Shown: positions 1-43,490 of the stretch, one piece after another
Numbering within the stretch: position 1 is the first letter of the stretch
Layout: each line of letters starts with the position of its first letter
From: a virus
IMG/VR virus record: IMGVR_UViG_3300013094_000106
Coordinates: 1 to 43,490 of that record
Direction: 5' to 3' (one strand)
Length of the DNA: 43,490 nt
Program-made: the position numbers and the translations under genes
Notes under the pieces: model-generated
Database searches by the model: none
What the model saw: the letters and a program-made list of their open reading frames with translations, nothing else
What the model was told of the DNA's origin: nothing

Positions 1-60
1 CGAAAGCGTTAGAGTAGTTGGGAGTTCCACCTCCGCGAACTACACCTGTATTTAGTCTTG
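1..60 (-). other. Window edge: late-promoter-like motif and start of an unresolved downstream region
   Basis: Right after the nrdA stop, the minus strand reads CTAAATAC (TAAATA at 54-49), like the late-type motifs elsewhere in this window. A GGAGG lies at 34-30, inside a small GGAG/CTCC inverted repeat, but no ATG follows before the edge. A TTG overlapping the nrdA stop (64-62) opens a frame to the edge whose translation includes RGGGTPNYSNAF. That could be the start of a glycine-rich structural protein. I cannot decide between a leader region and a coding start. Nothing here looks like nrdB. Confidence 0.25.
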
Positions 61-2379
61 TCAAAGTTTACAAGCCTCGCATGATTCTTGATCATCAAAG
101 TCTACCGCTTCCAATGCCGCTTCAGGTTCGTCCTGTCCTTTTGAACCTTGCTTGTTGATCAAGCTATAGTAAAGTGTCTTGCCGCCCCAGCGCAGGAAGT
201 TCATCAAGTTTCGAGCAATCAAAGTAGTGGGCACCTTACGATCCGCAAAGTGTGCTGGATTGTAGAATGTGTTGGTCGAAATACTTTGATCCACGTAGGC
301 TTGTATAACCGCGGCAGTTTTTAAATAGCCAACACAATCTTTTTGATCCCACATGAGTTGATATTTATTCTTCAACTTGTTGTATTCGGGTGCCACTTGA
401 ATTAGACTACCGGCTTTGGATTCTTTCACCGTGATCAAGCTCATGGGCATTTCAATGCCATTGGTTGAGTTGATCACAACTGAACTGCTTTCAACCGGAG
501 CCACTGCCATCAAGGTAGCATTACGCACTCCAAAAACTTTCATCTTTTCTCTAACAGTTTCCCAGTCCAGTTCAGGTTCAAAGTTGGCCAGTTCGTTTAC
601 TGCTGCGGCACGGCGTTCCCATGGAAACTCGCCTTGACCGTAGCGTGTGAGACCCGAGTGACTGCAGGGTCCACGTTCTTTGGCCAGTTCTACAGTGGCT
701 TCGGTTAGATAATAGGCCTGATGTTCCATCCAGGTCTTGACTTCTTGTAAGGCATCTCGTTCGCCATATTCAAGGCCACGCTTGGCATGCCAGTAGGCCA
801 AGTTGGTGATGCCAATGCCCAAGGGTTGGATCTCTTGATTGCTCAATTGGCTTTGGATGCTTAAAAAATCTTGATAATCGAGTATATTGCAAAGGCTGCG
901 CTGAAGGATACGACAAGCACGGCGCATGTCCTCAGGATTACGGAACGCACCCCAGTTAATACTTCCAAGAGTGCAAAGAGCAATACGCCCAGCATCATCA
1001 TCAAGACGCTTAAATGACTTAGTAGGTAAAAGGATTTCACAGCACAGGTTACTCTGGTAAATGGTATGGAATTCAGGATCAAACGGACCTTGATTCTGAA
1101 CATTGTCAATGAACACAAGATAGATACGGCCTGTGTCAGTGCGTTCTTTTAGGATGCCACCTTTGAACACATCTTCAGCGGCCATAACTTTGGTTCTTAA
1201 ATCTTTTCTTTTTTCATACTTTACATATAACTGTTCAAACAGTTCTGTATCTTGATAAAATGCTTCATACAGATCTGGCACTTCGTTGGGATCGAAGAAT
1301 GTTATGGATTCTTTGTTTTTGAATCTGCGCCAAAAGAAGCTGTTGAGCACAACCCCATAATCCATAAATCTAACTCGGGTTTCTTCGGTGCCCTGGTTGT
1401 TCTTAAGCACAATAAGGTCATCAAACTGATAGTGCCAAATGGGATAAAAAACAGTAGCAGAAGCATTTCTAATACCTCCTTGTGAACAGCTTCTCAAATC
1501 ACCAAACCACTTTTTAAGGAATGGAACCATGCCGGTGTGCATGACTTCACCGCCACGTATGGGTGCGCCCAAGGGACGCAAGCGGCCAACTTCCAAGCCG
1601 ATGCCGGCTCGCTTGGCCGCATACTTGGCCATCATTTCTCCTGAGGCAAAAATACTATCCAGATCATCGTCACTACGTATAAGCACACAAGAGCTGAATT
1701 GTTTTGTTGGTGTTCCCAATCCAGCCAGAACAGGAGTCGCAAGAGTAAACAGGCCATCACTGGCAGCATTATAATATTCTTTGATGTAACGCATTCTAGC
1801 CGCATTGGGTTCTTCTTTATGGAACACAGTAGCGGCTGCAATGATGTAACGAATTTGTGGAGTTTCATAAATTTCCTTTGTGGCTCTGTTACGCACCAGA
1901 TACTTTTCAATCAGTTGTTCAATGGCCGCATAACTGTATAGCTCATCTTTGTCGTGGTCCAGCATGTCGTTCATGCGATTCCAGTCTTCTTCAGTATACC
2001 AGTCCAACAGTTCTTCGGTATACAGGCCAGTGGCCACATTTTTCTTTACAATCTCATAAAGATGGGGAGGTTCATATTGACCATACACATCCTTTCTCAA
2101 CATGCTGAGTCGTTGTTTGCCGGCCACATACTGATAGTTGGTGTGACCCACATCAGGATTTGATTCTACATCAATGAGATCCACAATGGCTCGCAAGGTG
2201 ATGCCATCGATCTCTTGTGTGGTAATGCCATCATAAAAATGCAACTGTGCTTTGATCTCAATCATGGACTGACTGACGTCGGCAATGCCTTGACATACCT
2301 TAGCGACCTGTGCCTGCCACTTGTCAATCTGTAGTGGCTCTTTACGCCCGCTTCTTTTTACAACTGTAATCTGCGTCAT
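61..2379 (-). CDS. nrdA: Ribonucleoside-diphosphate reductase, alpha (large) subunit, class Ia-like
   Basis: Reduces ribonucleoside diphosphates to deoxyribonucleotides for phage DNA synthesis, working with a radical-generating beta subunit (NrdB) that is not in the window. The 772 aa are close to the roughly 760 aa of E. coli NrdA. Visible parts: an N-terminal ATP-cone (VVKRSGRKEPLQIDKW), the active-site stretch FSSCVLI, the catalytic SNLCCEI segment, ALCTLGSINW, and the C-terminal redox tail CEACKL matching E. coli CESCKI. It starts 17 nt after the stop of the 138-aa ORF. A TATAAT lies 17 nt upstream of the ATG but has no convincing -35, so read-through from the tailspike operon is possible. 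Function is well supported; only regulation is unclear. Confidence 0.96.
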   Translation of the reverse strand: MTQITVVKRSGRKEPLQIDKWQAQVAKVCQGIADVSQSMIEIKAQLHFYDGITTQEIDGITLRAIVDLIDVESNPDVGHTNYQYVAGKQRLSMLRKDVYGQYEPPHLYEIVKKNVATGLYTEELLDWYTEEDWNRMNDMLDHDKDELYSYAAIEQLIEKYLVRNRATKEIYETPQIRYIIAAATVFHKEEPNAARMRYIKEYYNAASDGLFTLATPVLAGLGTPTKQFSSCVLIRSDDDLDSIFASGEMMAKYAAKRAGIGLEVGRLRPLGAPIRGGEVMHTGMVPFLKKWFGDLRSCSQGGIRNASATVFYPIWHYQFDDLIVLKNNQGTEETRVRFMDYGVVLNSFFWRRFKNKESITFFDPNEVPDLYEAFYQDTELFEQLYVKYEKRKDLRTKVMAAEDVFKGGILKERTDTGRIYLVFIDNVQNQGPFDPEFHTIYQSNLCCEILLPTKSFKRLDDDAGRIALCTLGSINWGAFRNPEDMRRACRILQRSLCNILDYQDFLSIQSQLSNQEIQPLGIGITNLAYWHAKRGLEYGERDALQEVKTWMEHQAYYLTEATVELAKERGPCSHSGLTRYGQGEFPWERRAAAVNELANFEPELDWETVREKMKVFGVRNATLMAVAPVESSSVVINSTNGIEMPMSLITVKESKAGSLIQVAPEYNKLKNKYQLMWDQKDCVGYLKTAAVIQAYVDQSISTNTFYNPAHFADRKVPTTLIARNLMNFLRWGGKTLYYSLINKQGSKGQDEPEAALEAVDFDDQESCEACKL

Positions 2380-2396
2380 CTAACTCTCGTTCTAAA

Positions 2397-2813
2397 TTAT
2401 AATATTTGGTGTTGCTGGTATTGCCGTTTGATTTTTACTGCTTGGAAGGTATTTACGATGGTATCTGGGTTCCAATTAAGTATATATTTTTCTTTTGCTA
2501 CCTGGACTAAATTATCACCTTCTTCGGTCAAAATCAAGTCTGCTGGGGCCATATCCGCACGGTCCAACAAAGTTATAGTATACAGGATTCCTAGAGCTCT
2601 TGCAAGATCACAATAGACATCATCGCTCAAAAGTTGCCAGGGATCTGGCCAGGTGGGTTGATCATCCCAATGTAGATAGTAAGGGCGCCAGGGAGTATTG
2701 AACCACCAGGCGTTGATTTCTTCCAAGGCCGACTTGACCGGAAGATTTTGGCATCGGTCCCGTAACAGGTTCCAGCTTTCCAGCCGAGCACTAAATGTAA
2801 CAGGCCAAATCAA
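2397..2813 (-). CDS. Hypothetical protein, 138 aa, Trp-rich
   Basis: Not recognised. It is notably Trp-rich in its first half (WWFNTPWRPYYLHWDD, then PTWPDPWQLL), has no membrane segment or signal peptide, and has an amphipathic middle (DLARALGILYTITLLDRADM). Its ATG overlaps the stop of the tailspike gene by 4 nt (ATGA arrangement), indicating translational coupling. A role as a tailspike chaperone, assembly factor or small tail component is therefore plausible, but this is inferred from position only. nrdA follows 17 nt downstream. Confidence 0.75.
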   Translation of the reverse strand: MIWPVTFSARLESWNLLRDRCQNLPVKSALEEINAWWFNTPWRPYYLHWDDQPTWPDPWQLLSDDVYCDLARALGILYTITLLDRADMAPADLILTEEGDNLVQVAKEKYILNWNPDTIVNTFQAVKIKRQYQQHQIL

Positions 2814-4396
2814 TCTAAATACGTGATAGAATAGAACATGGTGGCATTGACTCCGGATGAACTTGCGGAGTAAAGCACTGATACTGTGGAGCCAGACTGG
2901 CTCAGTGTCAAGGTTATGCCGGTATTGTTGTCAACAAAATCATTGGTCCAGTTCAAGGCAGTTCCGGTAGGATTGGTAGCCACAGTGATGGTGCCGCTGG
3001 CATAGTTGGTGTTTCTAGTGATTGAGTAAGTGATCACAAAGGCCGGGCTATCGGCTGTGGTACTGACTGTAAATGCTGTGCCCGATTGATTGTCGGTCAA
3101 TGTGATTTGTTTTCCACTCATTCGAGTAAAACTACCCATGGTTAGTTGACTGCCATTGGTAGTGGCAATGGTCAAGGTATCGTTGGTATTGACTCGAGGA
3201 TAAACTGTAGCATAGGCATCAGTTCTTTGGAACAGGTCGCTGATACTGACATTGTTGTTGGATTCTATGTTGATAATGCTGGTTGCCGGCGTGCCAGTGG
3301 ATCCAGTAAAGTGATTGCCTACATCATAAAAAATGTTATGGCCACTGGCATTGATACCCAGAGTCAGGTAGGGGCCAAACACAATGCCTTCGGCATAGAT
3401 ATTGTCAAACAAATTGCCCACTATGCGTGTGCCGGTAGATCCACCGTTGGTGGTAGCAGCGGTGCCCAACAAGATACCGTTATACAAGGTATCAAACTGA
3501 CTGGCACGTATGGTAACGCCTTCGGTCTGTTGATTGTTGTTGATGCCCCAGACCACTCCAGAAAACACACAACTATTAAAGGTAATTTGTTCACACACCA
3601 GGGCCGATGTGCTGGCAAAACTTACTCCAGTGGAAGCATTAGTGTCTGTGGTCAATGTGGTCTTGGTTGATGTTCCGCGGAATCCTACATTTTGAAAAAC
3701 ACAGTTGGTGGCATCCTGAACCATGAACACATTGCCGGTGGGATTCAGATTGGTGAAGCCCATGTTGGTTATGGTAATTGACTGTGGAGGTATGGCATCA
3801 CCGTTGCCAATGTTGACTCCGGTATTTTGCAAACTATCAGCAGTGCGTGCCACATAGTCATTGGCACCCACGGCCAAGGTAATTATGGAATTGTCTCCGC
3901 CTTCACCATACAAGGTAGCATAGGGTGGAATATTGATAGCACCAGTGGTCACATACACGCCTGCTGGAAAAAACAAACTGCGACGTATCTGTGGATTGAC
4001 TTCTCTACAGTAGAGTTGATACAAGGCACGGTTGATAGCGGCTGTGTCATCGGTCACGCCATCGCCTTTTGCTCCAAAATCCAACACGCTGGCATATTGA
4101 TCCAACACAGTTTGTATACTGTTGGTAACCGGTGTGCCAGGTGTTACTCCTGTCTGCACCAAGTATCCTGCTGCCAAACCCTTGTAAGTATAGGTATTGG
4201 TAAAGTTTAAAATGTCTGAAAATTCTGTAAGAATTTCAGTATTGCCAATCACAGGAGCACCATCTTGCAGAGTGCCGTTACCGATCCATAGTTGGCGTGT
4301 GTCGGTTGACCAGCCCAGTTCTGCACCAGCTAGTTGTGGTAGATCTGCTGATAAACCTTTACGATTTGTGATTTGAGATATTTGTACAATGGCCAC
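2810..4396 (-). CDS. Tail fibre/tailspike protein with pectate-lyase-type beta-helix
   Basis: Probable receptor-binding or polysaccharide-degrading tail protein, 528 aa. Residues 1-60 (MAIVQISQITNRKGL, then ELGWSTDTRQLWIGNG) look like the short N-terminal attachment module common in marine phage fibres. Residues 104-125 (VLDFGAKGDGVTDDTAAIN) are the classic opening of the Pectate_lyase_3 right-handed beta-helix. They are followed by FFPAGVYVTTGAINIP and many short N/T/G-rich strands (GNLFDNIYAEGIVFG) typical of coils. The C-terminal ~130 aa are a T/S-rich domain, possibly a trimerising tip. The TAAATA motif in the 4421-4438 palindrome lies 25 nt upstream of the ATG, so late expression is expected. 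The substrate cannot be read from sequence. Confidence 0.88.
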   Translation of the reverse strand: MAIVQISQITNRKGLSADLPQLAGAELGWSTDTRQLWIGNGTLQDGAPVIGNTEILTEFSDILNFTNTYTYKGLAAGYLVQTGVTPGTPVTNSIQTVLDQYASVLDFGAKGDGVTDDTAAINRALYQLYCREVNPQIRRSLFFPAGVYVTTGAINIPPYATLYGEGGDNSIITLAVGANDYVARTADSLQNTGVNIGNGDAIPPQSITITNMGFTNLNPTGNVFMVQDATNCVFQNVGFRGTSTKTTLTTDTNASTGVSFASTSALVCEQITFNSCVFSGVVWGINNNQQTEGVTIRASQFDTLYNGILLGTAATTNGGSTGTRIVGNLFDNIYAEGIVFGPYLTLGINASGHNIFYDVGNHFTGSTGTPATSIINIESNNNVSISDLFQRTDAYATVYPRVNTNDTLTIATTNGSQLTMGSFTRMSGKQITLTDNQSGTAFTVSTTADSPAFVITYSITRNTNYASGTITVATNPTGTALNWTNDFVDNNTGITLTLSQSGSTVSVLYSASSSGVNATMFYSITYLD

Positions 4397-4420
4397 TTGA
4401 GTTGTCCTTGAATTCTATCC

Positions 4421-4438
4421 AGTATTTAGCTAAATACT
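4421..4438. promoter_or_regulatory. Perfect 18-bp palindrome: divergent late promoters
   Basis: The sequence AGTATTTAGCTAAATACT is a perfect palindrome. On each strand it supplies GCTAAATACT, matching the TAAATA late-type motif found before many genes here and resembling the T4 late consensus TATAAATA. It lies between the minus-strand tailspike (ATG at 4396) and the plus-strand 67-aa ORF (ATG at 4461, SD AAAGGAG at 4449-4455). One 18-bp element could therefore fire in both directions. Confidence 0.75.
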
Positions 4439-4460
4439 CCAAGCACCCAAAGGAGATGAC

Positions 4461-4664
4461 ATGCCCACAAATAACGGTTGGAGTAGAGACGAGCGAATTG
4501 ATCCAGATAGCCCCATGCGCTTGTTGGAAATAAAGATACATTATCTTATGACCATTGCAGCCGGTGCGGGCAATCTAAGCGATTACAACGGTGCTGGTAT
4601 TAGTTTGCCTGCTGATATCAACTTTGACGGGGCTGATTTTGGCAGTGGTGCACCCAAAGGTTAG
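4461..4664 (+). CDS. Hypothetical small protein, 67 aa, plus strand
   Basis: One of only two genes I accept on the plus strand. It has a strong Shine-Dalgarno (AAAGGAG, 6 nt before the ATG) and a TAAATA late-type motif at 4432-4437, which is better support than most minus-strand genes have. The N-terminal half is charged (WSRDERIDPDSPMRLLEIKIHYLMT); the C-terminal half is G/D/N-rich (DYNGAGISLPADINFDGADFGSG). The family is not recognised. Its stop overlaps the stop of the convergent nuclease gene by 4 nt. Late timing and the tailspike partner suggest a small virion or assembly protein. Confidence 0.72.
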   Translation: MPTNNGWSRDERIDPDSPMRLLEIKIHYLMTIAAGAGNLSDYNGAGISLPADINFDGADFGSGAPKG

Positions 4665-5374
4665 GCCTGCAAGTAATACAGTTCTAAACGACGCCACCAC
4701 TGGTCTGACCAGTAGTCAAAATCTTCAGATTTCAAAATAAATTCCTGATACTGCGGGCGACCCAGGGGATTGCCCATGGCATCCACTTCGGGTTTTACAC
4801 ACATTAGCACCACACCCTTGCGTATGTTTGTTCCATACACTTCGTTGTGAGCTAGAGCATAGGCTGTCAGTTGTAGGTAGTAGTCTTCAATCCACTCGGC
4901 CCGCTTGGGCTTGTTGGTTTGTTTGTAGTCCAGGATACTTTCATCGCCCAGGTGTATGCCACATCCGTCAGTGGTGCCAGCATACAGCTTGGGAAAATAT
5001 AAGGGAATCTCTACACCCCAGAACTCTGTGACATTTTTAAGTCCATCTTCGATCACTGTTTGAGCCATGGCATGACTGGCCCAACCAAAGGGATTTGATC
5101 CGCGGTCTTTGAGTTCGCCGGTTTTGACATAGTGCTCAAGATAGGTATGCATACGGGTGCCGCGGTTGGCCGCTTCGGTGGTGATCTTTTGTGCATTTTC
5201 TACACCCACACGTTTGCGCCATTCGTTGAGTGCGGCTTTCTTTTCTTCAGGCTTGGTTTTATCTAAGATAGTTGTTACACTAGGAACCTTGTTGCCGTCT
5301 GGGGTAGAATACAAGCGTTTACCGTCTTCGCTTGTGCGACTCAATTCGTGATAATTAAATTTTGGGTTATACAT
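4661..5374 (-). CDS. PD-(D/E)XK superfamily exonuclease (Cas4/RecB-like)
   Basis: Probable single-metal-fold DNA exonuclease, 237 aa. Motifs: PSVTTILDKT near the N-terminus, an RGTRMHTYLE helix (the GxxxH motif of the family), the catalytic run GTTDGCGIHLGDESILDYKQTNKP (Asp, then DYK as the D/E-x-K element), and the QxxxY-type helix YLQLTAYALA. Such nucleases in marine T4-like phages are thought to act in DNA processing or recombination. A near-consensus sigma-70 promoter (5381-5409) sits directly upstream, and the ATG falls 6 nt after its -10 box, so early leaderless expression is predicted. It is a single-gene unit between the rSAM operon and a convergent plus-strand ORF. Confidence 0.85.
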   Translation of the reverse strand: MYNPKFNYHELSRTSEDGKRLYSTPDGNKVPSVTTILDKTKPEEKKAALNEWRKRVGVENAQKITTEAANRGTRMHTYLEHYVKTGELKDRGSNPFGWASHAMAQTVIEDGLKNVTEFWGVEIPLYFPKLYAGTTDGCGIHLGDESILDYKQTNKPKRAEWIEDYYLQLTAYALAHNEVYGTNIRKGVVLMCVKPEVDAMGNPLGRPQYQEFILKSEDFDYWSDQWWRRLELYYLQA

Positions 5375-5380
5375 TTTGTT

Positions 5381-5409
5381 ATTATAACAGGTTATTGCTT
5401 GACAGTCAA
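5381..5409 (-). promoter_or_regulatory. Sigma-70 promoter of the PD-(D/E)XK nuclease, leaderless type
   Basis: Minus strand: TTGACT (5409-5404), a 17-nt spacer, TATAAT (5386-5381), then AACAAA and the ATG at 5374. There is no room for a Shine-Dalgarno if transcription starts at the usual distance, so the mRNA should start at or next to the A of ATG. The -35 lies inside the 3' end of the upstream rSAM gene. Confidence 0.85.
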
Positions 5410-6678
5410 GTTATTTTGTCGCGCATTTAGATAATACTGACGGTGCTGATCGCTGAGAATATCATAAAGTTTGCTGTTGCCCACGGACATCAACATGTTG
5501 GTAGTGTGGTCATCCAGAGCAGTTTGCTTTAAGAATTCTACAAATTTATCATGCACAACAGTATCGCTGACTAAAAATTTAATTACACCTTGAAGATATT
5601 CGTGTAGACTGGCGTGCCGCGGATTTTCAAAAATTTTATGACTCACAGCCTGCTCAACAACGGCCAATAGCTGTGGTCGATACTCCACAGGTAAATTCTG
5701 TATGGTCATTCTGTGTGGTTCGCTCATGCTGACATTGTTGATACCAATGTTGCGTATGTTGTGTTCGCTGAACCAGGCATGCCACCAATCTAGATAATCA
5801 ACTATGTAGAAAATATTGTGTAGGCTCCAGACCGGAGTGATATAAAATCTAACTCGGTTGTTGGTCAGCATAAAAGACAGGTTGTTTTTTATGGTATCAA
5901 AAGTTTCTGGATACCTAACATAGCTGTAATTTTCATCAACGCTGTCAATACTGGCACAGATGGTCACTGCTTTAAATTTATCAAACAACTCAATGATGTT
6001 GTGTTTGAGATTGGTAAAATTTGTAGTTATGCGTAGATCAATCTGTTTGCTTAGATCGTTTGCCGCCAGCCAATTTAACAATCTGATAGCACCAGGTTGA
6101 ATCAACGATTCACCTCCGAGCAGTGCAACACACACATTGGATGTGGTCTGGCATTTATCTGCAATTTCGGTTGTTATGGTATTCCAAAATGTTTCATCGG
6201 TGCCGATATCATCTTGAAATTCTTTCAATACCTTTATGTTGTACATCTGCGCATATTTGCTACTAAACTCGGGCCAGCAGGTCTTGCAGGCCAAGTTACA
6301 CAGGTTTGAAAATTTTATTCTAAACTCAAAATTATCCACAGTCCCGGTAGTTAAAAACTGATTTATCAATTGAGGCGATTGACGTATCAGTGTCAAGGTT
6401 CTTTCGGATGTGCCTATTTGTTCTTCGGATTTATAACACAGCTGGCATCGGTCATTGTTGACGCCTTGCTCTATGGTTGCTTTTAATTCTGTAAATCGAC
6501 GATCATCAGTTTTAGACGGTGCTAGATTGCAACAACAAGTTGATTGTATCTGCCCAGGAACTACCTGACTGTGCAGTGTGGTATAAGGATTTAAACAAAC
6601 ATGCTGATTCTGTAGGGCCCAACGAGTTTTTTCTTCGACAGAAATATCGTCGTCCCATAAATTTGTGTGTGGTATCAT
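5392..6678 (-). CDS. Radical SAM protein with N-terminal twitch-type cluster domain
   Basis: 428 aa. The radical SAM motif CNLACKTC places cluster-binding Cys at 127, 131 and 134, and LLGGESL is the GGE SAM-binding motif. Upstream Cys at 28, 48-50, 78 and 81 (RCQLCYKSEEQ) match the layout of N-terminal twitch domains that bind an auxiliary Fe-S cluster. The reaction and substrate are unknown. The ATG overlaps the iscA stop, so iscU, iscA and this enzyme form one coupled unit. That physically ties an Fe-S client to the Fe-S assembly genes. The C-terminal ~100 aa have no recognisable motif. Confidence 0.88.
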   Translation of the reverse strand: MIPHTNLWDDDISVEEKTRWALQNQHVCLNPYTTLHSQVVPGQIQSTCCCNLAPSKTDDRRFTELKATIEQGVNNDRCQLCYKSEEQIGTSERTLTLIRQSPQLINQFLTTGTVDNFEFRIKFSNLCNLACKTCWPEFSSKYAQMYNIKVLKEFQDDIGTDETFWNTITTEIADKCQTTSNVCVALLGGESLIQPGAIRLLNWLAANDLSKQIDLRITTNFTNLKHNIIELFDKFKAVTICASIDSVDENYSYVRYPETFDTIKNNLSFMLTNNRVRFYITPVWSLHNIFYIVDYLDWWHAWFSEHNIRNIGINNVSMSEPHRMTIQNLPVEYRPQLLAVVEQAVSHKIFENPRHASLHEYLQGVIKFLVSDTVVHDKFVEFLKQTALDDHTTNMLMSVGNSKLYDILSDQHRQYYLNARQNNLTVKQ

Positions 6679-6995
6679 TATACCCGAAAACTTTCACCAC
6701 ATCCACAACGATCCCGTTCATTGGGATTAATGAATTCAAATCCTTCGTTGAGTCCTTGACGCACATAGTCCACAGTGATTCCGTCAACTATGGGCAGGCT
6801 TTTTTTATCCACAACAACCGTGGTATAATTGTCGGCCATGGCCACATCGCCGGGTTGTAGCTGATCTACATATTCCAACACATAAGCAAGACCACTGCAA
6901 CCAGTGGTTCGCACACCAATGCGAATGCCTATTCCGCCACGCTTGTTCAGGTTGGACTGAATTTTTTTAGCGGCTGTGTCAGTTACTGTTATCAT
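6678..6995 (-). CDS. iscA: Iron-sulfur cluster carrier protein IscA
   Basis: A-type Fe-S carrier, 105 aa, close to the family length. The three conserved cluster-ligand Cys are present: C33 in TTGCSGLAYVLE, and C97 and C99 in the C-terminal RCGCGESFRV. GLNEGFEFINPN matches bacterial IscA. It would receive clusters from IscU and pass them to apo-enzymes; [4Fe-4S] maturation is the usual role of this family, and six rSAM clients are encoded nearby. It overlaps iscU by 17 nt and the downstream rSAM by 1 nt. Carriage by a phage is uncommon. No damage to the gene is visible. Confidence 0.95.
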   Translation of the reverse strand: MITVTDTAAKKIQSNLNKRGGIGIRIGVRTTGCSGLAYVLEYVDQLQPGDVAMADNYTTVVVDKKSLPIVDGITVDYVRQGLNEGFEFINPNERDRCGCGESFRV

Positions 6996-7362
6996 GCTTG
7001 CTCTTGTAGTCGTTTATGGCAGCCTTAATAGCATCTTCTGCAAGGATCGAACAATGTATCTTAACCGGCGGGAGTGCCAGTTCCTCTGCAATCGCAGAGT
7101 TCTTAATTGCGCCAGCCTGGTCCAGTGTTTTGCCCTTGACCCATTCAGTGACCAGTGACGATGAAGCGATCGCCGACCCACAACCATAAGTTTTGAATCG
7201 TGCATCTACAATAATCCCGTCCTCTACTCGGATTTGTAGTTTCATCACATCGCCGCAGGCCGGAGCACCCACCATGCCAGTGCCAACTGTGTCGTCTATT
7301 TCCATCTTGCCCACGTTGCGTGGATTTTCATAGTGGTCTATTACTTTGTCGCTGTAGGCCAT
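6979..7362 (-). CDS. iscU: Iron-sulfur cluster assembly scaffold IscU
   Basis: Scaffold on which [2Fe-2S] clusters are built from sulfide supplied by the cysteine desulfurase IscS. The 127 aa match bacterial IscU length. All functional residues are present: C36 and D38 in GAPACGDVM, C61 in TYGCGSAIASSS, H103 and C104 in IHCSILAED, plus the HscA chaperone recognition motif LPPVK (97-101). From memory it is near-identical over long stretches to proteobacterial IscU, suggesting acquisition from a host and strong constraint. Start: ATG after AGGAAA, directly behind the stop of the small secreted protein. No iscS, hscA/B or fdx is seen, so host partners would be needed. Confidence 0.97.
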   Translation of the reverse strand: MAYSDKVIDHYENPRNVGKMEIDDTVGTGMVGAPACGDVMKLQIRVEDGIIVDARFKTYGCGSAIASSSLVTEWVKGKTLDQAGAIKNSAIAEELALPPVKIHCSILAEDAIKAAINDYKSKHDNSN

Positions 7363-7363
7363 A

Positions 7364-7531
7364 TTATTTTCCTGTTGGTGCTTTGGGTGCCTGAGGTGCT
7401 GGCGCAGTAGGTGGTCGAGGTTGAGGCGCAGTTGCAGGAGGTTTTTTAAAACTGTCTATCAACTGTTGTAAACCGGCTGCTGTGCCAGTGCCGGCAATCA
7501 ACATCATAAAAATAAAACAAATACGTTTCAT
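7364..7531 (-). CDS. Small secreted proline-rich protein, 55 aa
   Basis: I chose the ATG at 7531 because a GGGGAA Shine-Dalgarno precedes it, a TAAATA late-type motif lies at 7554-7559, and translation from there begins with a clean signal peptide (MKRICFIFMMLIAGTGTAAG). The mature part is a short helix (LQQLIDSFKK) followed by a Pro/Ala tail (PPATAPQPRPPTAPAPQAPK). A Pro-rich secreted peptide recalls Rz1 outer-membrane spanins, but there is no lipobox Cys. It heads the iscU-iscA-rSAM operon with its stop 1 nt before the iscU ATG. Function unknown. Confidence 0.65.
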   Translation of the reverse strand: MKRICFIFMMLIAGTGTAAGLQQLIDSFKKPPATAPQPRPPTAPAPQAPKAPTGK

Positions 7532-7553
7532 CTGGTTCCCCAATTTGCCGATA

Positions 7554-7559
7554 TATTTA
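7554..7559 (-). promoter_or_regulatory. Late-type promoter motif before the isc operon
   Basis: The minus strand reads ATAATAAATATAT, with TAAATA at 7559-7554, 22 nt before the ATG at 7531. Transcription from here would carry the small secreted protein, iscU, iscA and the rSAM at 5392-6678. It lies just inside the 3' end neighbourhood of the upstream rSAM gene. Confidence 0.55.
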
Positions 7560-7583
7560 TTATAGAATATTTGCCTGGTTCTG

Positions 7584-8477
7584 TCAACCGGTTTGTTGCT
7601 CTGCAAATCGTAGATCTTTTTTGCTGACCGAGGCAATGAGTTTGAAGTCTGAACTGACCGGGCAAAATTTACATTGTGCTAGCGGTTGATCTAGATTGGC
7701 CAAAAATTCAGCACCTCTAGTTTCAAATTCATCAGCACACAAGGGCCGATAGGCATTTATTAACTCTCGATCTTGATCTGATAGGTCAAAATGAAACTGT
7801 TGATCAAATTCTGGAAACAGGGCTACTGGGCCGCACTTGTATAACTTGCCGCGAATAAAATGATAATTTTTGTATTTGGCAAATCCACAGTTGTCGTGAG
7901 CCTTTTTGGGATCACTGTTGTGCAAGGTATAGCCACCAGCGCCGTTGGAGATAACCGAGCTTTGATAGAATCTGTGATGTGACCACATGGGAACAATTAT
8001 GCCATTTCGATCCATCCACATGATGTCAGCATGATACTTGTTGAGAACATGTGGACCATCAATGCGAGTTACAGGTTCCTTGAGAAACTGACGCACTTCG
8101 GCATCAATTTCGTCTATCTTGTTGGGGTTATGCCAGCTTATGCTTAACCAGTTGCCGTTGTTGCGTAAAAATTCATACAACCCCTTTACCTTGTTGATTC
8201 TGGTGCCATTAGTAAGTATCTGCACCTTGACGCCAAATACTTGATTGATGCCGCGAACCCATTCCAGTATGTCGGGGTTCAACAAGGGCTCGCCACCCAG
8301 TATCACAGCCTGACCAATTTCAACATGTTGAGCCCATTGCTGATATTCTTGTTCGTGGTCTGACCAACGTTGCCACCCAGAGAAATTAAAATTGTTGAAT
8401 CTATTGCAACCGTCGCAGGTCAAGTTACACACATTGGTGATGTAGAATTCAACCTTGGGTAGGAAATGTTTGGTCAT
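7584..8477 (-). CDS. Radical SAM protein with SPASM-like C-terminal Cys
   Basis: 297 aa. The radical SAM motif comes almost at the N-terminus (VCNLTCDGC; Cys 17, 21, 24), so this one lacks the N-terminal twitch domain of its five relatives in the window. VILGGEPLLNPD is the GGE motif. C-terminal Cys in NCGFAKYK, LYKCGPVALF and AQCKFCPVSS suggest a SPASM or twitch domain binding one or more auxiliary clusters. Reaction unknown; SPASM-type members often modify peptides or sugars. It follows a 7-bp hairpin and a TAAATA motif, and the next gene is the secreted peptide operon. No good SD precedes the ATG. Confidence 0.88.
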   Translation of the reverse strand: MTKHFLPKVEFYITNVCNLTCDGCNRFNNFNFSGWQRWSDHEQEYQQWAQHVEIGQAVILGGEPLLNPDILEWVRGINQVFGVKVQILTNGTRINKVKGLYEFLRNNGNWLSISWHNPNKIDEIDAEVRQFLKEPVTRIDGPHVLNKYHADIMWMDRNGIIVPMWSHHRFYQSSVISNGAGGYTLHNSDPKKAHDNCGFAKYKNYHFIRGKLYKCGPVALFPEFDQQFHFDLSDQDRELINAYRPLCADEFETRGAEFLANLDQPLAQCKFCPVSSDFKLIASVSKKDLRFAEQQTG

Positions 8478-8484
8478 GTTGTGG

Positions 8485-8509
8485 TCAGACTAGTAGAGTC
8501 TGATATTTA
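8485..8509 (-). promoter_or_regulatory. Hairpin adjoining a late-type promoter motif
   Basis: A perfect 7-bp inverted repeat TCAGACT-agtag-AGTCTGA (8485-8503) directly abuts TAAATA (8509-8504, minus strand). It sits between the stop of the 111-aa ORF (8522) and the ATG of the rSAM gene (8477). It may end the upstream message, although no U-run follows, or it may form a 5' structure on the rSAM message. Confidence 0.45.
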
Positions 8510-8521
8510 CGATTGATACAA

Positions 8522-8857
8522 CTACTGGCGACGTTTCATGGCCGCTTTGGCGTTTGAATCCACCACGGCACGAGCCTGATCCACACTCATTCCTGTGTCG
8601 GCTTCGGTATTGCCTTTGAAGCGCACCACATTGGATCCAGGATCCAAAGGTTCTAAGATATTGCTGAGAGGTTCTTGGCTGATCAAGTCACCAAGATTGT
8701 CTGGAGTAATGTTTACACCCAAACTCTTGGCCAGATCAATAAAGGCTGTTTGACTGATTTGTTTTTGAGCGGTTTCGTCTTCACTACGCCCAAGCAAAAA
8801 CTGGCTCAAGGCGGCCAGTTTCTGTGTGTTGACTTCGGCTACTTCGCGTATCAACAT
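8522..8857 (-). CDS. Hypothetical protein, 111 aa, probable late gene
   Basis: Not recognised by function. A soluble, mostly helical sequence beginning MLIREVAEVNTQKLAALSQFLLG and ending in a basic tail (NAKAAMKRRQ). The middle contains ISQTAFIDLAKSLGVNITPDNLGDLI, which resembles small head-associated proteins of marine T4-like phages, though I cannot name a family. Its ATG overlaps the stop of the upstream coiled-coil gene (TAATG), so it is translationally coupled and probably expressed late. No signal peptide or membrane segment. Confidence 0.72.
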   Translation of the reverse strand: MLIREVAEVNTQKLAALSQFLLGRSEDETAQKQISQTAFIDLAKSLGVNITPDNLGDLISQEPLSNILEPLDPGSNVVRFKGNTEADTGMSVDQARAVVDSNAKAAMKRRQ

Positions 8858-9744
8858 TATCTACGTTCGCGACCAAGACCAGTGGGTTCGGCACCAGGAA
8901 TTTCTTCTTCTTCTGGAGCAGGCAATTCGGCACCAGGAATTTCTTCTGCGCCTGGCTCACCTGCAGGCATGCCCATGTCAGGTGCAGTCATGTCTTGACC
9001 TGGCACCACAGGAGCTTGACCAGTTACCACACCCAGAGCTGATTCTAACTGTTGTTTGCTGGCTTGCAAGTTCTGAACTAGGCCACCCAATGCAGCGCTG
9101 GCATCGGTATTGAATTGTGCGCTTTGGTCTACGCCAATTTCGTTTTTGATTTGGTCACACAGGGCTGGCAGGTCTTTGAACTGCATGCTGGTAACCTGTT
9201 CAATCATCTTCTGCACTTGATCAACCATGTCCTGGCTGGCCAAGACCACTTGAGCCTGTTGAATTTCACTGGCTTCACGCAGGCGACGACTCAAACGACT
9301 TTCAGCCATGCCCAAAGTAGGGTTGTTCATTTGCTTCTGTTTTTCAGCAATCTGTGCCTGCAACTGTTTGATTTCGTCTTGTAGTGTGCGTTTCTTTTGT
9401 TGTTGTTGCACCGACAACATGGCTGCGTTTTTTGATGCATCTGCAGGATTGCTAGATTGTTGTGTGCCGGTCTGTGGTGTTGGATTTGGCTGACCATCTT
9501 CGCGTATGCGAGCAGTCAAGGCCTGTTCCATTACAACCAGTTTTAAATAGTTGGGATTCTGTTCACTACGATGGAACTCAGGAGTGCGACGATGTTCAGC
9601 GATCAAGGTGCGAACACGTTTGAGCATGTTGCGTGCCTGTACAGGGGAAACATGTTCAAATTTAATGCTATTACCAAAGTAACTTTCGAATACTTTAGCG
9701 GCTTGTTTTGTTGGGCTGACTACGGCCAGTTCGTTGAGTTTCAT
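8857..9744 (-). CDS. Coiled-coil protein with Pro/Glu/Gly-rich tail, probable virion-associated
   Basis: 295 aa from the ATG at 9744. I prefer it to an upstream start at 9807 because GAGG precedes it and a TAAATA late motif sits at 9768-9773, between the two candidates. Residues 1-90 are a conserved-looking helical domain (MKLNELAVVSPTKQAAKVFESYFG, then RNMLKRVRTLIAEHRR). A Q/K-rich coiled coil follows (QQQQKKRTLQDEIKQLQAQIAEKQKQ). The C-terminal ~60 aa are acidic and Pro/Gly-rich with a repeated EEIPGAE motif. It could be a scaffold or internal head protein; this is inference from composition and late context. Confidence 0.72.
   Translation of the reverse strand: MKLNELAVVSPTKQAAKVFESYFGNSIKFEHVSPVQARNMLKRVRTLIAEHRRTPEFHRSEQNPNYLKLVVMEQALTARIREDGQPNPTPQTGTQQSSNPADASKNAAMLSVQQQQKKRTLQDEIKQLQAQIAEKQKQMNNPTLGMAESRLSRRLREASEIQQAQVVLASQDMVDQVQKMIEQVTSMQFKDLPALCDQIKNEIGVDQSAQFNTDASAALGGLVQNLQASKQQLESALGVVTGQAPVVPGQDMTAPDMGMPAGEPGAEEIPGAELPAPEEEEIPGAEPTGLGRERR
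8887..8947. repeat. 22-nt exact direct repeat inside the coiled-coil gene
   Basis: The same 22 nt occurs at 8887-8908 and 8926-8947 (offset 39 nt, in frame). It encodes the repeated EEIPGAE motif in the acidic C-terminal tail. This is probably replication slippage giving a variable tail. Confidence 0.85.
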
Positions 9745-10192
9745 TATCAAATCCTCGTTGTTGACAATATTTAGCCCAGTTGACACATTTGGACAATTGA
9801 TTTTCAAGCAATTTTTTCTGTATGATCTTGCTTTCTAACTTGGTCAGTATAATTTCGCGCAGAGCTGGATCGTTACTGTGATCGCCCACTGCGGCACGGG
9901 CATTGATATCGTTGGTTAGAGCTGTGAGTTTGTTGTCTATGGTCAATATTTCACGGGCAGTATTGAAACTGCTCTGTTTGTCGGCTATGCACCAGCTGAG
10001 TGCATGGCGTGTGTTACTGAAAATGCCCACGTCTGTAGCACTGCAAAATACCTGATAACCTGGGCGCATGGGAACAATCTTGTATCTTCCAAACACTTCA
10101 TATTCGCCCAGATCATTTTGCCACAACAGGTTAGGAACAATGTCCTTGAACTCCTGTTTCAACATGCGTTCAAATTCTTGGTCTGGCTTCAT
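9695..10192 (-). CDS. Hypothetical protein, 165 aa
   Basis: Function not recognised. The N-terminal half forms a compact alpha/beta pattern (NDLGEYEVFGRYKIVPMRPGYQVFCSATDVGIFSNTRHALSWCIADK); the C-terminal half is helical with Cys at KCVNWAKYCQQRG. I have the impression that similar ORFs occur in marine T4-like phages, but I cannot assign a role. Its start overlaps the upstream membrane protein stop by 4 nt. Its 3' end runs 50 nt into the start of the next gene, an unusually long overlap that also contains that gene's SD and late motif. Confidence 0.72.
   Translation of the reverse strand: MKPDQEFERMLKQEFKDIVPNLLWQNDLGEYEVFGRYKIVPMRPGYQVFCSATDVGIFSNTRHALSWCIADKQSSFNTAREILTIDNKLTALTNDINARAAVGDHSNDPALREIILTKLESKIIQKKLLENQLSKCVNWAKYCQQRGFDNETQRTGRSQPNKTSR
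9768..9773 (-). promoter_or_regulatory. Late-type promoter motif
   Basis: The minus strand reads GGGCTAAATATTG, 23 nt before the ATG at 9744, inside the 3' end of the 165-aa gene. It leaves a short leader carrying ACGAGG as ribosome-binding site for the coiled-coil protein. Confidence 0.55.
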
Positions 10193-10455
10193 TTAAGCAG
10201 CACATAATGCATTATGAGCCAGCCACAGGTGGCAATTAGAAATCCAATGATACCAACACCCCAGGCCATGATTTGATCATTGCGCTTGTCGGCCATACGA
10301 GCCACTGTGTCTTTGACTTCTTTGACCATGGTGCAGAGATCGGTGATGTGATCACCCAACACTGACATTTTGTCTTCGAGTGCGTTGTAGCGTTCGGCAC
10401 ACAGCTCCACGTGTGCTTCCAAGCTCTTCTTTTCAATTTCAGTGGTTTCTAACAT
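10189..10455 (-). CDS. Coiled-coil plus C-terminal transmembrane protein (XhlA-like layout)
   Basis: About 88 aa from the ATG at 10455. A GTG further upstream (10479) would lie within a few nt of the predicted late transcript start, so I prefer the ATG, which has AAAGAG upstream. Residues 1-60 are a charged heptad-like coiled coil (KKSLEAHVELCAERYNALEDKM, then DHITDLCTMVKEVKDTVARM). The C-terminus is one hydrophobic helix (WGVGIIGFLIATCGWLIMHYVLL). This layout recalls XhlA-type haemolysin/holin-associated proteins, so a role in lysis or membrane anchoring is plausible but unproven. Confidence 0.7.
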   Translation of the reverse strand: MLETTEIEKKSLEAHVELCAERYNALEDKMSVLGDHITDLCTMVKEVKDTVARMADKRNDQIMAWGVGIIGFLIATCGWLIMHYVLLK

Positions 10456-10492
10456 GTTATTCTCTTTATCCAGTGGCACTGCGGCCTATGAA

Positions 10493-10918
10493 TTATTTAT
10501 GTGTCAAGGGCGCAAACCAGATGTTTTGTTTTGGACCGGTTGTGATCAAAATTGATTCAATATCTGGGTCGTTATTGAGTTCGCACAACATGGGCACACC
10601 ATCGGCATCTGATCGCAACACGGCCACAGGATCTGCTTCGTCGCCATACACGCCGTCGTATTCGGTTTCAAATTCAAACATCCAACGAGTGCTGTTTTGA
10701 TCTGTTATGGGATTGGTGAGATCAAACAACTGAGTGCGCAGACTTAAAATTTGTGTAATGGTTTCCCAGTTACGTTGTTGATTCCTACTGCGGTTCCAGG
10801 ATTCCATGTCGTGTATGTTCTGGCCGGCCAGATCCTGAAATGGAAGACGAGCTGATTTGAAATGCCCGGTCACTCCGGTAGCTGTAATATCAAACAGGGT
10901 CTGGCATACAAATTTCAT
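10493..10918 (-). CDS. Hypothetical protein, 141 aa
   Basis: Not assigned. The sequence (MKFVCQTLFDITATGVTGHFK, then NRSRNQQRNWETITQILSLRTQLFD) is soluble, with a C-terminal acidic beta-rich part (MFEFETEYDGVYGDEADPVAVL). From memory, ORFs beginning with a similar FDIT-TGVTGH stretch occur in marine T4-like phages, but I know of no established function. It overlaps the upstream 84-aa gene by 4 nt and is transcribed with it from the late motif at 11175-11180. Its stop overlaps the late motif of the next gene. Confidence 0.75.
   Translation of the reverse strand: MKFVCQTLFDITATGVTGHFKSARLPFQDLAGQNIHDMESWNRSRNQQRNWETITQILSLRTQLFDLTNPITDQNSTRWMFEFETEYDGVYGDEADPVAVLRSDADGVPMLCELNNDPDIESILITTGPKQNIWFAPLTHK
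10494..10499 (-). promoter_or_regulatory. Late-type promoter motif (ATAAATAA)
   Basis: ATAAATAA on the minus strand (10500-10493) overlaps the stop codon of the 141-aa gene and lies 38 nt before the ATG at 10455 of the membrane protein. It supports choosing that ATG over the upstream GTG. Confidence 0.55.
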
Positions 10919-11169
10919 TGACTCTTCTTTCCTAATTCATACATGATTTCGACTTGTTCGCACAGGCGATCCAGTTCAGGATCATTTTTTCTAGCACCAA
11001 ATATGTCGACCCAACGCTTTTCACGTTCCAGTTCAGCCAATTCCATCTGTAGTGATGGATCCTGACTGTGTAATTGTCTGGTGGCCGAACCAGGACGTCG
11101 AGCATACACTGTGCGTCCACCGTCGGGACTTTCGTATATGGTCACTTCGGTGATCTTGTCGGATGCCAT
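10915..11169 (-). CDS. Hypothetical protein, 84 aa
   Basis: Not assigned to a function. The short protein starts with a basic/polar beta-like part (EVTIYESPDGGRTVYARRPGS) and ends in a charged helix (ELAELEREKRWVDIFGARK, then LDRLCEQVEIMYELGKK). The ATG lies only 5 nt after the late motif TAAATA (11180-11175) and has no Shine-Dalgarno, so a leaderless or near-leaderless late message is predicted. It forms a coupled unit with the 141-aa ORF. Confidence 0.75.
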   Translation of the reverse strand: MASDKITEVTIYESPDGGRTVYARRPGSATRQLHSQDPSLQMELAELEREKRWVDIFGARKNDPELDRLCEQVEIMYELGKKSQ

Positions 11170-11174
11170 GCTAG

Positions 11175-11180
11175 TATTTA
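11175..11180 (-). promoter_or_regulatory. Late-type promoter motif, 5 nt before ATG
   Basis: The minus strand reads TTAAATACTAGCATG: TAAATA, five bases, then the ATG at 11169. In T4 the late start site falls about this far from TATAAATA, so the ATG would be at or next to +1. It follows directly after the UUCG terminator of the upstream gene. Confidence 0.65.
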
Positions 11181-11200
11181 ACTACAAAAAAATTTTCAAC

Positions 11201-11222
11201 AAAAAACCCGCCGAAGCGGGTT
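11201..11222 (-). terminator. Rho-independent terminator with UUCG loop
   Basis: On the minus strand AACCCGC-TTCG-GCGGGTT is followed by a T-run (TTTTTTG). The stem is GC-rich with a stable UUCG tetraloop, placed 24 nt after the stop of the 134-aa gene. This is the cleanest terminator in the window and suggests an abundant monocistronic message. Confidence 0.92.
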
Positions 11223-11245
11223 TAGTGCATACAAGTCAGTGACTA

Positions 11246-11650
11246 TTAAGAAACTAATGTTGTAAATGTAGCTGCGTTAGAAACGTTAGCTGTTGGGATA
11301 CCAATTGTAGCGTTAGCTGTTTGGCAAGCGGCAACAAACACAGAAGTGTTAGCAAATGCGCCAGTTGGATACACAGCAAAGTTGATAACTGCTGGGTTTG
11401 GACCAACTTGAACCATTGCAACTGTAGCTGTCTGTTGAACAGCTTGGATAACGTTAGCAACGTATTGATTGACACCACCTTGTGAAGCAAGGCTAGCGTT
11501 AGCTGTTACGCTGAAAAAGTCTAACTTAGGACCAGCAAAATTAGTAGGACCTTGAGCAGCAATGTTAGCTGTTTGTGCAACTGGTCCGTTTAATACGTCA
11601 GATGCAAATACTGGTTGTGAACCGCCAGAAACGATTGTGATATAAGCCAT
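11246..11650 (-). CDS. Putative abundant virion protein, 134 aa, Ala/Thr/Val-rich
   Basis: Not recognised by family. It starts MAYITIVSGGSQPVFASDVLNG, is nearly free of charged residues, and repeats the tripeptide TAN (TANIAA, TANASL, TANATIG, TANVSN), suggesting a beta-rich fold. Features of high expression: a full late motif (ATAAATAA, 11690-11697), a strong AAGGAG Shine-Dalgarno, a monocistronic unit, a strong UUCG terminator, and codon choice (GCT, AAC, GTT) more uniform than its neighbours. A head decoration or small tail/fibre protein would fit. That is inference from expression signals, not homology. Confidence 0.8.
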   Translation of the reverse strand: MAYITIVSGGSQPVFASDVLNGPVAQTANIAAQGPTNFAGPKLDFFSVTANASLASQGGVNQYVANVIQAVQQTATVAMVQVGPNPAVINFAVYPTGAFANTSVFVAACQTANATIGIPTANVSNAATFTTLVS

Positions 11651-11690
11651 TTTAAATCTCCTTAATATGTGGCCTCAGTGGGCCTACTTT

Positions 11691-11696
11691 TATTTA
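11691..11696 (-). promoter_or_regulatory. Strong late-type promoter of the 134-aa gene
   Basis: The minus strand reads CCATAAATAAAAG. About 40 nt of leader follow, including a short GGCC-CACTGA-GGCC hairpin, then AAGGAG and the ATG at 11650. This is the best-spaced late promoter/leader/SD combination in the window. Confidence 0.75.
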
Positions 11697-11719
11697 TGGC
11701 TTTTGGTAAAAATCGGGAG

Positions 11720-13609
11720 TTAGGTAGCAGGTTCTGGATTGTTTTGCGCACGATTTCCAGCGCTGAATCCAAAACGATTTACCAGTTTGGCGCGGCCTGC
11801 AGGAGTGGCTAAAACCCAGCCTTCATGTCCAGGTTCTTGACTGTCCAACTGTGCCAGCATGTCCATCTTGATCTCGTGCAACAACAAAAATGCTGTAAAG
11901 GCCGCAGAAATACCGTCCATATTGCTTCTAGGACTCTGTAGGTATTCCACTATGTTGTTGTACTTGCGTGGAGTTACATTTTGTTGTAGCCAGGCACCAA
12001 AATCTGACAGCAGATTGGCATAGTCTGTGGTAATGCGGGAATTCACATAGCGTTTGCAAAGTGCTGGTAGGTCACTCAACTGTGCAGATCTCAACTCGGT
12101 TGGATTAAATAGGCCATCGATGTCGGCTCCGTGTTGGCTGACCACTTGTCTCAGCTGTTGCACCAGTTTCCGATTGGGTGTTACATCCTTGATGTCCTTG
12201 ACCGATGGTTCAATGATCAACAGTCCCGGCACTGTATTCAATTTGACCTGCTGTATGGGTTCTGCTTGAGCATCAGCAGTTTTGTATCGGGTGTGTGCCG
12301 CAATTCCTACTTCGCTGGCGCCAATGGCCTGGCCCAAGCGACTGGCAACCGGAATACGATATTCTACAAAATTGGGTTTGAATTCATAGTTGCCTGACAC
12401 TGCTGGTGGAGTTTCTGTATACAACAGGTCGCCCTGTATGTAACCGCGAAACTTGGCCGGTGTTGCGGCTTCCAACATGGGCCACAGTTTTTGATAAATG
12501 CCAATCAATTCGCCACGCTCGCCACCACGCTGACTGATAATGCCGGCCAACTGTCGCATGCTGGTAGCACGTCCTTGATAACCCTTGGCACCAAAGCCGC
12601 TTTTGTCAGTCAGCACAAAGTTGCCTTGTTCGTCGCGTCCCCAAATGATGGCAGGTTTGCCATCCCACTTGACCGTGGTGTGCTTTCTGGTGTCTTTGGC
12701 TGTGTGGTTCATTATGCTCATGGCTTCTTCGATGCCACGTGTGCCACGGTCAAACACTAGATCTTCAATGTGTGGAATTCTTGCTTCGGCTTCCATCAAG
12801 GTGGCTTCAATCAATGGGCGCATGCCCTGATTCACAATGCGATCACGCAAGCGTGCCAGGAAGTTTACTTCGTTGTATTCGGTATAAGGATCAGCACTTT
12901 CCATGGTATCTTCTAAAAATGGCAAGCCCTCGCGTTCCATGTGCGCACGAAAGTCAGCCAACTTGGCGTCACGTTCTGGATCGGTGCTGAGTGCCTGTAG
13001 AATAGATTCTACGCTGGCCAGATCCTGTCTGGTAGCGGTCTTGTTCAACAGCATCTTGGCCACTTGGTCTGGATTGTTTGTAATTAAAGTGTTGGTTTCG
13101 CGATCAGCAATACCAGCCAATTGATTCAACTTGTAGCCCATGCTCTTGGCTATGCTGTTCATGAGCACGTTACGCTCACGGCCTTTGTGTTTTGAATCGG
13201 CTGGCATGGCGCCTAGAACAAATTTACTCCAAGGCACATCTTTTAAAAACATAAAGTCGGTCTGAACATAGCCGCGATCTGGGCGACCGTCAATGGGCGT
13301 TTTGAAATGCACCGCAGTGCCAGATTTTTTTACATATTCTTCAGGTTTGAATCCCTGACTCGCGGCCCAGGATCGTAGTTGCGCTTCCAGTTGTTCTTTG
13401 CTTACTTGATTAGCATCCACAGCAATATCCAGGTCGCCTGAAGTGTCCTTGATGCCGGTTGAACCCAGGGTGTTGTTTTGTAGATCCAGGTCTGGTAACA
13501 TTTGTTCCAGCCAGGCCAAGGTAGGTTTAACGTCGGTCTGATTGATACGCTGTGTTACTGCACGACCGTCGGCATCTTTAAAAACGTTACCACCTTCTAG
13601 AATTTTCAT
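11720..13609 (-). CDS. Two-domain protein: pol-beta-type nucleotidyltransferase plus KxDG ligase-like domain
   Basis: 629 aa. Residues 49-118 carry the pol-beta superfamily pattern: GSTG (49-52), SGDLDIAV with D59 and D61, and a third Asp in YVQTDFMF (D118). Residues 311-400 resemble a covalent nucleotidyltransferase (ligase/capping) core: TVKWDGKPAII (KxDG, Lys 314), then FRGYIQGDLLY (about 388-397) as a possible motif III. Motifs IV and V are not evident, so activity is uncertain. From memory, similar long ORFs occur in marine T4-like phages as uncharacterised proteins. The ATG overlaps the upstream gene by 4 nt, and late neighbours suggest it may be packaged. Real substrates are unknown. 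Confidence 0.8.
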   Translation of the reverse strand: MKILEGGNVFKDADGRAVTQRINQTDVKPTLAWLEQMLPDLDLQNNTLGSTGIKDTSGDLDIAVDANQVSKEQLEAQLRSWAASQGFKPEEYVKKSGTAVHFKTPIDGRPDRGYVQTDFMFLKDVPWSKFVLGAMPADSKHKGRERNVLMNSIAKSMGYKLNQLAGIADRETNTLITNNPDQVAKMLLNKTATRQDLASVESILQALSTDPERDAKLADFRAHMEREGLPFLEDTMESADPYTEYNEVNFLARLRDRIVNQGMRPLIEATLMEAEARIPHIEDLVFDRGTRGIEEAMSIMNHTAKDTRKHTTVKWDGKPAIIWGRDEQGNFVLTDKSGFGAKGYQGRATSMRQLAGIISQRGGERGELIGIYQKLWPMLEAATPAKFRGYIQGDLLYTETPPAVSGNYEFKPNFVEYRIPVASRLGQAIGASEVGIAAHTRYKTADAQAEPIQQVKLNTVPGLLIIEPSVKDIKDVTPNRKLVQQLRQVVSQHGADIDGLFNPTELRSAQLSDLPALCKRYVNSRITTDYANLLSDFGAWLQQNVTPRKYNNIVEYLQSPRSNMDGISAAFTAFLLLHEIKMDMLAQLDSQEPGHEGWVLATPAGRAKLVNRFGFSAGNRAQNNPEPAT

Positions 13610-14757
13610 AGACCTTGAAAGCCCATCAAGATTAACAGGGCATCGGCCGCAGGATTGCCAGTTGAAGTGGCTCGTAAGTCGCCTGTTAACTGTTGTGCTA
13701 ATCTGCTAGCGGCTGGAAAGTTACGTATTAATTCTTCTGGTAACTCTTGTCGCATGCGTTGAGCCATTTCACGAGCATCCATGTTTTTTGAACTGTTAGA
13801 AGATGTCTGTGTAGTAGATGATTGATTGCTGGCCGATGTCTGAGAACTGGTGCCACCTGGTGCAGCATTTTGTGCAATAGCAGTCTGTTGCGTCAATTTC
13901 AACCATAGGTCTTTTTCATTTGGTGTAGCCACCGGTGCAGGTTTGGTCGCAGGTTCCTGTGCTGGTGTAGCCGCTGGTGTCCCTGGTGGAGCACCAGGAG
14001 GTGCTCCTGCGGTTGCTGTTGTTGCGGGTTCTGGTGTCGCTGTTGCTGTTGCTGTTGCTTTTGGTTGATTTGGATTGTTTGGGCTAGCAGTATGTTTTAC
14101 ACCTGTGGGTGTTGCCTGAGCTTGTCCACCTGTGCTTGTTGTTCCGGTGTCGCCCAACTGACTGGCCATTTGTCCAAACGCACCAGCTCCCGGAGATGGT
14201 TTATTTGCAGAAGCGGCTCCGGCCTTGGGCTTGGCATTGCCTGTTGCGGTTTTGGCTTTAGGGTTAGCTTTGGGCTTGGCATTGCCTGTTGCGGCCTGAA
14301 TTCGTTGTTGTAATTTTTCACGTTCGGCAGCAGTTGGGGCGCCGGGCTTGGCGGCACCGGTTACTTCAGCTTCGGTTACTCCGGTGGGCTGACTTAACTG
14401 TGCTACCAACTGTCGAATCTGTTGTTGATTAATAACGTTAGGCAAATAAACTCCGCCCAACATATTTTTGTTTACAAATGCCATCAAGGCCTGTTCATAC
14501 ATGCCAGTTTCGCGTGCATCTGGATTTGATCTTAACAGATCTTTTTCGTAGGATTTCCATGCACGATAAGTCTTGTCCGACAACATTTTTATTTGTTGTT
14601 GTCTAACAGGGTCTTGTTTTGCAGCCTGGTAGTTACCAGAACCAGACAATTTGTGTGTTAGTGCATTTGCGCCAGCTTGAGCGTGGCCAACCAATCCGCC
14701 CAAGGCAGAAGCGATTCCTTCATTTAACCTGGGTTGTGTTAGTTCATGAATTTGCAT
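13606..14757 (-). CDS. Hypothetical protein with long Ala/Pro/Thr low-complexity linker
   Basis: 383 aa. The N-terminal ~135 aa form a folded helical part (ALGGLVGHAQAGANALTHKL, then YRAWKSYEKDLLRSNPDAR). Residues ~140-320 are low complexity (TGNAKPKANPKAK, then ATATATATPEPATTATAGAPPG, then an S/T/Q-rich run). The C-terminal ~60 aa form a second helical domain (MDAREMAQRMRQELPEELIRNFPAASRLAQQL). A folded-linker-folded layout suits an internal head or tail-associated protein, but there is no family match. The ATG overlaps the upstream small gene by 14 nt. Linker DNA contains a 25-nt direct repeat. Confidence 0.75.
   Translation of the reverse strand: MQIHELTQPRLNEGIASALGGLVGHAQAGANALTHKLSGSGNYQAAKQDPVRQQQIKMLSDKTYRAWKSYEKDLLRSNPDARETGMYEQALMAFVNKNMLGGVYLPNVINQQQIRQLVAQLSQPTGVTEAEVTGAAKPGAPTAAEREKLQQRIQAATGNAKPKANPKAKTATGNAKPKAGAASANKPSPGAGAFGQMASQLGDTGTTSTGGQAQATPTGVKHTASPNNPNQPKATATATATPEPATTATAGAPPGAPPGTPAATPAQEPATKPAPVATPNEKDLWLKLTQQTAIAQNAAPGGTSSQTSASNQSSTTQTSSNSSKNMDAREMAQRMRQELPEELIRNFPAASRLAQQLTGDLRATSTGNPAADALLILMGFQGL
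14225..14294. repeat. 25-nt exact direct repeat in the low-complexity linker
   Basis: An identical 25-nt unit lies at 14225-14249 and 14270-14294 (offset 45 nt, in frame). It encodes the repeated ATGNAKPKA segment of the linker and is consistent with slippage expansion. Confidence 0.85.
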
Positions 14758-14992
14758 CAGTTTTTCTCACTGTTCTTGTAAACTTGCCAGGGTCTCGTTG
14801 ATTGATTGCATTGAGCAATTTGCGTTTGAGATTCTCAGCCTGCTCAGGAGCATAGGCTTCGTCGATCTGCTCAAGTAAACGTATGGCACTTGCAATCACA
14901 TTGCTGGCGCGATTTTCTATGACCTGGCGCTGATCGCGCTCGATATACATAGCATCTAATTCTTCCAGTAAGCTTCTAGTTTTCTTTTGCAT
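14744..14992 (-). CDS. Hypothetical small protein, 82 aa, charged helical
   Basis: Start taken at the ATG at 14992: AAAAGG precedes it and a TAAATA late motif is at 15013-15018, whereas the longer candidate at 15034 would begin upstream of that promoter. The protein is highly charged and helical (MQKKTRSLLEELDAMYIERDQRQVIENRA, then EQAENLKRKLLNAINQRDPGKF). No family recognised. It heads the operon that continues into the linker protein and the nucleotidyltransferase fusion, so a virion-assembly role is plausible. Confidence 0.7.
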   Translation of the reverse strand: MQKKTRSLLEELDAMYIERDQRQVIENRASNVIASAIRLLEQIDEAYAPEQAENLKRKLLNAINQRDPGKFTRTVRKTDANS

Positions 14993-15012
14993 TTTAGGCC
15001 AAACCTTTTTAT

Positions 15013-15018
15013 TATTTA
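15013..15018 (-). promoter_or_regulatory. Late-type promoter motif
   Basis: The minus strand reads CAATAAATAATAAAAAGG, 20 nt before the ATG at 14992. It separates the early primase-helicase operon (ending at 15046) from the late structural block. Confidence 0.6.
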
Positions 15019-15045
15019 TTGCGTTGTTACACAATTATATTCTAA

Positions 15046-16089
15046 TTAACTCAAGGTCGTGCTGGGCCAATCCTGTGTAGGCCGGGCTTGTAGTAGTTGT
15101 TCTGGAGCGGCCTGCCAAAAAAGTTTATTTTGTTGTTCAAAAACCGGCACCAGCGACTCACGATTGTGACGCAATCTTGGTAAATTTGCTAGTTTTTGTT
15201 CTCTAGCAAAATTTAAATCTGTCAGTATTTGTAAATTGTCTGCAACAGCTCGGGTGCAACGTTCCAGCAGGGTATCGCAGTATTGATAGTCGTGGTTGAT
15301 CACATCATCAAAAATATCAAATCCCTTGTTGGCCCAGGTCTGGGCCTGTGCATACCCACCCACCCAGATAGGAAAAGTCAACCCTTGCACAGCATAAATG
15401 GTTTTTTCTGTGTAGACCATATAGCGTTCATGTCGAACGCTTTCGGTAATCAAACTGACCGCAGTTTGCGAAATCATTGGGCCTAGCAACTGATTCCAAG
15501 TTTCAACATTTGATCCATAATTGGTCACACTGGATTCAGTAATTTTTACACTGTCGTTGGCAAAGAATTTTTTGGGTATATGATCAATGGGTGACAGTAG
15601 ATGTGTTTTAAATTTTGTTAGGTCTGGAATCACAGTGTCTGGCAACCGATCAAATTCAGACAAAATACTCAACAGGTTCATGGGGGTTCCAATTCCACTC
15701 CAGGTGTAGTCATAACTGCGTAGCCCAAACCAGTCAATCAATTTCAACAACAGATAACGATTTATTTGTTTTTTGTTTATGAGAAAATTGAAACAGCGAT
15801 CGACCGGCAAATGATCATACACATGGGCCATGGCCATGTCTTTGCAGGTATTCAATAAGAACCAAGGATACTGTTGAACCGGGCAGGAATCCAGCAAGGG
15901 TTCAACATGTGCAGTAGAAATCAATAGCCCAGGCGTTCCATTGAGGCGGATTACTTCGGCTAGATCTTCTTGATAGATAACATCAAACCAAACCAGTATA
16001 TCGTTGGCCGTAAACTTCGCATCAGGTGTCAGTAAAGTTGCTGTGCCCCAGTGTTTAAATTCTGGGAACCCCTTGCAGTAAACGGTCAT
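15046..16089 (-). CDS. Putative glycosyltransferase-like protein (TEKT motif)
   Basis: 347 aa. The C-terminal part holds VYTEKTIYAVQGLTFPIWVGG (TEKT at 227-230) followed by GFDIFDDVINHDY. This matches the pattern (T/S)EKT-x-P-x-GF-x-(T/I)F-x-YD seen in many phage and giant-virus ORFs. It resembles the nucleotide-sugar-binding end of GT10-like fucosyltransferases (SEK..A...P...G). The ORF at 22439-23338 is a diverged paralogue. The N-terminal half is not recognised. Its ATG overlaps the gp41 stop by 4 nt, so a sugar-type enzyme is locked into the replication operon. The glycosyltransferase role is inference. Confidence 0.65.
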   Translation of the reverse strand: MTVYCKGFPEFKHWGTATLLTPDAKFTANDILVWFDVIYQEDLAEVIRLNGTPGLLISTAHVEPLLDSCPVQQYPWFLLNTCKDMAMAHVYDHLPVDRCFNFLINKKQINRYLLLKLIDWFGLRSYDYTWSGIGTPMNLLSILSEFDRLPDTVIPDLTKFKTHLLSPIDHIPKKFFANDSVKITESSVTNYGSNVETWNQLLGPMISQTAVSLITESVRHERYMVYTEKTIYAVQGLTFPIWVGGYAQAQTWANKGFDIFDDVINHDYQYCDTLLERCTRAVADNLQILTDLNFAREQKLANLPRLRHNRESLVPVFEQQNKLFWQAAPEQLLQARPTQDWPSTTLS

Positions 16090-17486
16090 GTTGTTTTGAT
16101 TTTGCCCAACAACTGTTTGAGTTTGGCACTTTGCACATCGGCTGTGATGCGACCGGTATCTTCTGGTTCTTCCGCAGGTTCTGGGTTGGTAACACGACTT
16201 TGAGTTTTTAAATTCTCATAAATGTTGGTTTTCTTAAAGGCATTCACCGAAGAGGAATCCTCACCTGGATCTGTGATCCGCATGGTTTCAATGTTGTAGT
16301 CTAGATCAATCTTCATGCCCACACCTGTGGAACTACGCGACTTCATACACTGAATTTGATACTTGCCACGTTCGCGCATGGCACGACTTGTAAAGATGCC
16401 AAACACATTATCCGCTGTGTTGATCTTACTAATACCACCTGAAATATGGCTGTGGTCAAACTCAATTTCTTCCACAGCCGATCTGTTCAACTGACTTGCT
16501 GTTACAAACAACACATTGAGTTCTTTGGCCAAGTTGCGTAACTCTTCACTAACATACTTGTCTTTGACAAATAGGTCATTGGGACTGACCTTGGCCGATA
16601 CCGGCATCAACAAGTCCAAGTAGTCACACATGATAAAGTCTACTTTGATTCCGGTCTGCACTTGCACTTCTTTGATGTAACTGCGAATGTCATTGATGTT
16701 TGATTGTGCTGGCAAGGCCTTGATTCTATACTGTCCGGCCTTTTTGCTGACCAGTTTTACTTTGAGTTCGGTTTGATCAATATCCTTGCGAATATCTTTT
16801 GTGCTCATTCCGGCCAACATGGCATCGGTTCTAAGCGCACACAGTTCTTCACTCAGTTCTAAACTGATATACACGCCCGATAGTCCTGCTTGTAACCACG
16901 AAAGTGCTATGTTCATCATGACCAAACTTTTACCTGATCCAGATCCACCGGCAAAAATGTTCAGTTCGCCGCGGCTGAATCCACCATACAGGATCTTGTC
17001 CATCTGTGGCCATCCTGTGCTTACCTGTCCACCTGAATTAAAATACTTGTTGATACGAGCTTTGGGATCAGACCAATAGTCTGTGCCCATGTCTTTGGTC
17101 AAGCTAATCTGCACCGCATCTTTGATCAACTTCTCTACCGGATCATACTCGCCTTTTTCCAAGAGATCAGCACTTTTAAGAATTGCACGCTCTAGCTCTT
17201 GACGTCGAGTAAACTGTTCAAACTCGGCCATGAACCACTCAAAGTGTCCGTCGTTTAGGTCCGGAACCTGTTGCAGTTTAATGCCTGTGCTGGCACCGAT
17301 CTGTTCTACAGTAGGAAGTGTCTTGTGCTGATCGCTGTGTTCAGCAATGAATTCGGCCGCAGGTCTAAGACTGCGATCAAAGTTTTCAGGATTATAAATG
17401 TTCTGCACACGCACATAGCTCTCTGCGTCCTGCAACATCATTTCTAAGAACAAGCGTTGGACATCAAGTCCATAATCTTTTAACAA
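16086..17486 (-). CDS. 41: Replicative DNA helicase, gp41/DnaB-like
   Basis: Hexameric 5'-3' helicase that unwinds DNA at the phage fork and pairs with primase gp61. 466 aa, close to T4 gp41 (475 aa). The RecA-like core has Walker A GGSGSGKS (180-187), a Walker B-like DFIMCDYLDLL, the sensor-like FVTASQLNRSAVEE, and an arginine-rich end (SRAMRERGKYQIQCMKSRSS). The N-terminal ~130 aa form the helical collar. It overlaps the upstream SGNH hydrolase gene by 7 nt and the downstream glycosyltransferase-like gene by 4 nt. It is transcribed from the primase promoter at 19143-19171. Confidence 0.95.
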   Translation of the reverse strand: MLKDYGLDVQRLFLEMMLQDAESYVRVQNIYNPENFDRSLRPAAEFIAEHSDQHKTLPTVEQIGASTGIKLQQVPDLNDGHFEWFMAEFEQFTRRQELERAILKSADLLEKGEYDPVEKLIKDAVQISLTKDMGTDYWSDPKARINKYFNSGGQVSTGWPQMDKILYGGFSRGELNIFAGGSGSGKSLVMMNIALSWLQAGLSGVYISLELSEELCALRTDAMLAGMSTKDIRKDIDQTELKVKLVSKKAGQYRIKALPAQSNINDIRSYIKEVQVQTGIKVDFIMCDYLDLLMPVSAKVSPNDLFVKDKYVSEELRNLAKELNVLFVTASQLNRSAVEEIEFDHSHISGGISKINTADNVFGIFTSRAMRERGKYQIQCMKSRSSTGVGMKIDLDYNIETMRITDPGEDSSSVNAFKKTNIYENLKTQSRVTNPEPAEEPEDTGRITADVQSAKLKQLLGKIKTT

Positions 17487-18199
17487 AGTGCATTCCTCTT
17501 CATGGTTGGTAGCAATGATTCTTCAAAAAAACAACGATTTCCAGCCGGACCGTGATGTCCTGTCCATCCGTATTGATCAAAGTCAGCAGGTGGATTACGA
17601 TCCTGGTTGATACTACGATATGTATCCTTGAACAAGATGCACCTGGAATGATTTACAGCATAAGGCACCAAAAATTCATTGGGTCCGCCGCCCTGTTCAA
17701 AAAACGGTTGACTTAGATTTACAATCACATAGTGTGCATGAACTGAGTCAAGCCAGGCCGTTAATAAAAATACAGTTCTCAAGGCCTGCGTTTCTACCCA
17801 GGTTCGAGCAGTATGTATGATTAAGTTGGTGTCAGATCCATAAAACTGTAAAGATGTTAGCCCTTGCAGTGCCGGAATCTCAAAGTCCTCCTGTTGCCAA
17901 GTGCCGGTATCAATTTGGGTGCCATGATACTGACTGCGGTTGTCTTCTACCGTAATACGTTCCAAGGGCGGTATGCCTATGATAAACAGGTCCTGTGTCC
18001 AATTGTATTGCGCCTGTTGACCTATCAACAGTTGGCACACACTATCAAAACTGTTGACCTGTCGTGAACAATTTTGTATAACCGGTATGCCACAGTGTGC
18101 GGCTGCTAGTCCCCAAAAACTGTTTCGGGGTTCAACACAGTAGCCTGGCGTAGTAAAACTATCGCCAAAGACCCAGAGTTTATTGTAGGCGTTTGACAA
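17480..18199 (-). CDS. SGNH/GDSL-type hydrolase
   Basis: 239 aa. Block I is VFGDSFTTPG with the nucleophile Ser at residue 14. A likely block V is YGWTGHHGPAGNRCFFEE near the C-terminus, supplying the His. SGNH enzymes cleave or transfer acyl groups, often on glycans, or act as esterases. The substrate here is unknown. There is no signal peptide, so it is likely cytoplasmic. It lies between primase and helicase, overlapping both (20 and 7 nt), an unusual place for an esterase. It is a distant counterpart of the SGNH protein at 33360-34313. Confidence 0.78.
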   Translation of the reverse strand: MSNAYNKLWVFGDSFTTPGYCVEPRNSFWGLAAAHCGIPVIQNCSRQVNSFDSVCQLLIGQQAQYNWTQDLFIIGIPPLERITVEDNRSQYHGTQIDTGTWQQEDFEIPALQGLTSLQFYGSDTNLIIHTARTWVETQALRTVFLLTAWLDSVHAHYVIVNLSQPFFEQGGGPNEFLVPYAVNHSRCILFKDTYRSINQDRNPPADFDQYGWTGHHGPAGNRCFFEESLLPTMKRNALC

Positions 18200-19136
18200 G
18201 TTGTTTCTTCCTTAGTTCTATTTTGATTCTGCTAGTTTCTCGGGCCTGCATTATGGTCAACAAAGTGGCCAGTCGTCCCCACCGAATCACAGCGTCGTTT
18301 ACATCCTTGACTCCATCTGGCCAATCGGGCATGCTAACAGCCCAGCCTAGTTCCACTGCACGATCAACTAGACGCATGCCGGCTTCGTCTTGGTCTGGTA
18401 CCACTGTGACATCACGTCCAAGACTGCGTATAAGTCGCACCTGTGCATCATTGACATCGGCATGTAGCACTGCAAGACCGTTGACGCTGAGTGCATCAAA
18501 TACTCCTTCCATGACCAAGACTGTTTGCCAAGTGGATTTTTGTAGATCCGTGCCAAACACATAGCCTGACTGTATGTCTTGAATATACTTGGGCGTGCGA
18601 GTGTCTAGGAATCTTGTGGTGTGACCCACCACTTGCCCATCGTGTGTAAAGGGAATTACTATGCCGGGTCTTGGCATGGTTTTATACAAGAATGGATAGT
18701 CTAGTTTTATGCCACGGTCCAACAGATACTGTTCGGCCGTGGGTGGCAACATCTGTGTGTCGGCTGGCAACAGTCGATCTTCAAACTCAATGCCTTGCAG
18801 GCGTTCTGCCACCTGTTGACGTTCCTGTAGTAGGCCTTCCATGTTTTTGTGTTTGAGACTTTCAAGATTGATGCGTTCAATTTCCTCGGCAGGCACCTGC
18901 ATCCAACTCAACAACTTGCGGGCCTTGAACGACAGAGTGCGTCCCAGCACAAAACTGGCCGTAAAGCCGCAGTTGAAACAATGATAGCTCCAGCCTTGAT
19001 CCGAGGCTTTCATTCCGCCACGCTGACGACGGTCAGCACTTTCACTGTTATGCACACAGCAAGGTGCATTGAATGAAATCCATCCAGAACTTGTTTGTTT
19101 TCGTTTGGCCGGAAGAAAAGCAGTCACATCAATCAT
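18180..19136 (-). CDS. 61: DNA primase, gp61-like
   Basis: Makes RNA primers for lagging-strand synthesis. 318 aa (T4 gp61 is 342 aa). An N-terminal zinc-binding domain is visible as APCCVHN and SYHCFNCGF. The TOPRIM core includes VLVMEGVFDALS (catalytic Glu) and TVVPDQDEAGMRLV (DxD-type metal site). The C-terminus is basic (SRIKIELRKKQLVKRLQ). A sigma-70 promoter lies immediately upstream with the ATG 6 nt after the -10, so the message should be leaderless and early. Primase, an SGNH hydrolase, helicase and a glycosyltransferase-like gene form one overlapping operon. Confidence 0.94.
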   Translation of the reverse strand: MIDVTAFLPAKRKQTSSGWISFNAPCCVHNSESADRRQRGGMKASDQGWSYHCFNCGFTASFVLGRTLSFKARKLLSWMQVPAEEIERINLESLKHKNMEGLLQERQQVAERLQGIEFEDRLLPADTQMLPPTAEQYLLDRGIKLDYPFLYKTMPRPGIVIPFTHDGQVVGHTTRFLDTRTPKYIQDIQSGYVFGTDLQKSTWQTVLVMEGVFDALSVNGLAVLHADVNDAQVRLIRSLGRDVTVVPDQDEAGMRLVDRAVELGWAVSMPDWPDGVKDVNDAVIRWGRLATLLTIMQARETSRIKIELRKKQLVKRLQ

Positions 19137-19142
19137 GCTACA

Positions 19143-19171
19143 AGTATAGCATGATTTTTGGCAAACTTCAA
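19143..19171 (-). promoter_or_regulatory. Sigma-70 promoter of primase operon, leaderless type
   Basis: Minus strand: TTGAAG (19171-19166), a 17-nt spacer ending in TGC (extended -10), TATACT (19148-19143), then TGTAGC and the ATG at 19136. The 6-nt distance equals that at three other early promoters in the window. Confidence 0.85.
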
Positions 19172-19183
19172 TTGATTTTGGTT

Positions 19184-20338
19184 TTATCTATACAGCAAAT
19201 CAACCACAAAGCCGGTGCCAATCACAACTGCGGCTCCAGTTTGATTTGGGTTGTTGGGGTATAGGCCTGTGCCCATGCCGGCGTTGGGCAGATACCAATA
19301 GCCAGAACCACCATTGGTCACTTCAATTCCGGTGACCACTCCGCCTGAAATAGTAGCCACTGCGGTAGCGCCGGCACCGTCACCTATGATGCTTACCTTG
19401 GGTGGTGCCAGATAACCACTGCCGCCATTGAGCACGCTGATACTGGTCACTACACCGTTTTCGGTAATGGCTGATGCCAGGGCCGGCGACGACGGCTGAT
19501 CTGGCACAGCAAAAATACTGTTGTTGAAACACATGCGAATCAACGGATACCAACCAAGTATGGTATGATGTATGGTGCCGGTATAGTTGTAATAGGTCTG
19601 GGATTCACTCACGTTGTAAAACATGCTTTGATAGTCCTCAGCGGCCTGTGCTTTGATAGTTCCGGTATAGCCATCTAGGGTCATTTGAACTGTGGTAACC
19701 GGATTAATTGGCTCAATGAAACTGCTGAAATATTCTGTGTTTAAGAAACTGTTCCAGTAGTTACCACCATTGGGATTGCCTTGCCAGTAAGGATTGGCTG
19801 GATAGTCTCCCCAGGCAATTCCGTCAACACCGCCTTGTGAGCTAAGTCGTGTTGTGGGTATAGTTAAAGGTCTGGATGGTATATACTGCGGCAGGACTGA
19901 ATCAACAATGTTGACCGGAGCTCTAGCGCCAGCTTGTGCATCTACAAATACTGCATCACTGTAACCACCACCTGGCTGTGTGCGCTGTATGCTGTAACTG
20001 GCTGGTTGTGCCAACACTTCCAACAGTTCGCTACCGCTGAACTGCACTTTAGCACGTCCAGTGGGCCCGTCCAGGATCACCATGGGTTTTTCCAACAACA
20101 ATTCAGAACCGGCTGTGTTGATTGCACGGAACATGAAGCTACTGCCAGAGATGTCAACGGGTTTTTCTTGCTGATTGATAAACTGAAACAGCAAGACATT
20201 GTCAACACCTTTGTTTATGGTTAGGACTTTTGCATACACGGGATTATACCTGTAAAGAAATGTTTCGCCCACACCGGTAGTATCCATGCACAGGACTTGA
20301 GTAAGTTGCTGATAGATATAGACTTGGGTGGAATACAT
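19184..20338 (-). CDS. Putative tail/baseplate protein with GGSGY repeats
   Basis: 384 aa. The N-terminal ~110 aa (VLTINKGVDNVLLFQFINQQ, then KPVDISGSSFMFRAI, then YSIQR) look like the Ig-like BppU_N or tail-attachment module of baseplate proteins. The C-terminal part has two copies of a beta-repeat: SISVLNGGSGYLAPPKVSIIG and GIEVTNGGSGYWYLP, the GGSGY pattern common in marine phage tail proteins. Probably structural; receptor contact is possible. A late TAAATA motif ends 6 nt before the first ATG, so a leaderless start is predicted; an internal ATG at 20287 has no SD either. It is divergent from the plus-strand 125-aa ORF. Confidence 0.78.
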   Translation of the reverse strand: MYSTQVYIYQQLTQVLCMDTTGVGETFLYRYNPVYAKVLTINKGVDNVLLFQFINQQEKPVDISGSSFMFRAINTAGSELLLEKPMVILDGPTGRAKVQFSGSELLEVLAQPASYSIQRTQPGGGYSDAVFVDAQAGARAPVNIVDSVLPQYIPSRPLTIPTTRLSSQGGVDGIAWGDYPANPYWQGNPNGGNYWNSFLNTEYFSSFIEPINPVTTVQMTLDGYTGTIKAQAAEDYQSMFYNVSESQTYYNYTGTIHHTILGWYPLIRMCFNNSIFAVPDQPSSPALASAITENGVVTSISVLNGGSGYLAPPKVSIIGDGAGATAVATISGGVVTGIEVTNGGSGYWYLPNAGMGTGLYPNNPNQTGAAVVIGTGFVVDLLYR

Positions 20339-20344
20339 ACAGAG

Positions 20345-20389
20345 TATTTAGCGCCTTTAGATTCCATCATGAAAACGGTCTGGTAAATA
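20345..20389. promoter_or_regulatory. Divergent pair of late-type motifs
   Basis: The minus strand has GCTAAATACT (TAAATA 20350-20345), 6 nt before the tail protein ATG (20338). The plus strand has GGTAAATATC (TAAATA 20384-20389), 9 nt before the ATG at 20399. Both genes would have almost no leader. The arrangement repeats the divergent logic of the 4421-4438 palindrome with two separate elements. Confidence 0.6.
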
Positions 20390-20398
20390 TCCGTAGAT

Positions 20399-20776
20399 AT
20401 GACTAACGATTTTTTTGAAAAATTAGCGGAAAAATACCCATTTATAACCTTGTGTGTGTATGCTTCTACCGAGTATGTGGGCATCATACAAAATCAAGAT
20501 GATGCCATTACCACCATCTACGACTTCGGTGCTATACAAGATCTAGAGGTCAAGCGGCAGTTCCTAGAACTGGCCAACATCTGGTGGTGGGAAAGCAATC
20601 GTAGTGTGCCCATCAACATATTTCTCAAAGGTGATTGGGAACCATTTAGACCCTATCTACGCACCTTTACCAACAAGGACTTGGAAATACTCCACGGTCC
20701 CATCTGCAGTCTCAGCGAAATAAGCCGCAAAAAATCCAAACGTAAATCGATTACTCTGGTGCGACGGGTTGATTGA
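20399..20776 (+). CDS. Conserved phage hypothetical protein, 125 aa, plus strand
   Basis: The second real plus-strand gene. The sequence has the look of a conserved family: YGIIQNQDDAITTIYDFG-type core (here STEYVGIIQNQDDAITTIYDFG), ANIWWWESNRSVPINIFL and FRPYLRTF. I recall close relatives in marine T4-like phages, always without known function. It is soluble, mixed alpha/beta, with a basic C-terminus (KKSKRKSITLVRRVD). A TAAATA motif lies 9 nt before the ATG. Its 3' end overlaps the convergent DnaE-like gene by 26 nt, so the two messages would be complementary over that stretch. Confidence 0.82.
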   Translation: MTNDFFEKLAEKYPFITLCVYASTEYVGIIQNQDDAITTIYDFGAIQDLEVKRQFLELANIWWWESNRSVPINIFLKGDWEPFRPYLRTFTNKDLEILHGPICSLSEISRKKSKRKSITLVRRVD

Positions 20777-21329
20777 GTAGATTCATGTGCAGGGCCACCA
20801 GGGCCGCATAGCCTACAGCATGCGCATGTTTGAATACAAATCCTTTAGAATCATCACCATCCCATACTGACTCAAACACTTCTGACCATGGACGGTTTTG
20901 TAGGTGTGCCTTGCCCGGACGTATGATTGATATAAATGCAGCCATTCTTGGTATGCTGTCTGGCCGCATTGATCTAAGTAGTTCCACATAATTGCCTACA
21001 TGCACCAATTGACCGGCCCAGGCAGAATCAGTCCATAAGCATTCCCAAGGCGGCTCTTGTGCCAGCATTTGTTCATAGTGTTCGGGATTTTTTACCAATT
21101 GATACACCGACATGTTCAACAGGTCAATTTTGAAGTAGCCCAGATCCTCAGCTTCCTCATAGTCTATGGCCGCACAGGCATTGACCGGATCCCAAGGTAT
21201 ATCAGTCACATACACACCCGAGTTGTGTCGACGAACTTGTCCTTGAGTGGTTTGTCTGGCTGGGGTTGCCTGTATCAAGGCCAGCAGTTGATCTCTATTG
21301 GCCAAGTCAATGTCAATATCTGCGCTCAT
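20751..21329 (-). CDS. Miniature DnaE-like (C-family DNA polymerase) protein, about 192 aa
   Basis: The start is the ATG at 21329, overlapping the previous stop (TAATG). In order it shows short counterparts of DnaE catalytic-core signatures: SADIDIDL (cf. PDFDIDF, two catalytic Asp), RRHNSGVYVTD (cf. the KH-AAGVVI segment), LGYFKIDLLNM (cf. LLKFDFLGL, third catalytic Asp), RSMRPDSI-x-IIRPG (cf. LRKLKPDSF-x-LYRPG), and FVFKHAHAVGYAAL (cf. FNKSHAAAYAL). Full DnaE is ~1,100 aa; the PHP, beta-binding and OB parts are absent. Whether it polymerises anything is unknown. It is the last gene of the operon containing the gp62-like and zinc-finger genes. Confidence 0.7.
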   Translation of the reverse strand: MSADIDIDLANRDQLLALIQATPARQTTQGQVRRHNSGVYVTDIPWDPVNACAAIDYEEAEDLGYFKIDLLNMSVYQLVKNPEHYEQMLAQEPPWECLWTDSAWAGQLVHVGNYVELLRSMRPDSIPRMAAFISIIRPGKAHLQNRPWSEVFESVWDGDDSKGFVFKHAHAVGYAALVALHMNLLNQPVAPE

Positions 21330-22003
21330 TACCACCCTGCCTTTTCTAAAATTTCTTTCACATACTCTTGATCAGCCATGTAGTCGCTGAATTTTTTCAT
21401 CCATATTTCAGAGTCAATGTAGGGCCATGCCATGGCAATCTGCGTGGCATCCAGTTCAGCTAGAAAGCGTTGGCCGCTTTCACAGTTATACAAGATCCAA
21501 GGACTGATCCTGCCTGTGGTCACTGCATAGACCATGGCATTGGTATTGCCATAACGCAGGCAATCTTCGGCTGGATTGCCAGTTTGCTCAGACCAGTCTA
21601 TGCCAAACTCCATGGCTCGAGCCAAGGCATCGTTGACATTTTCTACCCTCAAGTAGTCAATCAAGTATTCGGTGTAGACTGTATCCTTGGCCCAGTGATC
21701 CAGCTTCTTGTTTTGTTTCAACACCCACTCAACAAAACGTGCTGGATTGATAGCCCGGATGTCTACACAGTAACGACCAAACTTTACAAAGGCCTTGTAG
21801 TAGGGACTGTCGGCAAAGTCGTCAAAGGTTTTTAGTTTGGCCGATCCTTGTGTGAGTTCATAGAACTTGATGTATGCATTGAACCCTAGTCGCACGCCTG
21901 CCTCATCTTTTTCCATGCGGCGCCGTCTTGGTTCACAGCTATGCACTGCAAGACTGGCTTCTCTTATGAAATCTTTACGACAATACTGACAGGTATACTT
22001 CAT
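21329..22003 (-). CDS. Hypothetical protein with N-terminal zinc finger, 224 aa
   Basis: Residues 1-23 form a C2HC-type finger (YTCQYCRKDFIREASLAVHSC: Cys 5, Cys 8, His 21, Cys 23), followed by a basic run EPRRRR. The remaining ~190 aa are helical (GFNAYIKFYELTQGSAKLKTFDDFADSPYYKAFVKFG and so on) and unassigned. It starts 4 nt inside the end of the gp62-like gene and overlaps the DnaE-like start. A DNA- or RNA-binding role in replication or transcription fits its neighbours. I have the impression that similar ORFs exist in marine T4-like phages. Confidence 0.78.
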   Translation of the reverse strand: MKYTCQYCRKDFIREASLAVHSCEPRRRRMEKDEAGVRLGFNAYIKFYELTQGSAKLKTFDDFADSPYYKAFVKFGRYCVDIRAINPARFVEWVLKQNKKLDHWAKDTVYTEYLIDYLRVENVNDALARAMEFGIDWSEQTGNPAEDCLRYGNTNAMVYAVTTGRISPWILYNCESGQRFLAELDATQIAMAWPYIDSEIWMKKFSDYMADQEYVKEILEKAGW

Positions 22004-22446
22004 TTTTTAGACTCTTGTCCTGAGGCCTTTAGGTAGTCGTCAATTTCTTTTTTGGTAGTTATCTGTGCTAGAAAATCCAGCTCATCATCCTTGAGATGCG
22101 GATATATTTCGGCCAACTGTTTGCGTATGCTACCGACACCGGCTTCTTTTTTCTTGGGAGCAATCCATTGATGACGCTGTGTGCCCAGGTCAGGACTCAC
22201 TGTGGTTGCAACCAGCCATTGCAGTTTGGGATGGCGATTCACGTCAAAAAATCTCTTGTTCAATCGTTCGTTGCAACTGATCAGATAGAATTCTTGTAGA
22301 TCTCTTGAACCCTGCACACTGGAGCCCCAGCGTATCATGAGATAGTTTGAAAACTTTTTCCGTTCTTCCACAGTGAGCTCATCGTAGAACTGTCGATTCT
22401 TACGATCAAACTGTGTCATTTCATTGGCAATGCTGAGTTTATCCAT
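22000..22446 (-). CDS. 62: Probable clamp-loader small subunit, gp62-like
   Basis: 148 aa. The middle segment RHPKLQWLVATTVSPDLGTQRHQWIAPKKK, preceded by a helical YLISCNERLNKRFF and followed by LAEIYPHLKDDELDFLAQIT, resembles the layout of T4 gp62 (HFNYLMAAVPRGKRYGKW then a helical tail). This is a remembered pattern, not an alignment. Gp62 works with gp44 ATPase to load the sliding clamp gp45; neither is in the window. The gene overlaps the upstream glycosyltransferase-like gene by 8 nt. Alternative: an unrelated conserved replication accessory protein. Confidence 0.5.
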   Translation of the reverse strand: MDKLSIANEMTQFDRKNRQFYDELTVEERKKFSNYLMIRWGSSVQGSRDLQEFYLISCNERLNKRFFDVNRHPKLQWLVATTVSPDLGTQRHQWIAPKKKEAGVGSIRKQLAEIYPHLKDDELDFLAQITTKKEIDDYLKASGQESKK

Positions 22447-23338
22447 GTGGTCTTGCCATCAACTGTTGAAGATGTTTATAGTTATATTGTAATATCTCGT
22501 TGGCCAGATTGCGATCATATCCATGCTCGATTACCTGGTCAATTACCAATTTGATTTGATTCCATCGTTCTGGAAATTCGTAACGATCGTAATCTTCTGA
22601 CCAAAGCTGATCGAATGTTCTGAATCCCAACTGTTTTAGATTGTCTAAAAAGTTCACGGGCCCGTTTATCAACATTGGTCGGCAACCAACCATGGGCCTT
22701 ATTGTTTTTTCTGTTGGGAAAAAACTTTGTCCATATAAAAAAGTCTCAGATACTAGTTCGATTTCAAATTGATTGTAAAATTGCAATAAACTGCGATTGG
22801 TATCGGGTTCGCTGGAGTTATACTGATTGTGAACCAGTTGATTGTCAATAGAGCCGATTGCGTATACTTCAGGATCCCACCAAGGACTGGGTCGATGTTG
22901 GCTGCCCATAACACTCATTAAAAAGTTTTGTTTATACTCAGACACGACATCTCGGGCTATGGTATTTCTGTCTCTGGTGTATTTTCCTACAAACAATCCA
23001 AATAGTTTTTCAGTTGGAACCAGCGGACGTGGTGGGCAAAAATATTTGCTAACAAATTTGTTCAAAAAGAAATGTGACATTTTTTTCTGAGCAACAAATT
23101 CATAATTTGTTTTTTCAATTTGATTGGGCGTGTTGATTTTTACAGTATCCGGAGATCTTCCAGTGTCGGCTACCCACCGATCTATCACTTGTAAAACTCC
23201 AAGCGATTTTAAACTGAATCCTTCGTTTTCAGTATCAATCACCACAGGTTCTGTAGTAGGCAGTGAATATAACTTGTTGATTACTTCTACAGAATTCTTC
23301 CATCCTTCTGCTAGAAGAAAAATCTTGACTTCGGTCAT
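22439..23338 (-). CDS. Putative glycosyltransferase-like protein (TEKT motif), second copy
   Basis: 299 aa. Signature region: LVSETFLYGQSFFPTEKTIRPMVGCRPMLI (TEKT at 209-212), then LKQLGFRTFDQLWSEDYDRYE. This is the TEKT/GF-TF/DYD pattern shared with the ORF at 15046-16089 but much better preserved. The pattern is common in marine phage ORFs and resembles the sugar-nucleotide end of GT10-like enzymes. The N-terminal half is unassigned. Its ATG overlaps the previous stop (ATGA) and it precedes the gp62-like gene, so again a sugar-type enzyme sits inside a replication operon. Enzymatic role inferred, not proven. Confidence 0.68.
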   Translation of the reverse strand: MTEVKIFLLAEGWKNSVEVINKLYSLPTTEPVVIDTENEGFSLKSLGVLQVIDRWVADTGRSPDTVKINTPNQIEKTNYEFVAQKKMSHFFLNKFVSKYFCPPRPLVPTEKLFGLFVGKYTRDRNTIARDVVSEYKQNFLMSVMGSQHRPSPWWDPEVYAIGSIDNQLVHNQYNSSEPDTNRSLLQFYNQFEIELVSETFLYGQSFFPTEKTIRPMVGCRPMLINGPVNFLDNLKQLGFRTFDQLWSEDYDRYEFPERWNQIKLVIDQVIEHGYDRNLANEILQYNYKHLQQLMARPHG

Positions 23339-23838
23339 TACCAGGCCTTGTTGTAGTCGACCACTTCGCAGTTGCGACTAATATCTTTGACAAAATACAC
23401 ACACTCGGGCTGGGTGCCTGTGCCCACAGGCACGCACAACATCTGTCCATTTTTAAGTTTGGGTGCATACCAGGTCACTTCTTGATACACGTCAATGATT
23501 TCTATGTCTAAGAAACTGGGTCTAAAACTGCTGAGTGGATTGAATTGAAATGCTTTAAATCCACGATCGTTAATCGATGTTAGAGGTAGCACTTCCAGAT
23601 CGCCAAGGTCAGGTTCGCCAATCAGTATTTGCCAGTCTACCGGCATCTTGATTCGTTGATCACCAATGCGTAGAACCAAGGCCGGGCTGGTAAAACTTTC
23701 CAGAAATATCAAGGGTATGTAGTGATGGTCAGGATCTTTGGGATCACTGTTGTCAAAAATAGCAAAGCGCATGTCATCTACTTCTTCGGGCAGATGATCC
23801 AGTTCAAATGGCTCGTTGTCTAGTGTTAGTATTCTCAT
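23338..23838 (-). CDS. Conserved phage hypothetical protein, 166 aa
   Basis: First gene of the early operon down to 20751. Conserved-looking core: LRIGDQRIKMPVDWQILIGEPDLGDLEVLPLTSINDRGFKAFQFNPLSSFRPSFLDIEI, then CVYFVKDISRNCEVVDYNKAW. I recall near-identical layouts in marine T4-like phages, but no function is known to me. Beta-rich, acidic N-terminus (ELDHLPEEVDDMRFAIFDNSDPKDPDHH). A sigma-70 promoter puts its ATG 6 nt after TATAAT, predicting a leaderless early mRNA. Early strong expression of a beta-rich protein suggests regulation or takeover, which is speculative. Confidence 0.8.
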   Translation of the reverse strand: MRILTLDNEPFELDHLPEEVDDMRFAIFDNSDPKDPDHHYIPLIFLESFTSPALVLRIGDQRIKMPVDWQILIGEPDLGDLEVLPLTSINDRGFKAFQFNPLSSFRPSFLDIEIIDVYQEVTWYAPKLKNGQMLCVPVGTGTQPECVYFVKDISRNCEVVDYNKAW

Positions 23839-23844
23839 ACAATG

Positions 23845-23872
23845 ATTATAGCATGTTTTTTGTAGTATGCAA
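23845..23872 (-). promoter_or_regulatory. Sigma-70 promoter, leaderless type, of the 166-aa gene operon
   Basis: Minus strand: TTGCAT (23872-23867), a 16-nt spacer ending in TGC (extended -10), TATAAT (23850-23845), CATTGT, then the ATG at 23838. It fills almost the whole gap after the uvsW stop. Confidence 0.82.
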
Positions 23873-23875
23873 CCT

Positions 23876-25336
23876 TTATTTCCATTCTAGTTTTTCTTGA
23901 GTAAACGGATAGTTGGCTTCCTTGTAGAACTGTTTGCGTTTGGTTAGGTGCCGTTTGGCAAAGCGACAGGTTGAAGTCACGTCCCAGATTTGGACATGGT
24001 CTTTGTCTTCGGCCTTGCGTATTCCTCTTCCAATGCTCTGTATGACCCGCACAAAAGACTTGCCAGGTTCCACAAGAACAAGATTAAAGATACGGGGTAT
24101 ATTAATACCAACAGCAGCAACACCATAGGTGGCCACAATAATTTTTCCAGTAGCGTCGGCCACTTCATCATATTCATCCTGTCGATCCTTTGCTTTGGTT
24201 GCACCCGACACCATGACTGCTCCATCGCCCAGGCGTTCAATAAGCCCTTGTCCGGCCGCAATACGATCCACCAAGACCAAGGTATTGCCGGTCAAGTTTA
24301 CTTGCCGAATCAAGTCAGCAATGGTATCTAGTCTGTCGGGCTCTTCTAGTAGAAACTTGAGCTCGCTTTGATAGTTGGTAAATTCTGCATGATCTACTAG
24401 TTGCACAATGTTCACATGGCACTGAGCCAGGACGCCTTGACTTTGCAATTCGCTGGCACTGAGTTTGCCTATAACTGGACCCAGACTGCATTTCAAGGCC
24501 TGGAACTCAAATGGTTCTTTGGGTATGGTTCCTGTGAGTCCCCAACGTAGGGGTATACGACTCATGACTCCGGTCAGTAGAGTTTTCAGTGCATCGGCCT
24601 TGGCCATATGCACTTCGTCCACAATAACACATACCACATCTTCTAAGAACTCTTGTATGGTGCAATCGCCCACACCCGACTTGGTATTCTTTAGTAACAC
24701 ATTCAAGCTCTGCCAGGTGCAGATGGTGTGCTGACGTCCCCACTCTTTACGGTCGCCAAAATACACACCCACATCCTGCTCCATGTTCACATAGTCTTTT
24801 TCAGTCTGTGTTACTAGACTCTTGTTGGGCACAATCACAATGGTTCTGCCATGTGGTGCTACTGCATTTGACAAGGCCGCTGTGATCACAGTCTTGCCTG
24901 CACCTGTGGCAATCTCCTGTATGCACTGAGGATTCTCAAGAAAGTTGTTGATGATCTCAACCTGATAGTCACGTAGTTGCATGGGTTGGCCTTCCATGGG
25001 GTGTCCCTTGGGCCATGCTACATGACTGAATGTGGATTCGGTCACACGGTCAAATGTAAATGTAGTCGAGTAATCTCTTAGATCATCCAGTTCAATATCA
25101 TAGTTGAACTTTTCCAAGATGGGGATAATCTCTGGTAACAGATTCACATAGGTGCTACCACCCAACTGAAAGTATGAAACCTTACCATCCCAACGTCCAA
25201 GACGCACCGCTGGAAGATATCTAGCACCAGGAACATCGTATTTGAATGCTGTGACCAAGGCTCTGCGTGCATCCAGTTCCAGACCTTCGATTTTGATGTT
25301 TACTTCATCACGGATTACAATTTTAGCTGTTCGCAT
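23876..25336 (-). CDS. uvsW: UvsW-type recombination DNA helicase
   Basis: Superfamily 2 helicase that remodels branched DNA and R-loops and shifts T4 from origin- to recombination-dependent replication. I take the start at the ATG at 25336 (486 aa; T4 UvsW is 503 aa) because the promoter -10 lies upstream of it and the longer frame would begin before the transcript. Motifs: N-terminal UvsW domain (GARYLPAVRLGRWDGKVSYF), QLRDYQ, ATGAGKT, VIVDEVHMAKA (DEVH), WGLTGTIP and the C-terminal QSIGRGIRKAEDKD. Early, probably leaderless. In T4 uvsW is expressed late, so this timing would differ. Confidence 0.95.
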   Translation of the reverse strand: MRTAKIVIRDEVNIKIEGLELDARRALVTAFKYDVPGARYLPAVRLGRWDGKVSYFQLGGSTYVNLLPEIIPILEKFNYDIELDDLRDYSTTFTFDRVTESTFSHVAWPKGHPMEGQPMQLRDYQVEIINNFLENPQCIQEIATGAGKTVITAALSNAVAPHGRTIVIVPNKSLVTQTEKDYVNMEQDVGVYFGDRKEWGRQHTICTWQSLNVLLKNTKSGVGDCTIQEFLEDVVCVIVDEVHMAKADALKTLLTGVMSRIPLRWGLTGTIPKEPFEFQALKCSLGPVIGKLSASELQSQGVLAQCHVNIVQLVDHAEFTNYQSELKFLLEEPDRLDTIADLIRQVNLTGNTLVLVDRIAAGQGLIERLGDGAVMVSGATKAKDRQDEYDEVADATGKIIVATYGVAAVGINIPRIFNLVLVEPGKSFVRVIQSIGRGIRKAEDKDHVQIWDVTSTCRFAKRHLTKRKQFYKEANYPFTQEKLEWK

Positions 25337-25342
25337 ATGGAT

Positions 25343-25372
25343 AGTATAACATACTTGGTTGACTAAAGTCAA
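25343..25372 (-). promoter_or_regulatory. Sigma-70 promoter of uvsW, leaderless type
   Basis: Minus strand: TTGACT (25372-25367), an 18-nt spacer, TATACT (25348-25343), ATCCAT, then the ATG at 25336. The -35 box overlaps the U-run of the upstream terminator, so termination and re-initiation are physically fused. Confidence 0.85.
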
Positions 25373-25395
25373 AAAGACAGGCCCCTAAAGGCCTG
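25371..25395 (-). terminator. Rho-independent terminator after the AAA+ gene
   Basis: On the minus strand CAGGCC-tttagg-GGCCTG is followed by TCTTTTTG. It ends the AAA+ ATPase message; its T-run shares bases with the uvsW -35 box. Confidence 0.85.
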
Positions 25396-25404
25396 CCGTC
25401 AAAT

Positions 25405-25434
25405 GGGTAGCGTTTCATCTACCCAGGAGCTACC
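25405..25434 (-). other. Nested alternative hairpins before the terminator
   Basis: Between the AAA+ stop and the terminator, GGGTAG (25405-25410) can pair with CTACCC (25419-25424), while the overlapping GGTAGC (25406-25411) can pair with GCTACC (25429-25434). The two stems are mutually exclusive. They could tune 3'-end processing or stability of the AAA+ message. Function unknown. Confidence 0.4.
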
Positions 25435-25436
25435 GA

Positions 25437-26468
25437 TTAACTGTGTTTCATGCAAGTGCTACGAGCCAAAGACTTCCAATTTGACTGTGATACCTTGGTC
25501 AGGTCGGCCAATTTCAAGGCCATGCGCAGACTCATTTCTCTTAATTTATCCTTGTTCTCATCCATGAAGGCTAAAATTTCATCGCCCTGTTCTGGTGTGA
25601 ACTCGTAGTCGTTAAACAGTTGTCCTTGACGGAAAATCTGTTTGATACGCAAGAAACGGTCACGCATGGTGTTGAGTGTAAGGTCCAAGAAGTGACAACG
25701 ACTCTGCAGGGCTTCCAGGTGATCCTGCATTTTTTTACTTTTAAGATTGTCAAACTTCAAGTTGGTAATAAAGATACAGCCACCTTTGAAGTCAAACTGG
25801 TCTGGGACGCCTTCGCGACGCAACATGGCCGAGTCCGAATTCCAGTGGATCTTGCGTTTCTTACCCGAGTCCAATGCGGCCTTAAGAATGTTCAATGCCA
25901 GTTCATCCTGGAACACTGAGTCACAGTCGTCAAACACCAACACATTGTTACGATCACTGTGACGATACAGAGTGCAGTAGAGACCAATCGGAGTCATGGC
26001 ACCTTTGATCACTTCATACTTGATCTTGCGACCTGAAATCTTGTCAAACAGTCCTGATTTTTCCAGTTCAAATTCTACACCGTAGCTTTTGCCGACACCA
26101 GGAGGGCCAACCACAATCATGGCTCGCACATCACCTGAAATGGTGGCACGAGTCATTTCCTGCAGAATGTTGAAGCGTTCTTCAATACGGTTCATAACTT
26201 CTTCATCGGTTTCGACTGGTGCCGGAGCATGAACATGCACCTTGGGATGAACTGTTGCCACTGGCTCACCGGCGGTAAATTCTACATCTTCAATCGAGTT
26301 CACATTGACGCGAACTACCTCGGGCATGTCGGGGCCAAAAAAGCCTTCTGATTTTACAGTCACATAGCCTCCTTTGGCTCCAGTTTGGTAACCTTTGACC
26401 AATTCAAAGTTTACATTGTTTACAGGTTGATTGCGATAACTACCGCTTTTGATTAAGATTGTTGACAC
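25437..26468 (-). CDS. AAA+ ATPase, phage type
   Basis: 343 aa. Residues ~1-70 are a beta-rich N-terminal part (IKSGSYRNQPVNNVNFELVKGYQTGAKGGYVTVK). The AAA+ core follows with Walker A GPPGVGKS, Walker B VLVFDDCDSVF, sensor 1 IFITNLKFD and a C-terminal helical lid with MSLRMALKLADL. It is not gp44 (sequence and order differ). I recall similar ATPases in marine T4-like phages without a defined role; remodelling of a replication or host complex is a guess. It starts with GTG behind AAGGAG, transcribed from its own sigma-70 promoter, and closed by a strong terminator, so it is an independent unit. Confidence 0.88.
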   Translation of the reverse strand: MSTILIKSGSYRNQPVNNVNFELVKGYQTGAKGGYVTVKSEGFFGPDMPEVVRVNVNSIEDVEFTAGEPVATVHPKVHVHAPAPVETDEEVMNRIEERFNILQEMTRATISGDVRAMIVVGPPGVGKSYGVEFELEKSGLFDKISGRKIKYEVIKGAMTPIGLYCTLYRHSDRNNVLVFDDCDSVFQDELALNILKAALDSGKKRKIHWNSDSAMLRREGVPDQFDFKGGCIFITNLKFDNLKSKKMQDHLEALQSRCHFLDLTLNTMRDRFLRIKQIFRQGQLFNDYEFTPEQGDEILAFMDENKDKLREMSLRMALKLADLTKVSQSNWKSLARSTCMKHS

Positions 26469-26501
26469 TTTTAGCTCCTTAACTATATTGTTAATAATAC
26501 T

Positions 26502-26530
26502 ATTATACTGTATTGGTCTTTTTTGGTCAA
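26502..26530 (-). promoter_or_regulatory. Sigma-70 promoter of the AAA+ gene
   Basis: Minus strand: TTGACC (26530-26525), a 17-nt spacer, TATAAT (26507-26502). A leader of about 30 nt with AAGGAG leads to the GTG start at 26468. This is the conventional (leadered) early class. Confidence 0.88.
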
Positions 26531-26534
26531 CCGC

Positions 26535-26765
26535 TTATTTTTCTGCTATTTTGCGGATTTTGTCATCGTATTGGATTTTAGCTAAAAATAAACCGTAGAT
26601 GGTGTATAACAGAAACAGTAACACTATACCAGCTAGGCCTTTCATGATCGTGTCACGATCTAAGTAAGCGGCCACTAACTGAACGATCGCTGTTACTGTC
26701 ACTACCAATGCTACCATTGCTACAGTTGCTATTGCTGCTCTTGCTTTTTGATTCTTTATTACCAT
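26535..26765 (-). CDS. Small inner-membrane protein with two transmembrane helices
   Basis: 76 aa. Two hydrophobic helices (AAIATVAMVALVVTVTAIVQLVAAYL and GLAGIVLLFLLYTIYGLFLA) are joined by a short RDTIMKG loop, with basic ends (MVIKNQKAR; KIQYDDKIRKIAEK). That is holin-like topology, but small phage membrane proteins also block superinfection or inhibit host proteases. It has its own near-consensus sigma-70 promoter and an AAAGG ribosome-binding site, so early expression argues against a holin. No family recognised. Confidence 0.8.
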   Translation of the reverse strand: MVIKNQKARAAIATVAMVALVVTVTAIVQLVAAYLDRDTIMKGLAGIVLLFLLYTIYGLFLAKIQYDDKIRKIAEK

Positions 26766-26814
26766 ATTTTGCCTTTCTTTGCAAATTGTTGTCTAATTAC
26801 TACACTATGTAACA

Positions 26815-26843
26815 ATTATAGCAAATTGGGCATTTTTGGTCAA
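26815..26843 (-). promoter_or_regulatory. Sigma-70 promoter of the small membrane protein
   Basis: Minus strand: TTGACC (26843-26838), a 17-nt spacer ending in TGC, TATAAT (26820-26815), then a ~45-nt leader with AAAGG before the ATG at 26765. Confidence 0.87.
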
Positions 26844-26876
26844 CCATAAAAAAACCCTACATCAAGTAGGGTTTTT
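26844..26876 (-). terminator. Rho-independent terminator, 11-bp stem
   Basis: An 11-bp inverted repeat (26850-26860 with 26866-26876, core CCCTAC/GTAGGG) has A/T runs on both sides, so it could work on either strand. On the minus strand the U-run follows directly and ends the 219-aa late gene just before the early promoter of the membrane protein. Confidence 0.93.
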
Positions 26877-26890
26877 GTGATGTCACCGTA

Positions 26891-27550
26891 TCAAAGCGGC
26901 AAATCAAATGCTGGAATGCCCAGGCAAGTTAAATTCACACGTAATGTAAGACACTCGTCGGCTGGAACTTTTGGATTTGTTGACGATGTCAATACTGTAT
27001 TGTTTATGGCCACATTTGCTATGCTATCAACTGCGGCATAGGCATCAGCAGACTGCACATAGGTATGACAACCGTGACTGACCAATTTTTGTTTGTATTG
27101 CTGATTAGCTGTTTCGTCGCCGGCACAATTTGCTGTGTTTAACCAGGAAATATCGTCGGCACTGAACGCCGGTGAAGCCACAGTGCTTCTAAGTGTCACT
27201 TTGGTTGCACGATCAACAGATTTATCTAAAAAAGTAGTTATCTGTTCTTCGGTAAATGCCGGATTGACCACCCACTGCTGATTGACTTCTACATTACCAA
27301 ATACCACGCCGCCGTCGGTGCCACTGACCAAGATGGACATGGGCAAACTACCATTAAAACTGGAATCAACTCCGGTATCAAAGCTAAACAGGACTGCATT
27401 GGCATCAGCAGCTGAATCAAACGATTCGTTTACTGTGGGAATTTCCCCAGAAAATACAGTGACGTCATTGACACTGGCCACCACAGATAAGGGCTGGCTA
27501 CTGTATCCTTGGCCATAAAATTTTAAAGTTCTAATTGGTGCTGTGATCAT
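26891..27550 (-). CDS. Putative virion protein, 219 aa, beta-rich
   Basis: Not recognised by family. The opening IRTLKFYGQGYSSQPLSVVASVNDVTVFSGEIPTVNE resembles a beta-sandwich (carbohydrate-binding or Ig-like) domain, then comes a helical segment (FTEEQITTFLDKSVDRATKVTLR) and a Cys-containing C-terminal part (SHGCHTYVQSADAYAAVDSIANVAINN; LTLRVNLTCLG). It has a late motif (ATAAATAA) plus an AGGAG Shine-Dalgarno, stands alone, and ends in a strong terminator, so it is probably an abundant structural or decoration protein. No signal peptide. Confidence 0.75.
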   Translation of the reverse strand: MITAPIRTLKFYGQGYSSQPLSVVASVNDVTVFSGEIPTVNESFDSAADANAVLFSFDTGVDSSFNGSLPMSILVSGTDGGVVFGNVEVNQQWVVNPAFTEEQITTFLDKSVDRATKVTLRSTVASPAFSADDISWLNTANCAGDETANQQYKQKLVSHGCHTYVQSADAYAAVDSIANVAINNTVLTSSTNPKVPADECLTLRVNLTCLGIPAFDLPL

Positions 27551-27569
27551 TTGTGTGTTCTCCTAAAAT

Positions 27570-27575
27570 TATTTA
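27570..27575 (-). promoter_or_regulatory. Late-type promoter of the 219-aa gene
   Basis: Minus strand CGATAAATAATTTTAGGAG, then the ATG at 27550. It lies in the ~70-nt gap after the methyltransferase stop and marks the end of the long gp32-uvsX-uvsY operon. Confidence 0.68.
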
Positions 27576-27623
27576 TCGTTTTAGATATTAAACATTGCAT
27601 ATTATTATATATGCCGTTAATGA

Positions 27624-28379
27624 TCAACCTACAGCCATGCTCATTATGCTGTGATCAATCCAGGGCACTATGAGATCTTGTTGACGTAAATGCCCGTAGG
27701 ACATGATGGTGGCGTCGGTGGATTCAGGCAGGAGTTTTAACTCTGACAGCTGATACCAGCTGGCAGTTTTGGGATCCATGGGTTCGTGATCACTCTTGTA
27801 GACCACTGCATGTAACCAGGTATCTCCAGGTTCCTGCCGGAAAAAACCACTGCGACAGTCCCATCCATTGACAGCCAACATGTGTATAAGATTGACCATG
27901 GTATAGTGATAGTAGTTGGCGCTGGGCAGGTGATAATCCAACTGCCGGCGATGTATGCGCTGTGTTGTAGGCACACCAATATACAGCATGCCACCACGAC
28001 TGGCCATGTGCCACCAACGATTCAAGGTCTGTAAGGGTGCGGTTGCATATTGAAACGCATCGTGACACCATAAGATATCAAACCCCTTGGGCGGTGCTAT
28101 AATGTCCTTTTCAAAATCACCAGATTGATAAGTGATGTTGGGGTATTGTTGAGTCCAGGGCAAGGTTTCAGCTAGATCTATGCCGGTGCATTGTATTTTT
28201 AAAGGTTCTGGAGGAGTGTCACGTGTGGTTCTAGTGCCCCACCATTTGAGATCATCACCTAGTCCGCAACCCAGATCAACCACGCTGGTGATACTATACA
28301 TGAAATCATCATACTCATACAGTTGATTAAGTGTTTTGAGACTGTGTTGATGGCTGTCGCCCTGTGTTGCAAATGTCAT
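27624..28379 (-). CDS. Class I SAM-dependent methyltransferase
   Basis: 251 aa from the ATG at 28379. That ATG overlaps the uvsY stop (ATGA) and has GGAGG upstream; a longer frame to 28472 would run 97 nt into uvsY and lacks this signal. Motif I is SVVDLGCGLGDD; GIDLAETLPW fits the acidic residue after strand 2; DILWCHDAFQYA resembles motif post-I/II; HMASRGGMLYIGVP is motif III-like. The substrate is not evident; the pattern is closer to small-molecule or sugar methyltransferases than to DNA enzymes (no NPPY or TRD). It closes the operon rich in rSAM enzymes. Confidence 0.85.
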   Translation of the reverse strand: MTFATQGDSHQHSLKTLNQLYEYDDFMYSITSVVDLGCGLGDDLKWWGTRTTRDTPPEPLKIQCTGIDLAETLPWTQQYPNITYQSGDFEKDIIAPPKGFDILWCHDAFQYATAPLQTLNRWWHMASRGGMLYIGVPTTQRIHRRQLDYHLPSANYYHYTMVNLIHMLAVNGWDCRSGFFRQEPGDTWLHAVVYKSDHEPMDPKTASWYQLSELKLLPESTDATIMSYGHLRQQDLIVPWIDHSIMSMAVG

Positions 28380-28828
28380 ACCTGTATATCCTCCATTCCG
28401 GCTGTGCGCAAACGAACGATATGCCCACTCATCCAGCTCTTGCTGTCTAGACCTTTCATGATACCCAACCAACGATTTCTCAGCAGGGCCACTTCATTGA
28501 TAATGGTTTCAAAATCAATCACTTCATCTTCACCGTCCACATACTTTTCAGCATCTCTTGATGTGAGAGCTCTAGCGTATCCTTCCAGATACTTTTGAAA
28601 ATGTTTACGGCGTATTTTTCGCAACTGTATATTTAAGTGATTAAGAATAGCTTCAATTTCTTGTAGCTGGTTGAATCTGTGCTCAGTGATGCCGGGCAAG
28701 GCCGTGATATTCTTTTCCACAAGTCCACCAATGCGCACATCGCGTTTGGCATCATCCAACTCACGTTCATAGTGTGCAATAAAGTCTGGAATGTTGCTGA
28801 GATCTGCTACTATTTTGCTATACCACAT
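28376..28828 (-). CDS. uvsY: Recombination mediator UvsY
   Basis: Loads UvsX onto gp32-coated ssDNA. 150 aa (T4 UvsY is 137 aa). The sequence KYLEGYARALTSRDAEKYVDGEDEV, then EVALLRNRWLGIMKGLDSKSWMSGHIVRLRTAGMEDIQV, follows the pattern I remember for UvsY of marine T4-like phages. The N-terminus contains a helical ssDNA-binding part. It overlaps the rSAM gene upstream by 11 nt and the methyltransferase downstream by 4 nt. All three recombination proteins (gp32, UvsX, UvsY) are in one operon here, separated by metabolic inserts. Confidence 0.88.
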   Translation of the reverse strand: MWYSKIVADLSNIPDFIAHYERELDDAKRDVRIGGLVEKNITALPGITEHRFNQLQEIEAILNHLNIQLRKIRRKHFQKYLEGYARALTSRDAEKYVDGEDEVIDFETIINEVALLRNRWLGIMKGLDSKSWMSGHIVRLRTAGMEDIQV

Positions 28829-30065
28829 TTTCTAGTTCCTTTGCTAACCAGGGGAAGGTTGTTTGCCAATCCAATTTGCGACGGCGATCAATTTCGTTCA
28901 GGTGCGTGAGTAATTTAATTATTTCTTGCGTGTTTCTGCCTGCTTGTGCAATCTGACGACTGACTCCAAGCATGTAATTTTTTATTTCTTTCTGTTGCCA
29001 AGTATCTTCTGGCATAATACTTAGTATTTTTTTGAAATGGTTGTCAAAGAATCCTGCACCAAATATGTCAGGATTCATGTGTGAGGGAGTATTTACAGTG
29101 ATCAAATGATGTCCTATTTCTCGTGACTGTCTGTGACCATTGATGTATTCAATCAGTGCCGGTATGCTGGGCACAGACAAGGCCGATACAACCTGATTGA
29201 TGTTAAGAGTGATCCAGCGTTCTTTTACTAGGAATTCGAAATTCTCACGCCATTGGTCAAGATTCAGTCCGTGTCGAATATACTCCTGTTCTGGCCCCCA
29301 ACAGTCAATACTGGCTGTAAGATCAAAACGTTTGATTTTTCTAGTGGCCACTAGTTCTCGTATGCGGGCAATGTAGTTTTTGAACTTTTCCGGTGCTATC
29401 ATAAGGTTACTGACAATATTGAATTCTAATTCAGTGTTTTTATGATTGTACAGGAAATCCATGCAGGTGTCAAATTGTTGTTGATAAAACGGTTCGCCAC
29501 CCAAGATATGAAATCTGCGCACAGTGCTGTAGTGCAGATCCATCCAGATCCAAAATTCTTCTGTAAGTCTATCTTTCTCTGGGTGTGGTTGGCTGATGTT
29601 GTCAATTACCAATCCGTTTTTTTCAAAACGACCATACCGATTATTTTCCTGCTGTATGCGGCTGCTAAAACGATCTTCGCAATACACACAGCTCATGTTG
29701 CATACATTGTCAAAGTAAACTTCCACTATGCGCGGAGTTACTGTGGTGGCTCGAGGATCCAATTCTAGCTCTGGCGGAGTCAGATCAGGCACGTTGAGTT
29801 GCATCATACGATCGCTGACACCGCCAGCATCTTCAATTTTCTTGCAGTATTCGCAACCGCCCTGAGGCCACTGTCCTTGCAACATGAGTTCTCTGTCGGA
29901 TATCTTTTTGGGTGTGTTGTGAAAATTTGCAAAGCTGTCGGCAGTCAGATCGGAACGGTTCACTCGATGACAACTGTTGGTTTGGCCGTTGTAAAGATAG
30001 ATACTGCTCCAGGTCCACTTGAGCTGGCAAGCTGTTTCAGACTGTATGGGAAAATACTTATTCAT
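28818..30065 (-). CDS. Radical SAM protein with N-terminal twitch-type cluster domain
   Basis: 415 aa. Twitch Cys at 13, 32, 71 and 74 (GGCEYCKKIED), the radical SAM motif VCNMSCVYC (Cys 122, 126, 129), then HILGGEPFYQQ as the GGE motif. The C-terminal ~150 aa carry FKKILSIMPEDTWQQKEIKNYMLGVSRQIAQAGRNTQEIIK, a helical part seen in related phage members. Substrate unknown. It overlaps the rSAM gene upstream by 8 nt and uvsY by 11 nt. A tandem pair of diverged rSAM enzymes suggests successive steps on one substrate. Confidence 0.88.
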   Translation of the reverse strand: MNKYFPIQSETACQLKWTWSSIYLYNGQTNSCHRVNRSDLTADSFANFHNTPKKISDRELMLQGQWPQGGCEYCKKIEDAGGVSDRMMQLNVPDLTPPELELDPRATTVTPRIVEVYFDNVCNMSCVYCEDRFSSRIQQENNRYGRFEKNGLVIDNISQPHPEKDRLTEEFWIWMDLHYSTVRRFHILGGEPFYQQQFDTCMDFLYNHKNTELEFNIVSNLMIAPEKFKNYIARIRELVATRKIKRFDLTASIDCWGPEQEYIRHGLNLDQWRENFEFLVKERWITLNINQVVSALSVPSIPALIEYINGHRQSREIGHHLITVNTPSHMNPDIFGAGFFDNHFKKILSIMPEDTWQQKEIKNYMLGVSRQIAQAGRNTQEIIKLLTHLNEIDRRRKLDWQTTFPWLAKELENVV

Positions 30066-31167
30066 CTAGCCAGTTTATAAAATGTTCAGGAAAATTTTGC
30101 AACTCCAAATTTCTTAGATCTGCAAAACGATAAAGATACTGTCGCAATTTTTGTTTCTGTTCAACTGTGTGCTCTACCTTGAGAGTGTCTATCAGGTCTG
30201 GCATTAGATCGCTGTATAGGGCCTTGCTTGTGGGATCCAACACACTGGCACTGAGATAGTCTGGATCATTGCAGTAATTGATTATGTCGTGGTCTGTGCC
30301 AAACTCTGCGCGAAACTGCGCTAGACCATGCACGGTCAGATTGCTTACCACTGTGCAGAATTTATACTTGAATCGACTGCGAATCAATTCTAAGTTTTGC
30401 AAGAATCTATTCCAGGTGTTGCCGTATCTGTTGAACTGATAAAGCTGACCTATGTTTTCGGCACTGACCGTAAAGGTCACAGAGTCAGGTAGGCTGTCCA
30501 ACACACGTTCCAACCGACGAGTATCAACTCCTAGTCCGGTGAATATGTCTACTGGAGCTGTAAAGTTTGCTACCAGTTCAGCAAGACCGTTGTATAGAAA
30601 TGGTTCACCACCGGTGATTTCAATCTGCCGGGCGGTTTTGATATTGCGTATTTCGTCCAGGATCAGTTGATAGCTGTCGCTGGTTTTTATGGCCTTTTGT
30701 CCCAATTTTAAAACTATACGATCATTGTTGTTGATTTCAAATCGAGTGTCGGGCAGATAAGGTCCGTTGGCTTCAATGTCACGCAACCAGGCTGTGCTGT
30801 ATTGTTTGGTGCAGTAACTACAGGTCAAATTGCAATCACTTCCTAGATTGATGTGTAGAGTGGTTGGGTCGGCTACCGCATGTGTTGGTTGATCGGACTT
30901 CATCACAGTGCGTCGACTGGGCAGGCCGGCACGTTCGGCTTTCCAACAGGTATCTTCACAACTGGCCACCGGCTGATTGGCCAACATTTGTTCACGTTCG
31001 GTCTGTAGTAACCTGGTATTGAACAGTTGCCCAGGATTGGATCGTAGCCAGTCCATGTCAATTTTTTCTGGAGTGGCTGCACAACAAGACGCCACGGAAC
31101 GGCGTTCGGGTTCCACGGTCAACCACCAGAATTTTTGTGAGCAATAATAATTATCAATCATAGTCAT
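30058..31167 (-). CDS. Radical SAM protein with N-terminal twitch-type cluster domain
   Basis: 369 aa. Cys at 9, 28/29, 70 and 74 (SCEDTCWKAE, here CxxxC rather than CxxC) form the N-terminal cluster site. The radical SAM motif is DCNLTCSYC (112, 116, 119), and EITGGEPFLYNG is the GGE motif. The rest is a TIM-barrel half with DIFTGLGVDTRRLERVL and FTVSAENIGQLYQFNRYG. The changed spacing of the auxiliary Cys pair and the CC at 28/29 set it apart from the other members. It overlaps the upstream 289-aa ORF by 4 nt and the next rSAM gene by 8 nt. Confidence 0.87.
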   Translation of the reverse strand: MTMIDNYYCSQKFWWLTVEPERRSVASCCAATPEKIDMDWLRSNPGQLFNTRLLQTEREQMLANQPVASCEDTCWKAERAGLPSRRTVMKSDQPTHAVADPTTLHINLGSDCNLTCSYCTKQYSTAWLRDIEANGPYLPDTRFEINNNDRIVLKLGQKAIKTSDSYQLILDEIRNIKTARQIEITGGEPFLYNGLAELVANFTAPVDIFTGLGVDTRRLERVLDSLPDSVTFTVSAENIGQLYQFNRYGNTWNRFLQNLELIRSRFKYKFCTVVSNLTVHGLAQFRAEFGTDHDIINYCNDPDYLSASVLDPTSKALYSDLMPDLIDTLKVEHTVEQKQKLRQYLYRFADLRNLELQNFPEHFINWLDE

Positions 31168-32033
31168 ACAAAGTACACTTGGTTTACTTGTTGCCGTTGG
31201 GCTATTTCTTTGATCAATTGATCTCTGGGCATGGTTTCAATCAAACGGGCCACAGGCAGGCGATATGGTGCCACCAGTGGACCGTCGGGATCGGTTATGC
31301 CACGGCGATTAAAAAAATCAACATGGTTTAAAAAATATTCTTTTATTTTGTCTAATCTGGTTCGAACATCCAGGTCAGATTCTTCAAACATGCGCACAAC
31401 AAAATCAGCCGAGTAGTGCGAGAATGGTTTAAATGCTTCATCGGCTATGTAGTGATCATTGTCATTGGCAAGGTCTTCGACTGTTTTGCCTATTTCGCAG
31501 TAGTTCAAACAAATGGTTCCAAATGACGTGGCTAATTTTCCGTGATCCTGAATCAGTGCTGGATCCAGGGTTTGTGTCTTGGGCAGGCCAAACCAGGTGC
31601 ATACAAATCTAGGACGATTGCCTTGGCTTGCTGTTTCACAGCGGTGCACGGCCAAATTCAAATTGGCCAGAGCCCAACGCACATGAGCTGGAGCACGTCG
31701 CCAAAACTCATGATCCTGTTGATCCAGCAGACCGTGATACACTTCAAATACATGGTGCAGATAATTTAGACAATCTTGGTCATCAACTGTGGTAAATTCT
31801 CGTTCAATGATTGGTTCAAAATCATTGATTACTGCGATACAATGCGTGATGAATGCTGTGGCTCGGGCAATTTCCTCTTCCAGAGAATCAAATCCATAAA
31901 ATCTTTTTGCATCATCCAATGCATAGGCATCACGCAACTGCATGCGTTCTACCCACAATTTGGCCACAGGAGTATCTAATACCTGAAAATGTAATTTGAA
32001 TTGGTCAGACCCTAGTTCTATGCATAGTTGCAT
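31164..32033 (-). CDS. Hypothetical protein, 289 aa, helical, His-rich
   Basis: Not recognised. Predominantly helical with several His clusters (LNYLHHVFEVYHGLLDQQDHEFW; HYIADEAFKPFSHYS; NHVDFFNRRG) and a conserved-looking WFGLPKTQTLD. A metal-binding helical bundle is possible but no canonical motif is seen. It sits directly upstream of the tandem rSAM pair with a 4-nt overlap, so it may supply or bind their substrate; this is inference from coupling only. A palindromic element lies just before its ATG. Confidence 0.7.
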   Translation of the reverse strand: MQLCIELGSDQFKLHFQVLDTPVAKLWVERMQLRDAYALDDAKRFYGFDSLEEEIARATAFITHCIAVINDFEPIIEREFTTVDDQDCLNYLHHVFEVYHGLLDQQDHEFWRRAPAHVRWALANLNLAVHRCETASQGNRPRFVCTWFGLPKTQTLDPALIQDHGKLATSFGTICLNYCEIGKTVEDLANDNDHYIADEAFKPFSHYSADFVVRMFEESDLDVRTRLDKIKEYFLNHVDFFNRRGITDPDGPLVAPYRLPVARLIETMPRDQLIKEIAQRQQVNQVYFV

Positions 32034-32051
32034 TGTGAATTACTGTGCTTT

Positions 32052-32068
32052 GGATTATTTAATAATCC
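32052..32068. promoter_or_regulatory. Palindrome GGATTATT-T-AATAATCC
   Basis: A 17-nt inverted repeat overlaps the stop codon of the acidic 85-aa gene, 18 nt before the ATG at 32033. On the minus strand it contains TTAAATAATCC, close to the late-type motif. It may be an internal promoter, an operator or a weak RNA hairpin. Confidence 0.45.
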
Positions 32069-32316
32069 TCATCATCTTCCCAATCTTCCTCGTCATCGTC
32101 TTCCTCGTCATCGTCCTCTTCAACGTGATCTTTGAGATAGTGTGCCAAGGCACCTTTGACGTCGGCGTCACCTTTGAATGCATCTTTGATATCATCGGCT
32201 GAAACATCGTTATCAATCAAGACCGAAATCATGGCTTCGGCGGCTTCGTCACGATCCACCTTGTTTACATAACGTTTGAGTTCGGCCCAGATTTCGCTTG
32301 CTAGTTCTACTGACAT
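32059..32316 (-). CDS. Hypothetical protein with very acidic C-terminal tail, 85 aa
   Basis: The N-terminal ~60 aa form a helical domain (SEIWAELKRYVNKVDRDEAAEAMISVLI, then DIKDAFKGDADVKGALAHYL). The last ~20 aa are almost only Asp/Glu (EEDDDEEDDDEEDWEDDEDY). Acidic tails of this kind mimic DNA or act like the gp32 C-terminal tail in recruiting replication proteins. It begins directly after the uvsX stop behind a perfect GGAGG, so expression is probably tied to UvsX. I suggest a UvsX/gp32 modulator; no homologue can be named. Confidence 0.78.
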   Translation of the reverse strand: MSVELASEIWAELKRYVNKVDRDEAAEAMISVLIDNDVSADDIKDAFKGDADVKGALAHYLKDHVEEDDDEEDDDEEDWEDDEDY

Positions 32317-32317
32317 A

Positions 32318-33376
32318 TTATTCCTCCGTTGCTGTTTCTTCTGTTGTTACTGTTTCGCGCTGGTTGGCAAAGTCGGCCATGACCTTGTCCAAGCAACCAT
32401 CTTCATTGGATTCCCAAGCCTTGCGGAACTGTTTGATGATTTCGCCATCTGAAGTCACAAACATCAAGCGATTGCCGTCTTTCTTGAGCAGTCCTTTTTT
32501 CTCCGCTAAGTCAACAAGTCCTGAGTAAGGATTCATACCTGTCTCATACGGAATCTTGACCTGCACACCTTCAAACGGTTTGGCATAGCGTGTTTTCATT
32601 ACCTTACAACCGGCACGGATACCCATGACTTCGCTAATCTTGTTGCCATCTTCATCTTCTTTGAGTTTCATTTTCTTCATGGCTACTACAATACTGGAAG
32701 CATAGATAAAACCTTGACCACCTGAGATCTTGTCATCTGGATCAAACATGTCCTGTGACGCATAAGTATGATTAGTACACACAAGTCCTACATTGTAGCT
32801 GCCAAACATGTTGACACAGTTACGCACAAGTGCTGTAAGCGCCTTGGGTTTACGACCCAAGTCACCTTTCATTTCACCTGCATCAAACTGATTAACGTCT
32901 GTGGGCGTCAACAACATGCCCAGACTATCAATGATAAACATGACTTTTGGACGTTCGCCATCTGGAAGTGCTTTATAGTCGGCCATGAACGTTGAAATAG
33001 TTTTTGCTACATCATCAATCATGGCCATGGAGATTTTGAGCAACTTGTCCTCACCGGTATCGACACCCAAGGCCTTGAGCCAGTCTTCATCCAGGGCGTT
33101 TTCTGTGTCAATCAACACAACAAAGATACCTTGCTGTTGTGCGTTGCGGGCAATGTTGCCGCTACAGATATAACTTTTGCCTGCTCCCGATTCACCAGCA
33201 AACACAGTGACCTTACCAAGCGGAATACCCTTGTTAAAGTCTCCTGAAATAAGATAGTTCAAGGCAAAATTGCCTGTGCTGATCCAGTCAGTAGGATCGT
33301 TGAATCCAATACTGAGACCGTCGATACTCTTGGTGATTTCCTTGCGGAATTTTGATACGTCAAATGGCTTGCCCAT
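32318..33376 (-). CDS. uvsX: UvsX, RecA-like recombinase
   Basis: Forms filaments on ssDNA and catalyses strand exchange in recombination-dependent replication. 352 aa (T4 UvsX is 391 aa). Walker A is GESGAGKS (61-68); VMFIIDSLGMLLTP is Walker B; CTNHTYASQDMFDPDDKISGGQGFIYASSIVV covers the L2 region. The C-terminal tail is acidic (TVTTEETATEE). Start: ATG behind AAGGAAGG, overlapping the SGNH hydrolase gene by 17 nt. It is in the same operon as gp32 and UvsY but separated from both by accessory enzymes. Confidence 0.97.
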   Translation of the reverse strand: MGKPFDVSKFRKEITKSIDGLSIGFNDPTDWISTGNFALNYLISGDFNKGIPLGKVTVFAGESGAGKSYICSGNIARNAQQQGIFVVLIDTENALDEDWLKALGVDTGEDKLLKISMAMIDDVAKTISTFMADYKALPDGERPKVMFIIDSLGMLLTPTDVNQFDAGEMKGDLGRKPKALTALVRNCVNMFGSYNVGLVCTNHTYASQDMFDPDDKISGGQGFIYASSIVVAMKKMKLKEDEDGNKISEVMGIRAGCKVMKTRYAKPFEGVQVKIPYETGMNPYSGLVDLAEKKGLLKKDGNRLMFVTSDGEIIKQFRKAWESNEDGCLDKVMADFANQRETVTTEETATEE

Positions 33377-34313
33377 GATTACCTTCCTTTATAAAATTAA
33401 ATATTTTTTCTGCATACTGCCGGTGTTGCTCAGGTCCAGGATGATTTCCGTCTGACCCTAAATCTACAAACTGTATAATCTCATCACCAATGACAGATAA
33501 TCCTTGTGTTAGATCAATATAGTTTTTAAAACTGCTCAACATCACTCCTAACCAAGCAATATCCATCAGATTGACAATATATAGCTGGGCTTGTATTTTT
33601 TTACAAAAATTTATCACCTGCAAAATACTTCTCAATGATGTCATTACCTGTGTTTGACTTTCAAAATAATCCAAGTTCCAATACTGATAATCTGTTGACA
33701 ACTTGGTATACTGACTGATTGGCACAGATTTGGTTGTCCAATTTTCACTAATTTCAACTCGACTGACATTGGTCAATCCCCAAACAACTGTGTCGCCGGC
33801 TTGTATGTCGGACCTTAGAATTTGATCGGCGGCCCAACTGATCGAAGTTCCACTTTTAGACAAGGATACTTCTTGAAGGTTCAACTGATCAGCCAGCCTT
33901 GTGCCCCATCGCTCTTGCGGGTCAACCCCGGTGCCGTAAGTGATTGAGCAACCAACTGTCCACAACAAAGGATCTTCGCCGGTTCGATCTTGTTCTAACT
34001 GGTCAACTGACCTGGTCCAAGAAAAATTTTTCACTTTGTCTGGGTGGCGTAGTAATTCGTTAAACAGTCTTCCATATGCAAAACAGTTGGCATTGGTAAC
34101 AGCAATATCTTGATCTACATCAACTAGGATTATCTCTTCAGCATGTTTGCAGGCCAGACTAATATTTTTACAGGTCAAATCTTCGACAGAAGTATAACAA
34201 TCTACGGCATCGGACTGTGCAATTAACCGATCAAGATTGCGATAATCCACAGGAGTTGACTCTGGATTGTTCCAGTTATGTTCAACTGTTGAAATGTATA
34301 ATTTATTGATCAT
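33360..34313 (-). CDS. SGNH/GDSL-type hydrolase with extra N-terminal region
   Basis: 317 aa. Residues ~1-112 are an extra domain of unknown role (with VDVDQDIAVTNANCFAYGRLFNELL). The SGNH domain begins at WTVGCSITYGTGV, where block I reads GCS (Ser 123) in place of GDS. SKSGTSISWAADQIL is block II-like. VDLGSDGNHPGPEQHRQYA is block V, with the His of the triad. Related GCS-type domains are known from phage and cell-surface polysaccharide clusters, where they act as O-acyl-transferases or esterases. It overlaps rSAM upstream (ATGA) and uvsX downstream. No signal peptide, so cytoplasmic. Confidence 0.8.
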   Translation of the reverse strand: MINKLYISTVEHNWNNPESTPVDYRNLDRLIAQSDAVDCYTSVEDLTCKNISLACKHAEEIILVDVDQDIAVTNANCFAYGRLFNELLRHPDKVKNFSWTRSVDQLEQDRTGEDPLLWTVGCSITYGTGVDPQERWGTRLADQLNLQEVSLSKSGTSISWAADQILRSDIQAGDTVVWGLTNVSRVEISENWTTKSVPISQYTKLSTDYQYWNLDYFESQTQVMTSLRSILQVINFCKKIQAQLYIVNLMDIAWLGVMLSSFKNYIDLTQGLSVIGDEIIQFVDLGSDGNHPGPEQHRQYAEKIFNFIKEGNHGQAI

Positions 34314-35455
34314 TTTAGTTTGTATAATTCTGTAAAAATCTTACCACTGTCCTGGCCACGTCGTTGATCCATTGTTTTTATCTTGTCAAACGATCCTGTT
34401 AGATCTTTTTCAAAGGGTTCTTGTATATAACTCAACATGTTGCGATAGCTGTCTTCCAACAGGTAGCCGGGTCGATCATCAATCCTTTTTTGTATTTTAT
34501 GCTTCAACAAGTTTAACACACTATCTGGTAAATGTCTAATATTTAGGTATTCTGGAGTGAGCAATGCACCAATCACAAAGCTGTTGTTATGGAATCCCAA
34601 TCCTTTTAGGTAATCCACACAGTCAAACACGGTATCGTAGTTCAACAGAAACCACAGCATGTTGAAACTGACACGATGATCCAACTGCTGTATGCGGGTT
34701 AGGTTTTCCAAAAAGTCCGGCCAGGTATGACCAAAACGTATGTATTCAAATTCGTCTTCTTGTGTTTCTACACTGATGGTCCAATGCACATTTTTGAATT
34801 CACAGATACGGTCAAACACCTGTGTTGTGGTCTTGGTGAGATTGGTATTGACCCGCAGATTAACGTCTGGATTGACACGTTGCAACAGTTCCAACAGTTC
34901 TAGATTTTCTTTCATGAGCAGGGGTTCACCGCCGGCCAAATACACATGTTTGAGTGTGGCCGCATGGTCAAAGATATACTGCTTGAACTGTTCCAACTGT
35001 GCCGAATCTGGACGTGTGATAGGCTCTTGCATTTCGTCGGCCCAACGACTGCTGAATTCTGGACCACAATACACACAGGCCAAGTTGCACAAATTGGTCC
35101 AACGCACATCCATGGTCCTGAGATCATGCTGATCTACCTGATAAGTGTCTAGGGGCACCTGCTTGAGTTCACGCAGATAAAACACACGGTCGCTGATGAT
35201 ATCAAACCCGGTCTTGTCTTTTTCTAAATTGTAACAGGTATAACAGTTGGCTCCAGGCTGGTTGGCCAGCATGTTGCGCTGTGTGGCTAGATTTGCATCA
35301 CCGTGCAAAATTTGTTCTATGCTGTTGTGTTTGAGATTGCCCAAGGCGCCGGCACTGCGGATACAGTTTTTTACCTTGCCGTCTACATTATACATGAGTC
35401 CGGTCCAGGGCATGGGACAAAAATTGCGATTGGTCAGGAAATCCTTGGGTGTCAT
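34310..35455 (-). CDS. Radical SAM protein with N-terminal twitch-type cluster domain
   Basis: 381 aa and the most canonical of the set. The N-terminus NFCPMPWTGLMYNVDGKVKNC gives Cys 13 and 31, followed by NCYTCYNLE (71, 74): the CPxPW-x-NC-x-CxxC layout of N-terminal twitch rSAM proteins. The radical SAM motif is LCNLACVYC (123, 127, 130); YLAGGEPLLMKEN is the GGE motif; WTISVETQEDEFEYIRFG follows. Such proteins occur in marine bacteria and phages with no established reaction. Coupled by 4-nt overlaps to the SDR before it and the SGNH hydrolase after it, so the three may act in sequence. Confidence 0.9.
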   Translation of the reverse strand: MTPKDFLTNRNFCPMPWTGLMYNVDGKVKNCIRSAGALGNLKHNSIEQILHGDANLATQRNMLANQPGANCYTCYNLEKDKTGFDIISDRVFYLRELKQVPLDTYQVDQHDLRTMDVRWTNLCNLACVYCGPEFSSRWADEMQEPITRPDSAQLEQFKQYIFDHAATLKHVYLAGGEPLLMKENLELLELLQRVNPDVNLRVNTNLTKTTTQVFDRICEFKNVHWTISVETQEDEFEYIRFGHTWPDFLENLTRIQQLDHRVSFNMLWFLLNYDTVFDCVDYLKGLGFHNNSFVIGALLTPEYLNIRHLPDSVLNLLKHKIQKRIDDRPGYLLEDSYRNMLSYIQEPFEKDLTGSFDKIKTMDQRRGQDSGKIFTELYKLK

Positions 35456-35991
35456 TGAGGTCCTAGTGTGATGTCTGGTATGACCAGGTTGTTATTTTTG
35501 GCCATATCAAGCAGATCCAATAGGGTTCTTGCCCAGTTATTGACATCGGCTGCTGGTGGCACTGTTTTATCTGCACTGGTAGCTATGTTGCCAGGTCTGA
35601 CCACCGTGATCTTGATGCCCAACCTACGATAACGCAGTTGTCGAACTGCCTGTTCCAGAGTGGTCTTTTGCACCCAGTATTGATCCATGTCTAGTCCCGG
35701 CAGGACCGATACCGGATCTTGAGTCATTTGTGTGCTGATCACTATGATGCGTTTGCCGGTTCCGGCCCAGCGTTGAGCCATTTCAAATAAGAGTTCAGTC
35801 TGTGCGAATCCAGCCTGTGCATTGTTCACAAACACATCACACGGTTCAATCTGATCACAAATTTTAGGCGTGTTGCGTATGTTGTTGCCTTCGCGCTTGC
35901 TGAGTCCCACAATCTCATGCCCGTCCAGCGCATACTCCCGGGCCAAGGCCTGACCTATTCCGGCTGTGTGTCCTGTGATGGCTATTTTCAT
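35452..35991 (-). CDS. Short-chain dehydrogenase/reductase (SDR)
   Basis: 179 aa, short for the family (about 250), but with the core intact: ITGHTAGIG (TGxxxGxG cofactor site, residues 6-13), VFVNNAQAG (the NNAG motif), VISTQMT (catalytic Ser region), and YWVQK (YxxxK catalytic pair) followed by VVRPGNIAT. An NAD(P)-dependent oxidoreductase of a sugar or small alcohol is likely. The C-terminal substrate-binding part is trimmed. It overlaps rSAM genes on both sides by 4 nt, so it is embedded in a pathway-like string. Confidence 0.88.
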   Translation of the reverse strand: MKIAITGHTAGIGQALAREYALDGHEIVGLSKREGNNIRNTPKICDQIEPCDVFVNNAQAGFAQTELLFEMAQRWAGTGKRIIVISTQMTQDPVSVLPGLDMDQYWVQKTTLEQAVRQLRYRRLGIKITVVRPGNIATSADKTVPPAADVNNWARTLLDLLDMAKNNNLVIPDITLGPQ

Positions 35992-36872
35992 ATCATACCT
36001 CTGAGTTGTTGTTGTTGGCGTATGTATGCATCTCTAGCCACGGTGTCGGTATTATCAACACTCAATTGATAAGGTTCTTTGAGATAAGCATAGCCATGAT
36101 CAATGCCGTGTTCTTGAGCAAAGGCCTGAATGTTGGGCAGGTCATCTTGATTCAACACACTGACCGTGGTCCATAAATTCAGGCGAACCGGCATGGTTTT
36201 ATAGGTCATCAAGTTTGCATAGAAAGTTTCCCAGAGTATGGGCCATCGAACAAATTCAAACTTTTTGCCAATGCCGTCACAACTGACCGTGACTGTGACT
36301 TCAATGCCCTGTTTGGCGATTGCTGTCAGCTCTTCCAACACTACATTGCAGTTGGTATTGAGTCTGAGTGTGCGTAGATTGGGTGGTAAATTGGCCAAGA
36401 TACGTTTGTAGTTTTTGCTGTAACTGGGTTCCCCACCGTTGATGTCCAGATGCACGATGCGTTCTTGTGGCAGGTCCCAGAATCGATCAAGATTGTTGAT
36501 GGTTGTAAAATCCTTTCCGTGCAGATTGCCTATGCGAGTGCTACAGTCGGGACTACAGGTCATGCAGGCCGCATTGCACACATTGTCCAGCACTCCACCG
36601 ACCTGTAGGTAATCGGCCTCGGGTGTTTGTTGATCCAGCGCCAGGGCATGTATTCTTATACTGTTGGAGTTGGTAGCTTCGACTTCTTGACAGCGTATGC
36701 ATTCGGCTGGCCACGATTCTTGCGACAGTTGTTGTTTGATATTGGCCAACCAGGCACTGGACTCCATGTCCTCCAAGGAGTCAAATTCAGCAGGTGCAAC
36801 CATGTGTCCACATCGGCTCACTGTGCCGTTGGGATTAAAACGCACAAAGTGATCTAGTCTAGGACACTGCAT
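35988..36872 (-). CDS. Radical SAM protein with N-terminal twitch-type cluster domain
   Basis: 294 aa, the shortest of the twitch members. Cys 3 and 21 (MQCPRLDHFVRF; SRCGHM), then 58 and 61 (ECIRCQEVEA). Radical SAM motif VCNAACMTC (99, 103, 106). DINGGEPSYSKN is the GGE motif, and VTVSCDGIGKKFEFVRWP follows. It lacks the extra C-terminal extension of the 381- and 415-aa members, ending soon after the barrel. It is the first rSAM of the gp32 operon, overlapping the sulfotransferase-like gene by 14 nt and the SDR by 4 nt. Confidence 0.88.
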   Translation of the reverse strand: MQCPRLDHFVRFNPNGTVSRCGHMVAPAEFDSLEDMESSAWLANIKQQLSQESWPAECIRCQEVEATNSNSIRIHALALDQQTPEADYLQVGGVLDNVCNAACMTCSPDCSTRIGNLHGKDFTTINNLDRFWDLPQERIVHLDINGGEPSYSKNYKRILANLPPNLRTLRLNTNCNVVLEELTAIAKQGIEVTVTVSCDGIGKKFEFVRWPILWETFYANLMTYKTMPVRLNLWTTVSVLNQDDLPNIQAFAQEHGIDHGYAYLKEPYQLSVDNTDTVARDAYIRQQQQLRGMI

Positions 36873-37518
36873 AAGTTGGATTCAATATTCTTTGGCTACG
36901 ACCTATGACCCAGTCGTAGGCAGTTGGATCTGTTTGTTTTACGTCTGCAATCACCTGGGCAAATGTCATAGACTGTCCTATGTGTGACATCAAGACCTGA
37001 TCGCAACGATGATACATTTCGGTGTGGGCAATGTCGGTCAATTGGCCGCGCAGTTCGTCTGATATGTCTTGTATGCCTTGTGGTTTTCTATTCAGTTTGG
37101 TTAGCGTGTGCAACTGATCCATGCCCATAAAATTCAATTTGGTTTCAGGATTCATATATCTAGCCAGGTTGACCAACCAGTGCAACTGTGGAGCATAATG
37201 TCTGTTTAAAAAAAGATAATTTTTTGCAAACCAAATCACTGTGGCCCGGTCAAGGTCAGGATGATCTCGCATGACTGTTTGTATGTATGTGTTGATGCCA
37301 GACTCTAATCGTTCTTGCGGGTCTCGCAAGATCACATCAATTGATGTTAATTTTTTTATTTGATCATTGATCAAAATACGCTGTTGATACAGTTCAGCCT
37401 GTTGCATGAGACTGGATCGACCGTTTTTAAAAATGCAATAGACATACCGCTGTGATGGTATGACTTCTATTACCTCACAGCGGTCTGGAAAAACAATACT
37501 ATCTAAATGCGACAGCAT
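36859..37518 (-). CDS. Sulfotransferase-like protein
   Basis: 219 aa. Two features of PAPS-dependent sulfotransferases are visible: YVYCIFKNGRSSLMQ (31-37 KNGRSSL, in the place of the 5'-phosphosulfate loop) and IDVILRDPQERLESGIN (65-70 RDPQER, the 3'-phosphate motif). The rest is helical and unassigned. PAPS supply would come from the host. Transfer of sulfate to a glycan or small molecule is plausible. It is the first gene after gp32 (3-nt gap) and leads into the rSAM/SDR string. Confidence in the fold is moderate, in the substrate nil. Confidence 0.7.
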   Translation of the reverse strand: MLSHLDSIVFPDRCEVIEVIPSQRYVYCIFKNGRSSLMQQAELYQQRILINDQIKKLTSIDVILRDPQERLESGINTYIQTVMRDHPDLDRATVIWFAKNYLFLNRHYAPQLHWLVNLARYMNPETKLNFMGMDQLHTLTKLNRKPQGIQDISDELRGQLTDIAHTEMYHRCDQVLMSHIGQSMTFAQVIADVKQTDPTAYDWVIGRSQRILNPTYAVS

Positions 37519-37521
37519 GTA

Positions 37522-38511
37522 TTAGGCTTTTTGACGTGCCCTGATCATGGCCAAAATATCTTCTGCTTTTTGTGTAGAAGGTTTGGCTTCGATTGGTGCC
37601 GATGCCACTGCTGGCTCATCGTCATCAAAGTCACTGGTCACAGCAGGTGCCGCTTTGGCCACTGGTGCTGGTGTATCCTCGTCAGCCACAGCCGGTGCAC
37701 TTGTTGCGGCACCTGCAGGAGCATTAACTCCAGCTGGACGGAAGTAAGCACCCCAACGCTCGGTATCGTAGCTTTGACCATCAACCGACGCTTCAAACAT
37801 TTCTTTGATGACCTTGAGTTCTGCTTCGCCTGGCTTCTTGGGCATGAATGTGCTCAAGTCAAACAGGCCATACTGCTCAATGGCCGCTTGTTCAGCTTCG
37901 GTAAGTGCTGTTTCTTTACGAGCCCATTTAGATCCGTTGTAGTCAGCAAAGCCGCCTTTGCTACCTTTTGAAATACGGAAGTCTAGGCCACGCAGGTAGT
38001 CAGTTGGCAATTCTTCCAACTCTGGATCCATCAGGGCACCTTTGATGGTGGTAAAGATCTGAGGACCAATGATGAAGCGACGGATTGGATTCTCTGGAGT
38101 TTTGTCATCGCTGAGTGGATTTTCACGCACAAAGCCTTGGAAAATATAACTGCGTTTTTTCCAATACTTGCGACCCATTTCTTCCAAGCTCTTGTCTTTG
38201 AACCAAGTGCGAACTTCAGTTAGCACTGGGCAAGTCTCGCCCCACATTTCCACGCAAGGAACCTGAACATAGACCTGCTTGGATTCCATTTCGCCCTTGA
38301 TGCCATTGAATGGCAAACGGATCATGGCTCGTTCTTGCCAAAAGAATGTGTTTTTGGTATTGCCGTCTGGTAGGAAGCGTAGTGTGGCGCTTGCGCCTTC
38401 TTCCATGTTCCAGTGTGGGTAAATTGCGGAGTCACCGCCTGTAGAGTTACCACCGCCTTGTTTTGATTCGCTAGCGGCTAATCGTGCGCGAATTTCTGCT
38501 AAAGATGCCAT
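37522..38511 (-). CDS. 32: Single-stranded DNA-binding protein, gp32
   Basis: Coats ssDNA and organises replication, recombination and repair. 329 aa (T4 gp32 is 301 aa). The N-terminal basic self-interaction region (MASLAEIRARLAASESKQ) leads into an OB-fold core with YPHWNMEEGASATLRFLPDG and FFWQERAMIRLPF. A Cys pair at 86 and 94 (CVEMWGETCPVLTEVRTWF) occupies the zinc-site region. The C-terminus is acidic (DEDTPAPVAK, then DFDDDEPAV), as expected for recruiting partners, but ends in basic IRARQKA. It heads an ~11-kb operon and has a structured leader and two promoter types upstream. Confidence 0.95.
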   Translation of the reverse strand: MASLAEIRARLAASESKQGGGNSTGGDSAIYPHWNMEEGASATLRFLPDGNTKNTFFWQERAMIRLPFNGIKGEMESKQVYVQVPCVEMWGETCPVLTEVRTWFKDKSLEEMGRKYWKKRSYIFQGFVRENPLSDDKTPENPIRRFIIGPQIFTTIKGALMDPELEELPTDYLRGLDFRISKGSKGGFADYNGSKWARKETALTEAEQAAIEQYGLFDLSTFMPKKPGEAELKVIKEMFEASVDGQSYDTERWGAYFRPAGVNAPAGAATSAPAVADEDTPAPVAKAAPAVTSDFDDDEPAVASAPIEAKPSTQKAEDILAMIRARQKA

Positions 38512-38545
38512 AATAGTTGCCTTTCAAGTTTTATGGTTGTTGCCT

Positions 38546-38561
38546 ATCTAAATGTTTAGAT
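38546..38561 (-). promoter_or_regulatory. Leader hairpin of gp32 (possible autoregulatory site)
   Basis: In the predicted ~65-nt gp32 leader, ATCTAAA (38546-38552) and TTTAGAT (38555-38561) form a perfect 7-bp A/T-rich inverted repeat around TG. T4 gp32 represses its own translation by binding an unstructured A/U-rich leader next to a pseudoknot. This element is in the right place, but the structure is simpler, so the analogy is inferred. Confidence 0.5.
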
Positions 38562-38581
38562 GTTACGTTGCTTGCCTAGTT

Positions 38582-38615
38582 ATTATACACAGCTAGGTCT
38601 GTGTTTGCAACCTAG
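38582..38615 (-). promoter_or_regulatory. Sigma-70 promoter of gp32 with operator-like inverted repeat
   Basis: Minus strand: TTGCAA (38610-38605), a 17-nt spacer, TATAAT (38587-38582). The inverted repeat CTAGGT (38593-38598) / ACCTAG (38610-38615) flanks the -35 box with an 11-nt gap, the size expected for a dimeric regulator. Confidence 0.78.
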
Positions 38616-38647
38616 AACGGCAAGTTGTTTTGCCTTTCTAGTGTGTT

Positions 38648-38679
38648 TATTTATCTACCGTGTGATCTTTGTGAAAGAT
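38648..38679 (-). promoter_or_regulatory. Hairpin and late-type motif upstream of gp32
   Basis: ATCTTT-gtg-AAAGAT (38665-38679) lies just after the stop of the 122-aa gene; no U-run follows, so termination is doubtful. Next comes ATAAATAA (TAAATA at 38653-38648), a late-type motif about 140 nt before gp32. Gp32 may thus have both early and late promoters, as in T4. Confidence 0.55.
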
Positions 38680-39048
38680 TTATTCAGATCCAGTCAAGCC
38701 GGTAACAGCAGCATCGCTGAACCCGTTACGCTTGTATACATCAGCATCGCGAATCTTTCGATGACCTTTGATACCGGCTTTGTAATCCTCGGCTTCGTCC
38801 TCATCTGGTGCTACAAAGTTGTCATACTTGTCAGAATCGGTAAAATCCACCAATGATTTTGTTTCGGGATCTGTTTCAGCTACCAGGCCTTTGGGATTTC
38901 CACCGCCCGATGGTTGTGCTAGGCCAGGTGCAAACAGATTCATTATGGACTTTACTATCTCTGCAGTGGCCCCATCTTCGGCAACAGGTGTTTGGCTTTC
39001 GCTGATCTTGCCGTCAATCAAATCAATGTATTCGCGTAACGATTTCAT
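38680..39048 (-). CDS. Hypothetical protein, 122 aa, probable virion-associated
   Basis: Starts MKSLREYIDLIDGKISESQ, a helical opening that I recall in several marine T4-like head-associated ORFs, followed by a low-complexity acidic part (FTDSDKYDNFVAPDEDEAEDYKAG) and a basic end (KRNGFSDAAVTG). No catalytic motif. It begins 4 nt after the stop of the 770-aa glycine-zipper gene and ends in a hairpin, so these two genes form one late unit that stops before gp32. Confidence 0.72.
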   Translation of the reverse strand: MKSLREYIDLIDGKISESQTPVAEDGATAEIVKSIMNLFAPGLAQPSGGGNPKGLVAETDPETKSLVDFTDSDKYDNFVAPDEDEAEDYKAGIKGHRKIRDADVYKRNGFSDAAVTGLTGSE

Positions 39049-39052
39049 TTTA

Positions 39053-41365
39053 TCAGTTTTGTTTCATGCCCGACAGTTCTTTGAGGCGATCCAAGAAACT
39101 GGTATCTTTACCAACTTCTTTCATCTTGCCCGAGTGTCCATACTTGCCGGCCAATGGGCTTGTATCTTCAGTGGTTTCTTCTTCGTCAGGTCCGCCCAGT
39201 TTGTCACCAAGCATGCCGCCGCCTATACCACCCAACGCACCACCGGCTATGACACCAAGTGGTCCCAAGGGTGCACCAGCCAGTTCACCTGCCATGGAAC
39301 CTGCTACTCCACCGGCCAATTTGCCTTTCCACCCTTCGTCGGTTTCTTTTTTGTCGTCTTTGGTTATTCTATTACCAAGTGCTGCACCTGTCATTCCGCC
39401 GGCTACAGCGGCTACCGGATTTCCACCAGAAAGCGCAGATCCTGCTACAGTACCAAGAGCACCGCCGGCTATTGTTCCAAGTGCACCTTCGTCAACTTCT
39501 TTTTCAAGTCCGGCATGTTTTCTTATGGTGTCCAGTTCATCTTTTTCAAGTATGGAATCAGCGGCATTGCTGACACTGCTTCCAATGTCAGGAGCACCTG
39601 TGACTTCTACGCTTCCAGCTGGAACATGACTGCCTGCAGCATATCCTAAACCTGCTCCAAGTGCACCAGCGGCCAGTTCAGGCCATATAGAATCATCGTC
39701 TTTGTCTTCCTTGTCATCTTCAATGATACTGCTTCCACCTTTGGTCAACTCTTGTCCGCCCACTGCACCTGCGGCTGTTCCAAGTGATTGTCCTGCAACT
39801 GCACCAAGCGGACCACCTAATGCTCCGCCGGCTAATGTTCCAAGTAATCCGCCACCCATGGCACCACCAATGGTACCAAGAATACCTTCGTCAACTTCAG
39901 CTTCATAATCAGGTGCAGGACGCTTGCCAGCAGGAACACCGGCTACACGCAAGATATCTTCTAACGAATCTGCATACTCTGGATAGTCTGGTTGAGGTGT
40001 ATTGTAAGGATCTGACTCTTGTGTGTGTGGATCCTTGTATTCTTCTTGCACTTCATCTTGTGGCTCTAGGTCGGCCGGATTGGTTGCTTCAGGAGGATTC
40101 ATTGCGGCTGTGTCGTCAATTTGCAGTTGATCAATTACCTTGCGAACCTCTGGATGCTCACTGAGTTCTTGTAAACGATCATACACTACCTGACGAGCAT
40201 CGGCATTGGCATCACGTTCGGCCAATTCTTCCAACTGGTCAAACAAAACATCGTCGCCAACTAGATCATATAACTGTTCGGTAGCGTTGGTAGCGTCGGC
40301 ACCCACTGGCAAGTCAGTGCTGAGTAGTTCAACCAGCTTGGCTTGTTTTTCTGGGGTGTCTGGCAACTGCCAAGTGCCTTCCACGAGCTGGTTGGCCCAT
40401 GCTTCAAATATATTGGCTTCTTTCATAGCGTTTTCCTGTTGTTGTATTCGGGCGATTAACGGCAGTGCGTCTTCAATGCGTTGATCGATGCTTTGTGTTA
40501 CAAATAAATGTTTGAGTCCTTCGATGACCACTGACTCTTCTGAAACTTCAGCTGGAGTCCATGATTCAAAATATGTTGCGTAACCCTTACGATGTGTCAG
40601 ACTTTTGAGATTGCGTTGCAGATTTTCATAGTAGGCATTGGTTTGTTCTACTAGGGTAGCGGTATCGCCTTCCAACAGCTTGCCATGATTGGCTCTGCGG
40701 AATCTACTCAACACTGTGAGTTCAGATACCATTTCCGCAATGTGTTGTCCACGCATGTCGTATGGACGACCACCCATGCGCACATGTTCCAGCATGGCCT
40801 TGCCTGCGGTTAGGTTACGGAATGGCAACTTGTAGCGTTCACCTTCGGCTGTTTCAATAAACAGACTTTCTACATAACGGAAACGGGCTTCGTCTTCGCC
40901 AAGGCTACGTTTGTGTTTGATCATCAAACGACTTTCGTTGGGCCCGGCATTGTAACTTACATCTCGTTTGCCTGTCCAGGACTCAAACAGGCCTTCTTTG
41001 ATGGCAGCTTGACCCTGCATGCTGTAGCGCAGGTGATTCAAATTCTTAATTCCAAAATTCATGCGATTGTTACGCACTGCAAAATTCTTTAGTTGTTCTA
41101 GGAAGGCAAACCAGTCGGTCTTGTCCTCACCTTCCATGCTACGGCCCACGTTGTCGGCACAGTAAACTTCTAGGTCACCTTCGTCGCTGAGCATGATTAC
41201 CACAGTGCCGTAGTCCTTGCCTGAGTGCGCACGGAAATCAAAACTGAAGATTTCAGCTTTGCTGGGATCTGTGGCTGCTTTACCAGCAACATCCAGCATT
41301 TCTGGATCAAAATCTCTACTGACTAAAAGATCAAACAGTTTGCGTGCAGGTGTAATATTGGCCAT
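39053..41365 (-). CDS. Large protein with four glycine-zipper segments, probable virion protein
   Basis: 770 aa. Residues 1-~280 are a soluble mixed alpha/beta domain (starts MANITPARKLFDLLVSRDFDPE). About 280-480 is helical and acidic. From ~493 on there are four Gly/Ala zippers (about 493-537, 563-576, 626-664, 678-723) separated by charged linkers; the block beginning EVDEG-LGTI recurs twice, so the array arose by duplication. Glycine zippers insert in or pack at membranes, suggesting a role at injection or in the internal head. Its ATG is 7 nt after a late motif, with no SD. Confidence 0.78.
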   Translation of the reverse strand: MANITPARKLFDLLVSRDFDPEMLDVAGKAATDPSKAEIFSFDFRAHSGKDYGTVVIMLSDEGDLEVYCADNVGRSMEGEDKTDWFAFLEQLKNFAVRNNRMNFGIKNLNHLRYSMQGQAAIKEGLFESWTGKRDVSYNAGPNESRLMIKHKRSLGEDEARFRYVESLFIETAEGERYKLPFRNLTAGKAMLEHVRMGGRPYDMRGQHIAEMVSELTVLSRFRRANHGKLLEGDTATLVEQTNAYYENLQRNLKSLTHRKGYATYFESWTPAEVSEESVVIEGLKHLFVTQSIDQRIEDALPLIARIQQQENAMKEANIFEAWANQLVEGTWQLPDTPEKQAKLVELLSTDLPVGADATNATEQLYDLVGDDVLFDQLEELAERDANADARQVVYDRLQELSEHPEVRKVIDQLQIDDTAAMNPPEATNPADLEPQDEVQEEYKDPHTQESDPYNTPQPDYPEYADSLEDILRVAGVPAGKRPAPDYEAEVDEGILGTIGGAMGGGLLGTLAGGALGGPLGAVAGQSLGTAAGAVGGQELTKGGSSIIEDDKEDKDDDSIWPELAAGALGAGLGYAAGSHVPAGSVEVTGAPDIGSSVSNAADSILEKDELDTIRKHAGLEKEVDEGALGTIAGGALGTVAGSALSGGNPVAAVAGGMTGAALGNRITKDDKKETDEGWKGKLAGGVAGSMAGELAGAPLGPLGVIAGGALGGIGGGMLGDKLGGPDEEETTEDTSPLAGKYGHSGKMKEVGKDTSFLDRLKELSGMKQN

Positions 41366-41372
41366 AGTGTGT

Positions 41373-41378
41373 TATTTA
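41373..41378 (-). promoter_or_regulatory. Late-type promoter, 7 nt before the glycine-zipper ATG
   Basis: Minus strand GCGATAAATAACACACTATG: TAAATA (41378-41373), seven bases, ATG at 41365. There is no Shine-Dalgarno, giving another near-leaderless late gene. Confidence 0.65.
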
Positions 41379-42947
41379 TCGCATTACGCTGATGAACGGC
41401 ATGGGCGGAATTATGACATCTCCGTGGTCTCTCAGCTGATTATTGATGTTGTTGTCGTAGGTTTGTAGTAGCTGTAGCATGCGCACAGCCAACACTGTGG
41501 CCATGACCAAGTCATCGGTTTCGCCTGGTTTGGCCGCATAGCTCATGCCCGAAGCCACAAATGTTTTTAGCTCTGATACCAAACCGGTGCTGCGTATTTT
41601 CATACGACCTGTTTCAATCAGGATTTTAAGTTTATTGCAGGCGGCTATCTTGGGCTTGTGTGTGGTGTTGAAGCCCTTGCGATATCTGCGACTGCCGCCA
41701 CTGTTGGTATCACTTAGGAAGTAACCCTGTATTTTTTCTTCGCCGTATTCGGCAATACTAATCAAGGCCGCTTCGCCAATGGTGTTGTTTTCTATGCTGT
41801 AGTAGATGTTTTGTGGACTCTGCACAGTTTCATTGATGTGGGCACAAATGTCGGCCAAGATTCTGATCTGTTCTGGAATAGTGGTCTTGTTGTGGCGCCA
41901 TTCAGCAATCTGTTCCGTGGTGTTGGCTTCAAACACCTGTATGGCCGCAGGGTCGCCACCGGTGCCTAGACTAGGATCTAATGCCACCACATAGGTGCGA
42001 CCTGCTTTGGGACGCTGATACCAGCGCACCTGTCCGGTTTTGTATAAGGGCTCATGCCCTTGTAGATCTATCAACTTGGCTGGGGCAATAAGTGTTTCAT
42101 CGTTGATGATAAACTCACAACCCATTTCTCTACGGAAACGATCTTCACCTAGCTGTGCTCGTTGTTCTTCGGCCCACTTTTCATCACGGTCTGGATGTTC
42201 GTGCCAATAACTGCGATAAGCTCTAAATCCGTTGATGCCTAACTCAGTGGGATTGCCGTAGGCATCTTCGCACTTGTTGGCACCCTTCCATAGTAACGCA
42301 AACTGATCTTCGTCTGAGTTGGGGGTTGAAGTGATAATGGCCTTACCACCAGTGGCCAAAGTAGGACTGATACTAGTCCAGAACTCTCTAGCAATAGTGG
42401 GTCGCACAAATGCAAACTCGTCAGCGTAGAGCAAGGTTATACTCATACCACGACCGGTGTTTTCTGTTGTGGTGGTTGAAACTATGCGACTGCCGTTTTC
42501 AAAATCCAGGTTGCCTTTGTTGTAACTGGTAACACCGGCACGAATATGATCCGGACACAGTTCATAAGCATAACGAATACGTTGCATGATCTCTTGTGAG
42601 CCGGTATACTTGTGTGCCGCAATTAAAATGGTCGAGTCCGGACGAAACATGGCCATCCATAACAAGTAGCCAGCGGCACTGGTTGACTTGCCGGTCTGTC
42701 GCGGCATCATTGAAATAGAAAAACGATAGTTATGGTAAGTGTCAATTAAACGTTTTTGATATTCAAACGGATGATACAGCATCTTGCCCTTGGTTGGATG
42801 CTGTATGTAAAAGAAGTTGTCCATGAAATACTGCGGACCTGTTACCGGGTCAGCACAGGCCACAAATTCAGCCAGTTGCTCGTCGGTGAACACTGTCTTT
42901 TTATAAGGAGTTTTGACTAGGGTTGATTCGCTTTGTGCCATAGGCAC
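41376..42947 (-). CDS. 17: Terminase large subunit, gp17-like
   Basis: Packaging ATPase-nuclease. 523 aa from the GTG at 42947 (521 aa from the ATG at 42941, which may be the true start). T4 gp17 is 610 aa. Domains: adenine-recognition region YHPFEYQKRLID, Walker A MPRQTGKS (81-88), Walker B ITLLYADEFAF, coupling motif IITSTPNSDE, then the RNase H-like nuclease with VALDPSLGTGGDPA (first Asp), SIENNTIGEAAL and DDLVMATVLAVRML (last Asp). It follows directly on the 65-aa ORF. The small subunit (gp16) is not recognisable in the window. Confidence 0.97.
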   Translation of the reverse strand: MPMAQSESTLVKTPYKKTVFTDEQLAEFVACADPVTGPQYFMDNFFYIQHPTKGKMLYHPFEYQKRLIDTYHNYRFSISMMPRQTGKSTSAAGYLLWMAMFRPDSTILIAAHKYTGSQEIMQRIRYAYELCPDHIRAGVTSYNKGNLDFENGSRIVSTTTTENTGRGMSITLLYADEFAFVRPTIAREFWTSISPTLATGGKAIITSTPNSDEDQFALLWKGANKCEDAYGNPTELGINGFRAYRSYWHEHPDRDEKWAEEQRAQLGEDRFRREMGCEFIINDETLIAPAKLIDLQGHEPLYKTGQVRWYQRPKAGRTYVVALDPSLGTGGDPAAIQVFEANTTEQIAEWRHNKTTIPEQIRILADICAHINETVQSPQNIYYSIENNTIGEAALISIAEYGEEKIQGYFLSDTNSGGSRRYRKGFNTTHKPKIAACNKLKILIETGRMKIRSTGLVSELKTFVASGMSYAAKPGETDDLVMATVLAVRMLQLLQTYDNNINNQLRDHGDVIIPPMPFISVMR

Positions 42948-43145
42948 TTATTTACTGTAGGGATTCTCGCCAGTCAAATAAGGACGGGCAAACCATAATC
43001 GAATCCAGGCTTCGCTACCAGGTTCAAGGTGGTGCCGTTTGGCATATTGTTGTGTGTGATTACCGGTGCGGCTAATGTTGGAACCCTCCAAGGGTTTGAG
43101 CTTGGAGGGTTCGTATACACCTTTACCAAATTCGGCAAAGCGCAC
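42948..43145 (-). CDS. Hypothetical protein, 65 aa, directly before terL
   Basis: GTG start at 43145, ending 1 nt before the terminase start. Basic, with an Arg/Trp-rich end (KRHHLEPGSEAWIRLWFARPYL). Too short to be an ordinary small terminase (typically >140 aa), but the location is where one is expected. The DNA coding for KPLEGS and its flanks contains a 12-bp perfect inverted repeat (43081-43112). A TAAATA motif overlaps its stop. Family not recognised. Confidence 0.6.
   Translation of the reverse strand: MRFAEFGKGVYEPSKLKPLEGSNISRTGNHTQQYAKRHHLEPGSEAWIRLWFARPYLTGENPYSK
42949..42954 (-). promoter_or_regulatory. Late-type motif at terL start
   Basis: Minus strand AGTAAATAAGTGCCTATG: the TAAATA (42954-42949) includes the stop codon of the 65-aa gene. 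The distance to the ATG at 42941 is 7 nt, the same as for the glycine-zipper gene. It may be fortuitous because the AAATAA is coding plus stop. Confidence 0.4.
43081..43112. other. Strong hairpin (12-bp perfect stem) inside the 65-aa gene
   Basis: GAACCCTCCAAG (43081-43092) and CTTGGAGGGTTC (43101-43112) pair perfectly around an 8-nt loop. It is the longest perfect inverted repeat I see in the window. No U-run follows on either strand, so it is not a standard terminator. Confidence 0.85.
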
Positions 43146-43147
43146 AA

Positions 43148-43490
43148 TTAGTCAACGTCAGCATTGGCTCCACACAACTTGCGTTTAGCATTTGTGAGTG
43201 CGCCAAAGTCTACTGGCCATTCTTTGCCTGGAGCCAATTCAGTTGCATTGGCTGGCATGGCAAATTTGACGCCGGCCTGTTGTTCAATCTGTGCAATTGG
43301 TAAACGGAACTTGGTCAGGTCGTTGCCAAGGTTTGGATATGGAGCCACGTGTGGAAATAACCAACCTGCTACCTGTCCTGTGTTGTCATCAATGACAATC
43401 TTGTAGAAAGCGTGTGGAACTACCACACCCTTGCCGATTGTTTTGTCACCGGGCGCATATAGGCCACCTGACACTATGGTGAAGTTGTGA
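43148..43490 (-). CDS. DNA/RNA non-specific endonuclease (NUC1/EndoG type), C-terminal part
   Basis: The frame is open to the window edge, so the N-terminus lies outside; the GTG at 43474 is unlikely to be the true start because the frame upstream reads TNFTIVSGGLYAPG, which fits the NUC1 strand before KTIG. Visible family features: KTIGKGVVVPHAFYKIVIDDNTGQVAGWLFPHV, then DLTKFRLPIAQIEQQAGVKF. The catalytic DRGH region would be off-window. Such nucleases degrade host DNA or RNA. Location next to terL suggests late expression or a hydrolytic role during maturation; this is inferred. It ends 2 nt before the next GTG. Confidence 0.82.
   Translation of the reverse strand, partial: HNFTIVSGGLYAPGDKTIGKGVVVPHAFYKIVIDDNTGQVAGWLFPHVAPYPNLGNDLTKFRLPIAQIEQQAGVKFAMPANATELAPGKEWPVDFGALTNAKRKLCGANADVD

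Follow-up and report, generated by a model that had tools for sequence, protein, structure and literature searches.

Several described systems resemble parts of the locus analyzed here. In phage T4, mobile genes have inserted beside gene 32 (segG) and uvsX (segA), and regulatory elements of gene 32 are embedded in the coding sequence of its neighbor (PMC2988022); there, however, the inserts encode homing endonucleases and their embedded promoters lie upstream of gene 32, whereas here the cargo is biosynthetic and the embedded element is a hairpin downstream of gp32. In pelagimyophages, cassettes of GT8, rfaE-type, and radical-SAM genes occupy a hypervariable island, a host-recognition cluster whose authors infer modification of the host O-chain (PMC7029224). 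In these SAR11 phages the island is found in a tail-gene region, flanked by VrlC and gp14, while the cargo described here sits precisely in the gaps that separate gp32, uvsX, and uvsY in jumbo phages, and a fixed sulfotransferase-radical SAM-SDR-radical SAM unit is part of it. Among cultured phages, Paride/PA5oct (Arenbergviridae), Phosso, and Vibrio phage 2.275.O share the core order terL..gp32-uvsX-(acidic ORF)-uvsY..helicase and carry a hairpin between gp32 and uvsX but, unlike the window, have no cassette; in Paride an unannotated ORF interrupts the uvsX region, with a homing endonuclease downstream. The reading we prefer, with a probability of roughly 55%, is a hotspot whose main cargo, a four-gene pathway, most likely modifies a sugar in a glycan of the host envelope or the virion.

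The window, meaning the whole 43,490-nt stretch of IMG/VR virus record IMGVR_UViG_3300013094_000106, contains the 13 ORFs of the cluster in the order given by the initial annotation, all on the minus strand: gp32, a sulfotransferase (ST), rSAM_A, SDR, rSAM_B, SGNH, uvsX, an acidic ORF, p289, rSAM_C, rSAM_D, uvsY, and a methyltransferase (coordinates below are window positions, on the minus strand for every gene and signal of this group). The first 11 junctions, from gp32 on, are +3, -14, -4, -4, -4, -17, +1, +25, -4, -8, and -11 nt; the last, uvsY/methyltransferase, is -97 with the listed TTG start and -4 with an ATG at 28379. Nine of the 12 overlap by 4–17 nt, so that “nearly all,” as first described, was slightly generous. 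The genes from gp32 to the methyltransferase overlap at most junctions and likely form one transcription unit, and co-expression of the cluster, as originally suggested, is likely. A promoter-like site lies upstream of gp32 (38582-38610; a 10/12 match to the sigma-70 consensus, which does not imply usage), and a strong terminator-like hairpin comes after the unit (26850-26876; 11-bp stem and T run). An Rfam scan of the window gave no match.

The identities of the three recombination genes are borne out by PHROG matches: the ssDNA-binding protein gp32 (37522-38511; PHROG 1192, E 2e-71), which forms the 5′ edge of the hotspot and is 53% identical to Paride/PA5oct gp32; the recombinase uvsX (32318-33376; PHROG 97, E 3e-70), 82–98% identical in the 80 viral loci listed; and the recombination mediator uvsY (28376-28828; PHROG 231, E 1.3e-12), whose family profile also matches uvsY of Paride, Phosso, and Vibrio 2.275.O. 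At the DNA level, a megablast search against cultured phages returned a short uvsX match and nothing else. The small acidic-tailed ORF (32059-32316; 85 aa) is found in loci without any neighboring radical-SAM gene and has a homolog in phage Phosso (gp415, E 1e-10). Its membership in the core led us to discard the idea that it is a radical-SAM substrate.

The small ST protein (36859-37518; 219 aa) is a divergent sulfotransferase by motif and predicted fold, lying outside the Pfam families. It conserves K31..S35S36 (the 5′-phosphosulfate loop) and R65xP67..R70 (3′-phosphate, RxPxxR); in an alignment of 33 sequences K31, R65, and R70 are invariant, and G33, S35, S36, and P67 are conserved at ≥90%. 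The AF2 model is confident (pLDDT 87), and its best 25 solved matches are all sulfotransferases (Z 3.8–5.8 by VIA-align, a range at which other folds are possible), led by heparan-sulfate 3-O-sulfotransferases at a modest Z of 5.8; in BFVD it matches a viral sulfotransferase (E 5e-17, TM 0.77). Motif and fold thus both place it with the PAPS-dependent sulfotransferases, while a Pfam scan at E 0.1 found no sulfotransferase profile match; the original “sulfotransferase-like” call holds, although the protein is invisible to Pfam. The next gene but one, SDR (35452-35991; 179 aa), is a short-chain dehydrogenase/reductase as first annotated, matching PF00106 (1.2e-6) and PF01370 (2.7e-6).

All four predicted radical-SAM proteins are in or near the NCBIfam family NF033640 (N_Twi_rSAM, twitch domain-containing radical SAM; cut-off 170 bits), in agreement with their first annotation. 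The twitch-domain proteins rSAM_B (34310-35455; 381 aa; 254 bits) and rSAM_D (28818-30065; 242 bits) are above the cut-off; rSAM_A, with N-terminal twitch cysteines (35988-36872; 294 aa; 135.7 bits), and the twitch protein rSAM_C (30058-31167; 154.4 bits; PF04055, 5e-9) are below it and are related to the family without being filed as members. The CxxxCxxC cluster motif is kept in 82/82 rSAM_A and 91/91 rSAM_B relatives, and seven cysteines are invariant in rSAM_A (C3, C21, C58, C61, C99, C103, and C106). Missed in the initial annotation were two further radical-SAM genes with a NifU-like gene at 5392-8477; rSAM_F also scores above the NF033640 cut-off (188 bits).

The solved radical-SAM enzymes nearest by sequence include the peptide maturase SkfB and 7-carboxy-7-deazaguanine synthase, and no sugar enzymes. 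Since the search for solved relatives of rSAM_A found SkfB alone, and several peptide-maturase families score weakly against these proteins, the twitch/SPASM radical-SAM enzymes might instead mature a RiPP by cross-linking a phage-encoded precursor peptide, for example an inhibitor of competitors. This seems quite improbable: the cassette genes overlap by 4–14 nt, so that a precursor gene would not fit between them, the sole constant small ORF is the acidic core gene, present without neighboring radical-SAM genes and in Phosso, and sulfotransferase and SDR companions would be untypical.

ST, rSAM_A, SDR, and rSAM_B are a recurrent, co-inherited four-gene unit with intact catalytic motifs. Of 59 scorable loci selected by rSAM_B, which is the most conserved cassette gene (mean column identity 72%), 57 have all four in the gp32-uvsX gap. 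Distances among rSAM_A, SDR, and rSAM_B correlate at 0.42–0.57, against 0.22–0.41 with gp32 or uvsX and 0.84 for gp32 with uvsX, and the dN/dS values of the three (0.10–0.13) indicate purifying selection. SGNH, p289, rSAM_C and rSAM_D (both in the uvsX-uvsY gap), and the methyltransferase are optional add-ons. Two degenerate-pattern scans of bacterial and archaeal contigs with the radical-SAM alignments yielded no confirmed relative and no homologous cellular cassette that might suggest a function, a weak negative because the patterns were narrow. The cargo offers uncharacterized radical-SAM, SDR, and sulfotransferase chemistry.

Of 62 uvsX-anchored relatives, 19 have nothing between gp32 and uvsX, 10 have the four-gene cassette there and 1 a partial one, and 32 have unrelated inserts. 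Mapped onto the uvsX tree, the state of the cassette requires 11 changes for 11 rows, no less scattered than shuffled labels, and gap contents differ between phages with identical or near-identical UvsX proteins. In one pair of loci (L145 and L146) the DNA is 91–95% identical on both sides of both gaps, and the contents differ cleanly, from stop codon to start codon, in both. Because contents vary over near-identical UvsX, and because the core of cultured relatives is without the cassette, the gp32/uvsX/uvsY gaps are a cargo hotspot in a large uncultured jumbo phage clade. What had been a suggestive gene order becomes a defined, repeatedly used docking site in this abundant clade.

The initial annotation had proposed that the tailoring chemistry is coupled to recombination, and had named a shared core with unrelated inserts as evidence against this; such loci are largely what the survey found. 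Cassettes do recur in the same gaps between core genes, as it expected, but the same core also occurs with unrelated inserts or none. A direct coupling is unsupported, given the cultured cores without a cassette and a cassette history different from that of gp32 and uvsX, and, since what fills the gap changes without regard to the core, it was not retained as the default. The three recombination genes would instead serve as a conserved scaffold and a source of flanking homology rather than as partners in the cargo chemistry, probably lending the cargo their transcription.

Thymidine hypermodification is known to involve radical-SAM enzymes, and the position of the cassette among gp32, uvsX, and uvsY would suit a pathway for synthesizing a modified base or decorating DNA in the course of recombination-dependent replication. 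A DNA role keeps some likelihood because T4 uvsX neighbors the DNA glucosyltransferase gene beta-gt (PMC2988022), but it is an unlikely one: most relatives share the replication core but not the cassette, the contigs of 15 relatives (~1.06 Mb, partial genomes) yielded neither QueC nor any member of the thymidylate-synthase/hydroxymethylase family, and a search of 50,697 cultured phage records turned up nothing related to ST, rSAM_A, or rSAM_B at the sensitivity used.

The optional cargo is more varied. The SGNH/GDSL-like hydrolase or acyltransferase (33360-34313; 317 aa) is carried by a minority of cassette loci; its original assignment is motif-like, with Pfam support that is weak (PF00657, E 0.0055, below cut-off). 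The methyltransferase (27624-28379) was correctly called a generic SAM-dependent enzyme (PF08241, 1e-5); moving its start to ATG 28379 gives 251 aa, the usual length among relatives. Relatives of p289 (31164-32033) are the sole or first gp32-uvsX insert in other phages; Pfam, PHROG, and NCBIfam gave no convincing match for this cargo family, and its structure model is too poor for use (pLDDT 52). Other gap inserts include a hexapeptide acyltransferase, a formyltransferase, a C-methyltransferase, AMP-binding proteins, a hydroxylase, and a desaturase. The rapid turnover of contents would fit an arms race, and rSAM_C matches TYW1 weakly (1.7e-6), so modification of tRNA or rRNA, or some other change to a host metabolite, directed against defense systems was also considered. 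We regard this as rather unlikely, since Pfam and NCBIfam scans found no RNA-binding domain and the cargo variety (acyl, formyl, sulfo, C-methyl, hydroxylase) better fits the tailoring of surface molecules.

Tailoring of a glycan sugar is favored because of this cargo chemistry and because relatives often have sugar-nucleotide and glycosyltransferase genes downstream of uvsY. These include GDP-mannose dehydratase, RmlD, UDP-GlcNAc epimerase, and DegT aminotransferase, along with GT25, GT2, FkbM, and SAM synthetase; the ORFs upstream of gp32 showed no such cargo families. Of 50 loci, 40 have one or more of four sugar families, without association between these downstream genes and the cassette (24/28 vs. 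16/22, P 0.30), and none of the four was found in the window itself. The ST model is nearest to carbohydrate sulfotransferases. The tailoring-type chemistry first noted for the inserted enzymes is thus supported; of the products then suggested (DNA base, capsule sugar, or peptide), context favors, without proving, the sugar, and a modified DNA base is unsupported. We infer the following reactions, order, target, and benefit. The predicted radical-SAM enzymes would oxidize, dehydrate, or isomerize a sugar carbon, SDR would then reduce the ketone left by that step, ST would sulfate a sugar hydroxyl, and SGNH and the methyltransferase would adjust acyl or methyl groups, so that the phage would alter a surface glycan during infection. 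AprD4/AprD3 of apramycin biosynthesis, where a radical-SAM enzyme is paired with its own NADPH-dependent reductase and the substrate is a sugar ring (PMC5461906), offer a mechanistic analogy only.

The junction with gp32 has a feature of its own. A hairpin follows the gp32 stop codon in every empty allele, and of the ST alleles that begin directly at this codon, 44 of 46 have an equivalent hairpin within the coding sequence of ST itself (in the window, an inverted repeat at 37446-37484, within ST codons ~12–24). Where ST alleles keep the gp32 spacer, only 2 of 12 have an internal hairpin (the ST starts of L065, L066, L067, and L151, automatically misplaced, were moved by hand to this class before counting). 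It thus appears from the sequences that gp32 mRNA needs a hairpin just 3′ of its stop codon, and that the ST-internal hairpin stands in for the one normally in the gp32-uvsX spacer: empty alleles would keep it in the spacer, and inserts abutting gp32 would often carry one in their own reading frame.

A simple terminator reading was considered. That the hairpin follows gp32 in every empty allele would fit a transcription attenuator rather than an mRNA-stabilizing or processing element, but an attenuator is doubtful, if possible: the hairpin tails are weakly T-rich, and the ST-internal copies have no adjacent T run, yet the downstream genes are conserved. T4 gene 32 mRNA, moreover, is known for its stability and 3′ processing (PMC3014915). 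We think it fairly probable that gp32 is a cargo socket, its mRNA requiring a hairpin after the stop codon that inserting genes repeatedly re-create in their own coding sequence. If so, unrelated enzyme genes could be swapped behind gp32 with control of its mRNA retained, and losing such cargo would carry a cost. The re-created hairpin shows a route by which an essential operon may accept new genes, and makes control at the gp32 mRNA 3′ end testable. The ST-internal hairpin is more stable than synonymous recodings (44/46), beyond what the protein sequence requires, and its stem has compensatory base-pair changes; several unrelated inserts likewise carry an internal hairpin.

All thirteen ORFs assigned by the initial annotation to one operon, from gp32 to a methyltransferase gene, lie on the minus strand in the order it gave, and PHROG profiles bear out the identities of gp32, uvsX and uvsY. 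Its overlapping junctions hold for 9 of 12 (4–17 nt), once the methyltransferase start is reset to the ATG at 28379. A promoter-like site upstream (38610) and a terminator-like hairpin downstream (26850), both predicted from sequence, bracket the unit.

The gp32-uvsX gap holds a four-gene cassette: a sulfotransferase gene (ST), rSAM_A, SDR and rSAM_B. A Pfam search with ST gave zero matches. Its phosphosulfate loop and RxPxxR motif are conserved across 33 relatives, and it matches a viral sulfotransferase model (E 5e-17). Its AlphaFold2 model is confident (pLDDT 87), and the best 25 matches among solved structures are all sulfotransferases, headed by heparan-sulfate 3-O-sulfotransferases (Z 5.8). 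Profile search places the unit's four radical-SAM proteins (rSAM_A to rSAM_D) within or close to NF033640, a twitch-domain subfamily; rSAM_B and rSAM_D pass its curated cut-off, while rSAM_A and rSAM_C miss it. Two further radical-SAM genes, rSAM_E and rSAM_F (5392-8477), stand on either side of a NifU-like gene for Fe-S assembly (6979-7362), an arrangement suggesting that the phage provides the radical-SAM set with an Fe-S source; rSAM_F exceeds the NF033640 cut-off, and rSAM_E lacks the N-terminal twitch part.

A scan of viral contigs gave 141 relatives of rSAM_B; ST, rSAM_A and rSAM_B had no relatives in 50,697 phage records. With few exceptions, the best 80 of the 141 have ST-rSAM_A-(2OG oxygenase-like ORF)-SDR-rSAM_B in the gp32-uvsX gap; SGNH or other radical-SAM genes are optional ahead of uvsX, as are rSAM_C/rSAM_D ahead of uvsY. 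The choice of query biases the gap content of this sample. The optional 157-aa ORF between rSAM_A and SDR (L008:1635-2108 and relatives) resembles 2OG-Fe(II) oxygenases in sequence, and had no match in a Pfam search.

Most of that bias is removed by an independent uvsX scan (at least 80 loci, close uvsX relatives only, 82-98% identity). The expectation that cassettes keep to the same gaps was borne out in that the cassette recurs between gp32 and uvsX, but many of these loci are empty or carry other genes. Among the matches listed, the 62 loci with this gap complete comprise 19 empty, 10 with the cassette, 1 partial and 32 with other genes, and the uvsX-uvsY gap is empty in 39, with rSAM_D in 13 and rSAM_C in 11; the IMG/VR contigs are fragments, there is overlap between some loci (one contig carries both L010 and L128), and ORF calling was mechanical. 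Among the further inserts found in one gap or the other are radical SAM (9 of 72 scanned), AMP-binding, hexapeptide acyltransferase, Asp/Arg hydroxylase, B12-binding radical SAM, C-methyltransferase, formyltransferase, desaturase and SGNH families, and that of p289 (the 289-aa ORF before rSAM_C), which in other phages is located between gp32 and uvsX. Recurring between uvsX and the small acidic ORF is a pair made up of a different type of radical SAM (229-234 aa) and a cysteine-containing ORF of about 105 aa (L071:5195-6194, L057:4448-5435 and similar), which may be a distinct cassette.

On the uvsX tree, cassette state requires 11 changes for 11 rows, equal at best to shuffled labels, and within each of two sets of identical UvsX proteins gap contents differ. 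Loci L145 and L146 are 91-95% identical in the DNA around both gaps. At each gap one of the two loci has an insert and the other has none, and the borders fall cleanly at stop and start codons. Over 39 loci, the correlation of distances is 0.84 between gp32 and uvsX but only 0.22-0.46 between cassette genes and the core; among rSAM_A, SDR and rSAM_B it is 0.42-0.57, with ST tied more loosely. Median dN/dS, from few unsaturated pairs, is 0.10-0.13 for these three, close to gp32 (0.12), and 0.28 for ST. Three cultured jumbo phages, Paride, Phosso and Vibrio 2.275.O, share the order gp32-uvsX-(acidic ORF)-uvsY and lack the cassette. In Paride (L162, 1-16000) an unannotated ORF splits uvsX into two annotated CDSs, with a homing endonuclease downstream, so that the neighbourhood also seems to be a homing-element target.

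A strong spacer hairpin follows the gp32 stop codon in 19 of 19 empty alleles and all three of these cultured relatives, against 25 of 1060 random windows under the same rule. The 75 nt past gp32 fold at a mean of -22.0 kcal/mol in empty, -27.7 in cassette and -21.0 in other alleles; random windows average -13.4, and the stretches following rSAM_A, SDR, uvsX and uvsY give -11 to -13. Most cassette alleles have lost the spacer hairpin, because the start of ST lies 12 nt or less from the gp32 stop; an inverted repeat inside the ST reading frame (37446-37484 in the window) appears to replace it. In 44 of the 46 alleles where ST lies near the gp32 stop, no more than 3 of 300 synonymous recodings are more stable than this internal hairpin, versus 2 of 12 spacer-keeping ST alleles (four ST starts corrected by hand; P 8e-8, nominal since the sequences are related). 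Its stem includes compensatory pair types (e.g., GC/AT/CG, CG/TA/GC, GC/AT/TA). Among unrelated inserts, an ORF-internal hairpin (z -2.4 or lower, a cut-off picked after the data were seen, in related loci) occurs in 10 of 17 abutting gp32 versus 1 of 16 with a spacer. We read the hairpin as an element that the gp32 mRNA requires at its 3′ end and that is re-created inside the cargo; it may stabilize the message, be a processing site or act as an attenuator. Among phage messages in T4, the one from gene 32 is the most stable, and RNase E processes it near its 3′ end (PMC3014915).

The chemistry of the cassette and cargo set (sulfation, radical oxidation or dehydration, ketone reduction, acyl/methyl transfer, hydroxylation, formylation) would be of a sugar or natural-product tailoring type, and glycan tailoring by the cassette is the reading we favor, at a probability of roughly 0.55. 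AprD4/AprD3 pairs a radical-SAM enzyme with a reductase and acts on a sugar (PMC5461906), and in pelagimyophages a hypervariable island, tied by its authors to host surface change, contains radical-SAM cassettes together with GT8 and rfaE genes (PMC7029224). DNA modification by the cassette is less likely: the beta-gt gene does adjoin uvsX in T4 (PMC2988022), but 15 contigs searched, all fragments, contained no thymidylate-synthase-family or QueC genes.

As to glycan tailoring, genes downstream of uvsY in relatives include GDP-mannose dehydratase, RmlD, UDP-GlcNAc epimerase, DegT aminotransferase, GT25, GT2, FkbM and, once, SAM synthetase; none of these families is listed among the ORFs upstream of gp32. 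Of 50 loci with sufficient sequence, 40 carry one or more of four sugar families, independently of the cassette (24/28 against 16/22, P 0.30); a search of the window for the four found none. Also downstream of uvsY, in L010, L012, L042, L054 and others, is a family of about 300 aa (c8), without a Pfam match and possibly a glycosyltransferase, in up to 6 copies per locus and on both strands.
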